Position numbers and translations under genes: made by a program | The notes under the pieces: model-generated | What the model was told of the DNA's origin: nothing | The model's input: only the letters and a program-made list of their open reading frames with translations | Database searches by the model: none | Assembly: GCA_030386875.1 (NCBI GenBank) | Contig: CM059558.1 | Span: 13,395,752 to 13,459,751 of the forward strand | Source: Morinoia aosen | Lineage: Eukaryota; Arthropoda; Malacostraca; Amphipoda; Talitridae | Length of the DNA: 64,000 bases | Direction: 5' to 3' | In this document: positions 1 to 64,000 of the stretch, piece by piece | How the letters are laid out: the number at the start of each line of letters is the position of its first letter | How positions within the stretch are numbered: position 1 is the first letter of the stretch

Positions 1-3000
1 CGCTCAACGTAAGAATGGTTCCTCGGTTTCCTTCAAATCTGCCTTGAGTGAGGCGGACGTGAGCTACGCGAAGAATTCCTCCATACACACATAAAATATT
101 TAATTTCCGGTATCCTCAACCAACTCTAGACAAAGCCGAAATTCGTTCGACGGTGTTACTAATCGGTCAAATCACCTCACAAGACTATATGAACATTATT
201 ACACATGATGTACGAACTCGCAGGAGATTTACCTTGTAGGCCGAAATCCTGAATACGCACCAATAAAAAAAAAACACATATGCATTGGGTATTGTCAAGG
301 CGTCTAACTTTACATTATACTCTGCCGCGAAGGCTTTTCTAACGATCAGACATTATGACAACACCGACACACCAGAAAAATTACACATACATTGGGTACT
401 ATCAGGTCATCGGACTTTACGTTATACTCGGCCGCGAAGGCTTTTCTAGCGATCCGACATTCTAGCAATACCGACATACAAAGAAATGCAGAAATAAAAT
501 AGACATAACACAAATTTATCCGATTCTCAGCCCCAGATTCAGAGCAGCACATTTAAATGATTCCACGTTGCTCGACGACATCGTTCGTACATACGATTTG
601 TATATATTCTTTCTGTTTCGAAGTTTCACCAACGTCGTTAAACAACGCATTAAGGGAATTATCACCCTAATGATTATCATGCCTACATGACAATGAACAA
701 AAAATGAAATTAATGACGTATACCAATGATGTTTGAGAATGACCAGCGTCAGCGTCAACAACATTATGGGGAAAGAGTGATCAAGAAATTCCCACACCAC
801 GGCGCTGATACCTTCACCAGTTTGACTCAAATAACTCGTCATTTTGATACGACACATTTATAAATCAATGTTACTGATCATACTCTCTCAGACATTTCCT
901 ACTTTCAAATCCTACATTATAACCTCACGTAATACCACACCTAACTTCACGCACAAGAGAATTTTATAGCCTTGGCTCAGAACGGCCATAATTTACATAG
1001 CTTCGCTGCACCGCAGACTGTCACGCTGATTCTTATTGTCAAGATAAATTCCATGTATTCACTGCAATGCTTTTCATTTCAATTCTCACGCTGTATTAAA
1101 TCCATCTAACAGAAGATAAAGTCTCCATAAGGAATATTGTACATTTCCGACAATGTGAAACGCTCATATTTCCGTGAAGCTAACTCGTTAACTTTGCTTA
1201 AGCAAGAACACACTCTCAGTGTTACACAATAATTCAGTTTGAATTACCGACGAGAATGGACAGCATCATTTAAGAGTTTATAAAATTATTAAATGCATTA
1301 CGCTTGCAACTTCAAAAACGAAATTTATACATCGAGTATTGTAGCTGACTTCATGAAATTCTCACTTTGATACAGCAAAAATCCTCCTTGATACAGCAAA
1401 TCTCCTCTTTAATTTTCATTAACTCCTTAGGAACAAACTCCAATTGGGTGGTATATTCCAGTGTTAACAAAATTATTAAAAGTTTCAATTCATCATGGTG
1501 AGCATCAACTTGAAGGTTCCTATTCTGGGCAATCAACGATTTAAACAAAAATGCGAGCTCAAAATTCAATACGCGCTCAAACTGATACAGAAAATTTATT
1601 TTATCGGCGACATGTAACCGTTTAGACTACAAAAAAATTGCATTTAATCCACGTGTTTACCTTTTAAAATCTACAGACACTTAATATAATAAAAATTCCT
1701 TCCTACCTGAAGGCAGCTAGGATTGAATAATCTTAAATTACTACGCTCTACCGTCGAATTCACATCAAAAGGAAATTTTTAAACATCATGAATTTATAAA
1801 AGTTAAGGAAGCAAAATTTTATGCTCAGTGAATTTGATATAAAGGTATAGATTAACTCATGTCAGGGTCGAACTGGATTGTACACTTGGCACATGGGAAA
1901 ATTTACCCAAAATATTTAATGATTTTAGTGTATTATTATTGAAGCAATTATTTAAATTCTCACTCTGATGCACTGGAGCTTAGCACAATGATCTTGTGAA
2001 TAGAAACGGAGGACGAATTTACTTTACTTAACACACGAGCAGCGGTGTCATTTCTATCTAAGCAAATAAAATTAGACCACGAACTGAATGCGCAGCATCG
2101 TAGGAAATCATCACTTACTTTAAAACACTACATTTAATTTTTATCCTAAGCACCGTCACTTAATTCATTCAACAATTTTGCAACAAGAATTTACCACCCC
2201 TTTGATAGCAAGGAAATTGATTCTCAAAATTCCCATTACTGCTTCTCAGCAGATGTCAATTTAAATACTTGAAGCTCTCAAATATCAACGAATGAAAATA
2301 TGAATTATGTTGCTAAAGCTGATTGGAGAAGCTTGACACACACGAGGTCAAAAAAAATTTTGCAAATCATTTATAAGCGAGGTATCATTAAAAAATGAAA
2401 ATTCCAACTAGATTAATTACTAAATGTCTCAAAGCCCAGAAAAATGTAAACTTGTTTCAAAGATTCACTTGAGATAAGGCGTTGTCTGCTAAAATTACGG
2501 CGTTAGTTTCCAGAACCATCGCTGCACACCTAAATTCAGTTAAACCTAAGAATTGTGCAGATCATAGAAATGCAACCAAAAATTCAGCACTCAAGAAAAA
2601 AAATTTTATCGAACACACTGTCAAGAAAATAGAGTACGCATTTGATGCAATATTCACTCAGACAACATTAACTAGATCAACTCAGCGGCACAAAAGAAAA
2701 ATGAGCAAAGATTCCAGAAGGTATAAATTTCTCGTGGCATTTCGAAATTAATAGACATGGATTACACTCAGTCAAGTACACTTCAAATTGGGCGCTCAGA
2801 AATGGTTCTACTGCAGCTGCAAGAATCTCAAATTTTATTACTCTGTCCTCTCACGCATTTATGACTCAAAGCAGTGAAATGCCATTACAAGCCGACTCAC
2901 TCAGTCTCATGCAGCAGCGGCCCAGCTCTGGCCGGAATCAGTACCAAAATTGGGAGGCACCACAATAACTCGCAGAAAATTAGCACATGACGAAAATTCT

Positions 3001-3720
3001 GCTGCCTATCACGTACCTACACGACTGAATCTAATCCTTGAGAGATTGTAACACAAACAAATTTTTAGTCATTGAATGATTACCAAACAAATTTATCCCA
3101 CGATGAACAAAAATATTTTAATAATGCCGGCTGCACTTCAGAGCTTGCAAATTTTATAACGATTAGCACGGCCAAGAAAATAAAATGCTCTCAGAAGATT
3201 CAACACTGTTATTTTTTTTTTTAAATCTGTTGTGAAACTCGCCAAGAAGACAATATTCAACTTAATCAATTTCACCATTATGACAAAAAATCTGGTCTAC
3301 GCCGGCAATATTGTCAAATGAACTTCTCATTATTCCTGAGAAACTTAATGTCAGAGAATTACACAGCTTTACAGTATTCAGTCAGGCTCACTTCAAATTA
3401 GGCGCTCAGATATAGTCTGACTGCGGCTCAGCTTTACCGCCACAAGAAATTTCCGGTCTTTTATTACCCTTCCAACAGCTCGCCCGGTCTCAGGCGACGG
3501 CAGAGATCTCTAAGTTAGAAATTACTCCCCAAGAATTGGAGCGTACTTAAAATGACACGGGGTGAATTGTACTTGCAGAAAATTCTGCTTAGTTATCGAG
3601 CGACTGTTTGACTGAATAAAAAAAAAGAAGAAACAGATTTTTTAGACAACTGAAAATAATAAAAAAATCTCCATGTTGATATACAGACAGTACGCTTACA
3701 TAGGACAATTAATATATATT
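1..3720. other. Repeat-derived DNA without a supported gene
   Basis: Only short open frames occur and none resembles a known family. There is a tandem duplication at 275-485 and a diverged direct pair at about 2761-2870 and 3375-3480, sharing the phrase cacttcaaattgggcgctca with a few changes. I see no splice-flanked exon, tRNA or promoter. The stretch looks like decayed transposon sequence. Confidence 0.4.
275..485. repeat. Two-copy tandem duplication, period about 108 bp
   Basis: The copies start near 275 and 384. Both contain ccgcgaaggcttttcta followed by a similar cgatc(a/c)gacatt block. Identity is roughly 80% by eye, so the duplication is not recent. Confidence 0.7.
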
Positions 3721-3724
3721 TCTC

Positions 3725-3965
3725 CTGTTGCGATACAGAGAAGAGGGTGGGTTTAGGACCCCCTTTCCATACGCTGAGGGAATTCCAACCCCCACACATG
3801 TTATAGTATTGTCCTTTATGCTTGCGTACACCTGCATACCAGACTTGGAGAATAAAAGAGTTAGCAAGATTAACACGAATTTATTGGGAAACACGTGGAT
3901 AAACACACAAGGCATGGGGACGAAATAATTTGAAATGGCACAACTGCGTCAATGAAAAATACGTA
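3725..3965 (+). repeat. LTR-like segment with AATAAA, copy 1
   Basis: This aligns with 14765-15000: both have a cgatac start, a GT-rich middle, an AATAAAAGA block, then a gattaaca(c/t)g block and a cgaaataat block. Identity is about 65-70% by eye. The AATAAA and the paired occurrence suggest ends of one retroelement family, but no target duplication or primer-binding site was found, so the LTR reading is weak. Confidence 0.35.
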
Positions 3966-5453
3966 AGTTTCTACCGCCACAATATTTAAACACGACATCA
4001 TACAAATGTGCTGCTTACCGAGCCTTCAAGTTACAAATACTCCCTCGTTGACAACGATTCACGCATCCACAGTAACAGAAATCATAATATTTGCGAGAGT
4101 AACACATCACGATTTAACCTGGAATTGTGACACGGTGTCGAATCATACAACGGGAAGTCGATCCTCGACTAAATAGACACAATAAATCGGTTGCCTATAA
4201 AATTAGATGATTCTTCTCGATACTTTGGAAAGCACTTATCTGTGTGCTGCTCTACATCTGAAATTGAACTTCAATCACCACCTAAAAGAGCTCTCACAAC
4301 TATGAAACACTCGCACTTTTGATAATAAATGATTCACTGATGGACATTCACTGACGATGCTGTTGCTCACTGCTGATGTTCAGCGTCGTAGCTTTAGGTT
4401 TGCTGCAGGTGTAGGCTGATGTCTTGCCCGCGCTGCAGCGATGCCTCTGCCGCTCCCTCATCGTGCCGCCGGCATTCCAACTCGAGTTCACAGCCGCCGT
4501 GGTGCCTGGAGTGTCTTAAGAGTTTCAATGGCAAGCCACTTCACTGTAGATTTGCGTGTTGCTTTACGCATTGTGGGTGGACGAACTTAACTGTTTGCCA
4601 TTTGCAATGTTGACGACTGCCGCTGAAGTTGACTGTCAGTTCGACCCCGATGCACAGATGTTGAATGCTCTTGGTTGAATCTCCGACGCGTTTATTCATG
4701 ACGATCACCGATGCGAGGCTGGTTTACTTCGATTAGGCTTCCTTTGTAAGACGATGCTTCAATGACTTCCGACGTCCAACGTTATTTTATGTGCCTCGAA
4801 TTATTAACTTTCAAGTTGCAGTTGGGTATAAGGCCAGCCGACGAGGCTGGCCTATTGTGTAGAACACCCTCAGACGTCTTGCGCAGTCTCTCACGTGTGT
4901 TCAAAAATTCCTCTCCATGCTTCCTCTACACTCCTTATATGTCTTTCGCTTCCCTCCTTCGAGATCGTTCTCGACGCTTCTATTCTACAGAGGCAGCATC
5001 TGCTACCTCATTGGCGGAATTCTTGCTCGTTCTGACGTCTGGGACTCTCATTGGTGCGTGTTGAGACACACCTTCTTGCGTCATACCTTTGGCGCGCGGT
5101 GATTCGCTTAGATTGTGTGGGCCTCTGTTACTACGTCACATCCGCCCAACGCCTTCGAAACCCCGGCTTGCCTTGTGCATGTGTTCGTGTGTGCGTCGTT
5201 CGTTCACGATTCCTGCGCTCGCCTGGTCGCGCACTTAAGACCGTGACATATGATACCTCTACCCCAAACAATCGCCGCTTGTTTTCCCGACCGAACAGTT
5301 AAGAATTGTCCTTAACACACACGTGTAAACTTTGGTCCACATTCTCACGCTCAAGAATAACAGTGATAACGGTTTTTACACATTTTCTTAAAGAGAAGTA
5401 TTTTTGCAAAAAAAATAAAATATGAATTTACGAGACATGTTTCCCAAAATCTT
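3966..5453. other. Non-coding stretch before the gypsy pol region
   Basis: The element that follows should have gag and protease here, yet no frame longer than about 100 codons is open and I see no CCHC zinc knuckle or DTG/DSG protease motif. The region becomes GC-richer near 4420-5250. It may be unrelated sequence or a badly decayed 5' end of the retroelement. Confidence 0.4.
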
Positions 5454-7310
5454 GTGAGGGTAGTATTTCTGGACAAATTCAACCAAATGATTAACGATGT
5501 AGACTTGTCTCACTTAAGCAGCGAACAGAAAATCACCCTTGTAAAGTTAATAAATAAGCATAGGGAGTCGTTCGCAGTTGGAGACGAGATAGGTCTCGCG
5601 CGAAATGCTGTACATAGGTTAGATATTCAGGGTCATGAGCCAATAAATTCGCCTCAATATCGTGTTCCCCATGCTACTAAGCGATTGGTTGAGGAGCACG
5701 TCCAAGAGATGCTGAAACAGGGAGTTATAGAGCCAGCTTACTCCCCATGGTCGTCACCTATTTTGACAGTCAGAAAAAACGATGGGACTCATAGGATAGT
5801 TGTCGATTTTTGTCTTATCAATAAGATTTGTAAGAAGGACACATTCCCAATCCCGAACATGACTGATACTCTCGAAAGTCTAAAGGGCTCAAATTTGTTT
5901 ACCACTCTAGACATGAGAAGCTCCTACCATCAGATTCAATTGTCTCCCGAGAGCAGGGATATCACCGCTTTCAAAACGTCGACGGGCAGTTATAGACACT
6001 TGCGTTCACCTCAGGGTCTCATTACATCTGCGGCTGCGCTTCGAAGAGCAGTTAATATGGCTTTCTCTCCATTCATTTCAAAGTTTCTGTTCTGTTACGT
6101 TGACGACATCATCATTTATTCTAAAGATTTCGAGACACATGTCGAGCATTTGGATAAGGCGTTGCTTCAAACAGCTGCTTCAGGCTTCAAACCTAGTCTA
6201 AAGAAATGTCAATTTGCAACAAGCAGCGTGACTTTCCTTGGTATCAAAGTCAGTTCAGAAGGACTAACCCCCCGACCTGATAAAGTGCGAGCTTTAGCAG
6301 ATGCTTTGAGACCCAGAAGTGTTAAGGAAGTGAAAAGATTTTTAGGCTCCACGGGATTCTTTCGGAAGTTCATTCAGAATTACGCACATATTGCTGCGCC
6401 CCTTACAGAGTTAACCAAGAAGACGAACGCTTTTAGGTGGACTGACGTTCATCAACGAGCTTTCGACGACTTGAAGGATAAACTGGTGTCCGCGCCTATA
6501 CTTAAATTTCCTGACTTTCAGAGAGAGTTTGTTCTGCACACTGATGCCTCGGGCATTGCAATCGGTGGAGTATTACTTCAGATGCATGATGGTGTCGAAT
6601 TGCCAGTAGCATACTATAGTCGAAAACTAAAAGGAAACGAACTTAAATACTCTGCAACAGAACTCGAAGCGCTTGCCATTCATGATTCAATCAAGCATTA
6701 TGATGCGTATCTGTACTTAAATGAATTCGTCGGGGTAACGGACCACCGCCCCTTAACGTTTATCTTTGCTAATAAGACAGGTAATCACCGTATTTCGAGA
6801 TGGGCTTTGCTTCTGCAAGAATATAACTTCTCTGTCAGATATAAGCCAGGAGCGCAACATCACTTGCCAGACTACCTGTCTAGATCTGAGAGAACCGTCA
6901 ACGCTGTTGTTGACGCTGCTGAATCAAACTGTAGTAATAAGAGTGATCCTAAAAATAATGCTAATGTTCCTTCTAGAATTAAGCCTTGTTCTAATAATAA
7001 TGTGACAGGTGCTTCTGCCAGCGACGTGTGTCCCCGACTCACGTCTAGTGAGCAGACAGGTGCTGCTATTGAGGCCGCTCAGCCACCGAGTTTGGATGAT
7101 ATCGCCTTAGAGCAGAGTATGGACCTTTTTTGGTCTACCGTTAGGGATGTGATAAATAATGATGATAAAGGTAACTGTAAGATCTCAAACATTGACGAAT
7201 ACTTTATTGATGATAACAATGTCCTATGTAGGTTGTCGAGAAAGAAACGCAGAAACGGTAGAAGTAATGTACAGATAGTTATTCCTAAGTCTCTAATTAA
7301 GGTTGTTTAA
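5454..7310 (+). CDS. pol: Gypsy-type pol: reverse transcriptase and RNase H
   Basis: Open frame of 618 codons; it opens with GTG at 5454 and the first ATG is at 5487, so the listed start is only the edge of the open frame. Reverse transcriptase occupies about residues 75-245: a GVIEPAYSPWSSPI block, TTLDMRSSYHQIQL, and the catalytic YVDD at 215-218. RNase H follows with HTDASGIAIGGVL and TDHRPL. Two conserved places look degraded: the usual VVDYRxLN reads VVDFCLIN, and the usual MPFGLxNAP reads SPQGLITSA. With no gag or protease and a stop at 7308-7310, this is best read as an old copy. Assignment to Ty3/gypsy is firm; clade is not resolved. Confidence 0.88.
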   Translation: MRVVFLDKFNQMINDVDLSHLSSEQKITLVKLINKHRESFAVGDEIGLARNAVHRLDIQGHEPINSPQYRVPHATKRLVEEHVQEMLKQGVIEPAYSPWSSPILTVRKNDGTHRIVVDFCLINKICKKDTFPIPNMTDTLESLKGSNLFTTLDMRSSYHQIQLSPESRDITAFKTSTGSYRHLRSPQGLITSAAALRRAVNMAFSPFISKFLFCYVDDIIIYSKDFETHVEHLDKALLQTAASGFKPSLKKCQFATSSVTFLGIKVSSEGLTPRPDKVRALADALRPRSVKEVKRFLGSTGFFRKFIQNYAHIAAPLTELTKKTNAFRWTDVHQRAFDDLKDKLVSAPILKFPDFQREFVLHTDASGIAIGGVLLQMHDGVELPVAYYSRKLKGNELKYSATELEALAIHDSIKHYDAYLYLNEFVGVTDHRPLTFIFANKTGNHRISRWALLLQEYNFSVRYKPGAQHHLPDYLSRSERTVNAVVDAAESNCSNKSDPKNNANVPSRIKPCSNNNVTGASASDVCPRLTSSEQTGAAIEAAQPPSLDDIALEQSMDLFWSTVRDVINNDDKGNCKISNIDEYFIDDNNVLCRLSRKKRRNGRSNVQIVIPKSLIKVV

Positions 7311-8500
7311 AACTCAGCCACGACAATGATTTGTCAGCTCACATGGGCTTCCTGAGAACTCTTGAACGTGCCAGAGATAAATTCTTCTGGATTAATCAGA
7401 TCCGTGATGTCAAAGACCATGTGAAGAAATGTTTGTCGTGCCAACGAAGGAAATGGCAGGGTCAATTTAAAGTCCCCTTGGGCAAATTCCCCGAGACTTC
7501 TTACCCCCTTGAAAGAGTTGCTGTTGACCTTGTTGAATTACCTGTTAGTTATTATGGTAACAAATACCTCTTGACCATAGTTGATCATTTCACGAGGTAT
7601 GTCGATGCTTACCCTCTTACAGATAAGTCTGCCGATACTGTCACCAGAGCTTTTGTCCAGTACGTCGGAAAATTTTCAGCCCCAAATACGATTGTCAGTG
7701 ACAGAGGTAGTGAGTTCACAAATAGACTGTTTCAAGAAGTGTGTAAGAACTTGAACACTAAATCTCAAACCACGACTGCATATCACACAATGTCGAACGG
7801 TTGCTGCGAGAGAATGAACGGTATCCTGAAAACTGCAATCTCTCATCTAGCTGCCGAAGATAAGTTCAGCTGGGACGAGAGCGTGGCCTTCGTGACTCTA
7901 GCTGTAAATACCTCCTATCAGACGGCAATTAAAGACACGCCGTTCTTCTTGTTCTACGGCAGAGATGCAAACCTCCCCTACCATGACATATTTAAGGAAC
8001 AGCCAATCAACTATGCCTGTGACAAGGAGTATTCAGTCGAAGTTTCACTCAGGCTCTCCAAAGCATTTGCGGCAGTTCGAAAAAACTCTGAAGCCGCGAG
8101 GCAAGCCGCAGCTAACATTTATAATCGAACGGCCAAAGAATGTGATCTCGAACCCGGGGACCTTATCATGCTTCGGAATGAGTCAGGATATGCCGAGGAC
8201 AGGGCCTTCCCAACGCGCTTCAGGGGCCCTTTCAGAATAATTTCTCGACTCGGAAATAACATCACCATCAGGGGTGTATATTCAGACCGAAAGGAGCAGA
8301 ATATACACTTGAACCGTGTGAAGCGTGCTTATCTAGACGACGCCTTAGCCTTCCCTTTCAACAATGATGAAGAAGAAGATGAACCTCGAGAAGCAGAAAC
8401 GAGCGACGTTCCAGTCGTGCTGAACACGAGCCAGAGAAATGAAGAAATGATCCCTAGGTATTCTCTGAGGAACCGGGCCAGACGTCCAAACTATGTATAA
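7301..8500 (+). CDS. pol: Gypsy-type pol: integrase, in the -1 frame
   Basis: The frame opens after a stop at 7298-7300 and runs to TAA at 8498-8500. The zinc-binding HHCC module is visible (SHDNDLSAHMG, then CLSCQRRK). The catalytic triad is present: D in VAVDLVELP, D in IVSDRGSEF, E in SNGCCERMNG. A basic C-terminal tail follows (YSLRNRARRPNYV). There is no good ATG at the start, so it must be read as a continuation of the preceding frame. The overlap of the two frames is only 7301-7310 and has no clear X-XXY-YYZ slippery site in register, so a disabling indel is likelier than programmed frameshifting. Confidence 0.88.
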   Translation, partial: GCLKLSHDNDLSAHMGFLRTLERARDKFFWINQIRDVKDHVKKCLSCQRRKWQGQFKVPLGKFPETSYPLERVAVDLVELPVSYYGNKYLLTIVDHFTRYVDAYPLTDKSADTVTRAFVQYVGKFSAPNTIVSDRGSEFTNRLFQEVCKNLNTKSQTTTAYHTMSNGCCERMNGILKTAISHLAAEDKFSWDESVAFVTLAVNTSYQTAIKDTPFFLFYGRDANLPYHDIFKEQPINYACDKEYSVEVSLRLSKAFAAVRKNSEAARQAAANIYNRTAKECDLEPGDLIMLRNESGYAEDRAFPTRFRGPFRIISRLGNNITIRGVYSDRKEQNIHLNRVKRAYLDDALAFPFNNDEEEDEPREAETSDVPVVLNTSQRNEEMIPRYSLRNRARRPNYV

Positions 8501-10690
8501 TTGCTTGTGTCTTGCAAGGACGTCCCAAAACTTCGATAATGATTACCTCATTTCATTCTCAAATGTACTATGTTTAATGTTAAGAATGTTTCCGAATCAT
8601 TTCCCTCGTGTTTAACATTTCTTTCATATTACAAATTTAGGATAAGTGCTTTGACTTAGAATTAACTGATTTCTCCAGCGAAATGCGAGTAGGATGCTTT
8701 TACCCTCTTGTATTACGTGTTTAATGTCGATTTGATAAACCAATTTATGTATTTACCTTGATGATGCTCATTAATTAGATAGAAATTTTACTCGATGTCA
8801 AATTTGTATCCCGTTCATGTGTCTTTTCATAACTCCTCTACAGGAATGCGTGCTAATACATAGAAAATTTCTTTTACAGCACACTAGCTATCTGAATATT
8901 GTATAATGTATTGTGTATTTCTAATCCGTTTCCTTTACTTTACATTTCTTTCATTTCGTGTTAGTTATAACGTTCTCTAATGGATTTCTTTGAGCTTATT
9001 GCGCGTTAGATTATTTTGATCTAGTTATGTGCTGTTGAAGGATGATACACCGGGTTGTAAATGGCAAGGGAGAGATGGGATGAGTAGATGGATAGCAATT
9101 AATTGCAATGCTCAAAGAAATCCGAAGGGAAATATTTTGTCAAGCCCTGAAATTAACATCGAATGGTTGTTCCAGCAACACGGTGCCTGCCGCGGCACGC
9201 AGGCAAGCGACTGACTGAGACGAAGGCTGCACATCAGAGCAGCACAGCGACCGCGGGAGGCAGTGCTCATGCTGAGTGCCCATTGACGCGTTGGCAACAC
9301 CGCTCTGTCTGCCAGCTGTCCTGCTACGCTTTGCTACGACTTTGCGGTTAAAGGGCCCGTCGCAGCTGTCTGGGTATGCTACAACCGTAGCTGTGCATGG
9401 TGCAATCGGCGGGCGAGTGAACTTCCATCTGCAGGGACGGTGCACGCACTCGTTCAAGGAATGGACTTTTCTCCTGAACATCTATATTTTCGCCGGACAT
9501 GGATTCAACAACGGCGAAGGAAAATAAAGAAGGTACCGATGGACATCAATACGTCCATAATAACTACACGCAGGAGGTTGAGTATGGACTGATCGAGTAA
9601 ACACTCGATGTTTATATTAATAGGGTGGTTTTTACCCCTGGACGTCTTCAGAAGGCCTCTGATAGAACGTCGACAGCCGCGGGAGAAGATCTTCGGTAGT
9701 AAACTGGAACAGGGCGTCCCGACGACGACAGTAAGCTACTGTGAATTTAGGATCTTCGATTCAGAAGTGCGTCAGAAGCAAAAATCTCAAGGCTTGTCTA
9801 ATTTCACCCCTACAATGAAGTACGAATCTCAGATACGTATCTTCAGTAGACGGAAGCTTCCAGTTCGCATTCAGGAGGATGCTGAGAAATATACGATGGG
9901 GGGATTTTGTTATTTCCCTAGTACAAACCGTTAAATTCTACCACAAAAAAAGAGTAAGGGCGGTTGAACATGGGTCTGCGCCTGGTCAGCTATCGGAAGA
10001 AAATCGCAAGTTCAGCATAACACGGCACGCCAGAAGGCGAAGCATACGCTTACGCAGCGACAACTTGGCGGTTATAAAAAAAAGAAGTACCCTCAACAAC
10101 AGAGCGGCCTCAAGCTTACAGCAGGAGCAGGGTATTGACAGTGACGACAGCAGCAGGGAACAGCGACAACAACAGCGATCAGCAGCAGTACACGACAACA
10201 TGGGCAGCTGGGCGATGGAACAGCACAGGTTATAACGGCTTTCTGAAGCTGCGGCTATCCCAGCAGCATGAGAGCTATTTAAAGAATACGACGGTAGTTA
10301 GAGGCATCATTCCCGCCTGAGAAATCGCCGTTGGAAGGTCTCCTAGTGTCACTTCTTTAACTTGTTAAATTTGCATACGGCTGCACACCGTATTAGACTC
10401 TGATTTTGTGTTAACTTCACGTAATAACTTAACGTAAAATACGAGACCCTGCTATCGTACTTCGTCATCGCTGCATACTTCAAGTTACGTGAAATTGTAA
10501 TGATTGTTATCCCTGTATTTGCTAGTTCCATCGATCTCTTGTCATGTGTTCATCCTTCATTAAAACAAGAAAAATGTGTGGCCACATTAAAAGAGATGTG
10601 TTTTCTTTCTGAAAATAACTCTTTTGATTTGAAGATCCGACTTAAAATAATTGAAAATTTGAAACGACGATAAACCTGGATTTGAAAAGA
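8501..10690. other. 3' flank of the retroelement; no supported gene
   Basis: Contains AATAAA at about 9521-9526, after which sequence turns GC-richer and has a CAG-rich patch near 10130-10200. The longest frames (about 110-118 codons at 9608-10235) have no recognisable domain and no splice context. Part of 9080-9600 could be a 3' LTR, unproven because its partner is absent. Confidence 0.35.
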
Positions 10691-11700
10691 AAAGTAGGGT
10701 ATAACAGATATGTGAAATGGAATTTCAACACACATTTGCTTCCATAAAAAAATTTGATTTTCGCTATTAAAAAAAGATATCGCCCAAACATATGAAATTA
10801 TATATATATAAATATATATAAACATATATTTATATATATTTATAAATAAATATAAATATATGTATAGATATATATAAATATATATTTATATATATATTTA
10901 TATATTTATATATATTAGGGCAACACACTACTCCTACAATTTTTAACGTAGAAGCTTGATTTTGGTCTCATTCGACGCGGAAAGACTGTGGCAACTGAAA
11001 AATGAAGTTTTTTAAAACTTCGAATTAGGAAAAAATTGATGAATTTATTTGTTTAGATAATTTTTTTTTCCAAATTTCAGTTTTTTACTTTTCTATTGCA
11101 ACTAGGTAAACGAAAAGGCATAAAAATGTACAAAATTGAATTTCAAACACAATTGCTTCTATAAAATTTTTCAATTTTTGCAATAGAAAAATAGTTATTG
11201 GGTAAACTATAAAATTATACACATGTGCGCAAAGCACTACTCTGTCTACAATTTTCAGCGTAAAAACGTGATTTTGGTTTCATTCGACCGGTAAGACAGT
11301 CGAAACAGCGTAGCGAAGTGTAATTCCACTTGAACTCTAAATTGGATTATATGGGGAAAAATCTTGGGCTATTTAGGAAAAATTTTCATGGACAAATGTA
11401 TCAATAACTTTTTAAGTTATTGATATTTTATTCGAAATTAAAAAAAAATCGAAATTAAATTCGAATTTTTTCGAAAATTTCTAATTCGAAATTAAAAAAA
11501 AATTCATTTTCCAATTGCCACGTGAAATGAGACCAGAATCAAGCTTTTGCGTGGAAAATGGTAGGAGTAGTGTTTTGCGCAAATATACATATATAGTTGT
11601 ATTTGTTTGCACAACAACTTTTTCTTTAGCGAAAATCGACAATTTTAAGAGAAGTGGAGTGTTTAAATTTAACATATTTGTACGCCATTTCGTTCCCTAG
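10690..11700. repeat. Interspersed element in direct and inverted copies
   Basis: A block containing a tggaatttcaa...ttgcttc...gattttggt(c/t)tcattcgac series occurs near 10690-10980, again at 11130-11310 in the same orientation, and inverted at about 11500-11690. The first copy is interrupted by an AT-only tract (10797-10916). The inverted arm makes a palindrome-like block, as in foldback or MITE-type elements. Confidence 0.5.
10797..10916. repeat. AT-rich microsatellite
   Basis: About 120 bases of alternating tata/aaat without G or C except scattered single bases. It interrupts the repeat block described here. Confidence 0.9.
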
Positions 11701-11829
11701 GTGCAATAGAAATGGGAACCGTAAAATTTGAAAAGTAGATTAATTCGGGGATTTCAGGATAGGAGGTCTCCTGAAGTGAAAAATCAACGTTCATTTGCTC
11801 GTTTGGTAAATTTTACCCTCAGCATGAAA

Positions 11830-12035
11830 TAGTACCGGGCATAAAATAACCTATTTTCAGCCCGACGTTGGAAATACTTAAAATAACTACTACTTACTAA
11901 GCGCAGCACTAAATCTTTAACAAGAAGTACCGGGCAAGAAAGTACTGGGTATAAAATAACCTATTTTCAGCCCGACGTTGGAAATACTTAAAATAACTAC
12001 TACTTACTAAGCGTAGCATTAAATCTTTCACCAGA
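11830..12035. repeat. Two-copy tandem duplication, period about 110 bp
   Basis: Both copies contain ataaaataacctattttcag and the run tactacttactaagcg. They are nearly identical, so the duplication is recent. No coding content. Confidence 0.85.
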
Positions 12036-12530
12036 AGAAAGAGTGGTGCAGCATTGTAAAAATTTGGAATTATTAATTCATTTTAAAATTCTGAAAGACG
12101 TAGCCGTTTCAAATTTTCAGACATGGTTCTTCTCTGAGCTAAGTATTGAGCTCTCACGATGCCTCAGCTACATCCGAAACGTAGAAAGGTTTATGCCCAT
12201 GTTCGGTTAGTATTCACACGAGTTTCAATTCTCTTTGTTCAGTCGCTGAAATTATCAATTTCTGATAATATATATTTTACTTCCCAATTTCGTTGTAGAT
12301 AAGTTGATTTCAATTCAAAATCTCATCTTAATATCAGTTTTTACGCCGCGAATAGTCTATCTAGTTGTACACCTTTGATAGTTTGTTAGTACACCTCGTA
12401 TAGTTTGTCTATAAGTACTCCTCGTATGGAACATTTGTCTTAGGACGTCTTATATTAAGAAATTTTAAAAGCCAATATGTTGGCATGTATATCATGTGGC
12501 AACGTCGTTGGATATGAACGGTTTTTCTTT

Positions 12531-12562
<32 letters not shown>

Positions 12563-14760
12563 ACAATCTGTCTCACAATAACCATTAAAATTTTAGGAAA
12601 ATTTTTTTCGAGAAGAATTTCAACACTGCCTACATAGAGTTATCACAGCATTTCCATGTTAAGCTGTTTTCGGTGTCGCGCGATACGAGTATAAATTTTA
12701 TTTAAACGCAAAAAGTGTACTGAAGGTAGTGTAAAATAATGCTATTCTGCCCACAACAGTGCCTTTTTTATCTTCAGTATTTTAAAGTTAAATACTCTAA
12801 TACTTTCTTAAGCATGAAGTGTTGAGTTCTTCGGAGTAAGCTTGAAATTGCGTACAAAATATGTTTTAGGATATTCAGAAGAAAAACGTTGCTTTATATT
12901 TTTTTTTACAAAAAATTCGAGACATCAATACCTTGAAATTTGCGACAAAAGTTAAAAATTTACATCTGTTTGCAGCACAAACCATGAATAAATTCAAGTT
13001 TTCTCAAATCAAATTAGAATTGAATTTGGGATACCAACATCAAGCGAAATTTTACGCATGTTACCTTTACGTTTAGGAAAGTGACATCAACTTTAAAGTT
13101 GCTCAGATCATTGCGAAACATTCTGACCTCTTTTTCGAGCAATATAATTGCGCAGCTGTACAGCACTAATATTAACTTCAAATGTAAGGTGAATTAATTA
13201 CATTAGAACCTTTAGAAGCTGAAGTAGCAACAGCCACCAGCTGTGCTGCAGAACGAAATTGTCCACTCACTTTTCCAACATGTTGGTATTCATTCGATTG
13301 GTATTCATTCGATGCTAACCACTAGCTCCATAGAACATGATAAGCGACGCTATCTCATGGCTCCAAATTTAAATAAGCCAGCAGGAGCTCTTTCAAAACT
13401 GATCTCAAAACGATCGGAGACTGTTGGTGTGGTGACATCAGTAAAAAGAACTGACTTAACCCAGCGCACATCGAAAATGATTCGTTCCACACTTCTGAAT
13501 GATGTTCTCAATAATTCGTTAAGGAAAGTGGTTAGATTTCTGTGCTAAGAACATTTCTTTTACAGAAACCTAAGAATTCAAAGATCCCGCGACTGAGCTT
13601 TTAAACTTCAGGTGGGTTTTTGCTGGGACGCTCCATGGGAGGCAATAACTTACGTATTAATCAGTCAGAACGTATCGAGGCACAAGCAACACTAAAAACA
13701 GGGAGAATATTTTTTAAATGCAGTCAATATACTAAAATAAAACTGGTCTAAAAAACTCAGCGGGAAGTATTATTCGTTGATGCAGAAAGCCACTTCTGAA
13801 ATTGAAATTGGAAGGGTGGCAAAAATTTCTACAATGTGCCTGCTTCTCCACAGAATTTAAAGAAAACTAAAAATCTGCGCACAAGGTTGCTTTTAAATAA
13901 ACTTACTTAAAATCGAACGGATTACAAACAGTTGCAATGAAAATGCTTTAAAAATACAAAAAAAAACTTGAATTCTTCCTACATAAGATTTTGTCAGATG
14001 CGCACGTTGTGGTCGCGAGAGGCAGGTTATTGCGGTAGAGGAAACAATGTAGGCGTAATTCTATGGGGAAAATACACCTCCCCGAGTCAATTATATTAAG
14101 CTTCTGATTTTCGTCAGAGTTGTCCAGAAATCTAACGTTGCAAACATGCGAGTTTACTGAAATAAATTATATAGATCATGTTAAGTTCCAGGCTAATAGA
14201 AACGAAAAGAGCTTGCTTCTAGAAAAATTTTCACCAATTTGTTACTTTCAAAATATTTAATTTTGAATGGTTTCAATAATAAGCACACTCGGTAATTGGA
14301 AGATTATACCATCGGATCCAGGCGATTCATCAGGATTCAAATTCTAAAATTAGTCCATGTTTCGCCTCTGAGAGGGTAACATGATGGCTTCAAAACGTGT
14401 CGTGAGGTTTTTTGTAGAAATAAAATAATTACGAACTACTTGAAAGACTATAAGCATATCACGAGTGAAGAAATATACTATGGAAATAACTCTGATGACT
14501 TAGGTAATACAAAGAGTATGAATAAAAGCGTGGTCGAATTTTTTAATGAGGACAAGAGTAAGCCGCGGTCTGGTAGCCAACCGTCTGTAGAAACGAAGAA
14601 ATCATTGCTAATTCTTCGAATTATGAAGGAAAGGTAAACAAAAATTAAAGCAAGATGTGCATAGAAAGCTGCAAGTTTACCAATCCCAACAAAAAATCAT
14701 TCAGAGCCCATAATCAAGAAAGAAACGCACTCCGAACGAGCTCAATATTTTCGTAACATG
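12036..14760. other. AT-rich intergenic stretch without a supported gene
   Basis: A (TTTC)n microsatellite lies at 12522-12562. Frames of up to about 100 codons (for example 13243-13548) show no domain, no homologous phrase and no splice signals that would place them in a gene. Confidence 0.5.
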
Positions 14761-14764
14761 TGTC

Positions 14765-15000
14765 GCGATACGTGAAAGTTGGGTTACTAATCACGTACGC
14801 AGGAGAGGATTTTCAACCCCTGAATAATTAATTAACAATGTACACCTTTGTGTTCGCGTGAATACTACATAAAAGCATGGACAATAAAAGAATTAAAGAT
14901 TAACATGGGTTTTATTTTAAGATGAACACGGGAAATTTTTGCACAGGGAATATTTTAACGAAATAATAAAAATGCGCACCAGTGCACTAATGTAAGATGC
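14765..15000 (+). repeat. LTR-like segment with AATAAA, copy 2
   Basis: Sister of 3725-3965: shared CGATAC start, ACAATAAAAGAAT block and gattaacatg block. A second AATAA follows near the end. The relation is visible but diverged; boundaries are approximate. Confidence 0.35.
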
Positions 15001-15407
15001 TTATGATTTAACGTCATGACAGTTTATCCGGCACAATGCGATAACTACACCTTGGCTACATAGAATCTCTTGGTTACTATCAAACAGGGAATTTTGCACC
15101 ATGAAGGAAAATTATAAACATGAAATGAATATCCCTGGCTAGCGCACACATGAAATAAATGGTTATGCCAAAAAGAATAGAACCTTGACTCACAGCAAGG
15201 TGTCAAATATAGAATGCTTCGCATTATACACAACACAGAATTCGAACATGAGCCAATTGCCCGCATCACACAAATCACATTTGATTCCGCGCCGCTCGGA
15301 ACGCACTATTCCATGTGCTGGCTGTGCTAGAACTTTCACACTTAAAGATCACTTTTCTGAGTTCCAAACCAGTAGTTTGGCCTAAACCCTTTCTTGCAAT
15401 TGTAGAT

Positions 15408-15520
15408 CACGATGAATTAACACACTTCCAATACTGCTTGAGAATTCACGCAGTGCAGCTCAGACGATGAATTAACACACTCCCAATGCTGCTTGAGAAT
15501 TCACGTAGTGCAGATCAGAC
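15408..15520. repeat. Two-copy tandem duplication, period about 56 bp
   Basis: Both copies read acgatgaattaacacac then gcttgagaattcacg(c/t)agt. Four or five differences separate them. Confidence 0.85.
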
Positions 15521-15999
15521 CGTCCCACGGTCCCGAAGTTCCTTCGCCCCGCGGTCCCGAAGTTCCTTCCTCGTCAGCCGGCCATAGTGCGGGAGCGCCA
15601 TACTCAGCCCCATTTCAAACTCTGAATTCCGAGTCTGCTTGACCACTGCAGGACTCGTAGTGGCGGCATCATTGTAGACTCTGAAGGGGGTGCGGCTTCA
15701 ATATTTTCTCGCTGAAGTTGCTTGTGCGCCCGGAACTGATTACTAATATTCCGAATTCTCTCCGGGGCATGGTTGCTATGTTGATGCTGGACGATTCCAC
15801 CATAAAGCTGAGGTGTTTCGAGCAGTCGTGTTGCAAAATTGGAGCTTCGACGAATTATGATGGCCGACGTTGCCTTTCTTGAAAATTTCGATGTGCTCAG
15901 ATATTCGATTTGTTGATTATGTTGGAGGCACACCAGCAGTGCGCCGGCGTGCCTGTTTGCGTGCCCCTCAGATACGTGCACCTCTTCCGCACTCGCTTC

Positions 16000-16212
16000 C
16001 ACCAAAAAGAACCACGATTATCCTCGTCTCACTCCTTTTATGTGTGTCGCCTCTTTCTTTCTCGAAGGATCTGGATTCTTCCAAGCTACAGAGAAAGTCA
16101 CGCTTCCATCAAAAAGAACCCCAATTATCCTCGTCTCACTCCTTTTATGTGTGTCGCCTCTTTCTTTCTCGAAGGATCTGGATTCTTCCAAGCTACAGAG
16201 AAAGTCACTCGA
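16000..16212. repeat. Two-copy tandem duplication, period about 104 bp
   Basis: Each copy includes ctcgtctcactccttttatg and cgaaggatctggattcttcc and ends with gagaaagtca. The copies are almost identical. The overlapping open frames on both strands are by-products of the repeat. Confidence 0.88.
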
Positions 16213-16899
16213 TTTTCTCAATTTTGATTCGTTGGAAACATGCCGGTCCTGAAGTTTTGCCAATGATTGGTTCGCGCTCGACACACCTCCACGTGTGATG
16301 TCTTCGCGAGCTCTCTTGATTGGCCCGTGTGTTGCGGCCCTCTCTTTATCCCTCACCCCTTCGAAGTTCCCCCTCGCACTCGCGGCGCTGTCTCCCATTC
16401 TCACGCCTATATCGGCGCCGGCTTAACGGTCTAACATTCCTTTGTCGTAGCCCAGCAGAATGTTATATACGCAACATGTTTTAAATATGTTGTAGATTTA
16501 CGGGATTCAGCCAAAAAAGATTATCACGTAAAAATAAAAATATCATCTAATATGAACACAGCTTTCCGTGATTAAGCCAAAAACATGTCATGTGATATAA
16601 ACATACATACTTCGTAACACATGAGTTGTTGTACACCATCATGAAACAGTAAAGGAGAAGCTTAAACAAAGATGAATCCGTAACTTCCAATGTGAAATAG
16701 TTAAAAATTCAAGGACCACCAGTGCACAGTTCTCAAATAACAATAATTATTATAATTAATGATCTCTTTTATTCGATATTTTTTAATGCTGTTCAGTAAA
16801 AACCTTGGGCTCTAATTATCAGTTTGTGCCGAAATTTCTAACTATTTTTATGAAATGAATAAAAATATCAAAAAATCATAAAGGTTTTATACAATTTTT

Positions 16900-17400
16900 G
16901 AGCGATATTTTGCGACAAAAATGTGTGTTTTATCACTTTATGTCACAAATATTGTGCATTTCTCGCATCCAATAATCGAAGCGAGTTCGTTAGAACAAGT
17001 CTGACACGTTTTTTTTCACAATATCACGAAGTTAGTTGTCGAAAAAGTCGTAGGGGTACTCCCATGTGATATTTTCCAGCAAAAACCTGAGTTGTATCTT
17101 CTTATAATACAATTAAAGTGCATTTCTCGCATTAAATAATCAAAATAATGTCGTTAGAACAGGATTGACAAGTTTTTTTTCGATATCAAGAAATAAGTTT
17201 TCTAGAAAAATCGTAGGGGTACCCCGTTACGATATTTTCCAAGGATATACTGCATCAAAAATACACATTTTATCAATTTTTATTACAAATAGAGTGCATT
17301 TCTCGCATTTAATAACAAAAATGAGTTCGTTAGAACAGGATTGACTGGGTCTTTTGAATACTTTACGAAGTAAGATTTCTGTAAAAAAATCGTAAGGGTT
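16900..17400. repeat. Three-copy tandem repeat beyond the MMP stop codon
   Basis: Three diverged copies of 140-180 bases share gtgcatttctcgcat, tcgttagaacagg and aatcgtaggggtac. They lie just downstream of the MMP stop on the minus strand, so they may form its 3' untranslated region. TTTATT at 17279-17284 (AATAAA on the minus strand) is a candidate polyadenylation signal. Confidence 0.65.
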
Positions 17401-17433
17401 TTTATCTGTTTCTTTTTATCTCTCTTCCTCCTG

Positions 17434-17577
17434 TCACGGCTGTGAGGGAAGGGGCGGCTGCAGGTCGGTGTCGCAGATATCGGGCCAGCGCAGCCTCACC
17501 AGGTAGGGACCCTTGATGATGTTGGTGCGGTGGGGGTCAAGGGGGTGGTAGGACACCACGTGCCAGTATTGTCGATC
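17434..17577 (-). CDS. MMP exon 15: last hemopexin blade and stop
   Basis: Acceptor ttgttgccag at 17578-17587, phase 0. Encodes residues 1556-1602, beginning DRQYWHVVSYHPLD and including WPDIC, whose Cys1590 should pair with Cys1340 to close the propeller. The protein ends DLQPPLPSQP then TGA, with no membrane helix or GPI signal, which agrees with N-terminal anchoring. Confidence 0.93.
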   Translation of the reverse strand, partial: DRQYWHVVSYHPLDPHRTNIIKGPYLVRLRWPDICDTDLQPPLPSQP

Positions 17578-20500
17578 CTGGCAACAAATTTCTTCAAAAT
17601 GAAACATCTTTTAAATGGAACGCTTTTAAAGTGACTCATTTTTTAAAATTCAAAGTTTTTTTTAATAAAACATATATAAAATAGAAAACCTTTAAACATT
17701 TTAAAAATGGAAAACCCTCAAAGCGAAACATTTTTAAACTGGAAAACCTTCCGAATAGAGCATTTTTAAACTGAAATATTTTATGAACGAAACTTTTTTA
17801 AGTGAAATATTTTTAAAATTGAAAATCCTTAAAATGAGACATTTTCAAATTAAAACATATTAGAAATGGTATATTATTGAGACAAAACATTTTTAGAATG
17901 AAACTTCTTCAAAATGGAACATATAACACTATTTATACACGTAAACTATTATATATATAACACTATTTTAACACGTAAAATTTTCAGGATAGAATATCTT
18001 CAATATGAAATGCCTGTAAACTGAAACATTATGTAAAGTGACTAGTCATGACTACAAACCATCTTAAATTTGAAATGTTTCCAAAATGAAACATGAAACA
18101 TTATGAAAACGTGTAATCTCAACTGAGTGTTTCATTTACCGCAGGGGTTCACATCCTGGGGTACATGAACTCCTAGGTGTAGATTTGCTTATATGAAGGG
18201 ATTCATTTCATCTTAAACACGAAAAAAGAATAATATGACTATATGTTATTTATTTTCATATATATATATCTCACTGAATTTTTTGTCAAATAGAGGGACA
18301 TCCCCATTTGTCTAAATACTGAATGAGTAAATGTTAACGAGAGAAAGGAGAAATAGATTTATACGTTATTAATTTTCAAATACTCATGTATAATTTACAT
18401 ATTTTATTGAATATATTTTTCTAGTAGGGGGACATGCCCATATGTCGAAACATTGAGGGGGTACAAGGTTAAAGAAAAGTTGGGAACTCCTAATCTAGCA
18501 GATCGCTCACTTGGACGATAACCAGCATGATATATCACTGAATAATTTCTTTCAAACAGGGGTTCATGCCCAAATGTCGAAAGACTGAGAGGGGACAAGG
18601 TTAAATTAAAGAAAAGTTGGCAACCCATAATTTAGCAGATCACTCACTTTGACGATAACCAGCACCATATATTACTGAATAATTTATTTCTTCCCAAAAG
18701 GGAGACATGCCCATAAGTCATAATACTGAAGAGGTACAAGGTCAAAGAAAAGTTGGGAGCCCCTAATCTAGCAGATCATTCACCTTGTTTTGGAAATAAA
18801 CGGTTTTTCTTGACGATAACCAGAACCTTATATTTTTTTAAATAGGGGTGCATGCTTATAAGTAGAAACACTGAAGGGGAACTCCTAAGGAAAGTTGTGA
18901 AACCTCACTTTAGCAGCCCATTCACCTTGACGATGACCAGCATCTGGTGGTGATAGGAGTAGTAGACTGCGTCCAGCCTGGCCGGGAGAGGTTGGGTTGT
19001 AGGGTCGGCAGGTCGGAACTCGTCGCTCAGGAGACGAGGGTAGCCGGGCAAACAACAGCCTGTCTTGCCGGCACTCACATTGTAGCCAAATACCTGCACA
19101 TTTCAGATTGATTTCAATGAGTATTATAGCCAAACATCTACACATTTCCGAGTGGTTTCAATGAGTATTATAGCCAAACATCTGCACGTTTGCAACGGGT
19201 TTCAATGAGTTTTGCTGTATAGGAGCTTCTCATAAATGTATTTGATTACTTCAATCAGGCACGTATGCGAAATACGTCCGTATACATTGTATAGGTAACT
19301 TGAAGTGAGTTGACAAAATGTTTTTGGGTGTGAACAGCTATCTCATAAATTGTTGATTGAATTAAATTGTATAATCGCAATTCTGCTCCTTATGCAAAAA
19401 TATTACAATCCTGGCAGACTGCAGAAAAGGTTTATTCATTGTTTGGTCATATATCCTCTAGCACGGGCAAGGAATTTATCGACTGAAGTGTCCAACGTCA
19501 TATGAGATTTCTTCGACTTGAGTCTTGTTCCATGACTGCCTCGTAATCATTCAGAAGATTTCCGAAACAAATACATGCTTCACTAAATCTCTCACATTCC
19601 TATCTAGTACACCATTTTACACATTCACATACTATATGACAAACAATTAAGTTTACTACATGACATAAAAATTTTTTGATGGAATAGTTTCAAGTTTGAG
19701 AAAATTACGATTTTACCAAATTGTTCTTGAAGACGTATAGGTTCTCATCTCTTTTGTCGAAGAACGCAGCGTCGATATTGATAGGAAGGTGCTTCAAATG
19801 CCGCTTTTTCTTCCGTGACCGCCTGGCGTCCCGAGGAGACCGCCGACGGTGGGAAACATGGCGGCCAACTTTAGGGGATCTGAAATCGTGGGCAATTCTT
19901 CTTGGATATCCTTCCATAATTTTCTCGTGAACAGGGTCGTAAGCGTAGTAGAGCGCTCCTGAGGGTGAAATAAAAATTAAATGACGATCCCGGCCTGCGC
20001 AAATGGGGAAAATGTGTTTCTGTACGAGTAGCACCATAGGCACAATTGATTTGTCCAACTTATCTATACGCTGCAATGACATCAAACACAGCTCATTTTC
20101 CAATCCATTACGAAAAATGAAAGAAAAGAAAGAAAAACTGTCTTTCAAAAAAAGGTTGATGCATGAAATGCACGACTTCAATGTGAATTTTAAATATTTC
20201 TTAGTACAAAGGTCAAAAATTGATCGTCATTTCCGCAGGAATGGATTTGGGACATAAGACAAATATCCCCTCTTGTCCTCCAGTTGTTCCAATAAAAATG
20301 AATTCACAAGCGACCTGAAATCAAACGTAAAAATGAAATGTAGAACATTATCGAGACAGTAGAAAAATATCCGGGTATGGCAGAAAATAAAAAAATTCGC
20401 CCTCAATGCATTTTTCATTAAACGCCCTTAATACATTTTGATCAACTCCTCTCAGAATATATTTCCTAAGGAAACTGTTTTCGGTGGAGCGTCTGAAGGT

Positions 20501-23500
20501 TTCGGTGGTTTGAAAAACTCTACATTAAAATAAAAATTCTGGTTGAATTTTTTCAGCAAAATTCAACATAATCAGTTATCTTAGAGAAAGACACATTGTC
20601 GTCCTTTAATCACTTGATGGAAAAAACGTTCCTAGGAAATTCCGAAAGGTACCCGTAATTGCTTTTTTTCGAACAAGCAAAAAGTATGAGACAATCAAAT
20701 ATACACCTATTTGGTTTCCCTTGTTTCAGAAACCCTTAAATTTTGGTGCAACAACATTCACCTGTGAAGAAAAGTTTGATGTCAGATTGTGGCGACCAGA
20801 TATAAACAGTGCACTTTTTTCGAACAAGCGGGAAGTATGAGAAAATCAAATGGACACCAATAAACTTTTCTATTACCACAGTTTTAGTAATTATTTAAAT
20901 TTTTTATTACAATATTCACCTTTGAAGAAAAGTTTGATGTCAGATTGAGGCGTCCAGATGTGGACGGCGGCATCTAGCGAATCTGGCAACCCTGCCCAGC
21001 CTGCTCGCGTCAGCACAGGGTCTCCGGGCCGACATCGGTGGCGGCTGCTCAAGGGTGGATTTTGAACTCGTTAACCGCCATGGGTTTATGCACACTTCGA
21101 CCGCAACGTGCGCTACCGGTGGCCACGGAGGTGATTTTCATAATGCTTTAGAATGATCAGGAGTAGTAAGCTCAATTTTCGTAAATAAAATATTAAAGCT
21201 AAATGATGAATGATCCATTAAATGTTTTCTATTTCTCAGAATTGCAAGCCACAATTAATTTCAAATTTCAGTGAAATATTGAACTTTAGAGTAACTAATT
21301 GTGGTCTAAGTGTTAAACTAAATTTCAATACTCGACTCAAATTTAATATCAATTGTAGTAAACAATTTTTAAAACAGCAAACATGAGCTGGGTCGTGCTT
21401 TCACTTAGTTTTGATTGAGTGAGAAGTGAGTTTGTGACTGGTTGTCGGTCAGCAGCATTATGAAAATTCCCTCCGTGTACCACCGGTGGTTCACATGGCG
21501 GTTAATTTTCCAAGATGTGGCGGCCTTAATTCTCCTGAATCGACCACGCTCTGAAGAGTACTAAGCAGCCCTGCAGTATCCTTTGGCAAGTTACGTGGCT
21601 AAGCCAAATCAGAAGAACTAACGCTGTCAGATGTGCTGCAACGAAAATTTGTTAAATTATTGATCGCGTCATTGTAAAAATCGGGTTGCAGAAATAATTT
21701 TTCAGCTTCTTAACCTAAGTGAGGGGAGTGAGGGGAGAGGAAGCTCAGTGAATAGAAGAGTTCCTCTCTTGGCTCCCCAATCTGTTATCTCCGTTTGCAA
21801 TTATCACCAAAGTGCTGCGGTCTGGTGAAAACGTCGCGGGTGCCGAACTGGGATCGATATAGGGTCTTCTACATCGTTTGAAGTCTAATGCTCAACCATC
21901 CGCGGTGGTTGCCGGTGGTTGTAATAATGGTAGGATGAGTACACAAATGCTGATGATAGACAGTTGAAGAAACAGGATAGCTTAGCAGTTGAGCTTCAGA
22001 AGATTTCAGTTATTCGATTTTCAAAGAATTCTATTCGAAGTTATGTCGCCACTCAGTAGAACAGAGTTATACCGTTATTCAGTCGTGTATTTACATTAAA
22101 GTTTTGTTTGTTTCACCCTCCGTGTCACCTGTTATCGTACGTCCAGTAGTGGTCGCCACTCACCTGTTGTCGTACATCCAGTAATGGTCGCCTCGAAAGA
22201 AAAATGTAGTGTAGACAAATGATTCTTCATTCTTTCTTGTGACAAGATCAAAAATTGTGTTGAACCTGCAAAAGAGAGGCGTAAATCAGCGGTTTATTCA
22301 ATATCTCGCGATTAAATTGTTTTGCCGTACTTGCCTTTTGTTATGTAGCCTGTTTGTGCATCTACTTGCAAGTGGCATCTTCAGCGTAGAGCAGCTCTCA
22401 CGCTAAATTCAGGTGTAGGTATATTACAAAAATGTAATCCACTTGAGACAAGATTGGTTTTCCGTATGAGACCGTGAACCCTTAAATTAAAAACATTTTT
22501 CACAATTCGACTCACAGGTTCGAGAGAGGCTGTTACAGCAAAGGAAGCATTGGATCAATAATTAAATTGTGTTCTGAAAAGACTTCATCCAGTTTTAAGG
22601 CCGAAATTCAATTCTTTGTGTCTCACTCAGGTTCAAGTTCAACGAATGAACAACCGAAAAAAAAACAATGAAGAAAAAGAAAGAAAAAAGAAAAACAGTT
22701 TATTTTCAATGAAATTCAATCATGAAATGTTGGACATTGGTTTTAAAAAATATCTTAATTTTCGCATCATTACATATTGGTATCGTAATACCCATGTAAA
22801 ATGTCGAAAAAAAAAAGATTGACAGAAAAGCACAAGAAAAATGAGTTCTCTTCGTTATGTAGTCTGATTTTGGTAGTGCATTCAAATATAAGTAACTAAG
22901 AAGACAGTCCTCGTGACGCTTATCTGGAAAATATTTTGTTAGCGCGTACTTATTTTGAAATAAAAAATTCTATTTCCAACAGAGAACATGCAGGAAATGT
23001 CTTACAATAATGAGATTAAAAATGCCTTAAAGTAAAGGTCCCAAATTCTTGAACACATTTTAATAGGTTTCGCAATAGCCGCTTCAACGGCTGTTTAGGC
23101 CAAAATGAGACGAAACATCCAATGTGGTCCTTGGTTAGTTAACTCTAAATTTGAAAAGACACAAACAGAAGTAGCACAAACATTTGACTGGCCACATAAA
23201 CATTCACATGCTCAGCCTCGCACCCCTAAGAAAGAAAAAGGAAAAACAATTTGTTTCCAACAAGGATGATAAAACCCTTCATTGGTTTTTGAATTGCCTT
23301 ACCATAAAGATCTTTAGTTGAAAAACTTATGGTTAAAGAACGCCTGCTTGTCCTCACGAAGACAAACGCTTGTCTTCTCAAAGACAAACACTGGGCCCCA
23401 CCAACACCAACATGCCCCACCAACACCAACACGCCCCACCAACACCAACACGCCCCACCAACACCAACACTAGGCCACACCAACACCAACACGCCCCACC

Positions 23501-26500
23501 AACACCAACACGCCCCACCAACACCAACACGCCCCACCAACACCAACACTAGGCCACACCAACACCCACCTGCCGCTGCAGTGCCCATATATGGCCTGCA
23601 CAAGCCGCCGGTCCTCATCGTCCAGCTCCAGTTCGTTGCCCCAGGTCTGGGGGATGAAATGTCACTGAGGCGCACACTTGGGGAGGACAGGTAATTGTGA
23701 ATTGTTTTCCCGAAATTGGCATCCCAATTTTCTGTAAAACACATAAATTTTTGGATTTATCTATCCGACTCGCGCGCCGTCATAACACATAAGTTCACCC
23801 ACTTGTAACTTTCGAAATAATGAACCTATCGATTTAAAATTACTCTCAAACAAAAGATTGTTTTAATCTATCGTTTCAATTACAATTTTAAGTCGATAGG
23901 TGCATTATTTTGAGAGTTACAAGTGAGTGAACGTTTGTGTTGCATTAGTGGCAGGGATAATCTGGAACTTGAACTTGAAGTTGAGGGCCGACAGTGTCGG
24001 AGCCTTTGTGACGGCCTACAATTCCCTTCTCAATACTTACAAAAATCCCACAAAAGAGTTCAGCGCCTGTGTATCAGACTTGTCCAACAAACTACTCAGG
24101 GTCCACCAATCCTTGTCACAAGCTGCCATTGGACAGCATCACTGGGATAACCGGTACGTCAAAATACCATCCCCAGGGAAAAGATCCAAACAAGATCCAA
24201 ACAAGCTCACCTGGCTGTAAATGGCGTACATAACGGAGGCATTCCGCTGCACGTGGCGCAGGCCCAGCACGTGGCCGATCTCATGTACAGCCACCTGCCG
24301 ATATGTCCAGCTGGTAGTGTGCACTTGCAACTTAAAGAGGACTTTGAAAGTTAGCTTCGACTTTAGAAGTCCGTGGAAGCTCTTAAACTTAGTGTGGGTT
24401 TCGAAAGTTATAGTGAGTTTTGAAATTTAGAGCGAACTTTGAAAGTTGGTGTGGACTTCGAAAGTAAGTGTGAGACTTTGGAAGTTAGTGTAAGCTCTGA
24501 AACTCAGCATGGGTTTTGAAAGTTAGAGTCTGTTTTGAAAGTGAGCGTGGGTCTTAAAATTTAATATAGATTTTTAAGCTATTGTGGACTTTTAAAGTTA
24601 GTGTAACTTTGAAAGTTAGTTTGGACTTTTACAGTTTATGTGAACTTTAGAAGTTGGCGTTTATTTTGAAAGTAAACGGGCTTCGAAAGTAAGTGCAGAC
24701 CTTTGAAGTTGGTGTGAAGTTAGAAAGTTAGTTTGGACTTTGAACCCTGGGCCCGAAGATGAGGTGTAAGGTAAGCCCCGGCACCTTCTGATGAAAGAAA
24801 TAACTAAAGCTACTCTAATGCAACATAAATCAGCTGTGTTTCATGTTCAGGAGAGAAACGGTGACACCGTGAATGAATGTTTAAGTGAACTTTCAAAGTT
24901 AGCTTGGACTTTAGAAGTTAGTGTAAGCTCTCTGCAAACTTAGTAAGGGTTTTGGAAGTTAGCGTTGACAAATCACTACGATTTAGAGCAGGGTTTCTCA
25001 ACCGGGGGTACATGTACCCCTAGGCCTACATTTAACATACTTTATATGTTAAAATATACAATATATATACATACATACAACCGTATAAATATATATAATA
25101 ATTAATCATTGTGTGTATTTTTAGTTTCTTAAACCTTTAACTGTGATGGGGGCACATGAAGATATACCATCAAACTAAGGGGGTACACGACAATAGAAAG
25201 GTTGAGAAGCCCTGATCTAGAGAGAGCATAGAAAGCATTTCTATTAGTTGCGCTTCAGTAACAATCGTGTCACACAAATATTTTCTCAAATGATATGCCA
25301 AAAACACGTCGATAATTTTTGCGCTTGGTTTTTAAAGCAAATGATGGTGTCCGATTGGAAACATGAACTAAATACGCTAAGAAAATGCTAAGCTGGTTGC
25401 TTTGAGAATCCAAATGCCAGTGTTGGGCGTTATGCTGAGTTTGGCATCTGAAAAATCCCTATGTCAACGTCTGACACTATACATGTATGCTGAACTTGGT
25501 ACATACAGTATCCCTTTGTCAACGTCGGACTCTACAGTATACGTACTAAAGTTGATATCTGAAGAATACCCGAGCTAACGTATGACACTATACTGAGCTT
25601 AGTACCTGCAGTACGCCATTTCTAGCATCAGGCACTATACTGACTTAATATCAGGAGATACTCCTCGCTAACATGGAGCACTATACTCAACTTGGTCCCT
25701 GCAACATCCCTATGCCAACATCAGGCAATACAATGAACTTAATTTGGAGAGAACGGTATTTACTGCAATAGATTACACAGAACTTTATACCTGCAGTATC
25801 CCAGAGCCCGCTTCATGGCACTACACTGAAGTTGATATTTACAGTATCCCATTGCTACGCTCGTGTACCATACTGAACTTGATATCTGGAGACATCGGCA
25901 TTATACTGAACATGATATTGCCTAATTAATGATTAGGTAATATCATGAGATACTCCCTAATTAATGTGGTACACTGCACTGAACATAGTACCTGCAGTAT
26001 GTCAGTATCAACATCTTGCAAGATGCCTATAGTTGAAATGGTACACTACACTGCACGCAGTACCTGCAGTATGCCGGTGCTCACATCAGGCACTACACTG
26101 CACGCAGTACCTGCAGCATACCAGTGCCCACATCAGGCCCTACACTGCACGCAGTACCTGCAGTATACCAGTGCTCACATCAGGCACTACACTGCACGCA
26201 GTACCTGCAGTATACCAGTGCCCACATCAGGCACTATACTGCACGCAGTACCTGCAGTATACCAGTGCCGACATCAGGCCCTACACTGCACGCAGTACCT
26301 GCAGTATACCAGTGCCCACATCAGGCACTATACTGCACGCAGTACCTGCAGTATACCAGTGCCGACATCAGGCCCTATATCTATAACTTATGTGGCACAC
26401 TACACTGCACTCTGTACCTGCAGTATACCAGTGCCCACATCAGGCACTATACTGAGGGGGTCGTCATCATCGAGGTGGATCTGGGCATGCGCTGGGAGGT

Positions 26501-29500
26501 GCAGAGCGTGACCCAGCTCCCCGCCTGCCCCGTCGAACGCTGTGCTGCAGCCCAGGTGCGAACCTGGACACCGTGAAGCGGCCCATAGACGATCAATTTT
26601 ATTGTCAATATAATTGAAAATGATGAATATTGACAATTTAATTGATCGCCTGTGGTCTTGATTGACGACCGTCAATTAATTGACTTAGTGGGCGAAAAAA
26701 AATTCATCAATATATTGAGTCAATGATATTGACAATTAAATTCATCGTCTATGGGCCGCTTAAGGCTTTGCTCACTCGTATTCTAAGACTGGTTGGTACT
26801 CGAGTTGAGTAGCATATTTATAATTTTGTAAATCACCTTCTAAGTTTAGTTAATATTCGAGTTATGTAACATATATATAAATTTTTATTTAAAATATCTT
26901 CTAAGTTTAGTTGGTATTCGAGGTGTGTAGCGTATTTACAATTATCTAAATTATGTAAGCAATCGTTTAAACAATACAAACAATTAACAGCACATATCTC
27001 TACCCAATATCTGCACAATAACCGATATCTACACAATATCGACAACACTATTGCTCCAATTAGGTGCAGCTCTAGCGTACTATTGCCCACCAATTGGGTG
27101 CAATGTCGCGTACTATTGTGCTCGAATGGGTACAACATTGTGTTCCAACTGAGTGCAATATAATAAGGGAAAAATCTACTGACGTGCCCCAAAGCCGATA
27201 AAAACGTCCACCGCAGCCGCAGAAGAGCTGAGGTCCTCTACGAAGTAGCAGGGGATGACTTCAGACCAGATCCTGAAGGCGAGGGTGAAGGCGGCCCTGC
27301 TGAGGGTTGCCCCCATGTGGGTGCTGTGCAGGCCTCTGCCCACCCGCCAGCTCACCACTTTCTGCTCACAAACACCGTAGAACAAACAAGGTAGCATCAA
27401 ATCAGTCTGTTTTTCGTCGACCGTGTAGCAATGGTGACGTCATGGCATTGAACCAATAGCAGCGCTCATATTGCATTTGGCAACACTGCTAGCCTCAAAT
27501 CTGACACCGCTTTTGGTCTAATTTAACGACATGTCGTAATGGTGACGTCAAGGCATCGCACCAATAGCAGCGCTTCAAATAGCTGCTAGCCTGGCACCAC
27601 TATTGGTCTAACGACATGTCGCAACAGTGACGTCAAGGATCGAACCAATAGCGCCTCTCAGATTGCATCTGGCAACATAATTTACAGGTGCAGGAATGGT
27701 AACTGCGTCCACAGCTGCTTACGTTCCTCATTGGCTGCCCCTGGAGAGTGAAGACGGACCGTTTGGCTCGCCCCCCAGCAGGCAGCACAGGCCCGTGGCG
27801 GGGCTTGATGCGGCGGTGTCTGAGCCGCGCCCCCACCAGGAGGTTTGGGCGAGGGTCTTTTTCTCTGCGCAGCCGCTCCGCCGCCGCCACAACCCACTGG
27901 CGACGGTGGCTCACTCGGTCCTGATGGGCGGGCAAATCAGACATGTATTTTTTTTAACTGATCTTCTGTTGGTTCAAAGACTGTAAGTGAGCATAGACTG
28001 GTCTTTTATTGGTTCAGAGACTGCATGTCAGTCAATCCTGTTGGGCAAACCAGGCATGAGTTTCTTTTGAACTGGTCTTCTGTTGGTTCAGACTGTAAAT
28101 CAGGCTGTCATGTTAGTAAAACCAGGCATGAGTTTTTTTTGAAATTGGTCTTCTATTTGTTAAGAGACTGCGAATCGGTCAATCCTATTGGTCAATCAAG
28201 ATATGAGCTTCTTTGGCACTGGTCTTTAATTTATTCAGAGACTGCATATTAGACAATACTGTTAGTGAAATCAGATATGAGTTTCTTTATAACTGATCTT
28301 CAATTTCTTCAGAGAACGTAAATAAGAAACCGTAAACTGATCCTGATTATTTTTGCACAGAGTGCCTCCACGACAACTTAGCGCCAGTAAATGAAATATG
28401 CGGTACTTTATATTGGACTGCATTGCATGACTCGGAATTGGGGGTTACAATTTTATATTTTTAGTCAGTTTTGGTAGAGATTTAAAAAAACAAGCACCTT
28501 TCATAGACCCACTATATTTTCATAGACTTATTTTCACATACCTATTTCATAGATGTACTTTCATAGACCTTTTTTCACATACCTATTTTCACAGATCTAT
28601 TTTCAAAACAAAAAAATGCACCTTTCATAGACCAATTTTTATACACTCACCTATTTTCATAGGGCTATTTTTATAGACCATTTTTCAAGGTTCTAAAATT
28701 TAAGGTATCATGTATATAAAAGGTTCTCACAAACTCAAGGTATCATGTATATAGGAGACATCAATATGTTAGCATGCCGCCGAAAATAATAAATACCAGA
28801 AGGATCGTACAGTTGTTAAGGAGTGTCCGATCTCTCAAAATCATTCAATTCCGGCTCTTGAAAAAACACAGATTTTTACTGAAGCTATTTGTGTAGTACG
28901 CCTAGAGACATTTGCGTCAATTTTCTACTGTTTTCTTCCCTTCTCAGGGAAATTATTTCAGGAAGTTATTTTTCATTTTTTGTTTTGACTGATATAAATT
29001 GACTGATTTTGTTTTGACTGAACACACATAGACAATTTTCCTTCACTTGTACGAGGAGACAGCCTGCCTTTTTTATATTAAATTAACAAAAAATCTATCA
29101 ACTATAAAAATACTTTTGACAACAGAGTCAGAGATTAACTGCTGCTCACAAAGCTATAATTACAACACCCAAGGTGCACAGGGAATACCAGATGAACTCG
29201 ACCGAAACCGTTTAAAAAGATTGTCACGTTTCAGGTTTCTTAGAATATCTTAATGACAACATAAGGAGAAATTAGTTATAATACTTTTCAATTCATTCAA
29301 TTTTAGCATTTATAAAACCTTCATTTCAACAAATGTTTCATTCTTGAGTTAGTTATATATTTAATTTTTTAGCTGCGTGCGTCAGAGTGACGTAACAGCG
29401 CGGCTTCACAAAGTGACGTCACCATTTGAGTTTTTTCGTGTCGAGTCTGTTAGATCACCCCACTTCGAAATGATTTCTAACCCAATAATTTTTAACCCAA

Positions 29501-32500
29501 CCATTTTTAACCCAAAAATTTATAACCCAATAAATTTTAATCATCTAATTTTAAGCCCAATAGTTTTTAACCCAACAACATTTAACCAACAATTTTTATC
29601 CCAATGATTTTTAACCCAGTAATTTTTAGGCTATCAATTTTTAACCCAATAATTTAAACCCAACAATTTTCAACCCACAAATAACCCTGAAATAACCCCG
29701 TATCATCACCTTTTGAAGAAGTTTATTTTCTCCCACTCGGAGAAGACGAAAAGCTCGCTCCTTTTCAGAAGTCAATTCGAGAATGTCTGTGGGAGACATT
29801 CGGCAAGACGAAGCTTCCGAATCACACTTCGCACGATGGTAGCCACTTCCAGACTCTCCAGGAACTGACAGAGGAACAATTGCAGGCTGCATTGTCACAG
29901 TATACGTTGCAGGTGTTAGAAAATTGTTACCCTTCGGTCTACTAGTCAAATTATGCGGCAAACTCTCACCCCGGCGATGTAGAATTTCATTTTTACCATA
30001 GTGATCCAGGCACTTTTGTCGCTTCACATCAGCAATGTTTTCAAACGAACAAGGAAGCGCACCCTGCCTCTTGTGATCAGAGTTATAAGCATCTTCGTCG
30101 ACATGAAGCTCTTTATCGCCGTGACTAGCACTGTCGCTGTTTAAGTTGAAAAACAACCGAGTATCGGCGTCACCGTTACGCTCAGTAGTGCCGGATGTAC
30201 GATATCGTAGATTGTCATTCCTTATTCCTGCATGATTTCTTATGTTATCTCTCTGTGAGATCTCGTTAAAATAATCATTGTAGATCCACTCGTTCGATTG
30301 GATGGGAGATATTGCTGAGTGGATGGGAGATATATCTGATTGGACTGGATATATTGCTGATTGGATGGAAGATATTGCTGATTGGACGGGAGATATGGCT
30401 GATTGGAAGGGAGATATGCCTGATTGGACGGGAGATATTGCTGATTGGACAGGAGATATTGCTGATTGGACAGGAGATATTGCTGATTGGCCGGGAGACA
30501 TTGCTGATGGTACGGGAGATATTGCTGGTTGGACAGGAGATATTGGAAGTCTGCCTCTACGAGGAGGTCCAAGAAGTTCCATTAAAATTCTGGATGCGTC
30601 TAGCTGAGATTGTTGGGACCCGCAACAGCGACGGCGATTGTGAGGCACCGCACGCGTACCAAATTCGATAATGCCTTCATTAGGAGCTGCTGGTGACACA
30701 AATGAAGGAAATAAGCGCGGCAACAAATCAAGTTTATGAGATAATGTTTGCGGTAATGAAGATCTTCGATGTGATGAAACGTGTGTAGAAATATTTGGAG
30801 GATTTGACGTGTGTTGTTTGGTTAACCTCATTACCGACATCAGTGGCGGCTTAAATTGTTCTCCCGAGTTCGATGTTGATTTAAGGTTCGATGTAGCGTT
30901 TGTTTGGGCTTGGAGAGCATTATTCCTTGCAAGAATTCTTTGCGTAGCGCTTGATTTTATTTCTACAGGATGCCCATTTCTTTCAGCTGATGACGAAACA
31001 TAACTTTTTCTGAGCATTCGATAATCTCGAAAAACTTGCAATAAAATCTTATTCAGACGGCCTTCTCCAGAGCTGCCGTCCCCAGTATGCCCCAAGCCAG
31101 AGCTGCCTTCCCCAGCAGGCCCCAGGTCCGGATTACCACACCGAGGAGTCCGTAACAGCCTCAACGTCTGGGGGTCCGCACGACCGGACGGAGTGCGTGT
31201 GCTGCCGTACCACGTCTGGCAGGGAGCAAACAACGTTGCCATCACAAACTTAAAACTTTAGATTCGTATTAGCCTACTTTTATAGTTTTATTCGTGAAAA
31301 TATCATGGGAACAAACTTTGCACTGCAATTTTAAGAAAACAGCAATTGATAACTTTAAAATGTATTGTTTATTTTTAGAGAAAAATTCTATTGCCACTTA
31401 TTACATTACTCACTTGGAACAGCAGCAGCCCAGCTCTTATTTTGTCAACGTCACATTCTTGAGCAGCGTTGATTTCAACCGTGCTTTGAAGGACTTTTTG
31501 GCTTCCGCTGGTCACAAATGCTCGCTTTTCATTAAATTCTCCTATCCCAGCAAAATTCTTGGCGCTTCCAAAAGCTACATTTTGCGTTGATGCAATTTTG
31601 TCAGTAGACGACCGTGCGTTTACCGAGGATAGGAAGGAGTCTTGAACCTCTTCCTCTCCTTTTCCCCTCGGTCCCCTCGTGGGGAACCTTAGATATCTCC
31701 CATGCTCCCTCTCCCCATATTTCGTGTCTTCATGAGTGTTTTCGTCACTGTAGTGCGTTTTGCTTAACGTGAAAATACCGGGATCAAATCTGTGTCGACC
31801 CCCTTGCTGAAGCCAGGCAGTATAGCGAGGCATCTTTTTGCTGTCGAGTGCCGTTTCAAGCTCATGCATCTCTGGAGAGCTTGGAAACGAGCCCAGCATT
31901 TTTCTCTGGAATGAAATTCGTTCTGCATTTACACTTATGGCATTTCGTAGTCATAGGAATTAAAGTTTCTTCTTAAATACTTCAACTCGTACAACAGTTT
32001 AAAATCAGCATTTCGTGTTCGTAGAAGTTGAAAGTTTCTTCTGAAATATTTCAATTTGTTCCACATTTCAAGCTCAGCATTTTGTGTTCAGGCAAAAAAA
32101 AAATTTTCTTCTTGAACATACTTCGAAACATCTTTGGGACTCATAAGAAGTCAACTGCATCGAAGAATTACGCACATTTTTAAGCACCATAAAGTTTGTA
32201 CTCGTACTTACTATACCTCAGGCGCGAAATGACAGTTATATTTTTAACAAATTTTAACTTACGCTTCTGCTCGTAGAGAGCCTTGGGAGATGCGTTATCA
32301 GCGGCGGTAAAGTGCCTACACCTGCGTCTGCAGCAGGTGTCTGGTGCAGGTGGGCAGGTGGGTGCAGGTGGTGAGGTGGGTGCAGGTGATGAGGTGGGTG
32401 CAGGAGGTGAGGTGGGTGCAGGTGGTGAGGTGGATGCAGGTGATGAGGTGGGTGCAGGTGGGCAGGTGGGTGCAGGTGGTCAGATATCGAAGACTGCAGA

Positions 32501-35500
32501 GTTAGGCAATTCAAGTAGCCGTACTTTTCCAAGAAGCGCTGCCAAAGAAACAAAATCTTTCATTTTCCACGCAAGTCATGACTATTTTTTTACCTCCTCA
32601 TTCAATGTTCGACTGTGGTAATTAACTCAGATAAATTTTTGCTTGAAATTTTTATTTACACCTACAAAATACACACAATTATAATTTTCATCAAAATTTG
32701 TCCCTGAGCAGAATCATTGCACATCCGCATTGCAGCCTCCAATAATAATTATTACGACAAACTTTAACCATAGGAAACTTACGGACCCCTTGAATCTATC
32801 GTTCATTTTTGTTGTCATATTTGGTTGACATGCTTGGCAGCTCGAATTATAAATTGATCAAATTTTACGAAGAAAACGGGAAGTGAAACATCGGAATAGG
32901 GAAGTAGATAATCTCATCACAATCTTCATTTTTTTTTGTGTGTCGAACTTCAGAAATCCAAAGATCCAAACATACTCTTTATGTTGTAGCTAAAAAGTTT
33001 GGCCTTTTGAAACATATTCTTGCACTTTTAAATTCAAATCACAGAACTTTGGCAGAACGGGAGAAATTCTTGAAAGATTGTGATTTGTTTGCTAATCAGA
33101 GGTTAATATTAGAGACTCTGGTAAAAATTTAAACAAGCCAAAAATAAATCTTCTATGAATTGCGAGATGGCATGCACGTTCAGGCGAAACTTAAACAGCT
33201 AATTTTGCATTTATTTGTGTCTACGTTATTTTCTAGCTAGAGAAATGCGTTGTCTATGAATTAATCCATCAAAAAGAGACTCCCTGTTTCACTAAATAAA
33301 TATAACTCTAGTATTGTATCAAGGGTAAACCCCTAATAAATGCCGTAACAGTCACTCATTTGAAAAAAACACACACTTGTCTGCCACGGTATGCATAAGT
33401 AGCTTGGTTTGCATATTATATAATCAAGGTGAATAGTTGACGCCTGGGTTCCATTATTATAATTTTCTCCAATTTCGGTCCGTCAGATACAGGCTTTGCT
33501 GTACTCAATCCCAATATTTCACTGGACGGCACAGTAGTCTTCGTAGGCACTGCTTTACTCAACCCCAGTATTCCAGTGGACGGTACGGTAGTCTTAGTTT
33601 CCGAAAGGCCATCAGGATACGCTGTGTTATCATTTTTTACTTTAGCCAGCACATCAGGACGTCTTTTTAATTAGGAGAATCTTTTAATTAGGAGAATATT
33701 ATATAATACGTTGTACTCCACAGAATCAGGAACTAACTAACCTATGCTCATAAATTTACACGTCGATCACAATTCCCGTAATGAGCATCAATCTTTTCAT
33801 GGACAAACTCGTATTTTGTTGCAGGATTCCAAGCCCAATTGATTTATCATGATTTTAATTTATACGAAATATTCTCCGTGTATTGAGCATTCGTGCACAC
33901 TCGTACGTATCCCAGAGCTCCTTTGGGTGTTGTTGCATTAAAACAAATGACAATATTTCTCAAATACTGGAATTCTGCTCATGTCGAGGAAATTACTGAA
34001 ATTTTCCTTTCCGTAACCTTCATTCGTAAACGCATGAAACTCCACGTACCGTAGCTCGTTAACGTTTGGCTTGAGTTCGAGGTATGGAATTTAGCGCACA
34101 TAGAGGGGAAAATGAGAGATTCCGAGCTAACAGCGAGGTAGGCCTTCTTTTTGCTGAAATAAAATGTTTTTTAATTATGTTCAAGGACCAAATTATTTCG
34201 GTTAACTATTGTCCTGTTTTCCAGCAACCACTACTTTCTTCTTCAACTTTTATCTTGTTTCACGTACTTCTTTCTCAAATTACTATTTCTATGCACCTTG
34301 TGCACATATTCCAAGGTTCCCTATCTTCATATCAAATGGTGCTTCCTCCTTCCTCTCTCTGTAATGCCTTTGTTGCGGTTAGGGAGGTTTGAACTAACAT
34401 CTAATCTAACCATTGAGTGTTAGTTGAGGGCAGTGCTAAACTCACGGCAAGTTGAAGACAATCTTCCAAAGCAGCACCGGAACACAGTGTCTTCACTTGG
34501 TCTGCAACTCTATCGTGGTGCTCAGCTGTGTCCAATTTCGGTCCGTCAGATACAGGCTTTGCTGTACTCAATCCCAATATTTCACTGGACGGCACAGTAG
34601 TCTTCGTAGGCACTGCTTTGCTCAACCCCAGTATTCCAGTGGACGGTACGGTAGTCTTAGTTTCCGAAAGGCCATCAGGATACGATGTGTTATCATTTTT
34701 TACTTTAGCCAGCACATCAGGACGTCTTTTTAAGAGCTCACTCTCTGGGTTGTACGAAGACGCTGTGCTATGCTGTGTTAGTTTGGCTGGGGAACGTTCG
34801 GATTTAATTTCAGCATTAATTTGCGATTTGGTCGCCTGCTCTCGTATCTGCAATGTGTTCGTTGGGTCTTGGCTCGCGGTGTTGGTGGTTGGGACAATTT
34901 TATGCCTGATTTTAAAATTACCCTCAAATATTTCTTGAGGACCTAGACGCGGTTTCATTAACTCTTCATTTTCAGTCATCAAAATTTTATTATCGTTTTC
35001 CATGAGCTGATATGTCTTGCCTCTTCTTTCTTCTGCCTCAGACGGGGAAGTTTTAGCGATTGGGATAAGTGCATTTGTTGACGAGTTCAACTTCGTCGAG
35101 TGTAGTTCATTTTTGGTCAAGTTGAAGGTCCTAAGTGCATTTTGGTTTGGGGCCTGAAGAAGTGTGTCAAACTGCCTCAGAAAATAAGCAATGACGTTCC
35201 ATTTTACGCCAAAGATTTTGTTCTCGGCAAAGAATGACGCTTCTGAATTGTCTAGCGTGCATTTTACTCCGTGGATTTCCGTCTTAGAAAAGTTTGATGC
35301 TTCTGGATTGTCTAGCGTGGATTTTACTCCATGGATTTTGTTTTTGGCAAAATTTGACGTCCCTGGATCGTCCAGCATGGATTTGTCAGGTCGTGGAGAC
35401 AACAAAGTTGTCAGGATGACCAGGACGGTGACGGTAGCGGCAAGCACCAGCGCTGAGACCAAATGGCCGGTGCGGACTGGACGTAGATAGCAAAGAATAA

Positions 35501-35802
35501 AAATAAAAGGATAGAACACATAAAAGGTTAGAATAAATGTCAATAAAAATAAATTTAATTCCGCCGAAAAGTACATAGAAGAAAACTTGTTTATTTCGAT
35601 CTAATTAACTATGTTTAGGCATCGAAAACTTAAAAATCGATTAGGCCTACTGGAAAACGCCTCACATTTACCATATTTTATATATATATATATAAATTTC
35701 TAAAATTTCATTGGTTCTTTCACAAATAAGACATTAGCGCCTTCATTTTAATACATTTTCAAGATTCATCGCTTCAATTTTGCATCAATAACATGGAAGT
35801 GC

Positions 35803-35862
<60 letters not shown>

Positions 35863-36663
35863 TGATTTACTCTTATTCTGTTTTCTCTAACGGCAGCTTT
35901 CCCGAAATCAATCTCAAAATTAAACAACGGAGGCTCGCCGTGCGTGTGCCATATAGCAAAGATTTTTAAACTATTGAAATAATTTATTTACCACAAGCGA
36001 TACAGCAGTAGATTGTTTCTTACGTCTATTGCAATGGACACATTTGAGTGCAGCTACTTGTGGGCCAGAATAAGTTTAGCGACTTCTTGAACATCCTAAC
36101 AGCAACGCTATTCTAAGGTGTACCGTTAGGTTTAGAAGCATTTCTTCTCAAGAATGGCGTACGCGGCAGTGTTTTTTTACAATTTTATTCGTTCTTGTTA
36201 CCTTTCCCGTATTTTTATCGAGATATTTTGAATCACACCACTTGTTTCTGATGGCTTTTTTAGAACTGACCAAGCCATTTTAGCCTTAAAAAATTCTGAA
36301 ATTTGGTTATATTACCTAGTAGCTACTTCCATAGGCGATGTCACCGTCTCTTTATCTTCCACTTCAAAGTAATAGTTCCGGTCGCAAGTACGGACCATTC
36401 TGGAGACGTATACTTTACCGTACTTATAAACTTGTTTCTAGAGTTGAAGAATCATTTCAAGCGTATTATCATATTATTAAAATATCTTATCTTACTGTCA
36501 CAGACTCACTAGATTTGAAATGTCGAAGAAAAATATTAAGGCCATCCGAGTAAAAATTATTTTCGTGAACGAAAAATGTTTTCTTGGTGAACTATACCCT
36601 GCAACGTATAAACTCACCTTTTGTACGAGAATAAAAAGTCGCGGTAAACGTAGGCGATTCCAT
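17434..36663 (-). CDS. Type II membrane matrix metalloproteinase, 15 exons
   Basis: Zinc endopeptidase of the MMP (M10A) family, predicted to be anchored in the plasma membrane by an N-terminal helix with the protease outside. The 15 exons sum to 4809 coding bases, 1602 residues plus stop, and every junction is GT-AG with matching phase. Order: tail 1-19; signal-anchor helix about 20-41; stem to about 359; prodomain beginning RFLEKYGYLN at 360; cysteine switch PRCGNPD (Cys641); furin-type RAKR 1168-1171; catalytic HEIGHVLGLRH 1293-1303 and Met1311; hemopexin domain 1340-1590 closed by cysteines. Usual MMPs have 450-700 residues, so the extra length lies in stem and propeptide. MMP23 is the known type II relative, but it lacks hemopexin blades. 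The join of exons 1-2 to the rest rests on phase and position only. Confidence 0.82.
17590..17935. repeat. Short-period repeat abutting MMP exon 15 acceptor
   Basis: About fifteen degenerate units of 20-25 bases resembling aaaacatttttaaaatgaaa. It begins within 15 bases of the acceptor on the intron side, without copying exon bases. Confidence 0.7.
18130..18925. repeat. Tandem array carrying copies of the MMP exon 14 donor
   Basis: Five diverged units of 115-145 bases, each with a gggga(c/t)atgcccata core. Units ending near 18520, 18655 and 18800 contain a copy of the exon 14 end and donor: minus-strand ctggttatcgtc(c/a)aa then gtgagc or gtgagt, and an interrupted copy ending aag then gtgaat. 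The true junction is at 18926. The core also resembles the hAT-type MITE at 24989-25214, so such an insertion may have seeded the array. Confidence 0.8.
18926..19093 (-). CDS. MMP exon 14: hemopexin blades III-IV
   Basis: 56 codons, phase 0 at both ends (acceptor aaatgtgcag; donor AAG then gtgaat). Encodes residues 1500-1555: VFGYNVSAGK, the blade-connecting GYPRLLSDEF, and blade IV start ARLDAVYYSYHHQMLVIVK. Copies of both of its splice junctions lie in flanking tandem repeats. Confidence 0.92.
19094..19240. repeat. Three-copy repeat carrying copies of the exon 14 acceptor
   Basis: Units of about 49 bases start near 19084, 19132 and 19180. On the minus strand the real junction reads aaatgtgcag then GTATTTGGCTA; the two copies read gtgtag then atgtttggcta and gtgcag then atgtttggcta. 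So acceptor and first exon bases were duplicated together. Confidence 0.85.
19241..19716. other. MMP intron 13
   Basis: AT-rich intron sequence between exons 13 and 14. No further repeat, exon or RNA gene recognised. Confidence 0.6.
19717..19958 (-). CDS. MMP exon 13: hemopexin blades II-III with basic insert
   Basis: Acceptor atttcaccctcag, phase 1; donor TTG then gtaaaa, phase 0 (a weak donor). Encodes residues 1419-1499: GALYYAYDPVHEKIMEGYPR completes blade II and INIDAAFFDKRDENLYVF opens blade III. Between them is a strongly basic stretch (HRRRSPRDARRSRKKKRH) longer than the usual blade linker. It could bind heparan sulfate or be a cleavage site; that is inference. Confidence 0.92.
20660..20965. 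repeat. Two-copy duplication spanning the exon 12 donor
   Basis: About 150-base units at 20665-20813 and 20817-20965. Both contain ttttttcgaacaagc, gtatgaga, then the donor region gaagaaaagtttgatgtcag. The unit at 20920 is the true exon end; the other is an exon-end copy inside intron 12. Confidence 0.82.
20920..21044 (-). CDS. MMP exon 12: hemopexin blade I end and blade II start
   Basis: Acceptor cccttgagcag, phase 2; donor TTCAAAG then gtgaat, phase 1. Encodes residues 1377-1419, including LPDSLDAAVHIWTPQSDIKL, the typical start of a hemopexin blade. Confidence 0.9.
21045..22130. other. MMP intron 11
   Basis: About 1.1 kb without recognised coding sequence. It carries a few phrases such as accggtgg that recur near 57370, pointing to a shared repeat family. 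Confidence 0.45.
22132..22195. repeat. Duplicated end and donor of MMP exon 11
   Basis: The last 27 or so exon bases plus donor occur twice head to tail. The inner donor (gtgagt, exon end 22164) gives the open frame; reading on to the outer copy (gtgaca) would meet TGA at once. The outer copy is therefore a decoy. Confidence 0.85.
22164..22265 (-). CDS. MMP exon 11: hemopexin blade I
   Basis: Acceptor cctctcttttgcag, phase 2; donor CAACAG then gtgagt, phase 2. Encodes FNTIFDLVTRKNEES and then FFFRGDHYWMYDN, a classical blade I end with its RGDHYW signature. Residues 1343-1376. Confidence 0.94.
22266..23390. other. MMP intron 10
   Basis: About 1.1 kb, A-rich in part (22650-22820), without a recognised exon. 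The repeat at its 5' end is listed separately. Confidence 0.5.
23397..23569. repeat. 18-base minisatellite at the MMP exon 10 donor
   Basis: About nine units of accaacaccaacacgcccc, with two aggccac variants. On the minus strand the intron begins gtgggtgttggtgtgg, so the first intron bases belong to the array. Apparent long frames here on both strands (for example a Gly/Val/Cys/Trp-rich one) come from the repeat and are not genes. Confidence 0.88.
23570..23646 (-). CDS. MMP exon 10: end of catalytic domain
   Basis: Acceptor ttcatcccccag, phase 0; donor GGCAG then gtgggt, phase 2. Encodes TWGNELELDDEDRRLVQAIY and GHCSGR (1318-1343). The DDxxxxQxIYG pattern is the last helix of MMP catalytic domains, and Cys1340 opens the hemopexin domain. 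There is no proline-rich hinge, so protease and propeller are almost directly joined. Confidence 0.93.
24211..24323 (-). CDS. MMP exon 9: catalytic zinc site and Met-turn
   Basis: Encodes VAVHEIGHVLGLRH, the HExxHxxGxxH zinc site with catalytic Glu1294, then ASVMYAIY with Met1311 of the Met-turn. Donor AGCCAG then gtgagc, phase 0. The acceptor at 24324 (gttgcaag) is the only one in reach with phase 1, matching exon 8; it has a weak pyrimidine tract, so this 5' edge is less sure. Confidence 0.92.
24325..24970. repeat. Short-period repeat beside the MMP exon 9 acceptor
   Basis: Degenerate 20-24 base units resembling gactttgaaagttagtgtg from 24340 to 24760, resuming at about 24890-24960. It starts within 20 bases of the acceptor. 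Confidence 0.75.
24989..25214. mobile_element. hAT-type MITE with 8-bp target duplication
   Basis: Termini CAGGGTTTCTCAACC and GGTTGAGAAGCCCTG are near-perfect inverted repeats. Flanks are atttagag (24981-24988) and atctagag (25215-25222), an 8-bp duplication with one change. At 226 bp it cannot encode a transposase. Terminal CAG and 8-bp duplication are hAT hallmarks. Confidence 0.85.
25430..26452. repeat. Minisatellite that includes the MMP exon 8 donor
   Basis: Units of about 57 bases, degenerate on the left and nearly uniform from 26045. Each reads cactatactgcacgcagtac, ctgcagtataccagtgcc, then (c/g)acatcaggc. The exon 8 donor lies in the last unit (minus-strand tca then gtatagtgcctgatg); other units keep gca then gtatagtgcctgatg. 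About six close copies of the donor context follow into the intron. Confidence 0.9.
26453..26563 (-). CDS. MMP exon 8: structural metal and calcium sites
   Basis: Acceptor cacggtgtccag, phase 1; donor CCCTCA then gtatag, phase 1. Encodes SHLGCSTAFDGAGGELGHAL and IHLDDDDPL (to residue 1279). FDGxGGxLxHA and HxDDDD match MMP structural zinc and calcium loops. The Asp that normally follows the first His (HGD) is replaced: here HLG followed by an extra Cys. Confidence 0.93.
26575..26763. mobile_element. Palindromic MITE next to the exon 8 acceptor
   Basis: Inverted ends gcggcccatagacgatcaat and attcatcgtctatgggccgc, with AT-rich inner arms, total about 190 bp. It starts 12 bases from the splice acceptor, on the intron side. 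No clear target duplication was seen. Confidence 0.7.
26764..27183. other. MMP intron 7
   Basis: Contains a loose duplication near 26785-26960 (cttctaagtttagtt(a/g)(a/g)tattcgag) and clustered variants of caattgggtgcaa at 27055-27150. No exon recognised. Confidence 0.6.
27184..27361 (-). CDS. MMP exon 7: N-terminal half of catalytic domain
   Basis: Acceptor ggtgtttgtgagcag, phase 0; donor GGGGCAC then gtcagt, phase 1. Encodes KVVSWRVGRGLHSTHMGATL then AAFTLAFRIWSEVIP and DVFIGFGA, matching the MMP pattern AFxxWSxVxPxxF followed by DIxIxFG. Residues 1184-1243. Confidence 0.92.
27425..27680. repeat. Three-copy repeat in MMP intron 6
   Basis: Units of 90-115 bases with gtgacgtca, (t/c)gaaccaatagc and tctggcaacat phrases. 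Copies differ by several substitutions and by length. Confidence 0.75.
27723..27920 (-). CDS. MMP exon 6: furin site and start of mature enzyme
   Basis: 66 codons, phase 0 on both sides (acceptor gcccgcccatcag; donor AGGAAC then gtaagc). It ends GGRAKR then SVFTLQGQPMRN. RAKR (1168-1171) fits the furin consensus R-X-K/R-R and lies where convertase-activated MMPs are cut, just ahead of the catalytic domain. The exon is Arg-rich upstream (RLRHRR is another dibasic cluster). Confidence 0.9.
27921..28330. repeat. Tandem array that includes the MMP exon 6 acceptor
   Basis: Four to five units of 60-80 bases with a core like cctgttgggcaaaccaggcatgag, then actggtctt(c/t) and ggttcagagactg. The first unit, cctgatgggcgggcaaatcagacatg, is the acceptor itself. 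Confidence 0.78.
28331..29709. other. MMP intron 5 with two simple arrays
   Basis: 28500-28690 carries variants of ttttcatagacc; 29465-29690 carries about twelve variants of tttttaacccaataa, close to the exon 5 donor. The rest shows no exon or RNA gene. Confidence 0.6.
29710..31215 (-). CDS. MMP exon 5: cysteine switch and giant propeptide insert
   Basis: 502 codons, phase 0 both sides (acceptor ttgctccctgccag; donor CAAAAG then gtgatg). It opens TWYGSTRTPSGRADPQTLRL then LRTPRCGNPD, the end of a typical MMP prodomain with zinc-binding Cys641. About 475 more residues follow, low in complexity: twelve heptads of the ISPVQSA type at roughly residues 837-920, then polar sequence. No domain is recognised there. 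The open frame over 1.5 kb and flanking exons in phase argue that it is translated. Confidence 0.85.
30296..30552. repeat. 21-base coding minisatellite (ISPVQSA heptads)
   Basis: Twelve units of 21 bases such as gattggacgggagatattgct. The length keeps the MMP frame. Long antisense frames across it are periodicity artefacts. Confidence 0.92.
31414..31905 (-). CDS. MMP exon 4: prodomain middle with long insert
   Basis: 164 codons, phase 0 both sides (acceptor atttcattccag; donor TTCCAA then gtgagt). It ends DKIRAGLLLFQ; with exon 5 this gives the helix-FQ-Y-TG-D-T pattern of MMP prodomains. The first 150 residues (RKMLGSFPSSPEMHELETAL onward) are charged and have no match I know; in other MMPs this loop is 10-20 residues long. 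Confidence 0.87.
32263..32538 (-). CDS. MMP exon 3: prodomain start and HLHPP array
   Basis: 92 codons, phase 0 both sides (acceptor ttgtttctttggcag; donor AGAAGC then gtaagt). Begins RFLEKYGYLNC, the first prodomain helix of MMPs, then about eight HLHPP units, then a short Thr/Ser/Arg tail. Histidine density in the array is high enough to bind metal, which is inference. Confidence 0.87.
32338..32480. repeat. 15-base coding minisatellite (HLHPP)
   Basis: Units such as gtgggtgcaggtggt, about eight to nine copies, in frame in MMP exon 3. Confidence 0.9.
33470..33668 (-). pseudogene. Partial copy of MMP exon 2 inside intron 2
   Basis: About 198 bases nearly identical to 34533-34730 in the same orientation, with only a few substitutions. 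It contains the two-unit TTVPS stem repeat but has no splice acceptor matched to it and loses similarity at both ends. A recent segmental duplication, probably not an exon. Confidence 0.85.
34075..34425 (+). mobile_element. SINE-like element, copy 1
   Basis: Plus-strand copy of a family with four minus-strand copies in ANKS3 introns. It shares gtcctgttttccagcaacc, tatttctatgcacctt and ctttgttgcggttaggga and ends in an aacatctaatctaacc tail. The head is degraded. Confidence 0.7.
34446..35476 (-). CDS. MMP exon 2: signal anchor and stem
   Basis: Acceptor tgctatctacgtccag, phase 1; donor CTTGCC then gtgagt, phase 0. Opens with RTG and the helix HLVSALVLAATVTVLVILTT (about 20-41), followed by three units of about 20 residues (LDDPGTSNFAKNKIHGVKST is the first) and two 18-residue TKTTVPS units. 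It ends ALEDCLQLA; joined to exon 3 this gives a normal lead into the YGYL helix. The frame runs open 5' of the acceptor into transposon sequence, which is not exon. Confidence 0.78.
35560..35673. mobile_element. Truncated copy of the GGTAAAT-type MITE
   Basis: Shares gaagaaaacttgtttatttc, taattaactatgtttaggcatc and the terminal cacatttacc with the elements at 51833-52323 and 62791-63337. Only one end remains. It sits in MMP intron 1 close to exon 2. Confidence 0.7.
35804..35862. repeat. (AT)n microsatellite
   Basis: Uninterrupted alternating AT of nearly 60 bases in MMP intron 1. Confidence 0.97.
36618..36663 (-). CDS. MMP exon 1: cytosolic tail
   Basis: ATG at 36663-36661, reading MESPTFTATFYSRTK, donor ACAAAAG then gtgagt, phase 1, which fits exon 2. 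A possible acceptor (attaaattttag) lies five bases before the ATG, so an untranslated exon may precede it. Small exon; support is the good donor, the phase match and its position ahead of a membrane helix. Confidence 0.62.
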
Positions 36664-39530
36664 TGTGCCTAAAATTTAATATAAGAAAGTAAACTCAATA
36701 ATTTAAGAATGTGTTTTAAAAACGTAGCATTCCCTGAACTAATATCAATCCAATTCATTCATTTTTAACTAAAATACTCAACCCTCTTACATGGGGCCTG
36801 AATAGGTGGGGAATTTGGCATCAACGATAAAATTGACAAAAATAATCGAATGCATAGAAAGTATGCTTGAGCTGTAGCAGGCGATAATTATATCTCCACG
36901 TTTCGGGAGCAACTGAGGGTGAGCCAAGGAATGGACTATAACTCAACACTGAGTTGCAAGCACCAATGGCGGGAGCGACTGCTCGTACGTCCGCCACCCA
37001 CAGCTTTTCGCTCTCCGACCTCAGTGATAAGAAATATGTAACTCTTATTGGCTGTATGTCACCTTCCAAATATGTAATACTCAACTTTTATGACTGTGAA
37101 TCATGTCGTCTTTCACACATGTGATGCCAGTCGTTTTCACGACTGCTGTGATGCATGTTACTCTTCATCGTCATGGCGCCTGTCGTCCTTCATACCATGG
37201 TAGGCCTACTCGCTGAAGAACTTCATAACGAAGTTCTTTCATCAACCTTAATTCATTAGTCAAAAAATACTTACACTGACACTATTAAAGGATAATTTTT
37301 CAAACAAGTCGTAGGGTAAGCATGTCCACAGCGATTAATGCACGCCATACTCCCAGGGTCAAATTACTGCATAGTTAACTTCTGTTTTCCAATCTCGCTA
37401 TTTATTTGCAATCATCTTATGTGTGTACTTTTAACAACATCGGTTATCATAATGCAATCTTGTAGGTTGATACAGGTCTCAACGTGAAGGTTATATATCG
37501 TTCGAGGCGTATTTTGGTGTGATGATTCGTCGTTTACCTCTGCATGTCAGTCCACCTCCAACACACACAAAAAATGTTTTATTCCAACTGAAGCCTAATC
37601 CGTACCAACGCTTTCGTTTGTCAGGTAAGGGTTGAGTTTTTATTACTCATTGCAAACTAAGAGAGTAAATTTCTACTGTTTTGCTCACAGTTGATTCAAC
37701 TACTGTAATAGATATGAAGATAATCCTACTGATATTTCTACCTTTCAGATTTAAAGGACTTCAAATAAATAAATTTTTAAAACACCATCCAATGTACAGC
37801 AGCATTTTTTTGAGTTTTTATTTTTCATTCATGCAAACGCTTAACGCTAGTTTCAAATTTTCAAGTAGACGATTGTTGCACATTTTGTTTTTTTAAATGC
37901 ATAAACATATATTTCCGCTCACTATATTTTCAACAGCACCAGTTATTAACGCAGAGTTGCTAACGTCTCAAGTGAAATGGATACCATGTCTTCCAAGGCC
38001 TTCTTTGCCAATGTTTCATTTGAATTAGCTAATAGTATTTATGAATGTTCATCATTTTCATTTGTTGCTGGTATTTATAAATATTTTCAAGCCACTTGTC
38101 GATAGTACTTTATTTGTTGCTAGGCTAATATTTATGAATATTTTTAAGCCCCGAATAAAATATCAAAAGAAAAAATTTTTTACTGCCATATTCAGAATAA
38201 TTTACCCTATCACTGCCATAGCTATAGTCTACTTTTTATGGTTCCTTGGGAGTTTTATGTTAACAAATGTCTTTTAAAAATTGGTTGTGATGCATTTAGG
38301 TAATACTAGTTTTTTAAATTTAATATTTTTACCCTTTTTCTTCAAACATAGGGGGAAAATATTTTCCCTTTTTTTTTTAAGAGGGAAAAATATTTCCTCT
38401 TCTTTAAAGAGAAGGGAAAATATTTCCCCTCTTTTTTAAAGAGAGGGAAAACATTTCCCATTTCTTCTTTATCCCTCCCTATCCAGAACCCTTTAAATGA
38501 CAGTCTACAATGACAAACATTAATTTGCTTCAAGTCTCCCTCCTTCAAGTTTTGTAGACAAACAATTTCTCGCAAAAATTTACGTGAGGAAATGAAGCAT
38601 AACAATGGAACAAAAAAATGCATTTTTGAATTTGTCGCTTTTTTTCTAGAAACTAGAATGCATCAATGGACCTGAATTAGACACAAATAACAAGGCCCGT
38701 TATAATGTACATACATCAGTATTCTCTAAATAGAATAACTTAAGACCGTAACGTGCAAAATTGCCACGTATATCGACCTCACGTCAAAATTTAATAACTT
38801 TCATATTACAGTCCAAAAGAAATACGCACAACGAAGCTGTTCCAGCAGCTACGCTGTCAATTAAGTTAAAATTGAAGTGTCATCAAGTTTCAGAAGTCAC
38901 TTTAAAATAGGTTATTTGTTTTTACAACTTGAAATCATTTTGGTACAACACTTCTTCTCTTCTCACTTTCAAGCAGCCATGCCATACTGCGTATTAAGAC
39001 AATACATGATTGTAACTATAAAAATCTGTGTGAGTGTATAGCAGTACTTAAAAAATATCAATTGCTTTTAAAACTTGAAATAATTTTTGTACAAATACTC
39101 TCCTCACTTCCAAGCAGCCACGCCCTACGTATACAATTGAGACGATGTCTGATTGAAATTACAACAATCTGTATGAGAGTTGAGCAGCACTTGACACTGG
39201 CACGAAATATCACAGCGAGAAATGAGCAAGTGTAACATAGGGTCTGCGGCGCCTATGAGCAAAAAATCTCTAACACGGAGCACGAAGCTTCCCACTACTG
39301 TAATGGCATTTCGTGATCACTTTTGCGTAAGAATCCCAAAAATGAAAATAGCTGAATCTAAAACATACTTATAACGATCATATAATTCTAAAACCACGGC
39401 ACTACATTACTTTAAAATTGAACAATTGAAGAACTTGATAAACTTATCTCATCTATTTAAAAAGACTCTCAACATCGAACTTCAGTAGATATCTAAAACA
39501 CCTCAGATGTTCAGATTAAGAATAATCAAT
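36664..39530. other. Intergenic stretch between the MMP and ANKS3 genes
   Basis: Nearly 3 kb, AT-rich. A short repeat of gggaaaatatttccc-type units (self-complementary) lies at 38340-38465. No splice-flanked exon or RNA gene recognised. Any MMP promoter would be here, but no TATA/initiator pair stands out. Confidence 0.5.
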
Positions 39531-39534
39531 AAAT

Positions 39535-39915
39535 GATGCCCAGTCCCGGATATGGACTTCTGTTGAAGTATTCTAGTCAAGACAGCAGCGCGCATGGCGT
39601 CCCTTCCAACATCGAACATCACTAGATATTTAAAACACCTCAGATAATAATTATAAATTGTTTTGGTCGTCACCTATAAGGAAGTCTGGTGAAGCAGTCT
39701 AGTTTAGACAGCAGTTCGCATTGCGTCCCTAAAACAGCTCATAAGAAGAATGACAATCAATTGTTTTGGCCAGTCTCCGCTATGGAAGTCTGCTGGAGCT
39801 TCGCATTGCATCTCAAAAACAGCTCAAATGAAGGATAATTATCAATTATTCTGGACAGTCTCCGATATAGAGGTCTGCTGGAGCAGTCTGGTCAGTACAG
39901 CAGCGCGCAAGGCGT
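39535..39915. repeat. Four-copy array including the ANKS3 stop codon
   Basis: Diverged units near 39535, 39655, 39745 and 39830 share cagtctccg(a/c)tat, gaagtctg(c/g)tg and agcagtctag phrases. The last unit is the 3' end of the ANKS3 coding region; the others lie downstream on the minus strand. Confidence 0.75.
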
Positions 39916-40071
39916 CCGCTGCAGAGCCGGGACCAACAGAGGGGTTGTGTTCGTTGCTGGAGGTGAGGCGACTGTCGCCAGAAGAGAACATTTCAGGGGA
40001 CAGGGCAGACGAGGCGGCAGGCGATGTGGTGTCAACGGAAGGATGCGGCTGCTCGAAGTAACTTTTTGGAC
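39842..40071 (-). CDS. ANKS3: ANKS3 exon 9: C-terminus
   Basis: Acceptor gaattccttcttcag, phase 1. Reads GPKSYFEQPHPSVDTTSP through to a C-terminal TSISETVQNN and TGA. Ser/Thr-rich with no domain. The frame differs from the unspliced continuation of exon 8, so the splice matters for the C-terminus. Confidence 0.8.
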
Positions 40072-43000
40072 CTGAAGAAGGAATTCAAATTTAGGTGAGC
40101 TGCTATGAAAATCTGCCAGCATTCCTCGAAAAAATGATAAAAACACCAGAAGCAACTTTACACAATTCTCAATTATCAGCACATAGTTTTTCAATAAGAT
40201 AAAAGCACAAAAAGGTGTAGAAAATACTGTACCTTTGCTTTGTTCAACAACGTTCAACTTTTCGGGCATTTGAGAGCAGATTTTAGGGTCGTCCAAGAAC
40301 TTTGACGCTCCAGAAACTGTCTGACCAGAATCCGAATGCTGGTGACCAGAACCCGAATGCTGGTGACCAGAACCCGAATGCTGGTGACCAGAACCCGAAT
40401 GCTGGTGACCAGAACCCGAATGCTGGTGACCAGAACCCGAATGCTGGTGACCAGAACCCGAATGCTGGTGACCAGAACCCGAATGCTGGTGACCAGAACC
40501 AGAATGCTGGTGGCCAGACCCCGTTTGCTGGTGACCAGAACTCGCATGCCGGTGACCAGAATCCGTACGCCGGAGACCAGTAGTTAAGTAACCAAGGCCC
40601 ATAGCAGTAAGCGGCCTCGGATTGTTAGGGTCACTCATAGCAACGGAAGACTTGAGCAGCTCGAGACACTCCTTAACGGGACCGCCTAGCCTGGGGATGC
40701 ACAACGCAGGCGGTCTCTGCCAATAGTCGCCAGGAATTCGGATTTCCTCCGTCAAAAAAGAATCATCACGCACCGGCATGTAGGTGTTCCTGCTAGGTTC
40801 TTGTGAACTGACTGATTTTGTTTCTCCAGGGAAAGTGCTACCTTCATTAAAAATGTTTGTGGCTGGCATAAAAGAATTTACATTATCAACGTTATTACTA
40901 AAATTCGGAATGATGTGCACTTTACTGTCATTGGGTATACAGTTCTTGAGATCCCCTGAATAAAACTCTCTGCCTCTACTCTCCTGAGTAGATTGCGATT
41001 TTTCTTTCACGTTTACCATCAAATTTCTAACCATTTTTCTCGAGGCCAAAACTTCTTCTTGAGCAGGAACAAATATCTCGCCCAAAAATTCAACAACTTC
41101 GCTCTCGTTTGTCAGTTTTCTCTGCATACTTAGAACCTCTGCTATCCCAGGTTCTTCTCTGTAGACTGGTTTGTGGGGTGCCTTAATCTGATATTCTTTC
41201 GTTTCGCCGTTAGTAAGCGAGTTTTTAATCTCAGCTTCTTCTTTGTAGACAGGTTTATGGACCTCATTGCACTGGTATCCGTTTGTTTTGCCATCCATAG
41301 CCGCAACAGTCACATTCTGTAGTCTGGTGTCAGTGAGACATTTAATCTCAGTACGACTGTTGGTATCCAAGATTCTGTGTGACTCAGGAGGAGCCAAAGA
41401 CTGCCACACACCACGACAGGCAGAGTGCTCGCAATAGTCCGCAGCTGTGAGCACAGTGTCGTAGATGTGCTGCAGCTGCACCGCTGCTTCTTTGCAGCAG
41501 CCGTGGCACTTGTATAGCCGGGCACGAGCTTCTACCACCAGCGATTCAGTCGACAACCGCAGCTCTTGCTCTTGGTGTAACTGCAATAATACTTTTATTT
41601 TAGATATATTCCCATAGTAAGACATAGATTGCAAGATTTTGACATATGCTCAAGTCATCACAGTCAAACGCAGCTGTTACGATAGACCAAGTAGCTGCAC
41701 CTTGTGAACTCTCAGTTCTCACTCAAACAGAAAAAAATAAACTTCACACACCATTAAACATCCGGCGCAAAACGCCCTCAACAGAAGTATACGTCATACA
41801 TTGGCAAAAAAAATTCAATTGAAGGTATGATATAATTCATACACACGTTTTCAAACTCAAATAACTCAATTAAGACTATATCATAATACAAACAGGTTTA
41901 CAAGTTCACTACTTTTCAACTACATACAACAGCTTCTTGTTGAGATGCCACCCTTCTGATGCATGTCAGGTACCAGCCATCACAGAATAAGCAGTCGTCA
42001 CACCTACAGATGTTGAGAAATATGGTTTCAAAAATGAAGCCCATATATCGCCACGTTCTTGAACTTTCATGAGAATCCAGAGAAAACAAGTTAAATAAGT
42101 TGAATAGATGTCTGAAACTTGTGCATTATTTCCAAACATTCATGGGTATCTAAAAGAAATAAGTTGCTTTAGATGAATAGAAATTTAGAGCATGAGCGCT
42201 CTAGAAACATCATCCAAAGCTGACTATAGCTCACAAGCATGTAACACCTGGCGCTTCGCTGCCACCCGCACTGCACGCTGAACTAACATCCACATGACCA
42301 TTAAAGGATAAGTGACAGATTAGGTTAGATGTTAGATGTTAGGAGTAGGCACTGTAGTAGCATCAGCCCGTTGGTGAAACCTCTAGAGAGCTGCTAGAAT
42401 CACCAGTTGTAAGGGGCAGACACCGCTAGCGAGCTGCTAGGATCACCAGTTGTAAGGGGCAGGCAAAGTGGAAGCCAAGGCCCTAACCGCAACGAAGATG
42501 TACCAAAGAAATGAATGAAGAAGGCACCATCAAGTATGGAGACAAGAAAACGTGAAATCCATGCAGAAGGGGCATAGAAACAGTAAGTTGAGAAGGAAGT
42601 TCATAAAACAAGATTAAAGTTGAAGAAGAAAGAAGTAGGTGCTGAAAAACAGGACAGCGATGAACTGAAAAAAAGATGGTCCTTAACATACCAAAAAACA
42701 TTTCATTTCAACAAAAATGAAGGCTTGCCTAACCACTCTTAGCTCGAGACCTCATATTCTCTCTGGGAGCTATAATTCCCACAGATACAATAGTTGTATA
42801 CCCCTGAGGGGAGGATGAGTGACATCACTGTCACACCAGACGCATCAAGCTAAGCAGAATAGCTTTATAATATTTATCATTGACCAGCTAATATCTATTC
42901 GCATCATTGCACATATTTCAACACAAGTAGCGGCAAAGTCAATGCACGTAGAGCACCCAAATACTCACTCAGCAGCAAGGATTTATTGTCCTTGACCAGC

Positions 43001-46000
43001 TGATGACACCAGTTGACATCATCGCACAAAATCTAAAATAAGAGCAAAGGGCATGCGCAAAGAGCACCAGAACACTCACTCTAAGCAGCAAGGATTTATT
43101 ATCCTTGACCAGCTGAGAATTTTTGAGCTGCAGCTCCTGCAGCTCAACAGAGAGCTTGTCAGCATAGGCAGTTTCTTGGGTGCTGCACAAGGGAGCGTCT
43201 CTGTGCCAGCGAGCGATGAGCGCAGTCATCTTCCGGCGCGGCCCCAGCTTGCTAACCAAGAATACAAGAGATGCTGTATTGCCTATTCAACACGTTCACA
43301 GCAATGGGTTCAACTGAAGTTCAGTATTAAACTAAAATTTAAGTTCAAAAGTTGTTCAAAATTTTATAAATGCAAACATTAACTGAGTCCATTAGATACC
43401 ATTAATTTGAAAAGTTCTAACCATCTATTCAAATTAACGCAGCAGAAAAAACTTAAAGCACCACGCATCGGTGGATCGTATCGCAGTCAACAAATTAAAC
43501 ATCATTGCCAGCATGCAAACTCTTTTTAAAAGCCAATACCCCTTTGATTTTTGTCATCGATGCTCTTATTTTGGATAAATGCGGTGCTATTAAAGACAGC
43601 TCCAAAAAGTTTATGTGTACAAATCAATTTGATAAATTCAAGTCCATTAAGACAGCATCAGAAGGTTTATGTGTATGTATCCATTTTATAAATTCAGGTC
43701 CATAAAGACAGCCTTAGAACGTTCAAATGTCCGTATTGGCTCAATAAATTCACGTCAATAAAGACTGCTTAAAAAAGTTTAGGTGAAGTATTGACTTGAT
43801 AAATTCATGTCCGTAAAGACTGCTTAAAAAAGTTTAGGTGAAGTATTGACTTGATAAATTCAGGTCCGTAAAGACTGCTTCAGAACGTTTACATGTAGGT
43901 CTTGACTCAATAAAATCAGATTTATAAAGACTGCTTCAGAAGGTTCATGAGCACAGGCATCAATTTGATGAATTCAAGCTCATCAAGACGGCATCAGAAC
44001 GTTTTAACGTATTGAATTGATAAATTCAGGCCCGTAAAGACTGCTTAAGAAGGTTAAGGTGTGAGTTATTAACACAAAAATTTGGGTGCAAGTCAGCTAC
44101 TGACCTCACTCCGCACTCCTTGAGATCAGCGTCAGTGAGGGAGAGGAAGACAAGCAGGTCGACCTCTTGCTGGTCAAACAACTTCAGGTAGTCCTCAAGT
44201 CCTGCTTCAGACAGCAGCTGCTCCAGTGAAATACCGGGATCTTTATCACACCTGCCTGTAACATAACTACTTTCAATTACGAGGCAAAAACTGAGTGAAA
44301 CGTTCAGTTTTTAATACTGATGAAATCCAAAATTATCAAATACAACGCCAGGGCCAATCATTTTGGTTATTTGAGGTACGAAGAATTTGATACTCTAAGC
44401 TGATGTGTTATGATGCCTAAGTTTGAGATTCTATCGATGCAATGACGCCAAAAAATGTAAATTTGTGAATACATTATTCAGTACACTGAGAAGAGTTTTC
44501 AGGTCATTCAACTACAACCCATTCACAAATCTCAGTAAATAATTAGCAAATTGCATCAACACTGCTCATTTCGAACACATTTCAGCACAGATTCTCCACT
44601 CAGGATACTTAATTGATGGCAGTAAAAAATGTTTGCAGAAATTCTGCCAAAAAAATACATGAATTTCAATTAGGAAAGTATTTGAATTGACAATAAAGCA
44701 GCAAAGAAGAGCGAACTTTCATAACTCACTGACTTCTCCAGCTTCTAGCTTAGGGCGTCTTGGTGTGAGACTTTCAACGATACCTGCACGGTACAAGTGG
44801 TACAGTAAATGATACCTGCACAGTACAAGTGGTACAGTGAATGATACCTGCACGGTACAAATGGTACAGTAAATAATACCTGCACGGTACAAGTGGTACA
44901 GTAAATGATACCTGCACAGTACAAGTGGTACAGTAAATGATACCTGCACGGTACAAATGGTACAGTAAATAATACCTGCACAGTACAAGTGGTACAGTAA
45001 ATGATACCTGTACGGTACTAGTAAAGCAGTAAATGATATCTGCATGGCAAAAGTAGTACAGTAAATGCTACTTGCATGATACAAGTAGTAGAGTAAAAGA
45101 TAACTGCACAGTACAAGTGGCACGGTAAAGATAAGATTAGATTAGATGCCAGTTGACGTTTCCCCAACCGCAACAAAGGCGTTCCAAAGAGAGGAAGGCA
45201 CAATTAAATATGGAGTTGAGGAAACGCAGAATCTATGCACAAAGGACATAGAAACAGAAGGTTGAGAAAGAAGTTCATGAAGCAAGAAAAAAGTTGAATA
45301 AGAAAGTAGTAGGTGCTGAAAAATAGGACAGCAGTGAACCAAAAAAAAGTTGGTCAATAACAAAATAAAGAACATTTTGTTTCAATAAAATAAAGGTCTA
45401 CACAACAGTTAGCTCAGGACCTTATATAATCCCCCTGGGAGCGCCTTCCTATAGTGAATAAAATGTATTTATTCTGTCACTGTTGCACGCAGTCACGATT
45501 TGTAAATTAGATTTCACCTCATGGACACAGGAAAGATTATGTACGACACTAAATGCAATGTAAAGTGTGCTCCTCGAGAACTGGTTTTCCGGACAATTTA
45601 TGCAATCACAACAGCACAGCTAGGCAAGGCAGAGTCAATTCTACTGTGTAGACTCACAGAGCCAGCTGCGCTGCAACAGCAGAACATATTACTAGAAAAC
45701 CCAAATCCAAGTTTTAAATTCCTGTCCATGGCACTACCCCAGAGGAATACACCCCGCATGGCAACATGTCCATGGCATTGCCTCGAAGGAACCATGCTCC
45801 TGTTTTCCAACTCCTGTTCATGGGCATTGCCTCAGAGGAAACAAGCCCCTATTTTCAAATCCTGCCTATACATCCTTCTATCCACCAAGAAGTCTTCATG
45901 TAATCACAAATATTTCAGGTAATTTCTGCGACGTCTTTCTATCCACCATCTAATGCTTCAGAGGATTCCCAGAATATCCTTTTACCCAGGAAACTGCCTC

Positions 46001-49000
46001 AAAGGAACACACCCCGCATAGCAACATTTCCGTGGCACTGCCCCAAAGGAACCAACCCCTTGTTTCCAATTCCTGTCCATGGATCCGTTTCCAACTCCAG
46101 TTTATAGCTCCGTTTCCAAATCCTGCCCATGGCACTGCCCCTAAGGAACACAGCCCTCGTAGCAACATGTTTAAGCCATTATCTCAAAGCAACCAAGCCC
46201 CAGTTTTCAACTTCTGTCCATGGCACTGCCCCAAAAGGACCAAGCCTCGGTTTTCAACTTCAGTCCATGGCACTGCCCCAAAATAACTAAGCTCATGTTT
46301 CCAACTCCTGTCCATAGCATTGCCCCGAAGGAACCAACTCCTGTCCATAGGCCCCTGTCTCCAACTCTTGTTTATAGCTCTCTACTTCCAACTTTCGTCC
46401 ATAGTACTGGCTCAAAGGTAAATGCCCCCTGTTTCTAACTCCTGTCCATTTCACAGCCCTGGAGGAACCCACCCCTTGTGGCGACCGCCCTGGCGATGGC
46501 ATCAGCGATGGTGGCGTAGCGCAGCTGGGAGGCGAGGGCGTAGGGCGTGAGGCCTTCGTGGTCCGGCACGGTGGCATCTGCTCCGTACCGCAGCAGCAGC
46601 GACACCAGGTCCACGTCACTTGTGCGGATGGCGGACTGCAGCGCTGTCTCACCCCTGTCTGGCTCGCTTCACGCAAACAAGTGTGTACTTCACAGGGTTC
46701 TCGTGATGTTCATGCATTCTCTAACTGATAATCAATGCCCCCCCCCCTATCTAGCTCACTGCACGCCAATGAGTGCATATGTCATAGGGTTCCCGTGATG
46801 TGCATGTATTCTCTAACTAATAATCAAGGCCCCCTCCCCCTATCTAGCTCACTGCACGCCAATGAGTATGCGCTTCATTATAGGATTCCAATGATGTTCA
46901 TGTATTCAGTAATTTATATTCATCACGAGTTCCGCGATATCCTTCTCATCTATCAGATAAGACTCGGGACATCTTTTTATCCACCAACTAATACTTCCAT
47001 CCGATTTCCATGAGATTCTTCTATTAATCAACTGATACTTCAGAGGGTTTCAATGACACTTATCCAGAACTGCAACTGTAAAGTTCTTGATTGTTCAACT
47101 TAAAACATGAAAAAGGATTTCTTTAAGGTTCAATTGCATTATTTCAATTGATCCCCTACTTGGTGGGTGATAAATGCAAGAGAGTTTTTGATTTAACCTA
47201 AAACATGAAAAAAGGATTGCTTTAATCAAGTTATCCCTTACTTCAATTCATCCCATACTTGGGGCATGACATCAAACCATAACACGTACCAGGCCATGGG
47301 ATTAGCACCGCTCTTGAGCAGCAGCTCCAGTACGGAGCAGTGGCGAGAGTTCACTGCGTGAAAAATGGCTGTCCAGCTTCGTTTGTCTCTTGCCTCCAAG
47401 ATACTGCCACTCTGTAATCCAAATTAGATGCCTTACGATTTGCAGGCAGCCGAGTGAATTGGTAGCAATAAAAATAACTTGCACATTACAATTGCTGTTT
47501 AGAACAGTTTGAATTCACACCACATAAAAGGTGCAGCCTATTATAAAACCTTGTACACACTCAAAGAAATGAGCATCAAACTCATTGTTTTAGACTTCAC
47601 AAAAATTAGCCCCAACTTTCACTAATATTAAAATTAATTTTGAAGCCTCTGCATGCTCCTGCTTGAGTTCCCTCATGAGAAAATTAAGGATTACTAAACT
47701 TTCTACCTATCAAGTCCAATACGCCATAGATTAACTTGAAGGTTTAGCTCTAATAAAATTTAGCCTGTTATAGTTTGCATTCCATCTAAATATACATGGG
47801 CTTTGCTTTACTGAACTTAGCTGCCATCAGTATAACATATACTTCAAATAAGAGCACATGCATTTTCACCTGGTGTTCCAGGTATTAAAGAAAAGAAAAA
47901 CATTTTTGTGAAACACATATTAAAATTAAAATTAAGGTTTACTAAAAAACCAAATACCATGGCATGAACTACATTTTAGGCAAATAAGACATCTAATCTT
48001 GTCTCTATGACATTGAAATTTTCATTCTCAAGGTGTCATCAGTGGCTTTGTCTGTCTATTGCCCAAAAATGAAGCAGTAATGTCACACTGAATAGCTCCA
48101 GCTATTAAGTACCCCCATGCTCGGTAGCGAGATTAGATTTTTAGTTAGTTTAAGCCTCCCTATCCGCAACAAAGGCTATCAAAAGAAAGGAAGGAAGAAG
48201 GCACCATTTAGTATGGAGGAAATGCAGAATCTATGCAGAAAAGGCACAGAAACAGAAAGTTAAGAAAGAAGATCATGAAACAAGAAGAAGTAGAAGAAGA
48301 AGAAAGTAGTAGGTGCTGAAAAACAGGACAGCAGTGAACCGAAAAAAGATGGTCCGTAACAAAACAGAAACCTATTCTATTTAACAAAAAGTTGAGTAAC
48401 AAAGCCTACCTAACCTTTAGCTCAGGCCCTTACATAGTCCCCTTGGGAGCGCTAATTTGCATAGACACAATAGTTGTATCCCCCTGAGGGTTTGGTAGCA
48501 TGAAGAAAATCAATATCACTGCAGCTAAACCCATTGTTTTCACAAGTCTACATTTAAACAGCTAAAGTAATAACTAAAATGCTAAGAAGTAGAAGCACTA
48601 GTTACTAGTATTGAGCTACAATCATTTGAATGTTAGCTTAACATTTTATGCCATATTTTGCTGCCTGGATGCTTGATACGGACATGGCAGTGGTAACTCA
48701 TCGGTACCTTCACAAGACACAGTTGAACAAGAAATACAAAAAACTAACTTGAATTATCTTTTATGTGAACTTAAATGAATATGTTGAAATTTCTAACTGA
48801 AATGGGTGCTCATGTAAGTGATATATATCATCTGGTCATGTGTTTAATGTGAATATCGTAGTTCTGCATCTTCTATCACTTACATTGCATTTTATTGACG
48901 GGTATTGATGGCACCCCAGTAACTGCTATTGGAATATCTTTATCACAAATGAGGTAGAAATTCAAATTGTATTGTTTAAAATTTATTTAGGTATTTCATT

Positions 49001-50781
49001 AGTAAAACATTACACTCAACTACAAAAATTTTTTAAATTTTAAACATTTATGCAGCCAAGAACAATTGAAATTCAAAATTCTACAGACACATTTCCAGAA
49101 ACGCAAACATAAAAATTCTTGATTCAACCTAAAACACAAATACCATTTACCTTCTTGTGCATCATTACCAAGAACTGTAACAAGATACAATAAAACGTAC
49201 TGCAAACTTGCTGCATTTGAGCATGTAAAATTTTTTATTCAACCTAAAACATGAATACTAGTTTAGCATCTTGTGCTAAAGAACGGCAGATTAGATCAGA
49301 TGTTAGTAGGAGCCTCCCTAGCTGCTAAAAAAAAGCATTCCAAAGAGAGGAAGGAGGAAGGAACCATTTAATATGGTGATAAGGGAACGTGGAACCTATG
49401 CAGAACGGACATAGAAACAGTAAGTTGAGGAAGAAGTTTATGAAACAAGATAAATGTTGAAGAAGAAAGTATAAGGTGCATGAAAACATGACAGCAGTAA
49501 ACCAGGAAAAGTGGTCCTTAACATAACAAAAAACAGTTCAACAAAAAGAAGGCCTACCCAACTCTCAACTTGGGCCCTCACACATTCTCCCCCTGGGAGT
49601 GCTAATTCCCATGGATACAATAGCAGTATCCACCTGAGAGGTGAAAAGAACTCGAACAAAATATAATAAAGCATACTGTAAATTTGCTGTATATGAGCAA
49701 AAACTTCCCATATATGAACATTAACTTGCTGTATGTAAGCATAAATGTCCTGGATATGAGCATTATAAGACGTACTCAACTTAGATATAATAAATCATAC
49801 TGTAAATTTGCTGTATATAAGCAAAAACTTCCCATATATGAGCATTAACTTGCTGTATGTAGGCATAAACGTCCTGGAAACGAGCATTACCTTGATGAGG
49901 CCTTTCACAGTTTCAGCATGACCGCAGCTGGCAGCCAGCATGAGTGGAGTGAGGCCTTCAGGAGTCTTGTCGTGCAGGGAGGCCCCTCGGGAGAGCAGCA
50001 GCACCACAGCCTCGTGATGGCCATAGTAGGCAGCATACATCAAAGCTGTCCAACCACCCTTGTTGCGCACATGAAGCAAGTCTCCATTCCTAAAAATCGA
50101 GAAAACTTAGAACTGCTGTGCTTTACTTCACTTGGCTAGAATCAGTATAACATATATTTCAAATGGGTACTCACATTGGCACACACGGATTCACTACGTA
50201 TTTCATATAATAAAGAATAGAAAAAAGATGTGTGTGAAACACATGAATATCAAAATAAATGTTCATCAAGAAATCAAATACCATGGGATGTTAGAGGGCA
50301 TGAAGATTTATGAACATGAAATCAAATTCTTCCAAATAATATTCACTATGGAAAATACACTACGTGCAAACTTATTTTGTCTTAATGTGAAGGAAGAAAA
50401 GAAAATGAATAAAAATTTAATTTTAGTAGTATATAGACTACAATCACATGTTTGTTTCAATTCTAAGAAATAATACTGAACTAAAAATTGCAGACAAGAC
50501 ATTAAAGAAGTAAGCAGTTCTTGCATGATAACTAATAAGCATGATATGGCCAGATTTTTTTTTCTACAATTGACAGCTGGACTGAGCAATGGTAGGCTCA
50601 AATCAGAGACAAGCTCAACATGACTGACACTAGATGATACTCACACCTCCAGAGCTTCACTGATGGAGGCACAGTTGCCTATGCTGGCTGCTGTATAAAT
50701 GTCCAGTGGCACCAGAAGTTCATCCTTGAAGCCATCTTCATCAAATGTATCCAACCACACACAAAGGGGATCATTCATCAT
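39842..50781 (-). CDS. ANKS3: ANKS3: ankyrin-repeat and SAM protein, 9 exons
   Basis: Nine exons, 2595 coding bases, 864 residues plus stop; all junctions are GT-AG (donors and acceptors in phase). Order: N-terminal segment with PLDIYTAASIG; ankyrin repeats to about residue 213; SAM domain about 233-300 (ISLEQLLSEAGLEDYLKLF, then VDLLVFLSLTDADLKECGV); KLGPRRKMTALIARWH and a short coiled coil; long polar C-terminus. The order and these phrases resemble vertebrate ANKS3, which binds NIMA-kinase and ANKS6 partners at the cilium (family knowledge). Differences: the ankyrin-SAM linker is short and the C-terminus carries a GSGHQHS array. An upstream exon may exist, since an acceptor lies at 50829. 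Confidence 0.87.
40233..41580 (-). CDS. ANKS3: ANKS3 exon 8: coiled coil and long polar region
   Basis: Acceptor gtattattgcag, phase 0; donor AGCAAAG then gtacag, phase 1. Begins LHQEQELRLSTESLVVEARA, matching the vertebrate ANKS3 QEQELR helix, then a Cys-rich patch (YKCHGCC). About 340 polar residues follow, including two HKPVY(K/R)EE units, then about ten GSGHQHS heptads near the end. 449 codons in a single exon. Confidence 0.88.
40318..40575. repeat. 21-base coding minisatellite (GSGHQHS)
   Basis: Ten near-identical units ccagaacccgaatgctggtg plus one base, flanked by two or three diverged ones. In frame in ANKS3 exon 8. All six frames stay open here, so overlapping frames are artefacts. 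Confidence 0.93.
41581..43079. other. ANKS3 intron 7
   Basis: Holds a two-copy duplication (about 42365-42470, agctgctag(a/g)atcaccagttg), the SINE-like copy 2, and the duplicated exon 7 end. No further exon recognised. Confidence 0.6.
42318..42812 (-). mobile_element. SINE-like element, copy 2, with 12-bp target duplication
   Basis: Flanked by ggataagtgaca (42306-42317) and ggatgagtgaca (42813-42824), one mismatch. The minus-strand head is ccctcaggggtatacaacta and the tail carries catctaa repeats. Variable-length target duplications and a repeat tail point to target-primed retrotransposition. No open frame of use. Confidence 0.82.
42890..43120. repeat. Duplicated end and donor of ANKS3 exon 7
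   Basis: Units of about 110 bases end at 43005 and 43120, each with actcac(t)c(t)(aa)gcagcaaggatttatt and ccttgaccagctga. The true donor is at 43080. A third fragment (tgaccagctaatatc) is at 42882. Decoy exon ends therefore lie downstream of the real donor. Confidence 0.85.
43080..43251 (-). CDS. ANKS3: ANKS3 exon 7: SAM end and coiled coil
   Basis: Acceptor attcttggttag, phase 2; donor CTTAGA then gtgagt, phase 0. Encodes KLGPRRKMTALIARWHRDAP then a helix rich in L/E/Q (DKLSVELQELQLKNSQLVKD). It matches the vertebrate ANKS3 segment following the SAM domain residue for residue at many positions. Confidence 0.93.
43575..44070. repeat. Degenerate tandem repeat in ANKS3 intron 6
   Basis: About seven units of 65-75 bases with gataaattca(g/a)gtcc(a/g)t, aaagac(t/a)gc and tt(a/c)agaa(c/g)gtt phrases. 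Confidence 0.8.
44105..44255 (-). CDS. ANKS3: ANKS3 exon 6: SAM domain
   Basis: Acceptor tagttatgttacag, phase 1; donor GTGAG then gtcagt, phase 2. Encodes most of the SAM five-helix bundle (GISLEQLLSEAGLEDYLKLF to DADLKECGV). SAM domains polymerise or pair with other SAM domains; ANKS3 pairs with ANKS6 in vertebrates. Confidence 0.94.
44730..44783 (-). CDS. ANKS3: ANKS3 exon 5: 18-residue frame-neutral exon
   Basis: 54 bases between acceptor ttgtaccgtgcag and donor GAAGTCA then gtgagt; phase 1 on both sides. Reads IVESLTPRRPKLEAGEV. Exon 4 would also join exon 6 in frame, so this can be a cassette exon. Its acceptor is repeated many times upstream (44784-45125). Confidence 0.7.
44784..45125. 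repeat. Minisatellite repeating the ANKS3 exon 5 acceptor
   Basis: About ten units of 31-32 bases, gatacctgcacggtacaagt then ggtacagtaaat. On the minus strand each early unit holds ttgtaccgtgcag followed by gtat, the same context as the real acceptor, giving a row of decoy acceptors. Confidence 0.92.
45132..45445 (-). mobile_element. SINE-like element, copy 3
   Basis: Shares gaagaaggcac-type, gaaacagaaggttgag and gtgctgaaaaataggacagc phrases with copies 2, 4 and 5. Tail on the left is agattagattagatg. It inserted next to the acceptor minisatellite. Confidence 0.75.
45690..46472. repeat. Degenerate array reaching the ANKS3 exon 4 donor
   Basis: Around fifteen variants of ctcctgtccatggcactgcc followed by ccaaaggaaccaa. 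The last, ctcctgtccatttcacagcc then ctggaggaaccca, ends at the exon 4 donor (46473), so the donor falls in the repeat context. Confidence 0.8.
46473..46654 (-). CDS. ANKS3: ANKS3 exon 4: last ankyrin repeats
   Basis: Acceptor cgagccagacag, phase 2; donor ACAAGGG then gtgggt, phase 1. Encodes GETALQSAIRTSDVDLVSLL, LRYGADATVPDHEGLTPYAL and a final helix. Ankyrin pattern TALxxA...LLLxxGAD...GxTPYxLA is clear. Both splice sites lie in tandem arrays. Confidence 0.92.
46655..46910. repeat. Three-copy repeat carrying the ANKS3 exon 4 acceptor
   Basis: Units of about 110 bases begin near 46650, 46738 and 46830, with cccctgtctggctcgcttca in the real acceptor copy and ccc(c)tatctagctcactgca in the others, then agggttc(t/c)cgtgatgt. 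Confidence 0.82.
47090..47280. repeat. Two-copy duplication near the ANKS3 exon 3 donor
   Basis: Units of about 95-100 bases with taaaacatgaaaaaggatt and cttcaatt(g/c)atccc(c/a)tacttgg. It ends about 15 bases from the donor. Confidence 0.8.
47290..47411 (-). CDS. ANKS3: ANKS3 exon 3: ankyrin repeat
   Basis: Acceptor taatttggattacag, phase 0; donor GCCTG then gtacgt, phase 2. Encodes SGSILEARDKRSWTAIFHAV and LELLLKSGANPMA, equivalent to the vertebrate ANKS3 repeat that reads GWTALFH. Confidence 0.92.
48129..48493 (-). mobile_element. SINE-like element, copy 4
   Basis: Flanked by ggtagc at 48123-48128 and 48494-48499. Head tgagggggatacaactattg-type on the minus strand, polypyrimidine CTT-rich centre, tail with aatctaatct. 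Confidence 0.78.
49285..49644 (-). mobile_element. SINE-like element, copy 5
   Basis: Flanked by aaagaac at 49278-49284 and 49645-49651. Same body as copies 2 to 4. Its insertion is adjacent to the exon 2 donor duplication. Confidence 0.78.
49655..49890. repeat. Duplication spanning the ANKS3 exon 2 donor
   Basis: Two units of about 118 bases, with atactgtaaatttgctgtat, aaaacttcccatatatga and cctgga(t/a)a(t/c)gagcatta. The second unit ends in the true donor (cattac at 49885-49890); the first holds the decoy cattat, which has lost the GT on the minus strand. Confidence 0.85.
49891..50089 (-). CDS. ANKS3: ANKS3 exon 2: ankyrin repeats
   Basis: Acceptor tctcgatttttag, phase 2; donor ATCAAG then gtaatg, phase 0. 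Encodes KGGWTALMYAAYYGHHEAVV and TPEGLTPLMLAASCGHAETV, two full ankyrin repeats very close to vertebrate ANKS3. Confidence 0.95.
50645..50781 (-). CDS. ANKS3: ANKS3 exon 1 or 2: N-terminus
   Basis: First in-frame ATG is at 50781-50779 (MMNDPLCVW), followed by LLVPLDIYTAASIG, the conserved start of the ankyrin region. Donor GAGGT then gtgagt, phase 2. The frame stays open upstream to a good acceptor (ctttctcttgccacag, 50829 on), so translation may start in an earlier, unseen exon. Confidence 0.82.
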
Positions 50782-50828
50782 CTCAAGTTTCTTACTTGCA
50801 TAACTTAAAAATAATTACTATCGTCAAT

Positions 50829-51832
50829 CTGTGGCAAGAGAAAGCAACATATATAATTAAAGAAAGTCAATTGGGAAAAGTTAAATATAGAAAAATTTAG
50901 TCAGCTCTATGGCAGAAGTAATCTTGAGTCAATTAAAAAGTTTTAAGTAAAAAGCCTACACCACTGAATAAATTTTTCATGTTATCTGGTACTGAACTGG
51001 AAAAATCCTTCCATGAGTGCCACAGGATGGGAATGTTTTAATGAGCAATTTGAGTCATCCACAAAATGTTAAAAAACATAGCTTCAATTTTTAGTCCTCC
51101 ATTAAGTTGATACAGGCCCTTGTAATTGATTGATTCAAGTGCATGCCTCAAATGAAATTGCACTTACAATGATGGCAGTTTGGATTTTATCTTCACTTTT
51201 CAATAATTCTTACTCTCTGGAAAGAGAATTTTGGTCTTGCCTGCTAGAGCTAGAGAATTGTTTGCACTCAGAATACACAAAAAGAATGATAAATGGAGAG
51301 CAGAAATTGACAGTAATAGTTTACCACAGTGTCTCAAAAAAATGTACTCACACTTTACCTGTTGGTAACATGCTGTCATTTTTTTGATTGAGAGTGTATT
51401 TAATTCACCACAGAATGGCAGTAAATTAACTCAACTTGGAAAAGTGGAAGTTAATCCTAAAATTTAATTGGAAGATCATAAATGCAATTGAAGTGCAAAG
51501 ACAATTTAGAACTGAATTCACAAAAGCACCACCAATGCTCCAGATTATGGCTTGCATGAGTCCCATCAGACACAAACTTGAAGCAGCTCCAGAATGTCAA
51601 AAAACAAAGCCTATGGACTTCCTTTTTTTGTGGCTTAAAGACCAAGTCTATTGGACCAAACCATGAACAATTCATGCATTGAAATTTGAAATTGAAAGAC
51701 AATGTTGAGATGTTTCTAATGATTGGTTTTGTGATGTTTGCAAATTCCTTGCTGGGCATTATCAACATCGTCTGGACAAACATAGTTATCAATTTGAACA
51801 CTTTTGAATACAATTTTTCAATTAAATTTATT
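50829..51832. other. 5' flank of ANKS3 with a transposon-like fragment
   Basis: At about 51436-51600 the plus frame reads AIEVQRQFRTEFTKAPP, like the helix-turn-helix start of arthropod transposon proteins (DUF4817-type VQRxFRxxFxxxPP). No further domain can be followed. No ANKS3 promoter signal is obvious. Confidence 0.4.
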
Positions 51833-52323
51833 GGTAAATGTGTAGCGTTTGGTAATAATCAATTTTTAAATTTTCGAGGCATGAACATAGTTAATTAGGT
51901 TAAAATAAACAAGTTTTCTTCTATGCACTTACCGTCGCAAATGAGTATAAACAGCTACTCCTAGATTTTTGAATTTTTGTTGCTTGAATCGTGGTAAAGA
52001 CATCAAAATAAACAACTTTTTCCTATACACTTTTTTCGTCAAATGAGTATTTAACGAGGTACAGCGGTGGGTTTGGTTTTGTCTTTGATACTGATCGGGC
52101 TGGAAGCGAGACGGCATTGCAGTGATGCCGTCCGACGTGCTGTTTGAATTACTTGCCGCTTCAAACACTAGAGTTGCGGTCAGTAATTTACCGCTATAAC
52201 TCATTAAATACTCATTTGCAATAGAAAGTGCATAGAACAAAACTTGTTTATTTTAACCTAATTAACTCTGTTAATGCCTCGAAAACCAGAAAATTGATTA
52301 TTACCAAACGCTACACATTTACC
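51833..52323. mobile_element. MITE with GGTAAAT ends and 8-bp target duplication
   Basis: Terminal inverted repeats ggtaaatgtgtagcgtttgg and ccaaacgctacacatttacc, extending some 90 bases inward. Flanks aatttatt (51825-51832) and aatttatc (52324-52331). 491 bp, no transposase. Same family as 62791-63337. Confidence 0.88.
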
Positions 52324-52489
52324 AATTTATCTTCTGTATTCAAAGTCATTCCATTTCCCTTTACATTTAAGGATGTTTTTCCTGTCATTCAAAGTGTGAG
52401 AAACATTTCTTTGAGATACCCAGTAGGATACATGAAAGCACAGACTAATCAAGCATATAAATATAGACTAAAGCAGATATATTAAGGAG

Positions 52490-52995
52490 ATCATCCCAGG
52501 CCCCTGTTGGTCCAGGGGTCATTTCTCATGTTTTTGTTGGAAAAGGACCCTTAGTTGGTGGACTATTCGGTCCCAAAATTAAATTGGCGCTACGGACAAT
52601 AATTCCCCCCTACCCCCTGCCCCCCCAGGGGTGGTGAGGGGACCAAAATATTCATTTTCTGTCAATTTTGACATCATATAAAATGTGAACAAATGAGAAA
52701 TGGAAAAAAAGCCCTACTGAGTTGGTTAGAAATGTTCTAAGGATTCTAAAACTGTCTTTGTTTTTGTTCTAGCATCAAAACTGAAGGAGGAGATACGTCT
52801 TGAAATATCAATATCAGTGAAATATCAATACGTAAAAACCAATTTGTCAAATTTTTGCAAAAACTAAGGCCTAAATCAAAAAAAGAATGGAATAAATTGT
52901 GTTTCTTTTCCAAAGTTACATATCATAGTCAAATTTCATAAGAATCAGACTGAAAAAAAATATATTTCATTTAAAAAAATAAATCATATAATTTT
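52490..52995. repeat. Older interspersed repeat, host of later insertions
   Basis: Matches 62570-62790 (gatcatc(c/t)caggccc, aggacccttagttggtggac, cc-rich tract, gggaccaaaatatt) and, further right, 58220-58330 (agccctactgag..., gcatcaaaact). It is interrupted at 53004 by the large element that follows. Confidence 0.75.
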
Positions 52996-54419
52996 TTTTA
53001 GTCTAGTGATGTACCGATACCATTTTTTTGGCCGATACCGATACCCATTTTTTGGCCGATACCGATACTCCGATACTTGAAAATAACGATACTTTGACCG
53101 ATACTACTACTGATACCGATACTTTTACAATCATCTAACCTAATAATACCCGTTGTATGTTAGTTTATGTATTAGTTCGGTATCCGCTTCTTAAGAAACA
53201 TAGGATGTCTGAGTTTGCTGTATCACGGAGACCAAATTCCTCAGTGTAACATTGAAAGATCGTCTGTACATGCAATGATATGTTTGAAGTTTTACCAGGA
53301 TAGGTTAGTAGTATTGGATAGGTTGTTGTGATCGCCATAATTTGCGCATTTTCCTAACCATGTGGCTTTTGTGCAGCTTTTAGGCCATATTGAATAATTA
53401 AAAGACATTAAATTAAACATAGTAATTTGGTGAATAGCTGTGCCCGAAGTAATCCTTTTGAGTAATGGTGATTGGTCACCGGCGGGGAACTCCGAGTCAA
53501 GAGAGCTTTGTGTGTTCTTGTGCGTATGTGTTCGGCATAAACATTTTGAACCTACCCGACTTTCCGTTCTACGTATTGGCAACAGTGGAAAACGCATTAG
53601 TAGTGTAGGGTCTACAAGAACCGCAGTTGCTACCATGTAATGACTATCGCTAGGCCTTCGCGTCGTGAACGTGCTTTGAGGCGGTGCGAGTCACAACATA
53701 GAATTAGGATAGCATAAGTTACATAATGTTGACGGAATTTTTCATGGGTCCATCTAGCTTAACGATGACATTGTCCTCGGCATTTCCATGGGTCATGCTG
53801 CTACCTAATAATACCCTTGCCCTTGGCTTATTTGTTTGGTGTCTGTTTCTTCCATATCTCTGTCACTCACGCTCATAAGGATAGTTTTAATGGCCGTATC
53901 TGTGATACGAGTTTCAACGGTGCAAAAAATATTTTTCATCACGGGTACTGTTAGGATAGATATACTGTATTTGTTTATCATCTACATCTTGAAAATTCGT
54001 TCATGAAAAGTATTGAATCCCATTTTTGGCGGGCTGTGCACACTTGTATTAAAATAAAACCATTATAACTCCTACATGGGAGTTATAATAAATTATTTCC
54101 TTATATATCTAATAATACAAAAATATTGACAAAAAAGTTTCCGATAGTGAAAAATAAAATGCTCTTGCAATGTTAACTATATTGTTGAGAAAAACAACAA
54201 AATGAAATCCATTAAATAGATATGTGTGTCTAATCGTATTGCAACGTAATTTAGCCTACCTATAATAGCAACTGGCTCCAAAAGTGGACCAAAAGAATAG
54301 TTTCTCCAAAAAAGGATTGTCATTTTCGTGTTATTCACACCAAATACGAGTACATACTTTGGCGAAAGAAAATATTAAAATTCGGTAAGCCCCGAAACCG
54401 AACATATCCGCAAACACGC

Positions 54420-54985
54420 AACCATCTATAAGATGAAGAATTTAAAAACGACAATTTCAAGGAACTTGATCATATTTATTAGGAATACGTATCGGAGTCC
54501 AGATCCGTCATCAGTTCGTAAATTTACAAATCATTATGTCTGCAATAAAAGATAAAGCAAAATGTTGGATACAGTCATTAAAGGAAATCAAGAAACTAAA
54601 AATAAAATTAAAACATGTCAAAGAAAAACTAAAATTGACAAGATAACCATTTAGTTACAATTTGTCATGGGTAGGAACTATCAGAATTGTTGAAGGCCGG
54701 TTTTCGTTTAAAAATATGTAGCGACTCTAAACTTCTGAGGTCACATGCAGTTGAAGCCGAATCTAAGATTTAGTTGCATTTTACTGCGTGATTACGTACT
54801 GCAGAGTGTGAGGAGTAAGCTAATTAGTTCCCCGCGCGGAAGTTTCGACCCCAATGATCGACCATTCTGTTTTAAAAATTTTGTAACGTCATGCTGACGT
54901 ACGATGATGTGCACTGCACACAACTGTATAAATGTTGAAAATAAATCAGAGATCAAGGTTCGCATCTCCATTGGAAGCGTCTCCT
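54420..54985 (-). mobile_element. Penelope-like element 3' fragment, minus copy
   Basis: Inverted copy of 55020-55545. Reads (minus) remnants of a GIY-YIG endonuclease end, then an untranslated tail with a decayed hammerhead core at 54489-54514, where GAAAC has become GATAC. Frame is broken by several stops. Confidence 0.65.
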
Positions 54986-55019
54986 TGTACCGGAAAAATG
55001 AAGCAACCATAAAATTATA

Positions 55020-55545
55020 CAATTCCGATACAAGGATACGCTTTTGATGGAGTAAGAGCCTTTCTGATTTATTCTTACAGTTGTGTGCAGTGCACATCAT
55101 TGTACGTCGGCATTACGGCACAAAATTTTTATATCAGAATGGCCGAACATCGGGGTTGAAGCTTCCACACGGGGAATGAATTCGCACAATTCGTATGTAA
55201 TCACGCAGTAAAATGCAACGAACTGATATCCTCTGCAGACTTCAAAATCTTAGATTCGGCTTCAACTACATGTGACCTCAGAATTTCTGAGTCGCTACAT
55301 ATTTTTAAACGAAAACTGGCCCTCAACAATTCTGACAGTTCCTGCCCATCGTAAATTGGAAGTAGATCATGTCGATTTTACTTTCTCTGGGACATGTTTT
55401 TTTTTTTGTTTTCGTGATTTTCTTTAATGACTGGATCCAACATTTTATTTTTTCTTTTATTGTAGTCGTAATGAATTTTAATTTTACGAACTGATGATGG
55501 AGCTGGACTCCGAAACGTATTCCTAGTAAATATTTAAACAATTTA
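55020..55545 (+). mobile_element. Penelope-like element 3' fragment, plus copy
   Basis: Plus-strand frame near 55080 reads CVQCTSLYVGIT then RMAEHRG, the Cys-rich YVG...R..EH signature of the GIY-YIG endonuclease at the C-terminus of Penelope-like elements; further on come FKILDSASTTCDLRI and ESLHIFKRKLALNNSDSS, matching the usual end of that family. An in-frame stop breaks it. With the minus copy it forms a head-to-head pair around about 55000. Confidence 0.72.
55491..55516 (+). ncRNA. Hammerhead ribozyme-like core
   Basis: Reads ctgatga, then tggag-ctgg-actcc forming a plausible stem II, then gaaac. This is the CUGAUGA...GAAA core reported in Penelope-like retroelements. I did not find the partner strand for stem III with the cleavage-site UH, so the motif may be incomplete or work only in a dimer. 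Confidence 0.5.
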
Positions 55546-56930
55546 TTTACCACAGGTGATACATAGGTAAATATGATTAAGTTCATTGGAATTTTCCTCG
55601 TTTTTGAATTCATCAAGTTGCGATGAAAGCAATCAACTGACCCGTTCAGATGTATTGAACTATAAGATTGTTCGTGAATTGTTCGAACATCTTAACCCTC
55701 GTCGACTAACTGGGCACTCGAGTAGACAGCATGCCGTCGCAGTGTGAAGGAATGAAATATAGGGTTGCCATATACCAATAGAATCGTCTCCACAAGCTCT
55801 ATTGAATGAACACGGTATAGAGCGTGTGGTAAGGGGTGAGAAGGCAATAAAATAAAGAGTGCTGCGCCAACTCAGTCTGTGCACTCGAGTGCCCAGGGTA
55901 GGTTGTGTGCTGCGCAGGCTGGTGTCTACTCGAGTAGCCAGCTTTCCCTGTGAAAAAATGGCAACAAAATAAAATACACAATTTTTTCAAAAAAAACTTT
56001 TTTTTTAATCTATGGACTTTGACGCCTTACATAACACAAACGGCAAAAGCTACTTCAAAATCTTTTATTCCAATGTGAAGGGTACCTATTTCTCTACAAA
56101 AACATGCATTTTCAAACAATTATTTATTATAATAAGCATACAAGTAAAATAGCAAAGACAAAAATGCCCATACCTTCTGATCTAATTGTCACAGAAAAAA
56201 AATAAAGACACCATTGGATTTAGAAGGTTTTTTCTATACAAATCAGCATAAAAATATTACAAAAGTGTCAAGATAACAAAATGGCACAACTTCTAAAAAT
56301 TTATATTTCTTAAAAAGTCTATGGACTTTTACACCTTATATCGCACAAATGGCACAAGCTATTTAAAAATAGTTTTTTTCAATGTGAAGAGCAGCTATTT
56401 TTCTACTAAGACATGTATTTTCAAACAATTATCTATAATAATGAGCGTGCTGGAAGTAAAATAGCAAAGGCAATATTGTGCGCTATTTCAGTAAATGTCA
56501 GCATGTCGGCGGGGGTTAACATAGAAGAAAAATGCAAGATTTGTAACGAACGGTGATATGCATGCTAAGTTAAAATAAATTATTAGCTTCGTAATACTTG
56601 GCGATTTACAAGCTAAATTAAAATATAATTTTGGCAATTTCTATATTAAATTCACAAAAACTTTCAAATGCACCTTCAACTTTATTAAATTGGTTTGGTT
56701 TTTGTTAGCCTGTCACATACTTTAAGATATGGACATTACGTCAAAGTATAAAGGTTTAGTCGTAGAAGTATAAAAATTTTATGTAGCTACAGGGTTTAAC
56801 TATTCATTTTACATAGCTTTCAGTTATGACCGTGACTCATCGGGAATTCTAAGTAGTGAATTCAGTTAGCGGGCCTGATTGAACGCTATAATTCAACAGT
56901 TAGCTATCTAATTTACTAGGTATGAATGGG
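55546..56930. other. Interior of the hAT-like element without a gene
   Basis: Two related AT-rich blocks at about 56010-56170 and 56310-56470 share ctatggacttt(g/t)a, aatgtgaag(g/a)g and ttttcaaacaatta, a diverged direct duplication. Two inverted actcgagta(g)ac(a) words occur at 55720 and 55920. No transposase domain. Confidence 0.5.
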
Positions 56931-57858
56931 CTCTTTATTTGATTACAAGTACGCACAGCCCGTCAAAAATTACGGGACTCGCTAACTTTTTTGAATAAAT
57001 TTTCCAAACGTGATGCCCAACAAATGTATTCATACTAACAGCGTTCGTGATGAAAAATATTCTTGTTCTTACGCACTGGTGAAACTCGTATCACAGATAC
57101 GGTCACTATAACTCTCCTCATGAGCGTGACAAAGAAAATGGAAGAAGCGGACTCCAAATAAACCAAGGGTATTATTAGATAGTAGCAGGACCCGCGGAGA
57201 TTCCATGGACAATGTCATCGTTAAGCTAGGCGGACCCGAGAAAAAATTCTGACAGTATTACCTAACCTGTGCTAACCTAGCCTATCCTAATCTAAGCTAA
57301 CCTATCCTATCCTAACAAAACCTACCCTGATAAAATGTCAAATATTCAACACTTTGACCGCAGCGTGACCCACCGGTGGTACACGGAGGTAATTTTCACA
57401 ACGCTGCAGACCGACCAGTAGTCACAAACACAATTTCCATAAATACTTAATCAAAGCTAAATGAAGGCACGATCCAGTTCATGTTTGCTATTTTCAACAT
57501 CGCGCGCTGCAGTTGACTTTAAATTTGAGTTTGGTGTTGAACTTAATATTTAGTAGTTGCGGTTAAAGTGTTAAATGCATGGAAACGCCATCTTTTAATG
57601 TTACACTGAGGAATTCGGTATCCATGATACCGCAAACTCACACAACGCGGACCCTAAATAAATATATAAATAAACATACAACGGGTATTATTAGGTTAAA
57701 TAATTTTACTTTCATGATTTATGACCTTCATTTGAATGATAAAGTACGTATTTTTGGAAAGTATCGGTAAAGTATTGGCCGGATTTTGCCGATACCGATA
57801 CCACTAAAAATGGCCGATACTGCCGATACCGATACATCGGTACATCACTATTTTAGTC

Positions 57859-59340
57859 TTTATTTTATTTTTGAAATCACAATTTACAGTGTGAATATGA
57901 AGTTATGTATGGAAATTATCAAAATGAAAATTAAAACTGTATTCAATTACATAAATTGATCATTTTATTATACTTCAACAAAAAATTTTGTTATGGCTTA
58001 TACCCAAAAAAAAACTAATGTCAACATTCAAAATGTATCTCCTCATTGATTTTTGATGCTAGAACAAAACCAAAGACAGTTTTAGAATCCTTGAAACATT
58101 TCTATCAAACTCAGCGGGGCTTTTTTTTAAATTCAAATTTTTCAAAAAAATATATAGCTCTAAACCCAAAAAATTGTTCATTTCAGAAATTTTCAAAAAT
58201 TTTGAAAAAATCAAAAAAATCAAATTTGGAAAAAAGCCCTACTGAGTTTGTTAGAAATGTTTCAAGAATTCTAAAACTGTCTTTGTTTTTGTTTTAGCAT
58301 CAAAACTCAATGAGGAGATACATTTTGAAATATACATAAAATATACCAAAAAACTCATTTTTCATCAAAAAAAAAAAATAAGGCCTAAATCGAAAAAATG
58401 ACAAGAGCAAAAACGGTTTACTTTCACAAAAAACAAATACTGTCCAATTTTCAAACGAATCGGACGAAAAAAGGTCTCCACCTGAGTTGATCTCAAGGAC
58501 ACCGTCTAGGTAAAAAAAAAAAAGTCCCATTATTTATAGATAGATTTCTCTGAAATTTTCACAGTAGGTGTGAAATGATGCAAATATCATTTGTTATTTC
58601 GACAAAATTTTTGTATCTGCACTGGATTTTTTTTTATTTTCGAAAAATATGATAAAATAGGGGTTTTTTTTAAAATCCTACTTCTTCTACAATTTTGAAG
58701 TTACAGAACCATTACTTCGTTTTTAGATTGCTTAGATGTCTATATAACCACTCGCAATAGGGAATTTTGATAACTTTTTTTTTGTGGATTTTGGGAATTA
58801 AAAAAAATGAACTTTTTTTTCATTTTTTTTTTCATGTCATGTAATTTTCAAAATAATAAATTTATCAAAAAATGCTATTGCGCAAGGATACACCGTGCTG
58901 AGCCCTATCAAATGGTAAATAAACTATTCTCCTAGCTTTAAAATTGTGGAAGAAGTAGCATTTGAGAAACCAATTATCAAGTTTCCAGAAAAACGTGTTT
59001 TTTCACAAAAAAAAAAAATTTCTTTTCATCTTTTGAACTACAGGGTTTTCTATAATGAACTCTTGAGCGCTTGTAGCTCTTTTCAAGCCCTTTCGATTGA
59101 TACAATTTACATTGCTGTAGCTCTGTAACTCTGGGAAAAAATAAACAACAAAAGAGAATAGGTGTCATTCTTGAGAGCAACCAATTTTTTTAATTTTTCA
59201 TTTTTTTTAACAAAATACGTTTTTTTGTCAAGTCAACTCTTTTTTTTATAGCTCTTTTCAAGCCCTTTGGATTGGTGTGCTTGCCATAGCTGTAGCTATG
59301 ATACTGCAGCTGTCATTGAGCTATGAATGAAAGCTGCGGT
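57859..59340. repeat. Repeat-rich flank with an inverted pair
   Basis: 58034-58140 and 58215-58325 are inverted copies (atctcctcattg...gatgctagaacaaaaccaaagac and its complement). The right arm is a direct copy of 52720-52830. A T-rich stretch follows. No gene recognised. Confidence 0.65.
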
Positions 59341-60051
59341 ATCATAGATACGGCAAAACAGCTAAATTCTGAAATTGTCAAAAATTATAAAAAAATATTT
59401 ACTCAGCGTTAGAATGTTTCGTTTGAATAATGGAAGCACTTTGAGTAGCTCATTAACGAACTATAATGCCATTCCCGCAGAGAAACACGCTCAATTGACC
59501 CCCAATAATGAGGGGGGGAGGGTTCAAGGTCACTCCACCCCCATCGCTTTCCCCCCCTCTGGTGGGCGCACTATTCGGAGTAGACGTAAACGAAACAAAC
59601 CACTGGAAGCGCAAGAAAATCCTCTATAAGATGCATATATAAACAGATAATCAACACATATCCTAATTTCTATCAAGACGGTCTCCTGCTTCATTATCAT
59701 AGATACGGCAGAACAGCTAAATTCTGAAATTGTCAAAATTTTACAAAAAATCTTTATTCAGCGTTAGAATGTTTTGTTTGAATAATGAAAGCACTTTGAG
59801 TAGCCCATTAACGAACTATAATGCCATTGCCCCAGAGAAACACGCTCAATTGACCCCCAATAATGAGGGGGGTGAGGGGTCAAGGTCACGCCACCCCCAT
59901 CGCTTTCCCCTCCTTCCGGTGGGCACACTATTCGGAGTAGACGTAAACAGAAAGTAGGCCTACCAATGGAAGCGCAAGAAAATCCTCTATAAGATGCATA
60001 TAAAAGCAGAAAATCAACACATATCCTGATTTCTACCTAGACGGTGTCCTT
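58495..60051. repeat. Segment bounded by an exact 18-bp inverted repeat
   Basis: aaggacaccgtctaggta at 58495-58512 and tacctagacggtgtcctt at 60034-60051 are exact complements. Flanks show no target duplication and interior arms do not match further, so it may be an old transposon or chance pairing within a repeat family. Confidence 0.45.
59341..60050. repeat. Two-copy tandem duplication, period 355 bp
   Basis: Copies start at 59341 and 59696 with atcatagatacggc. Both include gcgttagaatgtttgt-type, cacgctcaattgacccccaa and gcgcaagaaaatcctctata. Identity is about 93% by eye. Confidence 0.92.
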
Positions 60052-60423
60052 AAATTTAACATCGATTTCGATAATTAAATGCATGTTTTTATATGAAACT
60101 TGCATGAGTAAGAGTAACATTATAAAAAAGAGCAGTATACATAAAACCAGTAATATACAAATTTTCAACTAGGCCTAAAAGAAATTCAATAATGAGCTGG
60201 AAAGGTTTACAGGAAATAGTAATAAAATTGAGAAACTCTGGGAATTTCTAAAGTTAAACTAGGCCTATCTTACAATTTTTTTGAAAAATATTGGGAAAAC
60301 TTGGACAATACCAGGAATAAAATGTGTTTTAAATTTCATTTCATATAAAGTATGCAAATTTCATAAGAATTGGATCATATTTTAAAAAACCTAAAATTTT
60401 AAATGAGAATTATAAATAATAAA

Positions 60424-61105
60424 GGTCAATATTGAATATAATGTTGTCAAAGAATTTTATAATTTCGTAGGTATAGATGGGTAATATAGTCGATTATAAG
60501 ACGTTTTACATGAATGACATTCCGCCCGGCGATGCGTTATTTTCGAATTATTCAACTTTGAAGCTGGCTTGTGCGCGCCATGGAAGCACGCGGGGCTAGC
60601 GTAATTAAATTAACAACGGAAGCTAACCCCTTATTACAAACGTAAAGAGGTTGGGTCGTGAGGGGTAGGCACAGTTCTTTTAGTGAAAATTATAAATAAA
60701 GGTTTTGAGTGACGTTTATTTACATCGACGCCAAGGTGGCTGCCACCATGGCGCCAACCGGCTAAACATGGCGGCAGCCATCTTCGAGTCGATGTAAACA
60801 AACGTCACTAGAAAGCTTCATTTATAATTTTCACTAAAAGAACTGTTGCTACCCCTCACGAACCAACCTCTTTACGTTTGTAATAGGGGTTAGCTTCCAT
60901 TTTCATTGCTAAAACAATGACTGTTTTTGCGTTAAAAGGGCCATTCAGGAGCGCCGTTCGTATAACTTCAAACTTAAATAACTCGAAAACTAAGCATTTC
61001 CGGGCACATTGTCATTCGTGTAAAACATCTTAAAATCGACTATATTACTCATCTATACCTACGAAATTATGAAATTTGTTGACAACATTATATTCAATAT
61101 TGACC
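60424..61105. mobile_element. Foldback-type MITE, copy A, 8-bp target duplication
   Basis: Ends ggtcaatattgaatataatg and cattatattcaatattgacc are exact inverted repeats; flanks ataataaa at 60416-60423 and 61106-61113 are an exact 8-bp duplication. Inner arms also pair (gtgacgtttatttacatcga and tcgatgtaaacaaacgtcac), so almost the whole 682 bp can fold. Confidence 0.93.
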
Positions 61106-61113
61106 ATAATAAA

Positions 61114-62490
61114 ATGTTTATAGCTAATTATAAATAATAAAATGTGTTTATAGTTATAAATAATAAAATAATTCAATTAAAAAAATAATATGTGGGATAG
61201 TTGAACTACACAAATGTCAAACCCTTATATAAAAAGATACCAAAAATTATCTATGATGCCTCAGAAAAAAATTCTAATACTTGTCCTAAGGTAAGACATT
61301 AAAATTGAATGCTCTTAAATATAAATATTTCTTAGAAAATTGACAAAACTGGGATTGACAGCCAGTTGGAAAGGAATGATAAAACAACAAGCAGCTTCTA
61401 GGGCTCACTTCCTTGAATGAAGAAAATACCCAAATCGGCACCAGCACTACCAATGATTGACATTTATACATGAACATATTTTTTTTTTAAATTCAATTAA
61501 GGAGCAAGAAATATTTAAACAGAAAAGGATACACACATAATCACTCCTACAGACTAGCTTTTTTTAAAGCTTTCAATAATTAAGCTACAGCATACAAAAT
61601 AAGGCACTAACCAGAAAAGGGATACCATACCGGCCATACCACAAAAGGTTTTCAAAGCATAAAAAAGATTTCACTACAAGAATACAAATTTAAAAATCAA
61701 TACAAGAACAGTATGTACAAATGTTGATTTTACAGTAAAAGTAAGAGATATATAATTTTCAGGAACAGCATACAATGTAAAAAGAGAAGAAGACCTTATC
61801 TGAAGCCTTTTCATGTTCCGGAGAACAGAAAACCACTGAAGTGCGGTTCATACAAGCTGTGCTTTGTAGAAGACATTGATGCATGTTGTTGGTTTACCAA
61901 ACACATGAAAACAATGTGGCATGCCTGGAAATCTTGTGGTCGATATTGAGTTTGACTCACGGAATTTATAAATTTGATTTCCAAGAATCGGCAGAACACA
62001 TTTAAAGACGTTTCACATGAATTACATTTAGCTCGCTTATGCGTAATTTTTGAGATATGACAATAATTACGTTCAGGTAGGAATAACACTATAAAGTCGG
62101 TTGCTTAGTTGCTGCTTTGTTGGAACACGTCCACTTTTTTGGCGACCCATGCCCACTTTTTTAGCAAAAAAAGCGTCGGTTTGGGTAAATTTAGACAAGG
62201 TATTTTAGGTTGATTTATGTTATTTTTGGTTAGTTTATATAACTAACCAAACACTACCTAACCTAACCTATCATTACGTTAATACCGTATTACAGCATAT
62301 TTAAGTGTCTGGCTCTACTTTCCCAGAAAACCGTTTCGATACCGTCTCGGCTGCGGCCTGCCTGTATATTGACCAAACTTGTAAATATATCTTCAAGAGT
62401 TGGAAGCTGACTCAAAAATATGTTAATAACAAAATGCAAATGATGATAAACAACTATCATTTACAAAAGGGTTAACACAAAAGCTGCAGA
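61114..62490. other. Intergenic stretch without a supported gene
   Basis: AT-rich. The longest frame (61811-62089, minus) has scattered Cys/His but no recognisable zinc-finger spacing. A small cluster of aacctaacctaacc-type words at 62250-62280 is too short to call telomeric. Confidence 0.5.
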
Positions 62491-62569
62491 TAATGTGGAA
62501 TAAAAAACTAACTAAATAATGTAAAGCGCAGTAGGCCTAATGTGTGAAAATTATAGGATTTTCAGGATT

Positions 62570-62790
62570 TAAGGGGATCATCTCAGGCCCTTGCCAGACC
62601 CTGTCAATGTCATGGTGATTTTGCATGTTTTTGTTGTAGAAGGACCCTTAGTTGGTGGACTATTTGTTCCTAAAATTTTATGGCGATGCGACAATAATTC
62701 CCCCCCCCCCCCCCCCTCCCGGGAGGGTGAAGGGACCAAAATATTTCAATTTTCCCGATTTTGACCCCATATTAAAAGAGAACAAATGGG
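62570..62790. repeat. Second copy of the older interspersed repeat
   Basis: Direct match to 52490-52680, including gacccttagttggtggacta and the C-run (62700-62718). It continues after two later insertions, at 63346-63385 and 63942 on. Confidence 0.78.
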
Positions 62791-63337
62791 GGTAAATCTG
62801 AAGGAGATGACAGTTGTCGATTTTGTAAATTTTGATGCCTTAGCATAGTTAATTAGATCGAAATAAACAAGTTTTCTTCTATGCACTTTTTGTCTCAAAT
62901 GAGTATTTTATTAGTTATAGCGGTAAATGACTTACCACAACTCCAGTCTTTGAAGCGGAAAGAAATTCTTTGATCGAGTTGTATGGCAATACTGCAATGG
63001 CGTCTCGCTTCCAGCGCTCTGTCTTGAAAGACGAAACCAAACCTACCACTATGCCTCGTTAAATACTCATTTGACGAAAAAAGTGTATAGAATAAAAGTT
63101 GTTTATTTCGATGTTGTTACCATGTTTCAAGCATCAAAAATTCGAAAATCGATGAGTAGCTGTTTATTTGAGCGCATTCGTCATCAATGACGAAACTAAA
63201 CTTACCGCTATAAATCGTAAAATACTCATTTGAGACGAAAAAAGAATAGAAGAAAACTTGTTTCTTTTGATTCAATTAATTAGGTTCAGGCATCAAAAAG
63301 TGGAAAATCGACAACTGTCATCTCCTTCAGATTTACC
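62791..63337. mobile_element. MITE with GGTAAATC ends and exact 8-bp duplication
   Basis: Ends ggtaaatctgaaggagatga and tcatctccttcagatttacc are exact inverted repeats; flanks caaatggg at 62783-62790 and 63338-63345 are exact. Interior matches 51833-52323 (aacaagttttcttctatgca). 547 bp, non-coding. Confidence 0.93.
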
Positions 63338-63385
63338 CAAATGGGTAATGGAAAAAAAGCCGAATGTGAGTGTGTTAGAAATGTT

Positions 63386-63933
63386 GGTCAATATTGAATA
63401 TAATGTTGTCAACAAATTTCATAATTTCGGAAGTATAGATAGGTAATATAGTCAATTTTAAGACGTTTTACATGAATGACAATGTGCCCGGAAATGCATA
63501 TTTTTAGAGATATTTAACTTTGAAGTTATAGGAACGTCGTTTATAAAATTGAACAAACGGAGAGGTAAATAAGCAGAAATCCGGTTCTGACATAACGATA
63601 GGTAAGGTTAGGTTTGGTAAAGTTAATTTAGTTAAGTATCCTAACCTAAGTAAGCCTAAAATATCTTAATTCAACTCAACCATACCGAGGCGGTGAGGCC
63701 GATGACTCCCGCCAAAAAACTTGGCGTGGTCCACGTCCGCAAAACGCCGGAAGAGCCATATCGAAACTGCCGTTAATGCTATTCTTACCTGGCGTTATTT
63801 ATCCTATATCTCCTAAACTAAGCATTTCCGGGCACATTGTCATTCATGTAAAATGTCTTAAAATCGACTATATTACCTATCTATACCTACGAAATTATGA
63901 AATTCGTTGACAACATTATATTCAATATTGACC
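63386..63933. mobile_element. Foldback-type MITE, copy B, 8-bp target duplication
   Basis: Ends ggtcaatattgaatataatg and cattatattcaatattgacc, flanks gaaatgtt at 63378-63385 and 63934-63941, exact. Same family as 60424-61105 with a different centre. It splits the older repeat, whose right part resumes tcaaggattctaaaact. Confidence 0.93.
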
Positions 63934-64000
63934 GAAATGTTTCAAGGATTCTAAAACTGCATTTGTTTTTGTTCTAGCATCAAAACTGAAGAAGGAGTTC

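Follow-up and report, generated by a model that had tools for sequence, protein, structure and literature searches.

A predicted signal-anchored MMP21 with a propeptide of 1171 residues in the amphipod Morinoia aosen

The gene and its exons

An MMP gene on the minus strand of the window (the whole stretch of 64,000 nucleotides analysed, C3:13395752-13459751 of Morinoia aosen) raises the question of which family member combines a signal anchor-like segment, a huge propeptide and a hemopexin domain, and whether its precursor would be held at a membrane. The gene runs from an ATG at 36663 to a stop at 17434 and was rebuilt from the window sequence as 15 exons, with GT-AG introns throughout, consistent phases and one terminal stop. 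The first-pass annotation had described 15 exons joined in phase, and its exon order and exact outer coordinates (36663 and 17434) are borne out; its one long frame also stands, at a rebuilt length of 1604 residues instead of 1602. The anchor-like segment, cysteine switch, furin site, zinc site, hemopexin domain and huge propeptide that it listed are all present. The features are, from start to stop:

36618..36663, minus strand: exon 1, start codon and residues 1-15 (including R13 and K15; putative cytoplasmic flank); in-frame stop 5 codons upstream of the ATG; GTGAGT donor
34446..35476, minus strand: exon 2, predicted signal anchor, N-terminal stalk and start of prodomain helix 1; ends LQLA
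35397..35462, minus strand: predicted signal-anchor segment, residues 21-42; 22 residues without D, E, K, R, N, Q, H or P
35201..35384, minus strand: 60-bp in-frame repeat, three copies, in the stalk (exon 2)
32263..32538, minus strand: exon 3, prodomain helix 1 RFLEKYGYL (32512-32538), then His/Pro-rich repeats
32343-32480, minus strand: 18/54-bp array inside exon 3
31414..31905, minus strand: exon 4, insert in the helix 1-2 loop; ends in prodomain helix 2 (~31414-31458)
29710..31215, minus strand: exon 5, helix 3, cysteine switch and linker of 7-residue repeats
31126..31146, minus strand: cysteine switch PRCGNPD, residues 639-645
31067-31124, minus strand: 30-bp array, 1.9 copies, in exon 5
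30296..30545, minus strand: 21-bp in-frame repeat, 12 copies, SAISPVQ-like units (exon 5)
27723..27920, minus strand: exon 6, basic RRxW module and furin site
27759..27770, minus strand: furin-type site RAKR, residues 1168-1171, followed by S
27184..27361, minus strand: exon 7, catalytic domain, part 1
26418..26563, minus strand: exon 8, catalytic domain with the MMP21-specific cysteine (HLGC)
24211..24294, minus strand: exon 9, zinc site HEIGHVLGLRH (24253-24285; residues 1295-1305) and Met-turn
23570..23646, minus strand: exon 10, end of the catalytic domain, hingeless join to hemopexin
22164..22265, minus strand: exon 11, hemopexin, part 1
20920..21044, minus strand: exon 12, hemopexin, part 2
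19717..19958, minus strand: exon 13, hemopexin, part 3, with a basic insert (32 residues between the motifs used)
18926..19093, minus strand: exon 14, hemopexin, part 4 (GCCLPGYP motif)
17434..17577, minus strand: exon 15, hemopexin end (DICD) and stop

LQLA at the end of exon 2 joins RFLEKYGYL of exon 3 as in other MMP21s, helix 2 of exon 4 (ECDVDKIRAGLLLFQ) aligns with the Portunus row (ICSQGEIEKAIKKFQ), and exon 6 (SHRRQWVVAAAERLRR) matches Hyalella (RSRRRWLVAAAQALRR). Three R-X-[KR]-R motifs occur in the protein, at residues 1133-1171, all between anchor and catalytic domain. Pfam detects Peptidase_M10 (E=4.8e-30) and Hemopexin (E=1.9e-20), the latter with three separate stretches that pass; evidence for the four blades given in the first-pass annotation comes from the pattern of strands in the homologous Hyalella model, while Pfam shows only the three stretches. 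In the Pfam search of the protein, the MMP prodomain model PF01471 is not matched and no family has its best stretch in residues 1-1184 (both at E <= 0.1). PF01471 is likewise absent from the precomputed domains of Hyalella and of most decapod rows.

Duplicated sequence surrounds several exons. Intron 8 carries a 47-bp minisatellite of 7.1 copies (26044-26377), built from the 3' end of exon 8 including its GT donor, with repeated potential donors and a period not divisible by 3. Further tandem duplications reach across exon boundaries, at the donor end of exon 11 (22125-22192) and at the acceptor end of exon 14 (19079-19210); duplication of splice-site regions thus recurs at several of the gene's exon edges. 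Intron 2 contains a 203-bp stretch (33468-33670) that is 99% identical to part of exon 2 and represents either a recent duplication or an assembly artefact; no donor was seen for it by eye. Upstream on the same strand lies a 585-codon open frame (39892-41649, minus strand) with a 21-bp in-frame repeat of 12 copies and no Pfam match, and the plus strand has a retroelement at 5370-8500, whose two overlapping frames encode reverse transcriptase, RNase H and integrase domains.

Assignment to MMP21

The first-pass annotation had left the protein unplaced within the MMP family; search and tree place it in MMP21. With the catalytic-hemopexin part as query, the first match is the MMP21-like protein of Hyalella azteca (58% identity, E 6.7e-191), followed by MMP21s of decapods, chelicerates, a priapulid, a myriapod, molluscs and vertebrates, with other MMPs far below (best 120 of 128 matches). 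In a tree of 31 rows, namely 30 of the 127 fetched proteins and the Morinoia protein, the latter groups with Hyalella (100/96), the amphipods group together (100/100) and lie inside MMP21 (100/99), apart from an outgroup of four other MMPs, one of them a long branch. It agrees with 99 of the 115 columns that are at least 90% conserved in 38 MMP21s, against 97 for Hyalella and 111 for Oratosquilla; 7 of its 16 departures fall in prodomain stretches gapped or misplaced by the automatic aligner. Matches to solved structures comprise 110 sequences; the 60 listed are MMPs, with MMP-2, MMP-13 and MMP-1 among them, and none of these 60 bears the name MMP21.

The characteristic motifs of MMP21 are found as well. 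Its PRCGXPD switch (PMC2656525) appears as PRCGNPD, and its RXKR site before the catalytic domain has a match at the motif level in RAKR 1168-1171. The insertion between switch and furin site, described as 20-44 residues in vertebrate MMP21 (PMC2656525), measures 531 residues from RCG to the end of the site. The HLGC column is Cys in 7 of 7 MMP21 rows and absent in two outgroup rows; in our reading, this is the extra catalytic cysteine described for MMP21 in PMC2656525. A hinge between catalytic and hemopexin domains is absent from the alignment, as is the rule for MMP21. As judged by search, tree and motifs, the gene is an amphipod MMP21.

A protease of the MMP23 lineage that retained its hemopexin domain would have the layout of N-terminal anchor and furin site in common with this protein. 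That origin is extremely improbable: search and tree, the latter built with no MMP23 sequence, place the protein in MMP21, and its Pfam matches comprise hemopexin and neither an Ig-like nor a cysteine-array domain.

No second MMP21 copy was found among the 15 candidates scored in the 1.99-Gb, 29-contig genome; nine of ten genome matches (77-98%) are exons of the MMP21 gene, and the tenth, on contig C5, has 35%. Other M10 matches lie on C5, C6, C17 and C26. The M10 family search also gives matches in 6 of the 14 control genomes from prokaryotes; a hit of this kind is thus not sufficient to identify an MMP. At L001 754-2991 on C5, an intronless 745-codon frame encodes another MMP, possibly a retrocopy, whose features include an FCGVPD switch-like motif, a furin-like site and a hinge rich in Thr and Pro. 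Exon 5 was considered as a mobile or repeated element and rejected, as it has one full copy in the 1.99 Gb and six further matches cover only its 21-bp repeat part (67-75%). Exon 2 has one full copy besides the partial one in intron 2.

The propeptide

The propeptide measures 1171 residues, holds nearly all of the extra length of Morinoia MMP21 and, ranked by zinc-site position, is the longest among the 128 proteins compared, many of them partial. The extra length sits in three zones that are of low confidence in a crab MMP21 model, the prodomain of which still matches solved proMMPs. A propeptide-only homology search returned nothing at E <= 1 among the 7989 candidates scored; hence, the origin of the propeptide is untraceable by sequence.

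Long propeptides also occur in other crustacean MMP21s, contrary to the uniqueness implied in the first-pass annotation. The range of 450-700 residues that it gave for known MMPs is too narrow: seven MMP21 gene models have 942-1638 residues, the largest with extra C-terminal receptor domains, and the usual quoted size range of MMPs is thereby corrected. Propeptides have 740-966 residues in the models of Panulirus, Eriocheir and two Penaeus species, and the hagfish model features a repeat-filled linker of its own. These segment lengths were tabulated for 24 of the 127 chosen proteins and the Morinoia protein; the furin motif in Petrolisthes is probably placed too early. The 1638-residue model of Eriocheir sinensis (P0125) runs on into the receptor-channel domains PF00060 and PF10613 and is probably a fused gene prediction. 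The cloned Eriocheir MMP21 coding sequence gives 951 residues with the zinc domain at 542-705 (PMC11242087). In P0125, the furin site lies at 763, and the cloned propeptide is thus ~200 residues shorter; propeptide length can therefore be exaggerated in gene models.

The Hyalella protein (P0001) has a propeptide of 234 residues and no helix 2: the interval between the helix 1 motif KYGY and RKCGNGDD is just 15 residues (region 118-140). Either the annotation is without some exons or the prodomain of this amphipod is truly different or reduced. Outside the propeptide, the basic insert between hemopexin blades is 32, 39 and 91 residues long in the amphipod rows (exon 13, P0001 and P0002), and 10-14 residues occupy this position in five other MMP21 rows; Portunus is unmatched by the pattern.

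Coding evidence for the long exons

The longest open frame spans 538 codons, whereas 200 dinucleotide shuffles of the region yield at most 252. In exon 2 and in exon 5, the open frame is longer than in any of 500 local shuffles. MMP21 proteins align with the catalytic and hemopexin part over its full length. MMP21 homology, judged by reading alignments, extends across 12 of the 14 exon junctions, weakly so at 1-2; at junctions 3-4 and 5-6, the support consists solely of splice sites and open frames. Keeping the best-scoring array per overlapping cluster gives 50 tandem arrays. All four exonic ones have periods divisible by 3 (60 in exon 2, 54 in exon 3, 30 and 21 in exon 5), compared with 1 of 20 arrays in introns or at exon edges (Fisher 0.0005) and 7 of the 46 arrays elsewhere in the window (Fisher 0.0014). 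This is the pattern that selection for an open frame would leave, and the inflated exons are therefore probably translated.

Of the 18 possible first exons with a GTRAG donor, exon 1 matches Hyalella best; when any GT is admitted (741 candidates), one scores above it and two tie. The match of the flank alone is weak, with 407 of 5000 shuffles equally good. The Morinoia and Hyalella N-termini align without gaps (11-33 to 11-33), in support of exon 1 and of the start assigned to it. As exon 2 encodes the hydrophobic segment, a different exon 1 would change only the short N-terminal flank.

A part of the long frame could nevertheless be an artefact—a reading compatible with the others—such that the gene is a real MMP21, some of exons 3-5 lie outside the main transcript and the common form of the propeptide falls far short of this length. 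Each of exons 3-6 is in phase 0 and a multiple of 3 in length, so that skipping could yield shorter in-frame isoforms, and codon periodicity is weak in exon 4 (chi2 8.0), though also in exon 12 (2.9), which is surely coding. The two junctions without homology, the short propeptide of the Hyalella model and the cloned Eriocheir propeptide point in the same direction. We consider this reading unlikely, given that each of exons 2, 3, 4 and 5 contains one piece of the conserved prodomain, that the long frames exceed shuffles and the exonic arrays keep the frame, and that decapods have long propeptides too, one of them cloned.

The N-terminal segment

MMP21 is generally regarded as a secreted protein with a cleaved signal peptide. 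N-termini were compared for 73 of the 128 proteins, Morinoia included, that start with M and have the helix-1 motif before the switch motif; some of these starts are doubtful (e.g. P0004, P0020, P0033, P0037, P0092, P0095 and P0122), and P0120 is not an MMP21. Among the 55 dropped is Hirondellea P0002, a fragment without N-terminus. The longest run without charged or strongly polar residues is 22 in Morinoia, 21 in Hyalella and 18 in the next protein. The most insertion-prone 21-mer scores -2.75 in Morinoia and -2.66 in Hyalella, followed by -0.03 and then 1.07 and up, on a biological insertion scale; both measures were chosen after the sequence had been seen. Net charge is +3 before and -1 after the segment in both amphipods. 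Kyte-Doolittle hydropathy was tried as a separator of anchors from signal peptides and fails, ranking the Morinoia segment fifth of 73 and that of Hyalella second. The predicted Hyalella model features a helix at 15-43 (confident at ~21-40). Foldseek with this model returns full-length proMMP-1 first; the global overlay is poor (TM 0.25 by query, rmsd 11.6), and single domains overlay well.

The Kyte-Doolittle ranks fit an ordinary secreted MMP21, in which the segment would be cleaved off as a long signal peptide and nothing but the length of the propeptide would be out of the ordinary; the other complete MMP21 N-termini, which look like ordinary signal peptides in our own reading, also speak for it. 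The Morinoia segment itself has 22 uncharged residues behind a basic flank of 20 and is followed by SPRP, which blocks the simplest cleavage position under the -3,-1 rule used for signal peptides. As Hyalella has the same layout and the insertion scale leaves a clear gap, cleavage and secretion appear rather unlikely. The signal anchor looks real and, with two amphipod N-termini compared, amphipod-specific so far.

Proposed arrangement of the zymogen

We read the zymogen, with a probability of roughly 0.7, as a type II membrane MMP21 with lengthened unstructured links, from which a convertase would release an enzyme of 433 residues. Expressed at full length, the precursor would enter the ER by an uncleaved N-terminal signal anchor, with the N terminus inside and the C terminus in the lumen. 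The propeptide would retain the ordinary MMP latch—helices 1-3 and PRCGNPD on the zinc—together with MMP21's basic RRxW module; three unstructured links that connect these elements would have been lengthened, partly by in-frame tandem repeats, for a total of 1171 residues. A furin-like cut after RAKR1171 would set free a catalytic-hemopexin enzyme of normal size (433 residues), with the propeptide remaining attached to the membrane. The anchor would thus keep the precursor at the membrane, and release would depend on convertase cleavage, as in MMP23. Since furin would free the enzyme, the anchored part would be the zymogen: the earlier designation as a type II membrane MMP suits the precursor and not the mature form, as all furin-type motifs precede the catalytic domain and a cut would free a soluble product. 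The C-terminal TM or GPI feature of MT-MMPs was not found: hydropathy windows of 19 residues that start beyond residue 60 all stay at or below 1.27.

At slightly less than even odds, MMP21 may have turned in the amphipod lineage from a secreted protein into a membrane-tethered zymogen with a mostly unstructured tether of more than 1100 residues, which a convertase would both activate and release. If so, a signal peptide became a signal anchor, with the giant tether in Morinoia aosen, and activation and release would occur at the cell surface or in the late secretory pathway. The leftover anchored propeptide may itself signal or hold partners.

New in this arrangement are the amphipod signal anchor, the record propeptide length among the proteins compared and the frame-keeping growth in disordered links; long MMP21 propeptides are already present in databases, and N-terminal-TM hemopexin MMPs have been predicted in echinoderms. 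No report of an amphipod MMP21 or of a signal-anchored MMP21 was found in the open-licence literature. The apparent switch from signal peptide to anchor, together with the growth of the links, offers a natural experiment on MMP latency under huge insertions. To our knowledge, few MMP21 substrates are known. MMP21 is best known from human laterality disease, the subject of a dextrocardia paper (PMC7680847), and knockdown in a crab changes junction proteins in the testis (PMC11242087). Crustacean MMP21 makes roles testable outside the vertebrate laterality organ.

Comparison with known systems

Vertebrate MMP21 shares with the Morinoia protein PRCGxPD, RxKR, the insertion between them, the extra catalytic cysteine and the lack of a hinge, as far as described in PMC2656525. 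It ranges from 578 (pika) to 734 residues (shark) in the tabulated rows, with 1093 in hagfish, and differs as a secreted protein.

Decapod MMP21s (models of Penaeus, Panulirus, Procambarus and Eriocheir, and the cloned es-MMP21 of 951 residues) also have an enlarged stalk, helix 1-2 loop and post-switch linker. They differ in N-termini that are signal-peptide-like in our own reading, in propeptides of at most 966 residues and in growth mostly in the stalk. The start of P0125 (Eriocheir) reads as such a signal peptide, so surface staining does not need an anchor.

The MMP21-like protein of Hyalella azteca (P0001, 669 residues) resembles the Morinoia protein in the signal-anchor layout, the RRxW module and the RR/SVFTL cleavage region. 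It differs in its annotated propeptide of 234 residues, in the lack of helix 2 and in RKCGNGDD instead of PRCGNPD.

Echinoderm MMPs of Patiria miniata and Strongylocentrotus purpuratus feature a predicted N-terminal TM segment, a cysteine switch and hemopexin repeats (PMC8467561). The excerpted text of that source neither names them MMP21 nor mentions a giant propeptide, and it warns that N-terminal TM calls need several programs. The contrast drawn in the first-pass annotation with MMP23, which lacks hemopexin, is accurate for MMP23; given these echinoderm predictions, it does not make the Morinoia protein unique.

MMP23 combines an N-terminal type II TM segment with a furin site (PMC2656525) and differs in carrying Ig-like and cysteine-array domains and no hemopexin (PMC6627178); it is set apart here by description, not by sequence. 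Release by cleavage would most likely represent the MMP23 arrangement in an MMP21 body.
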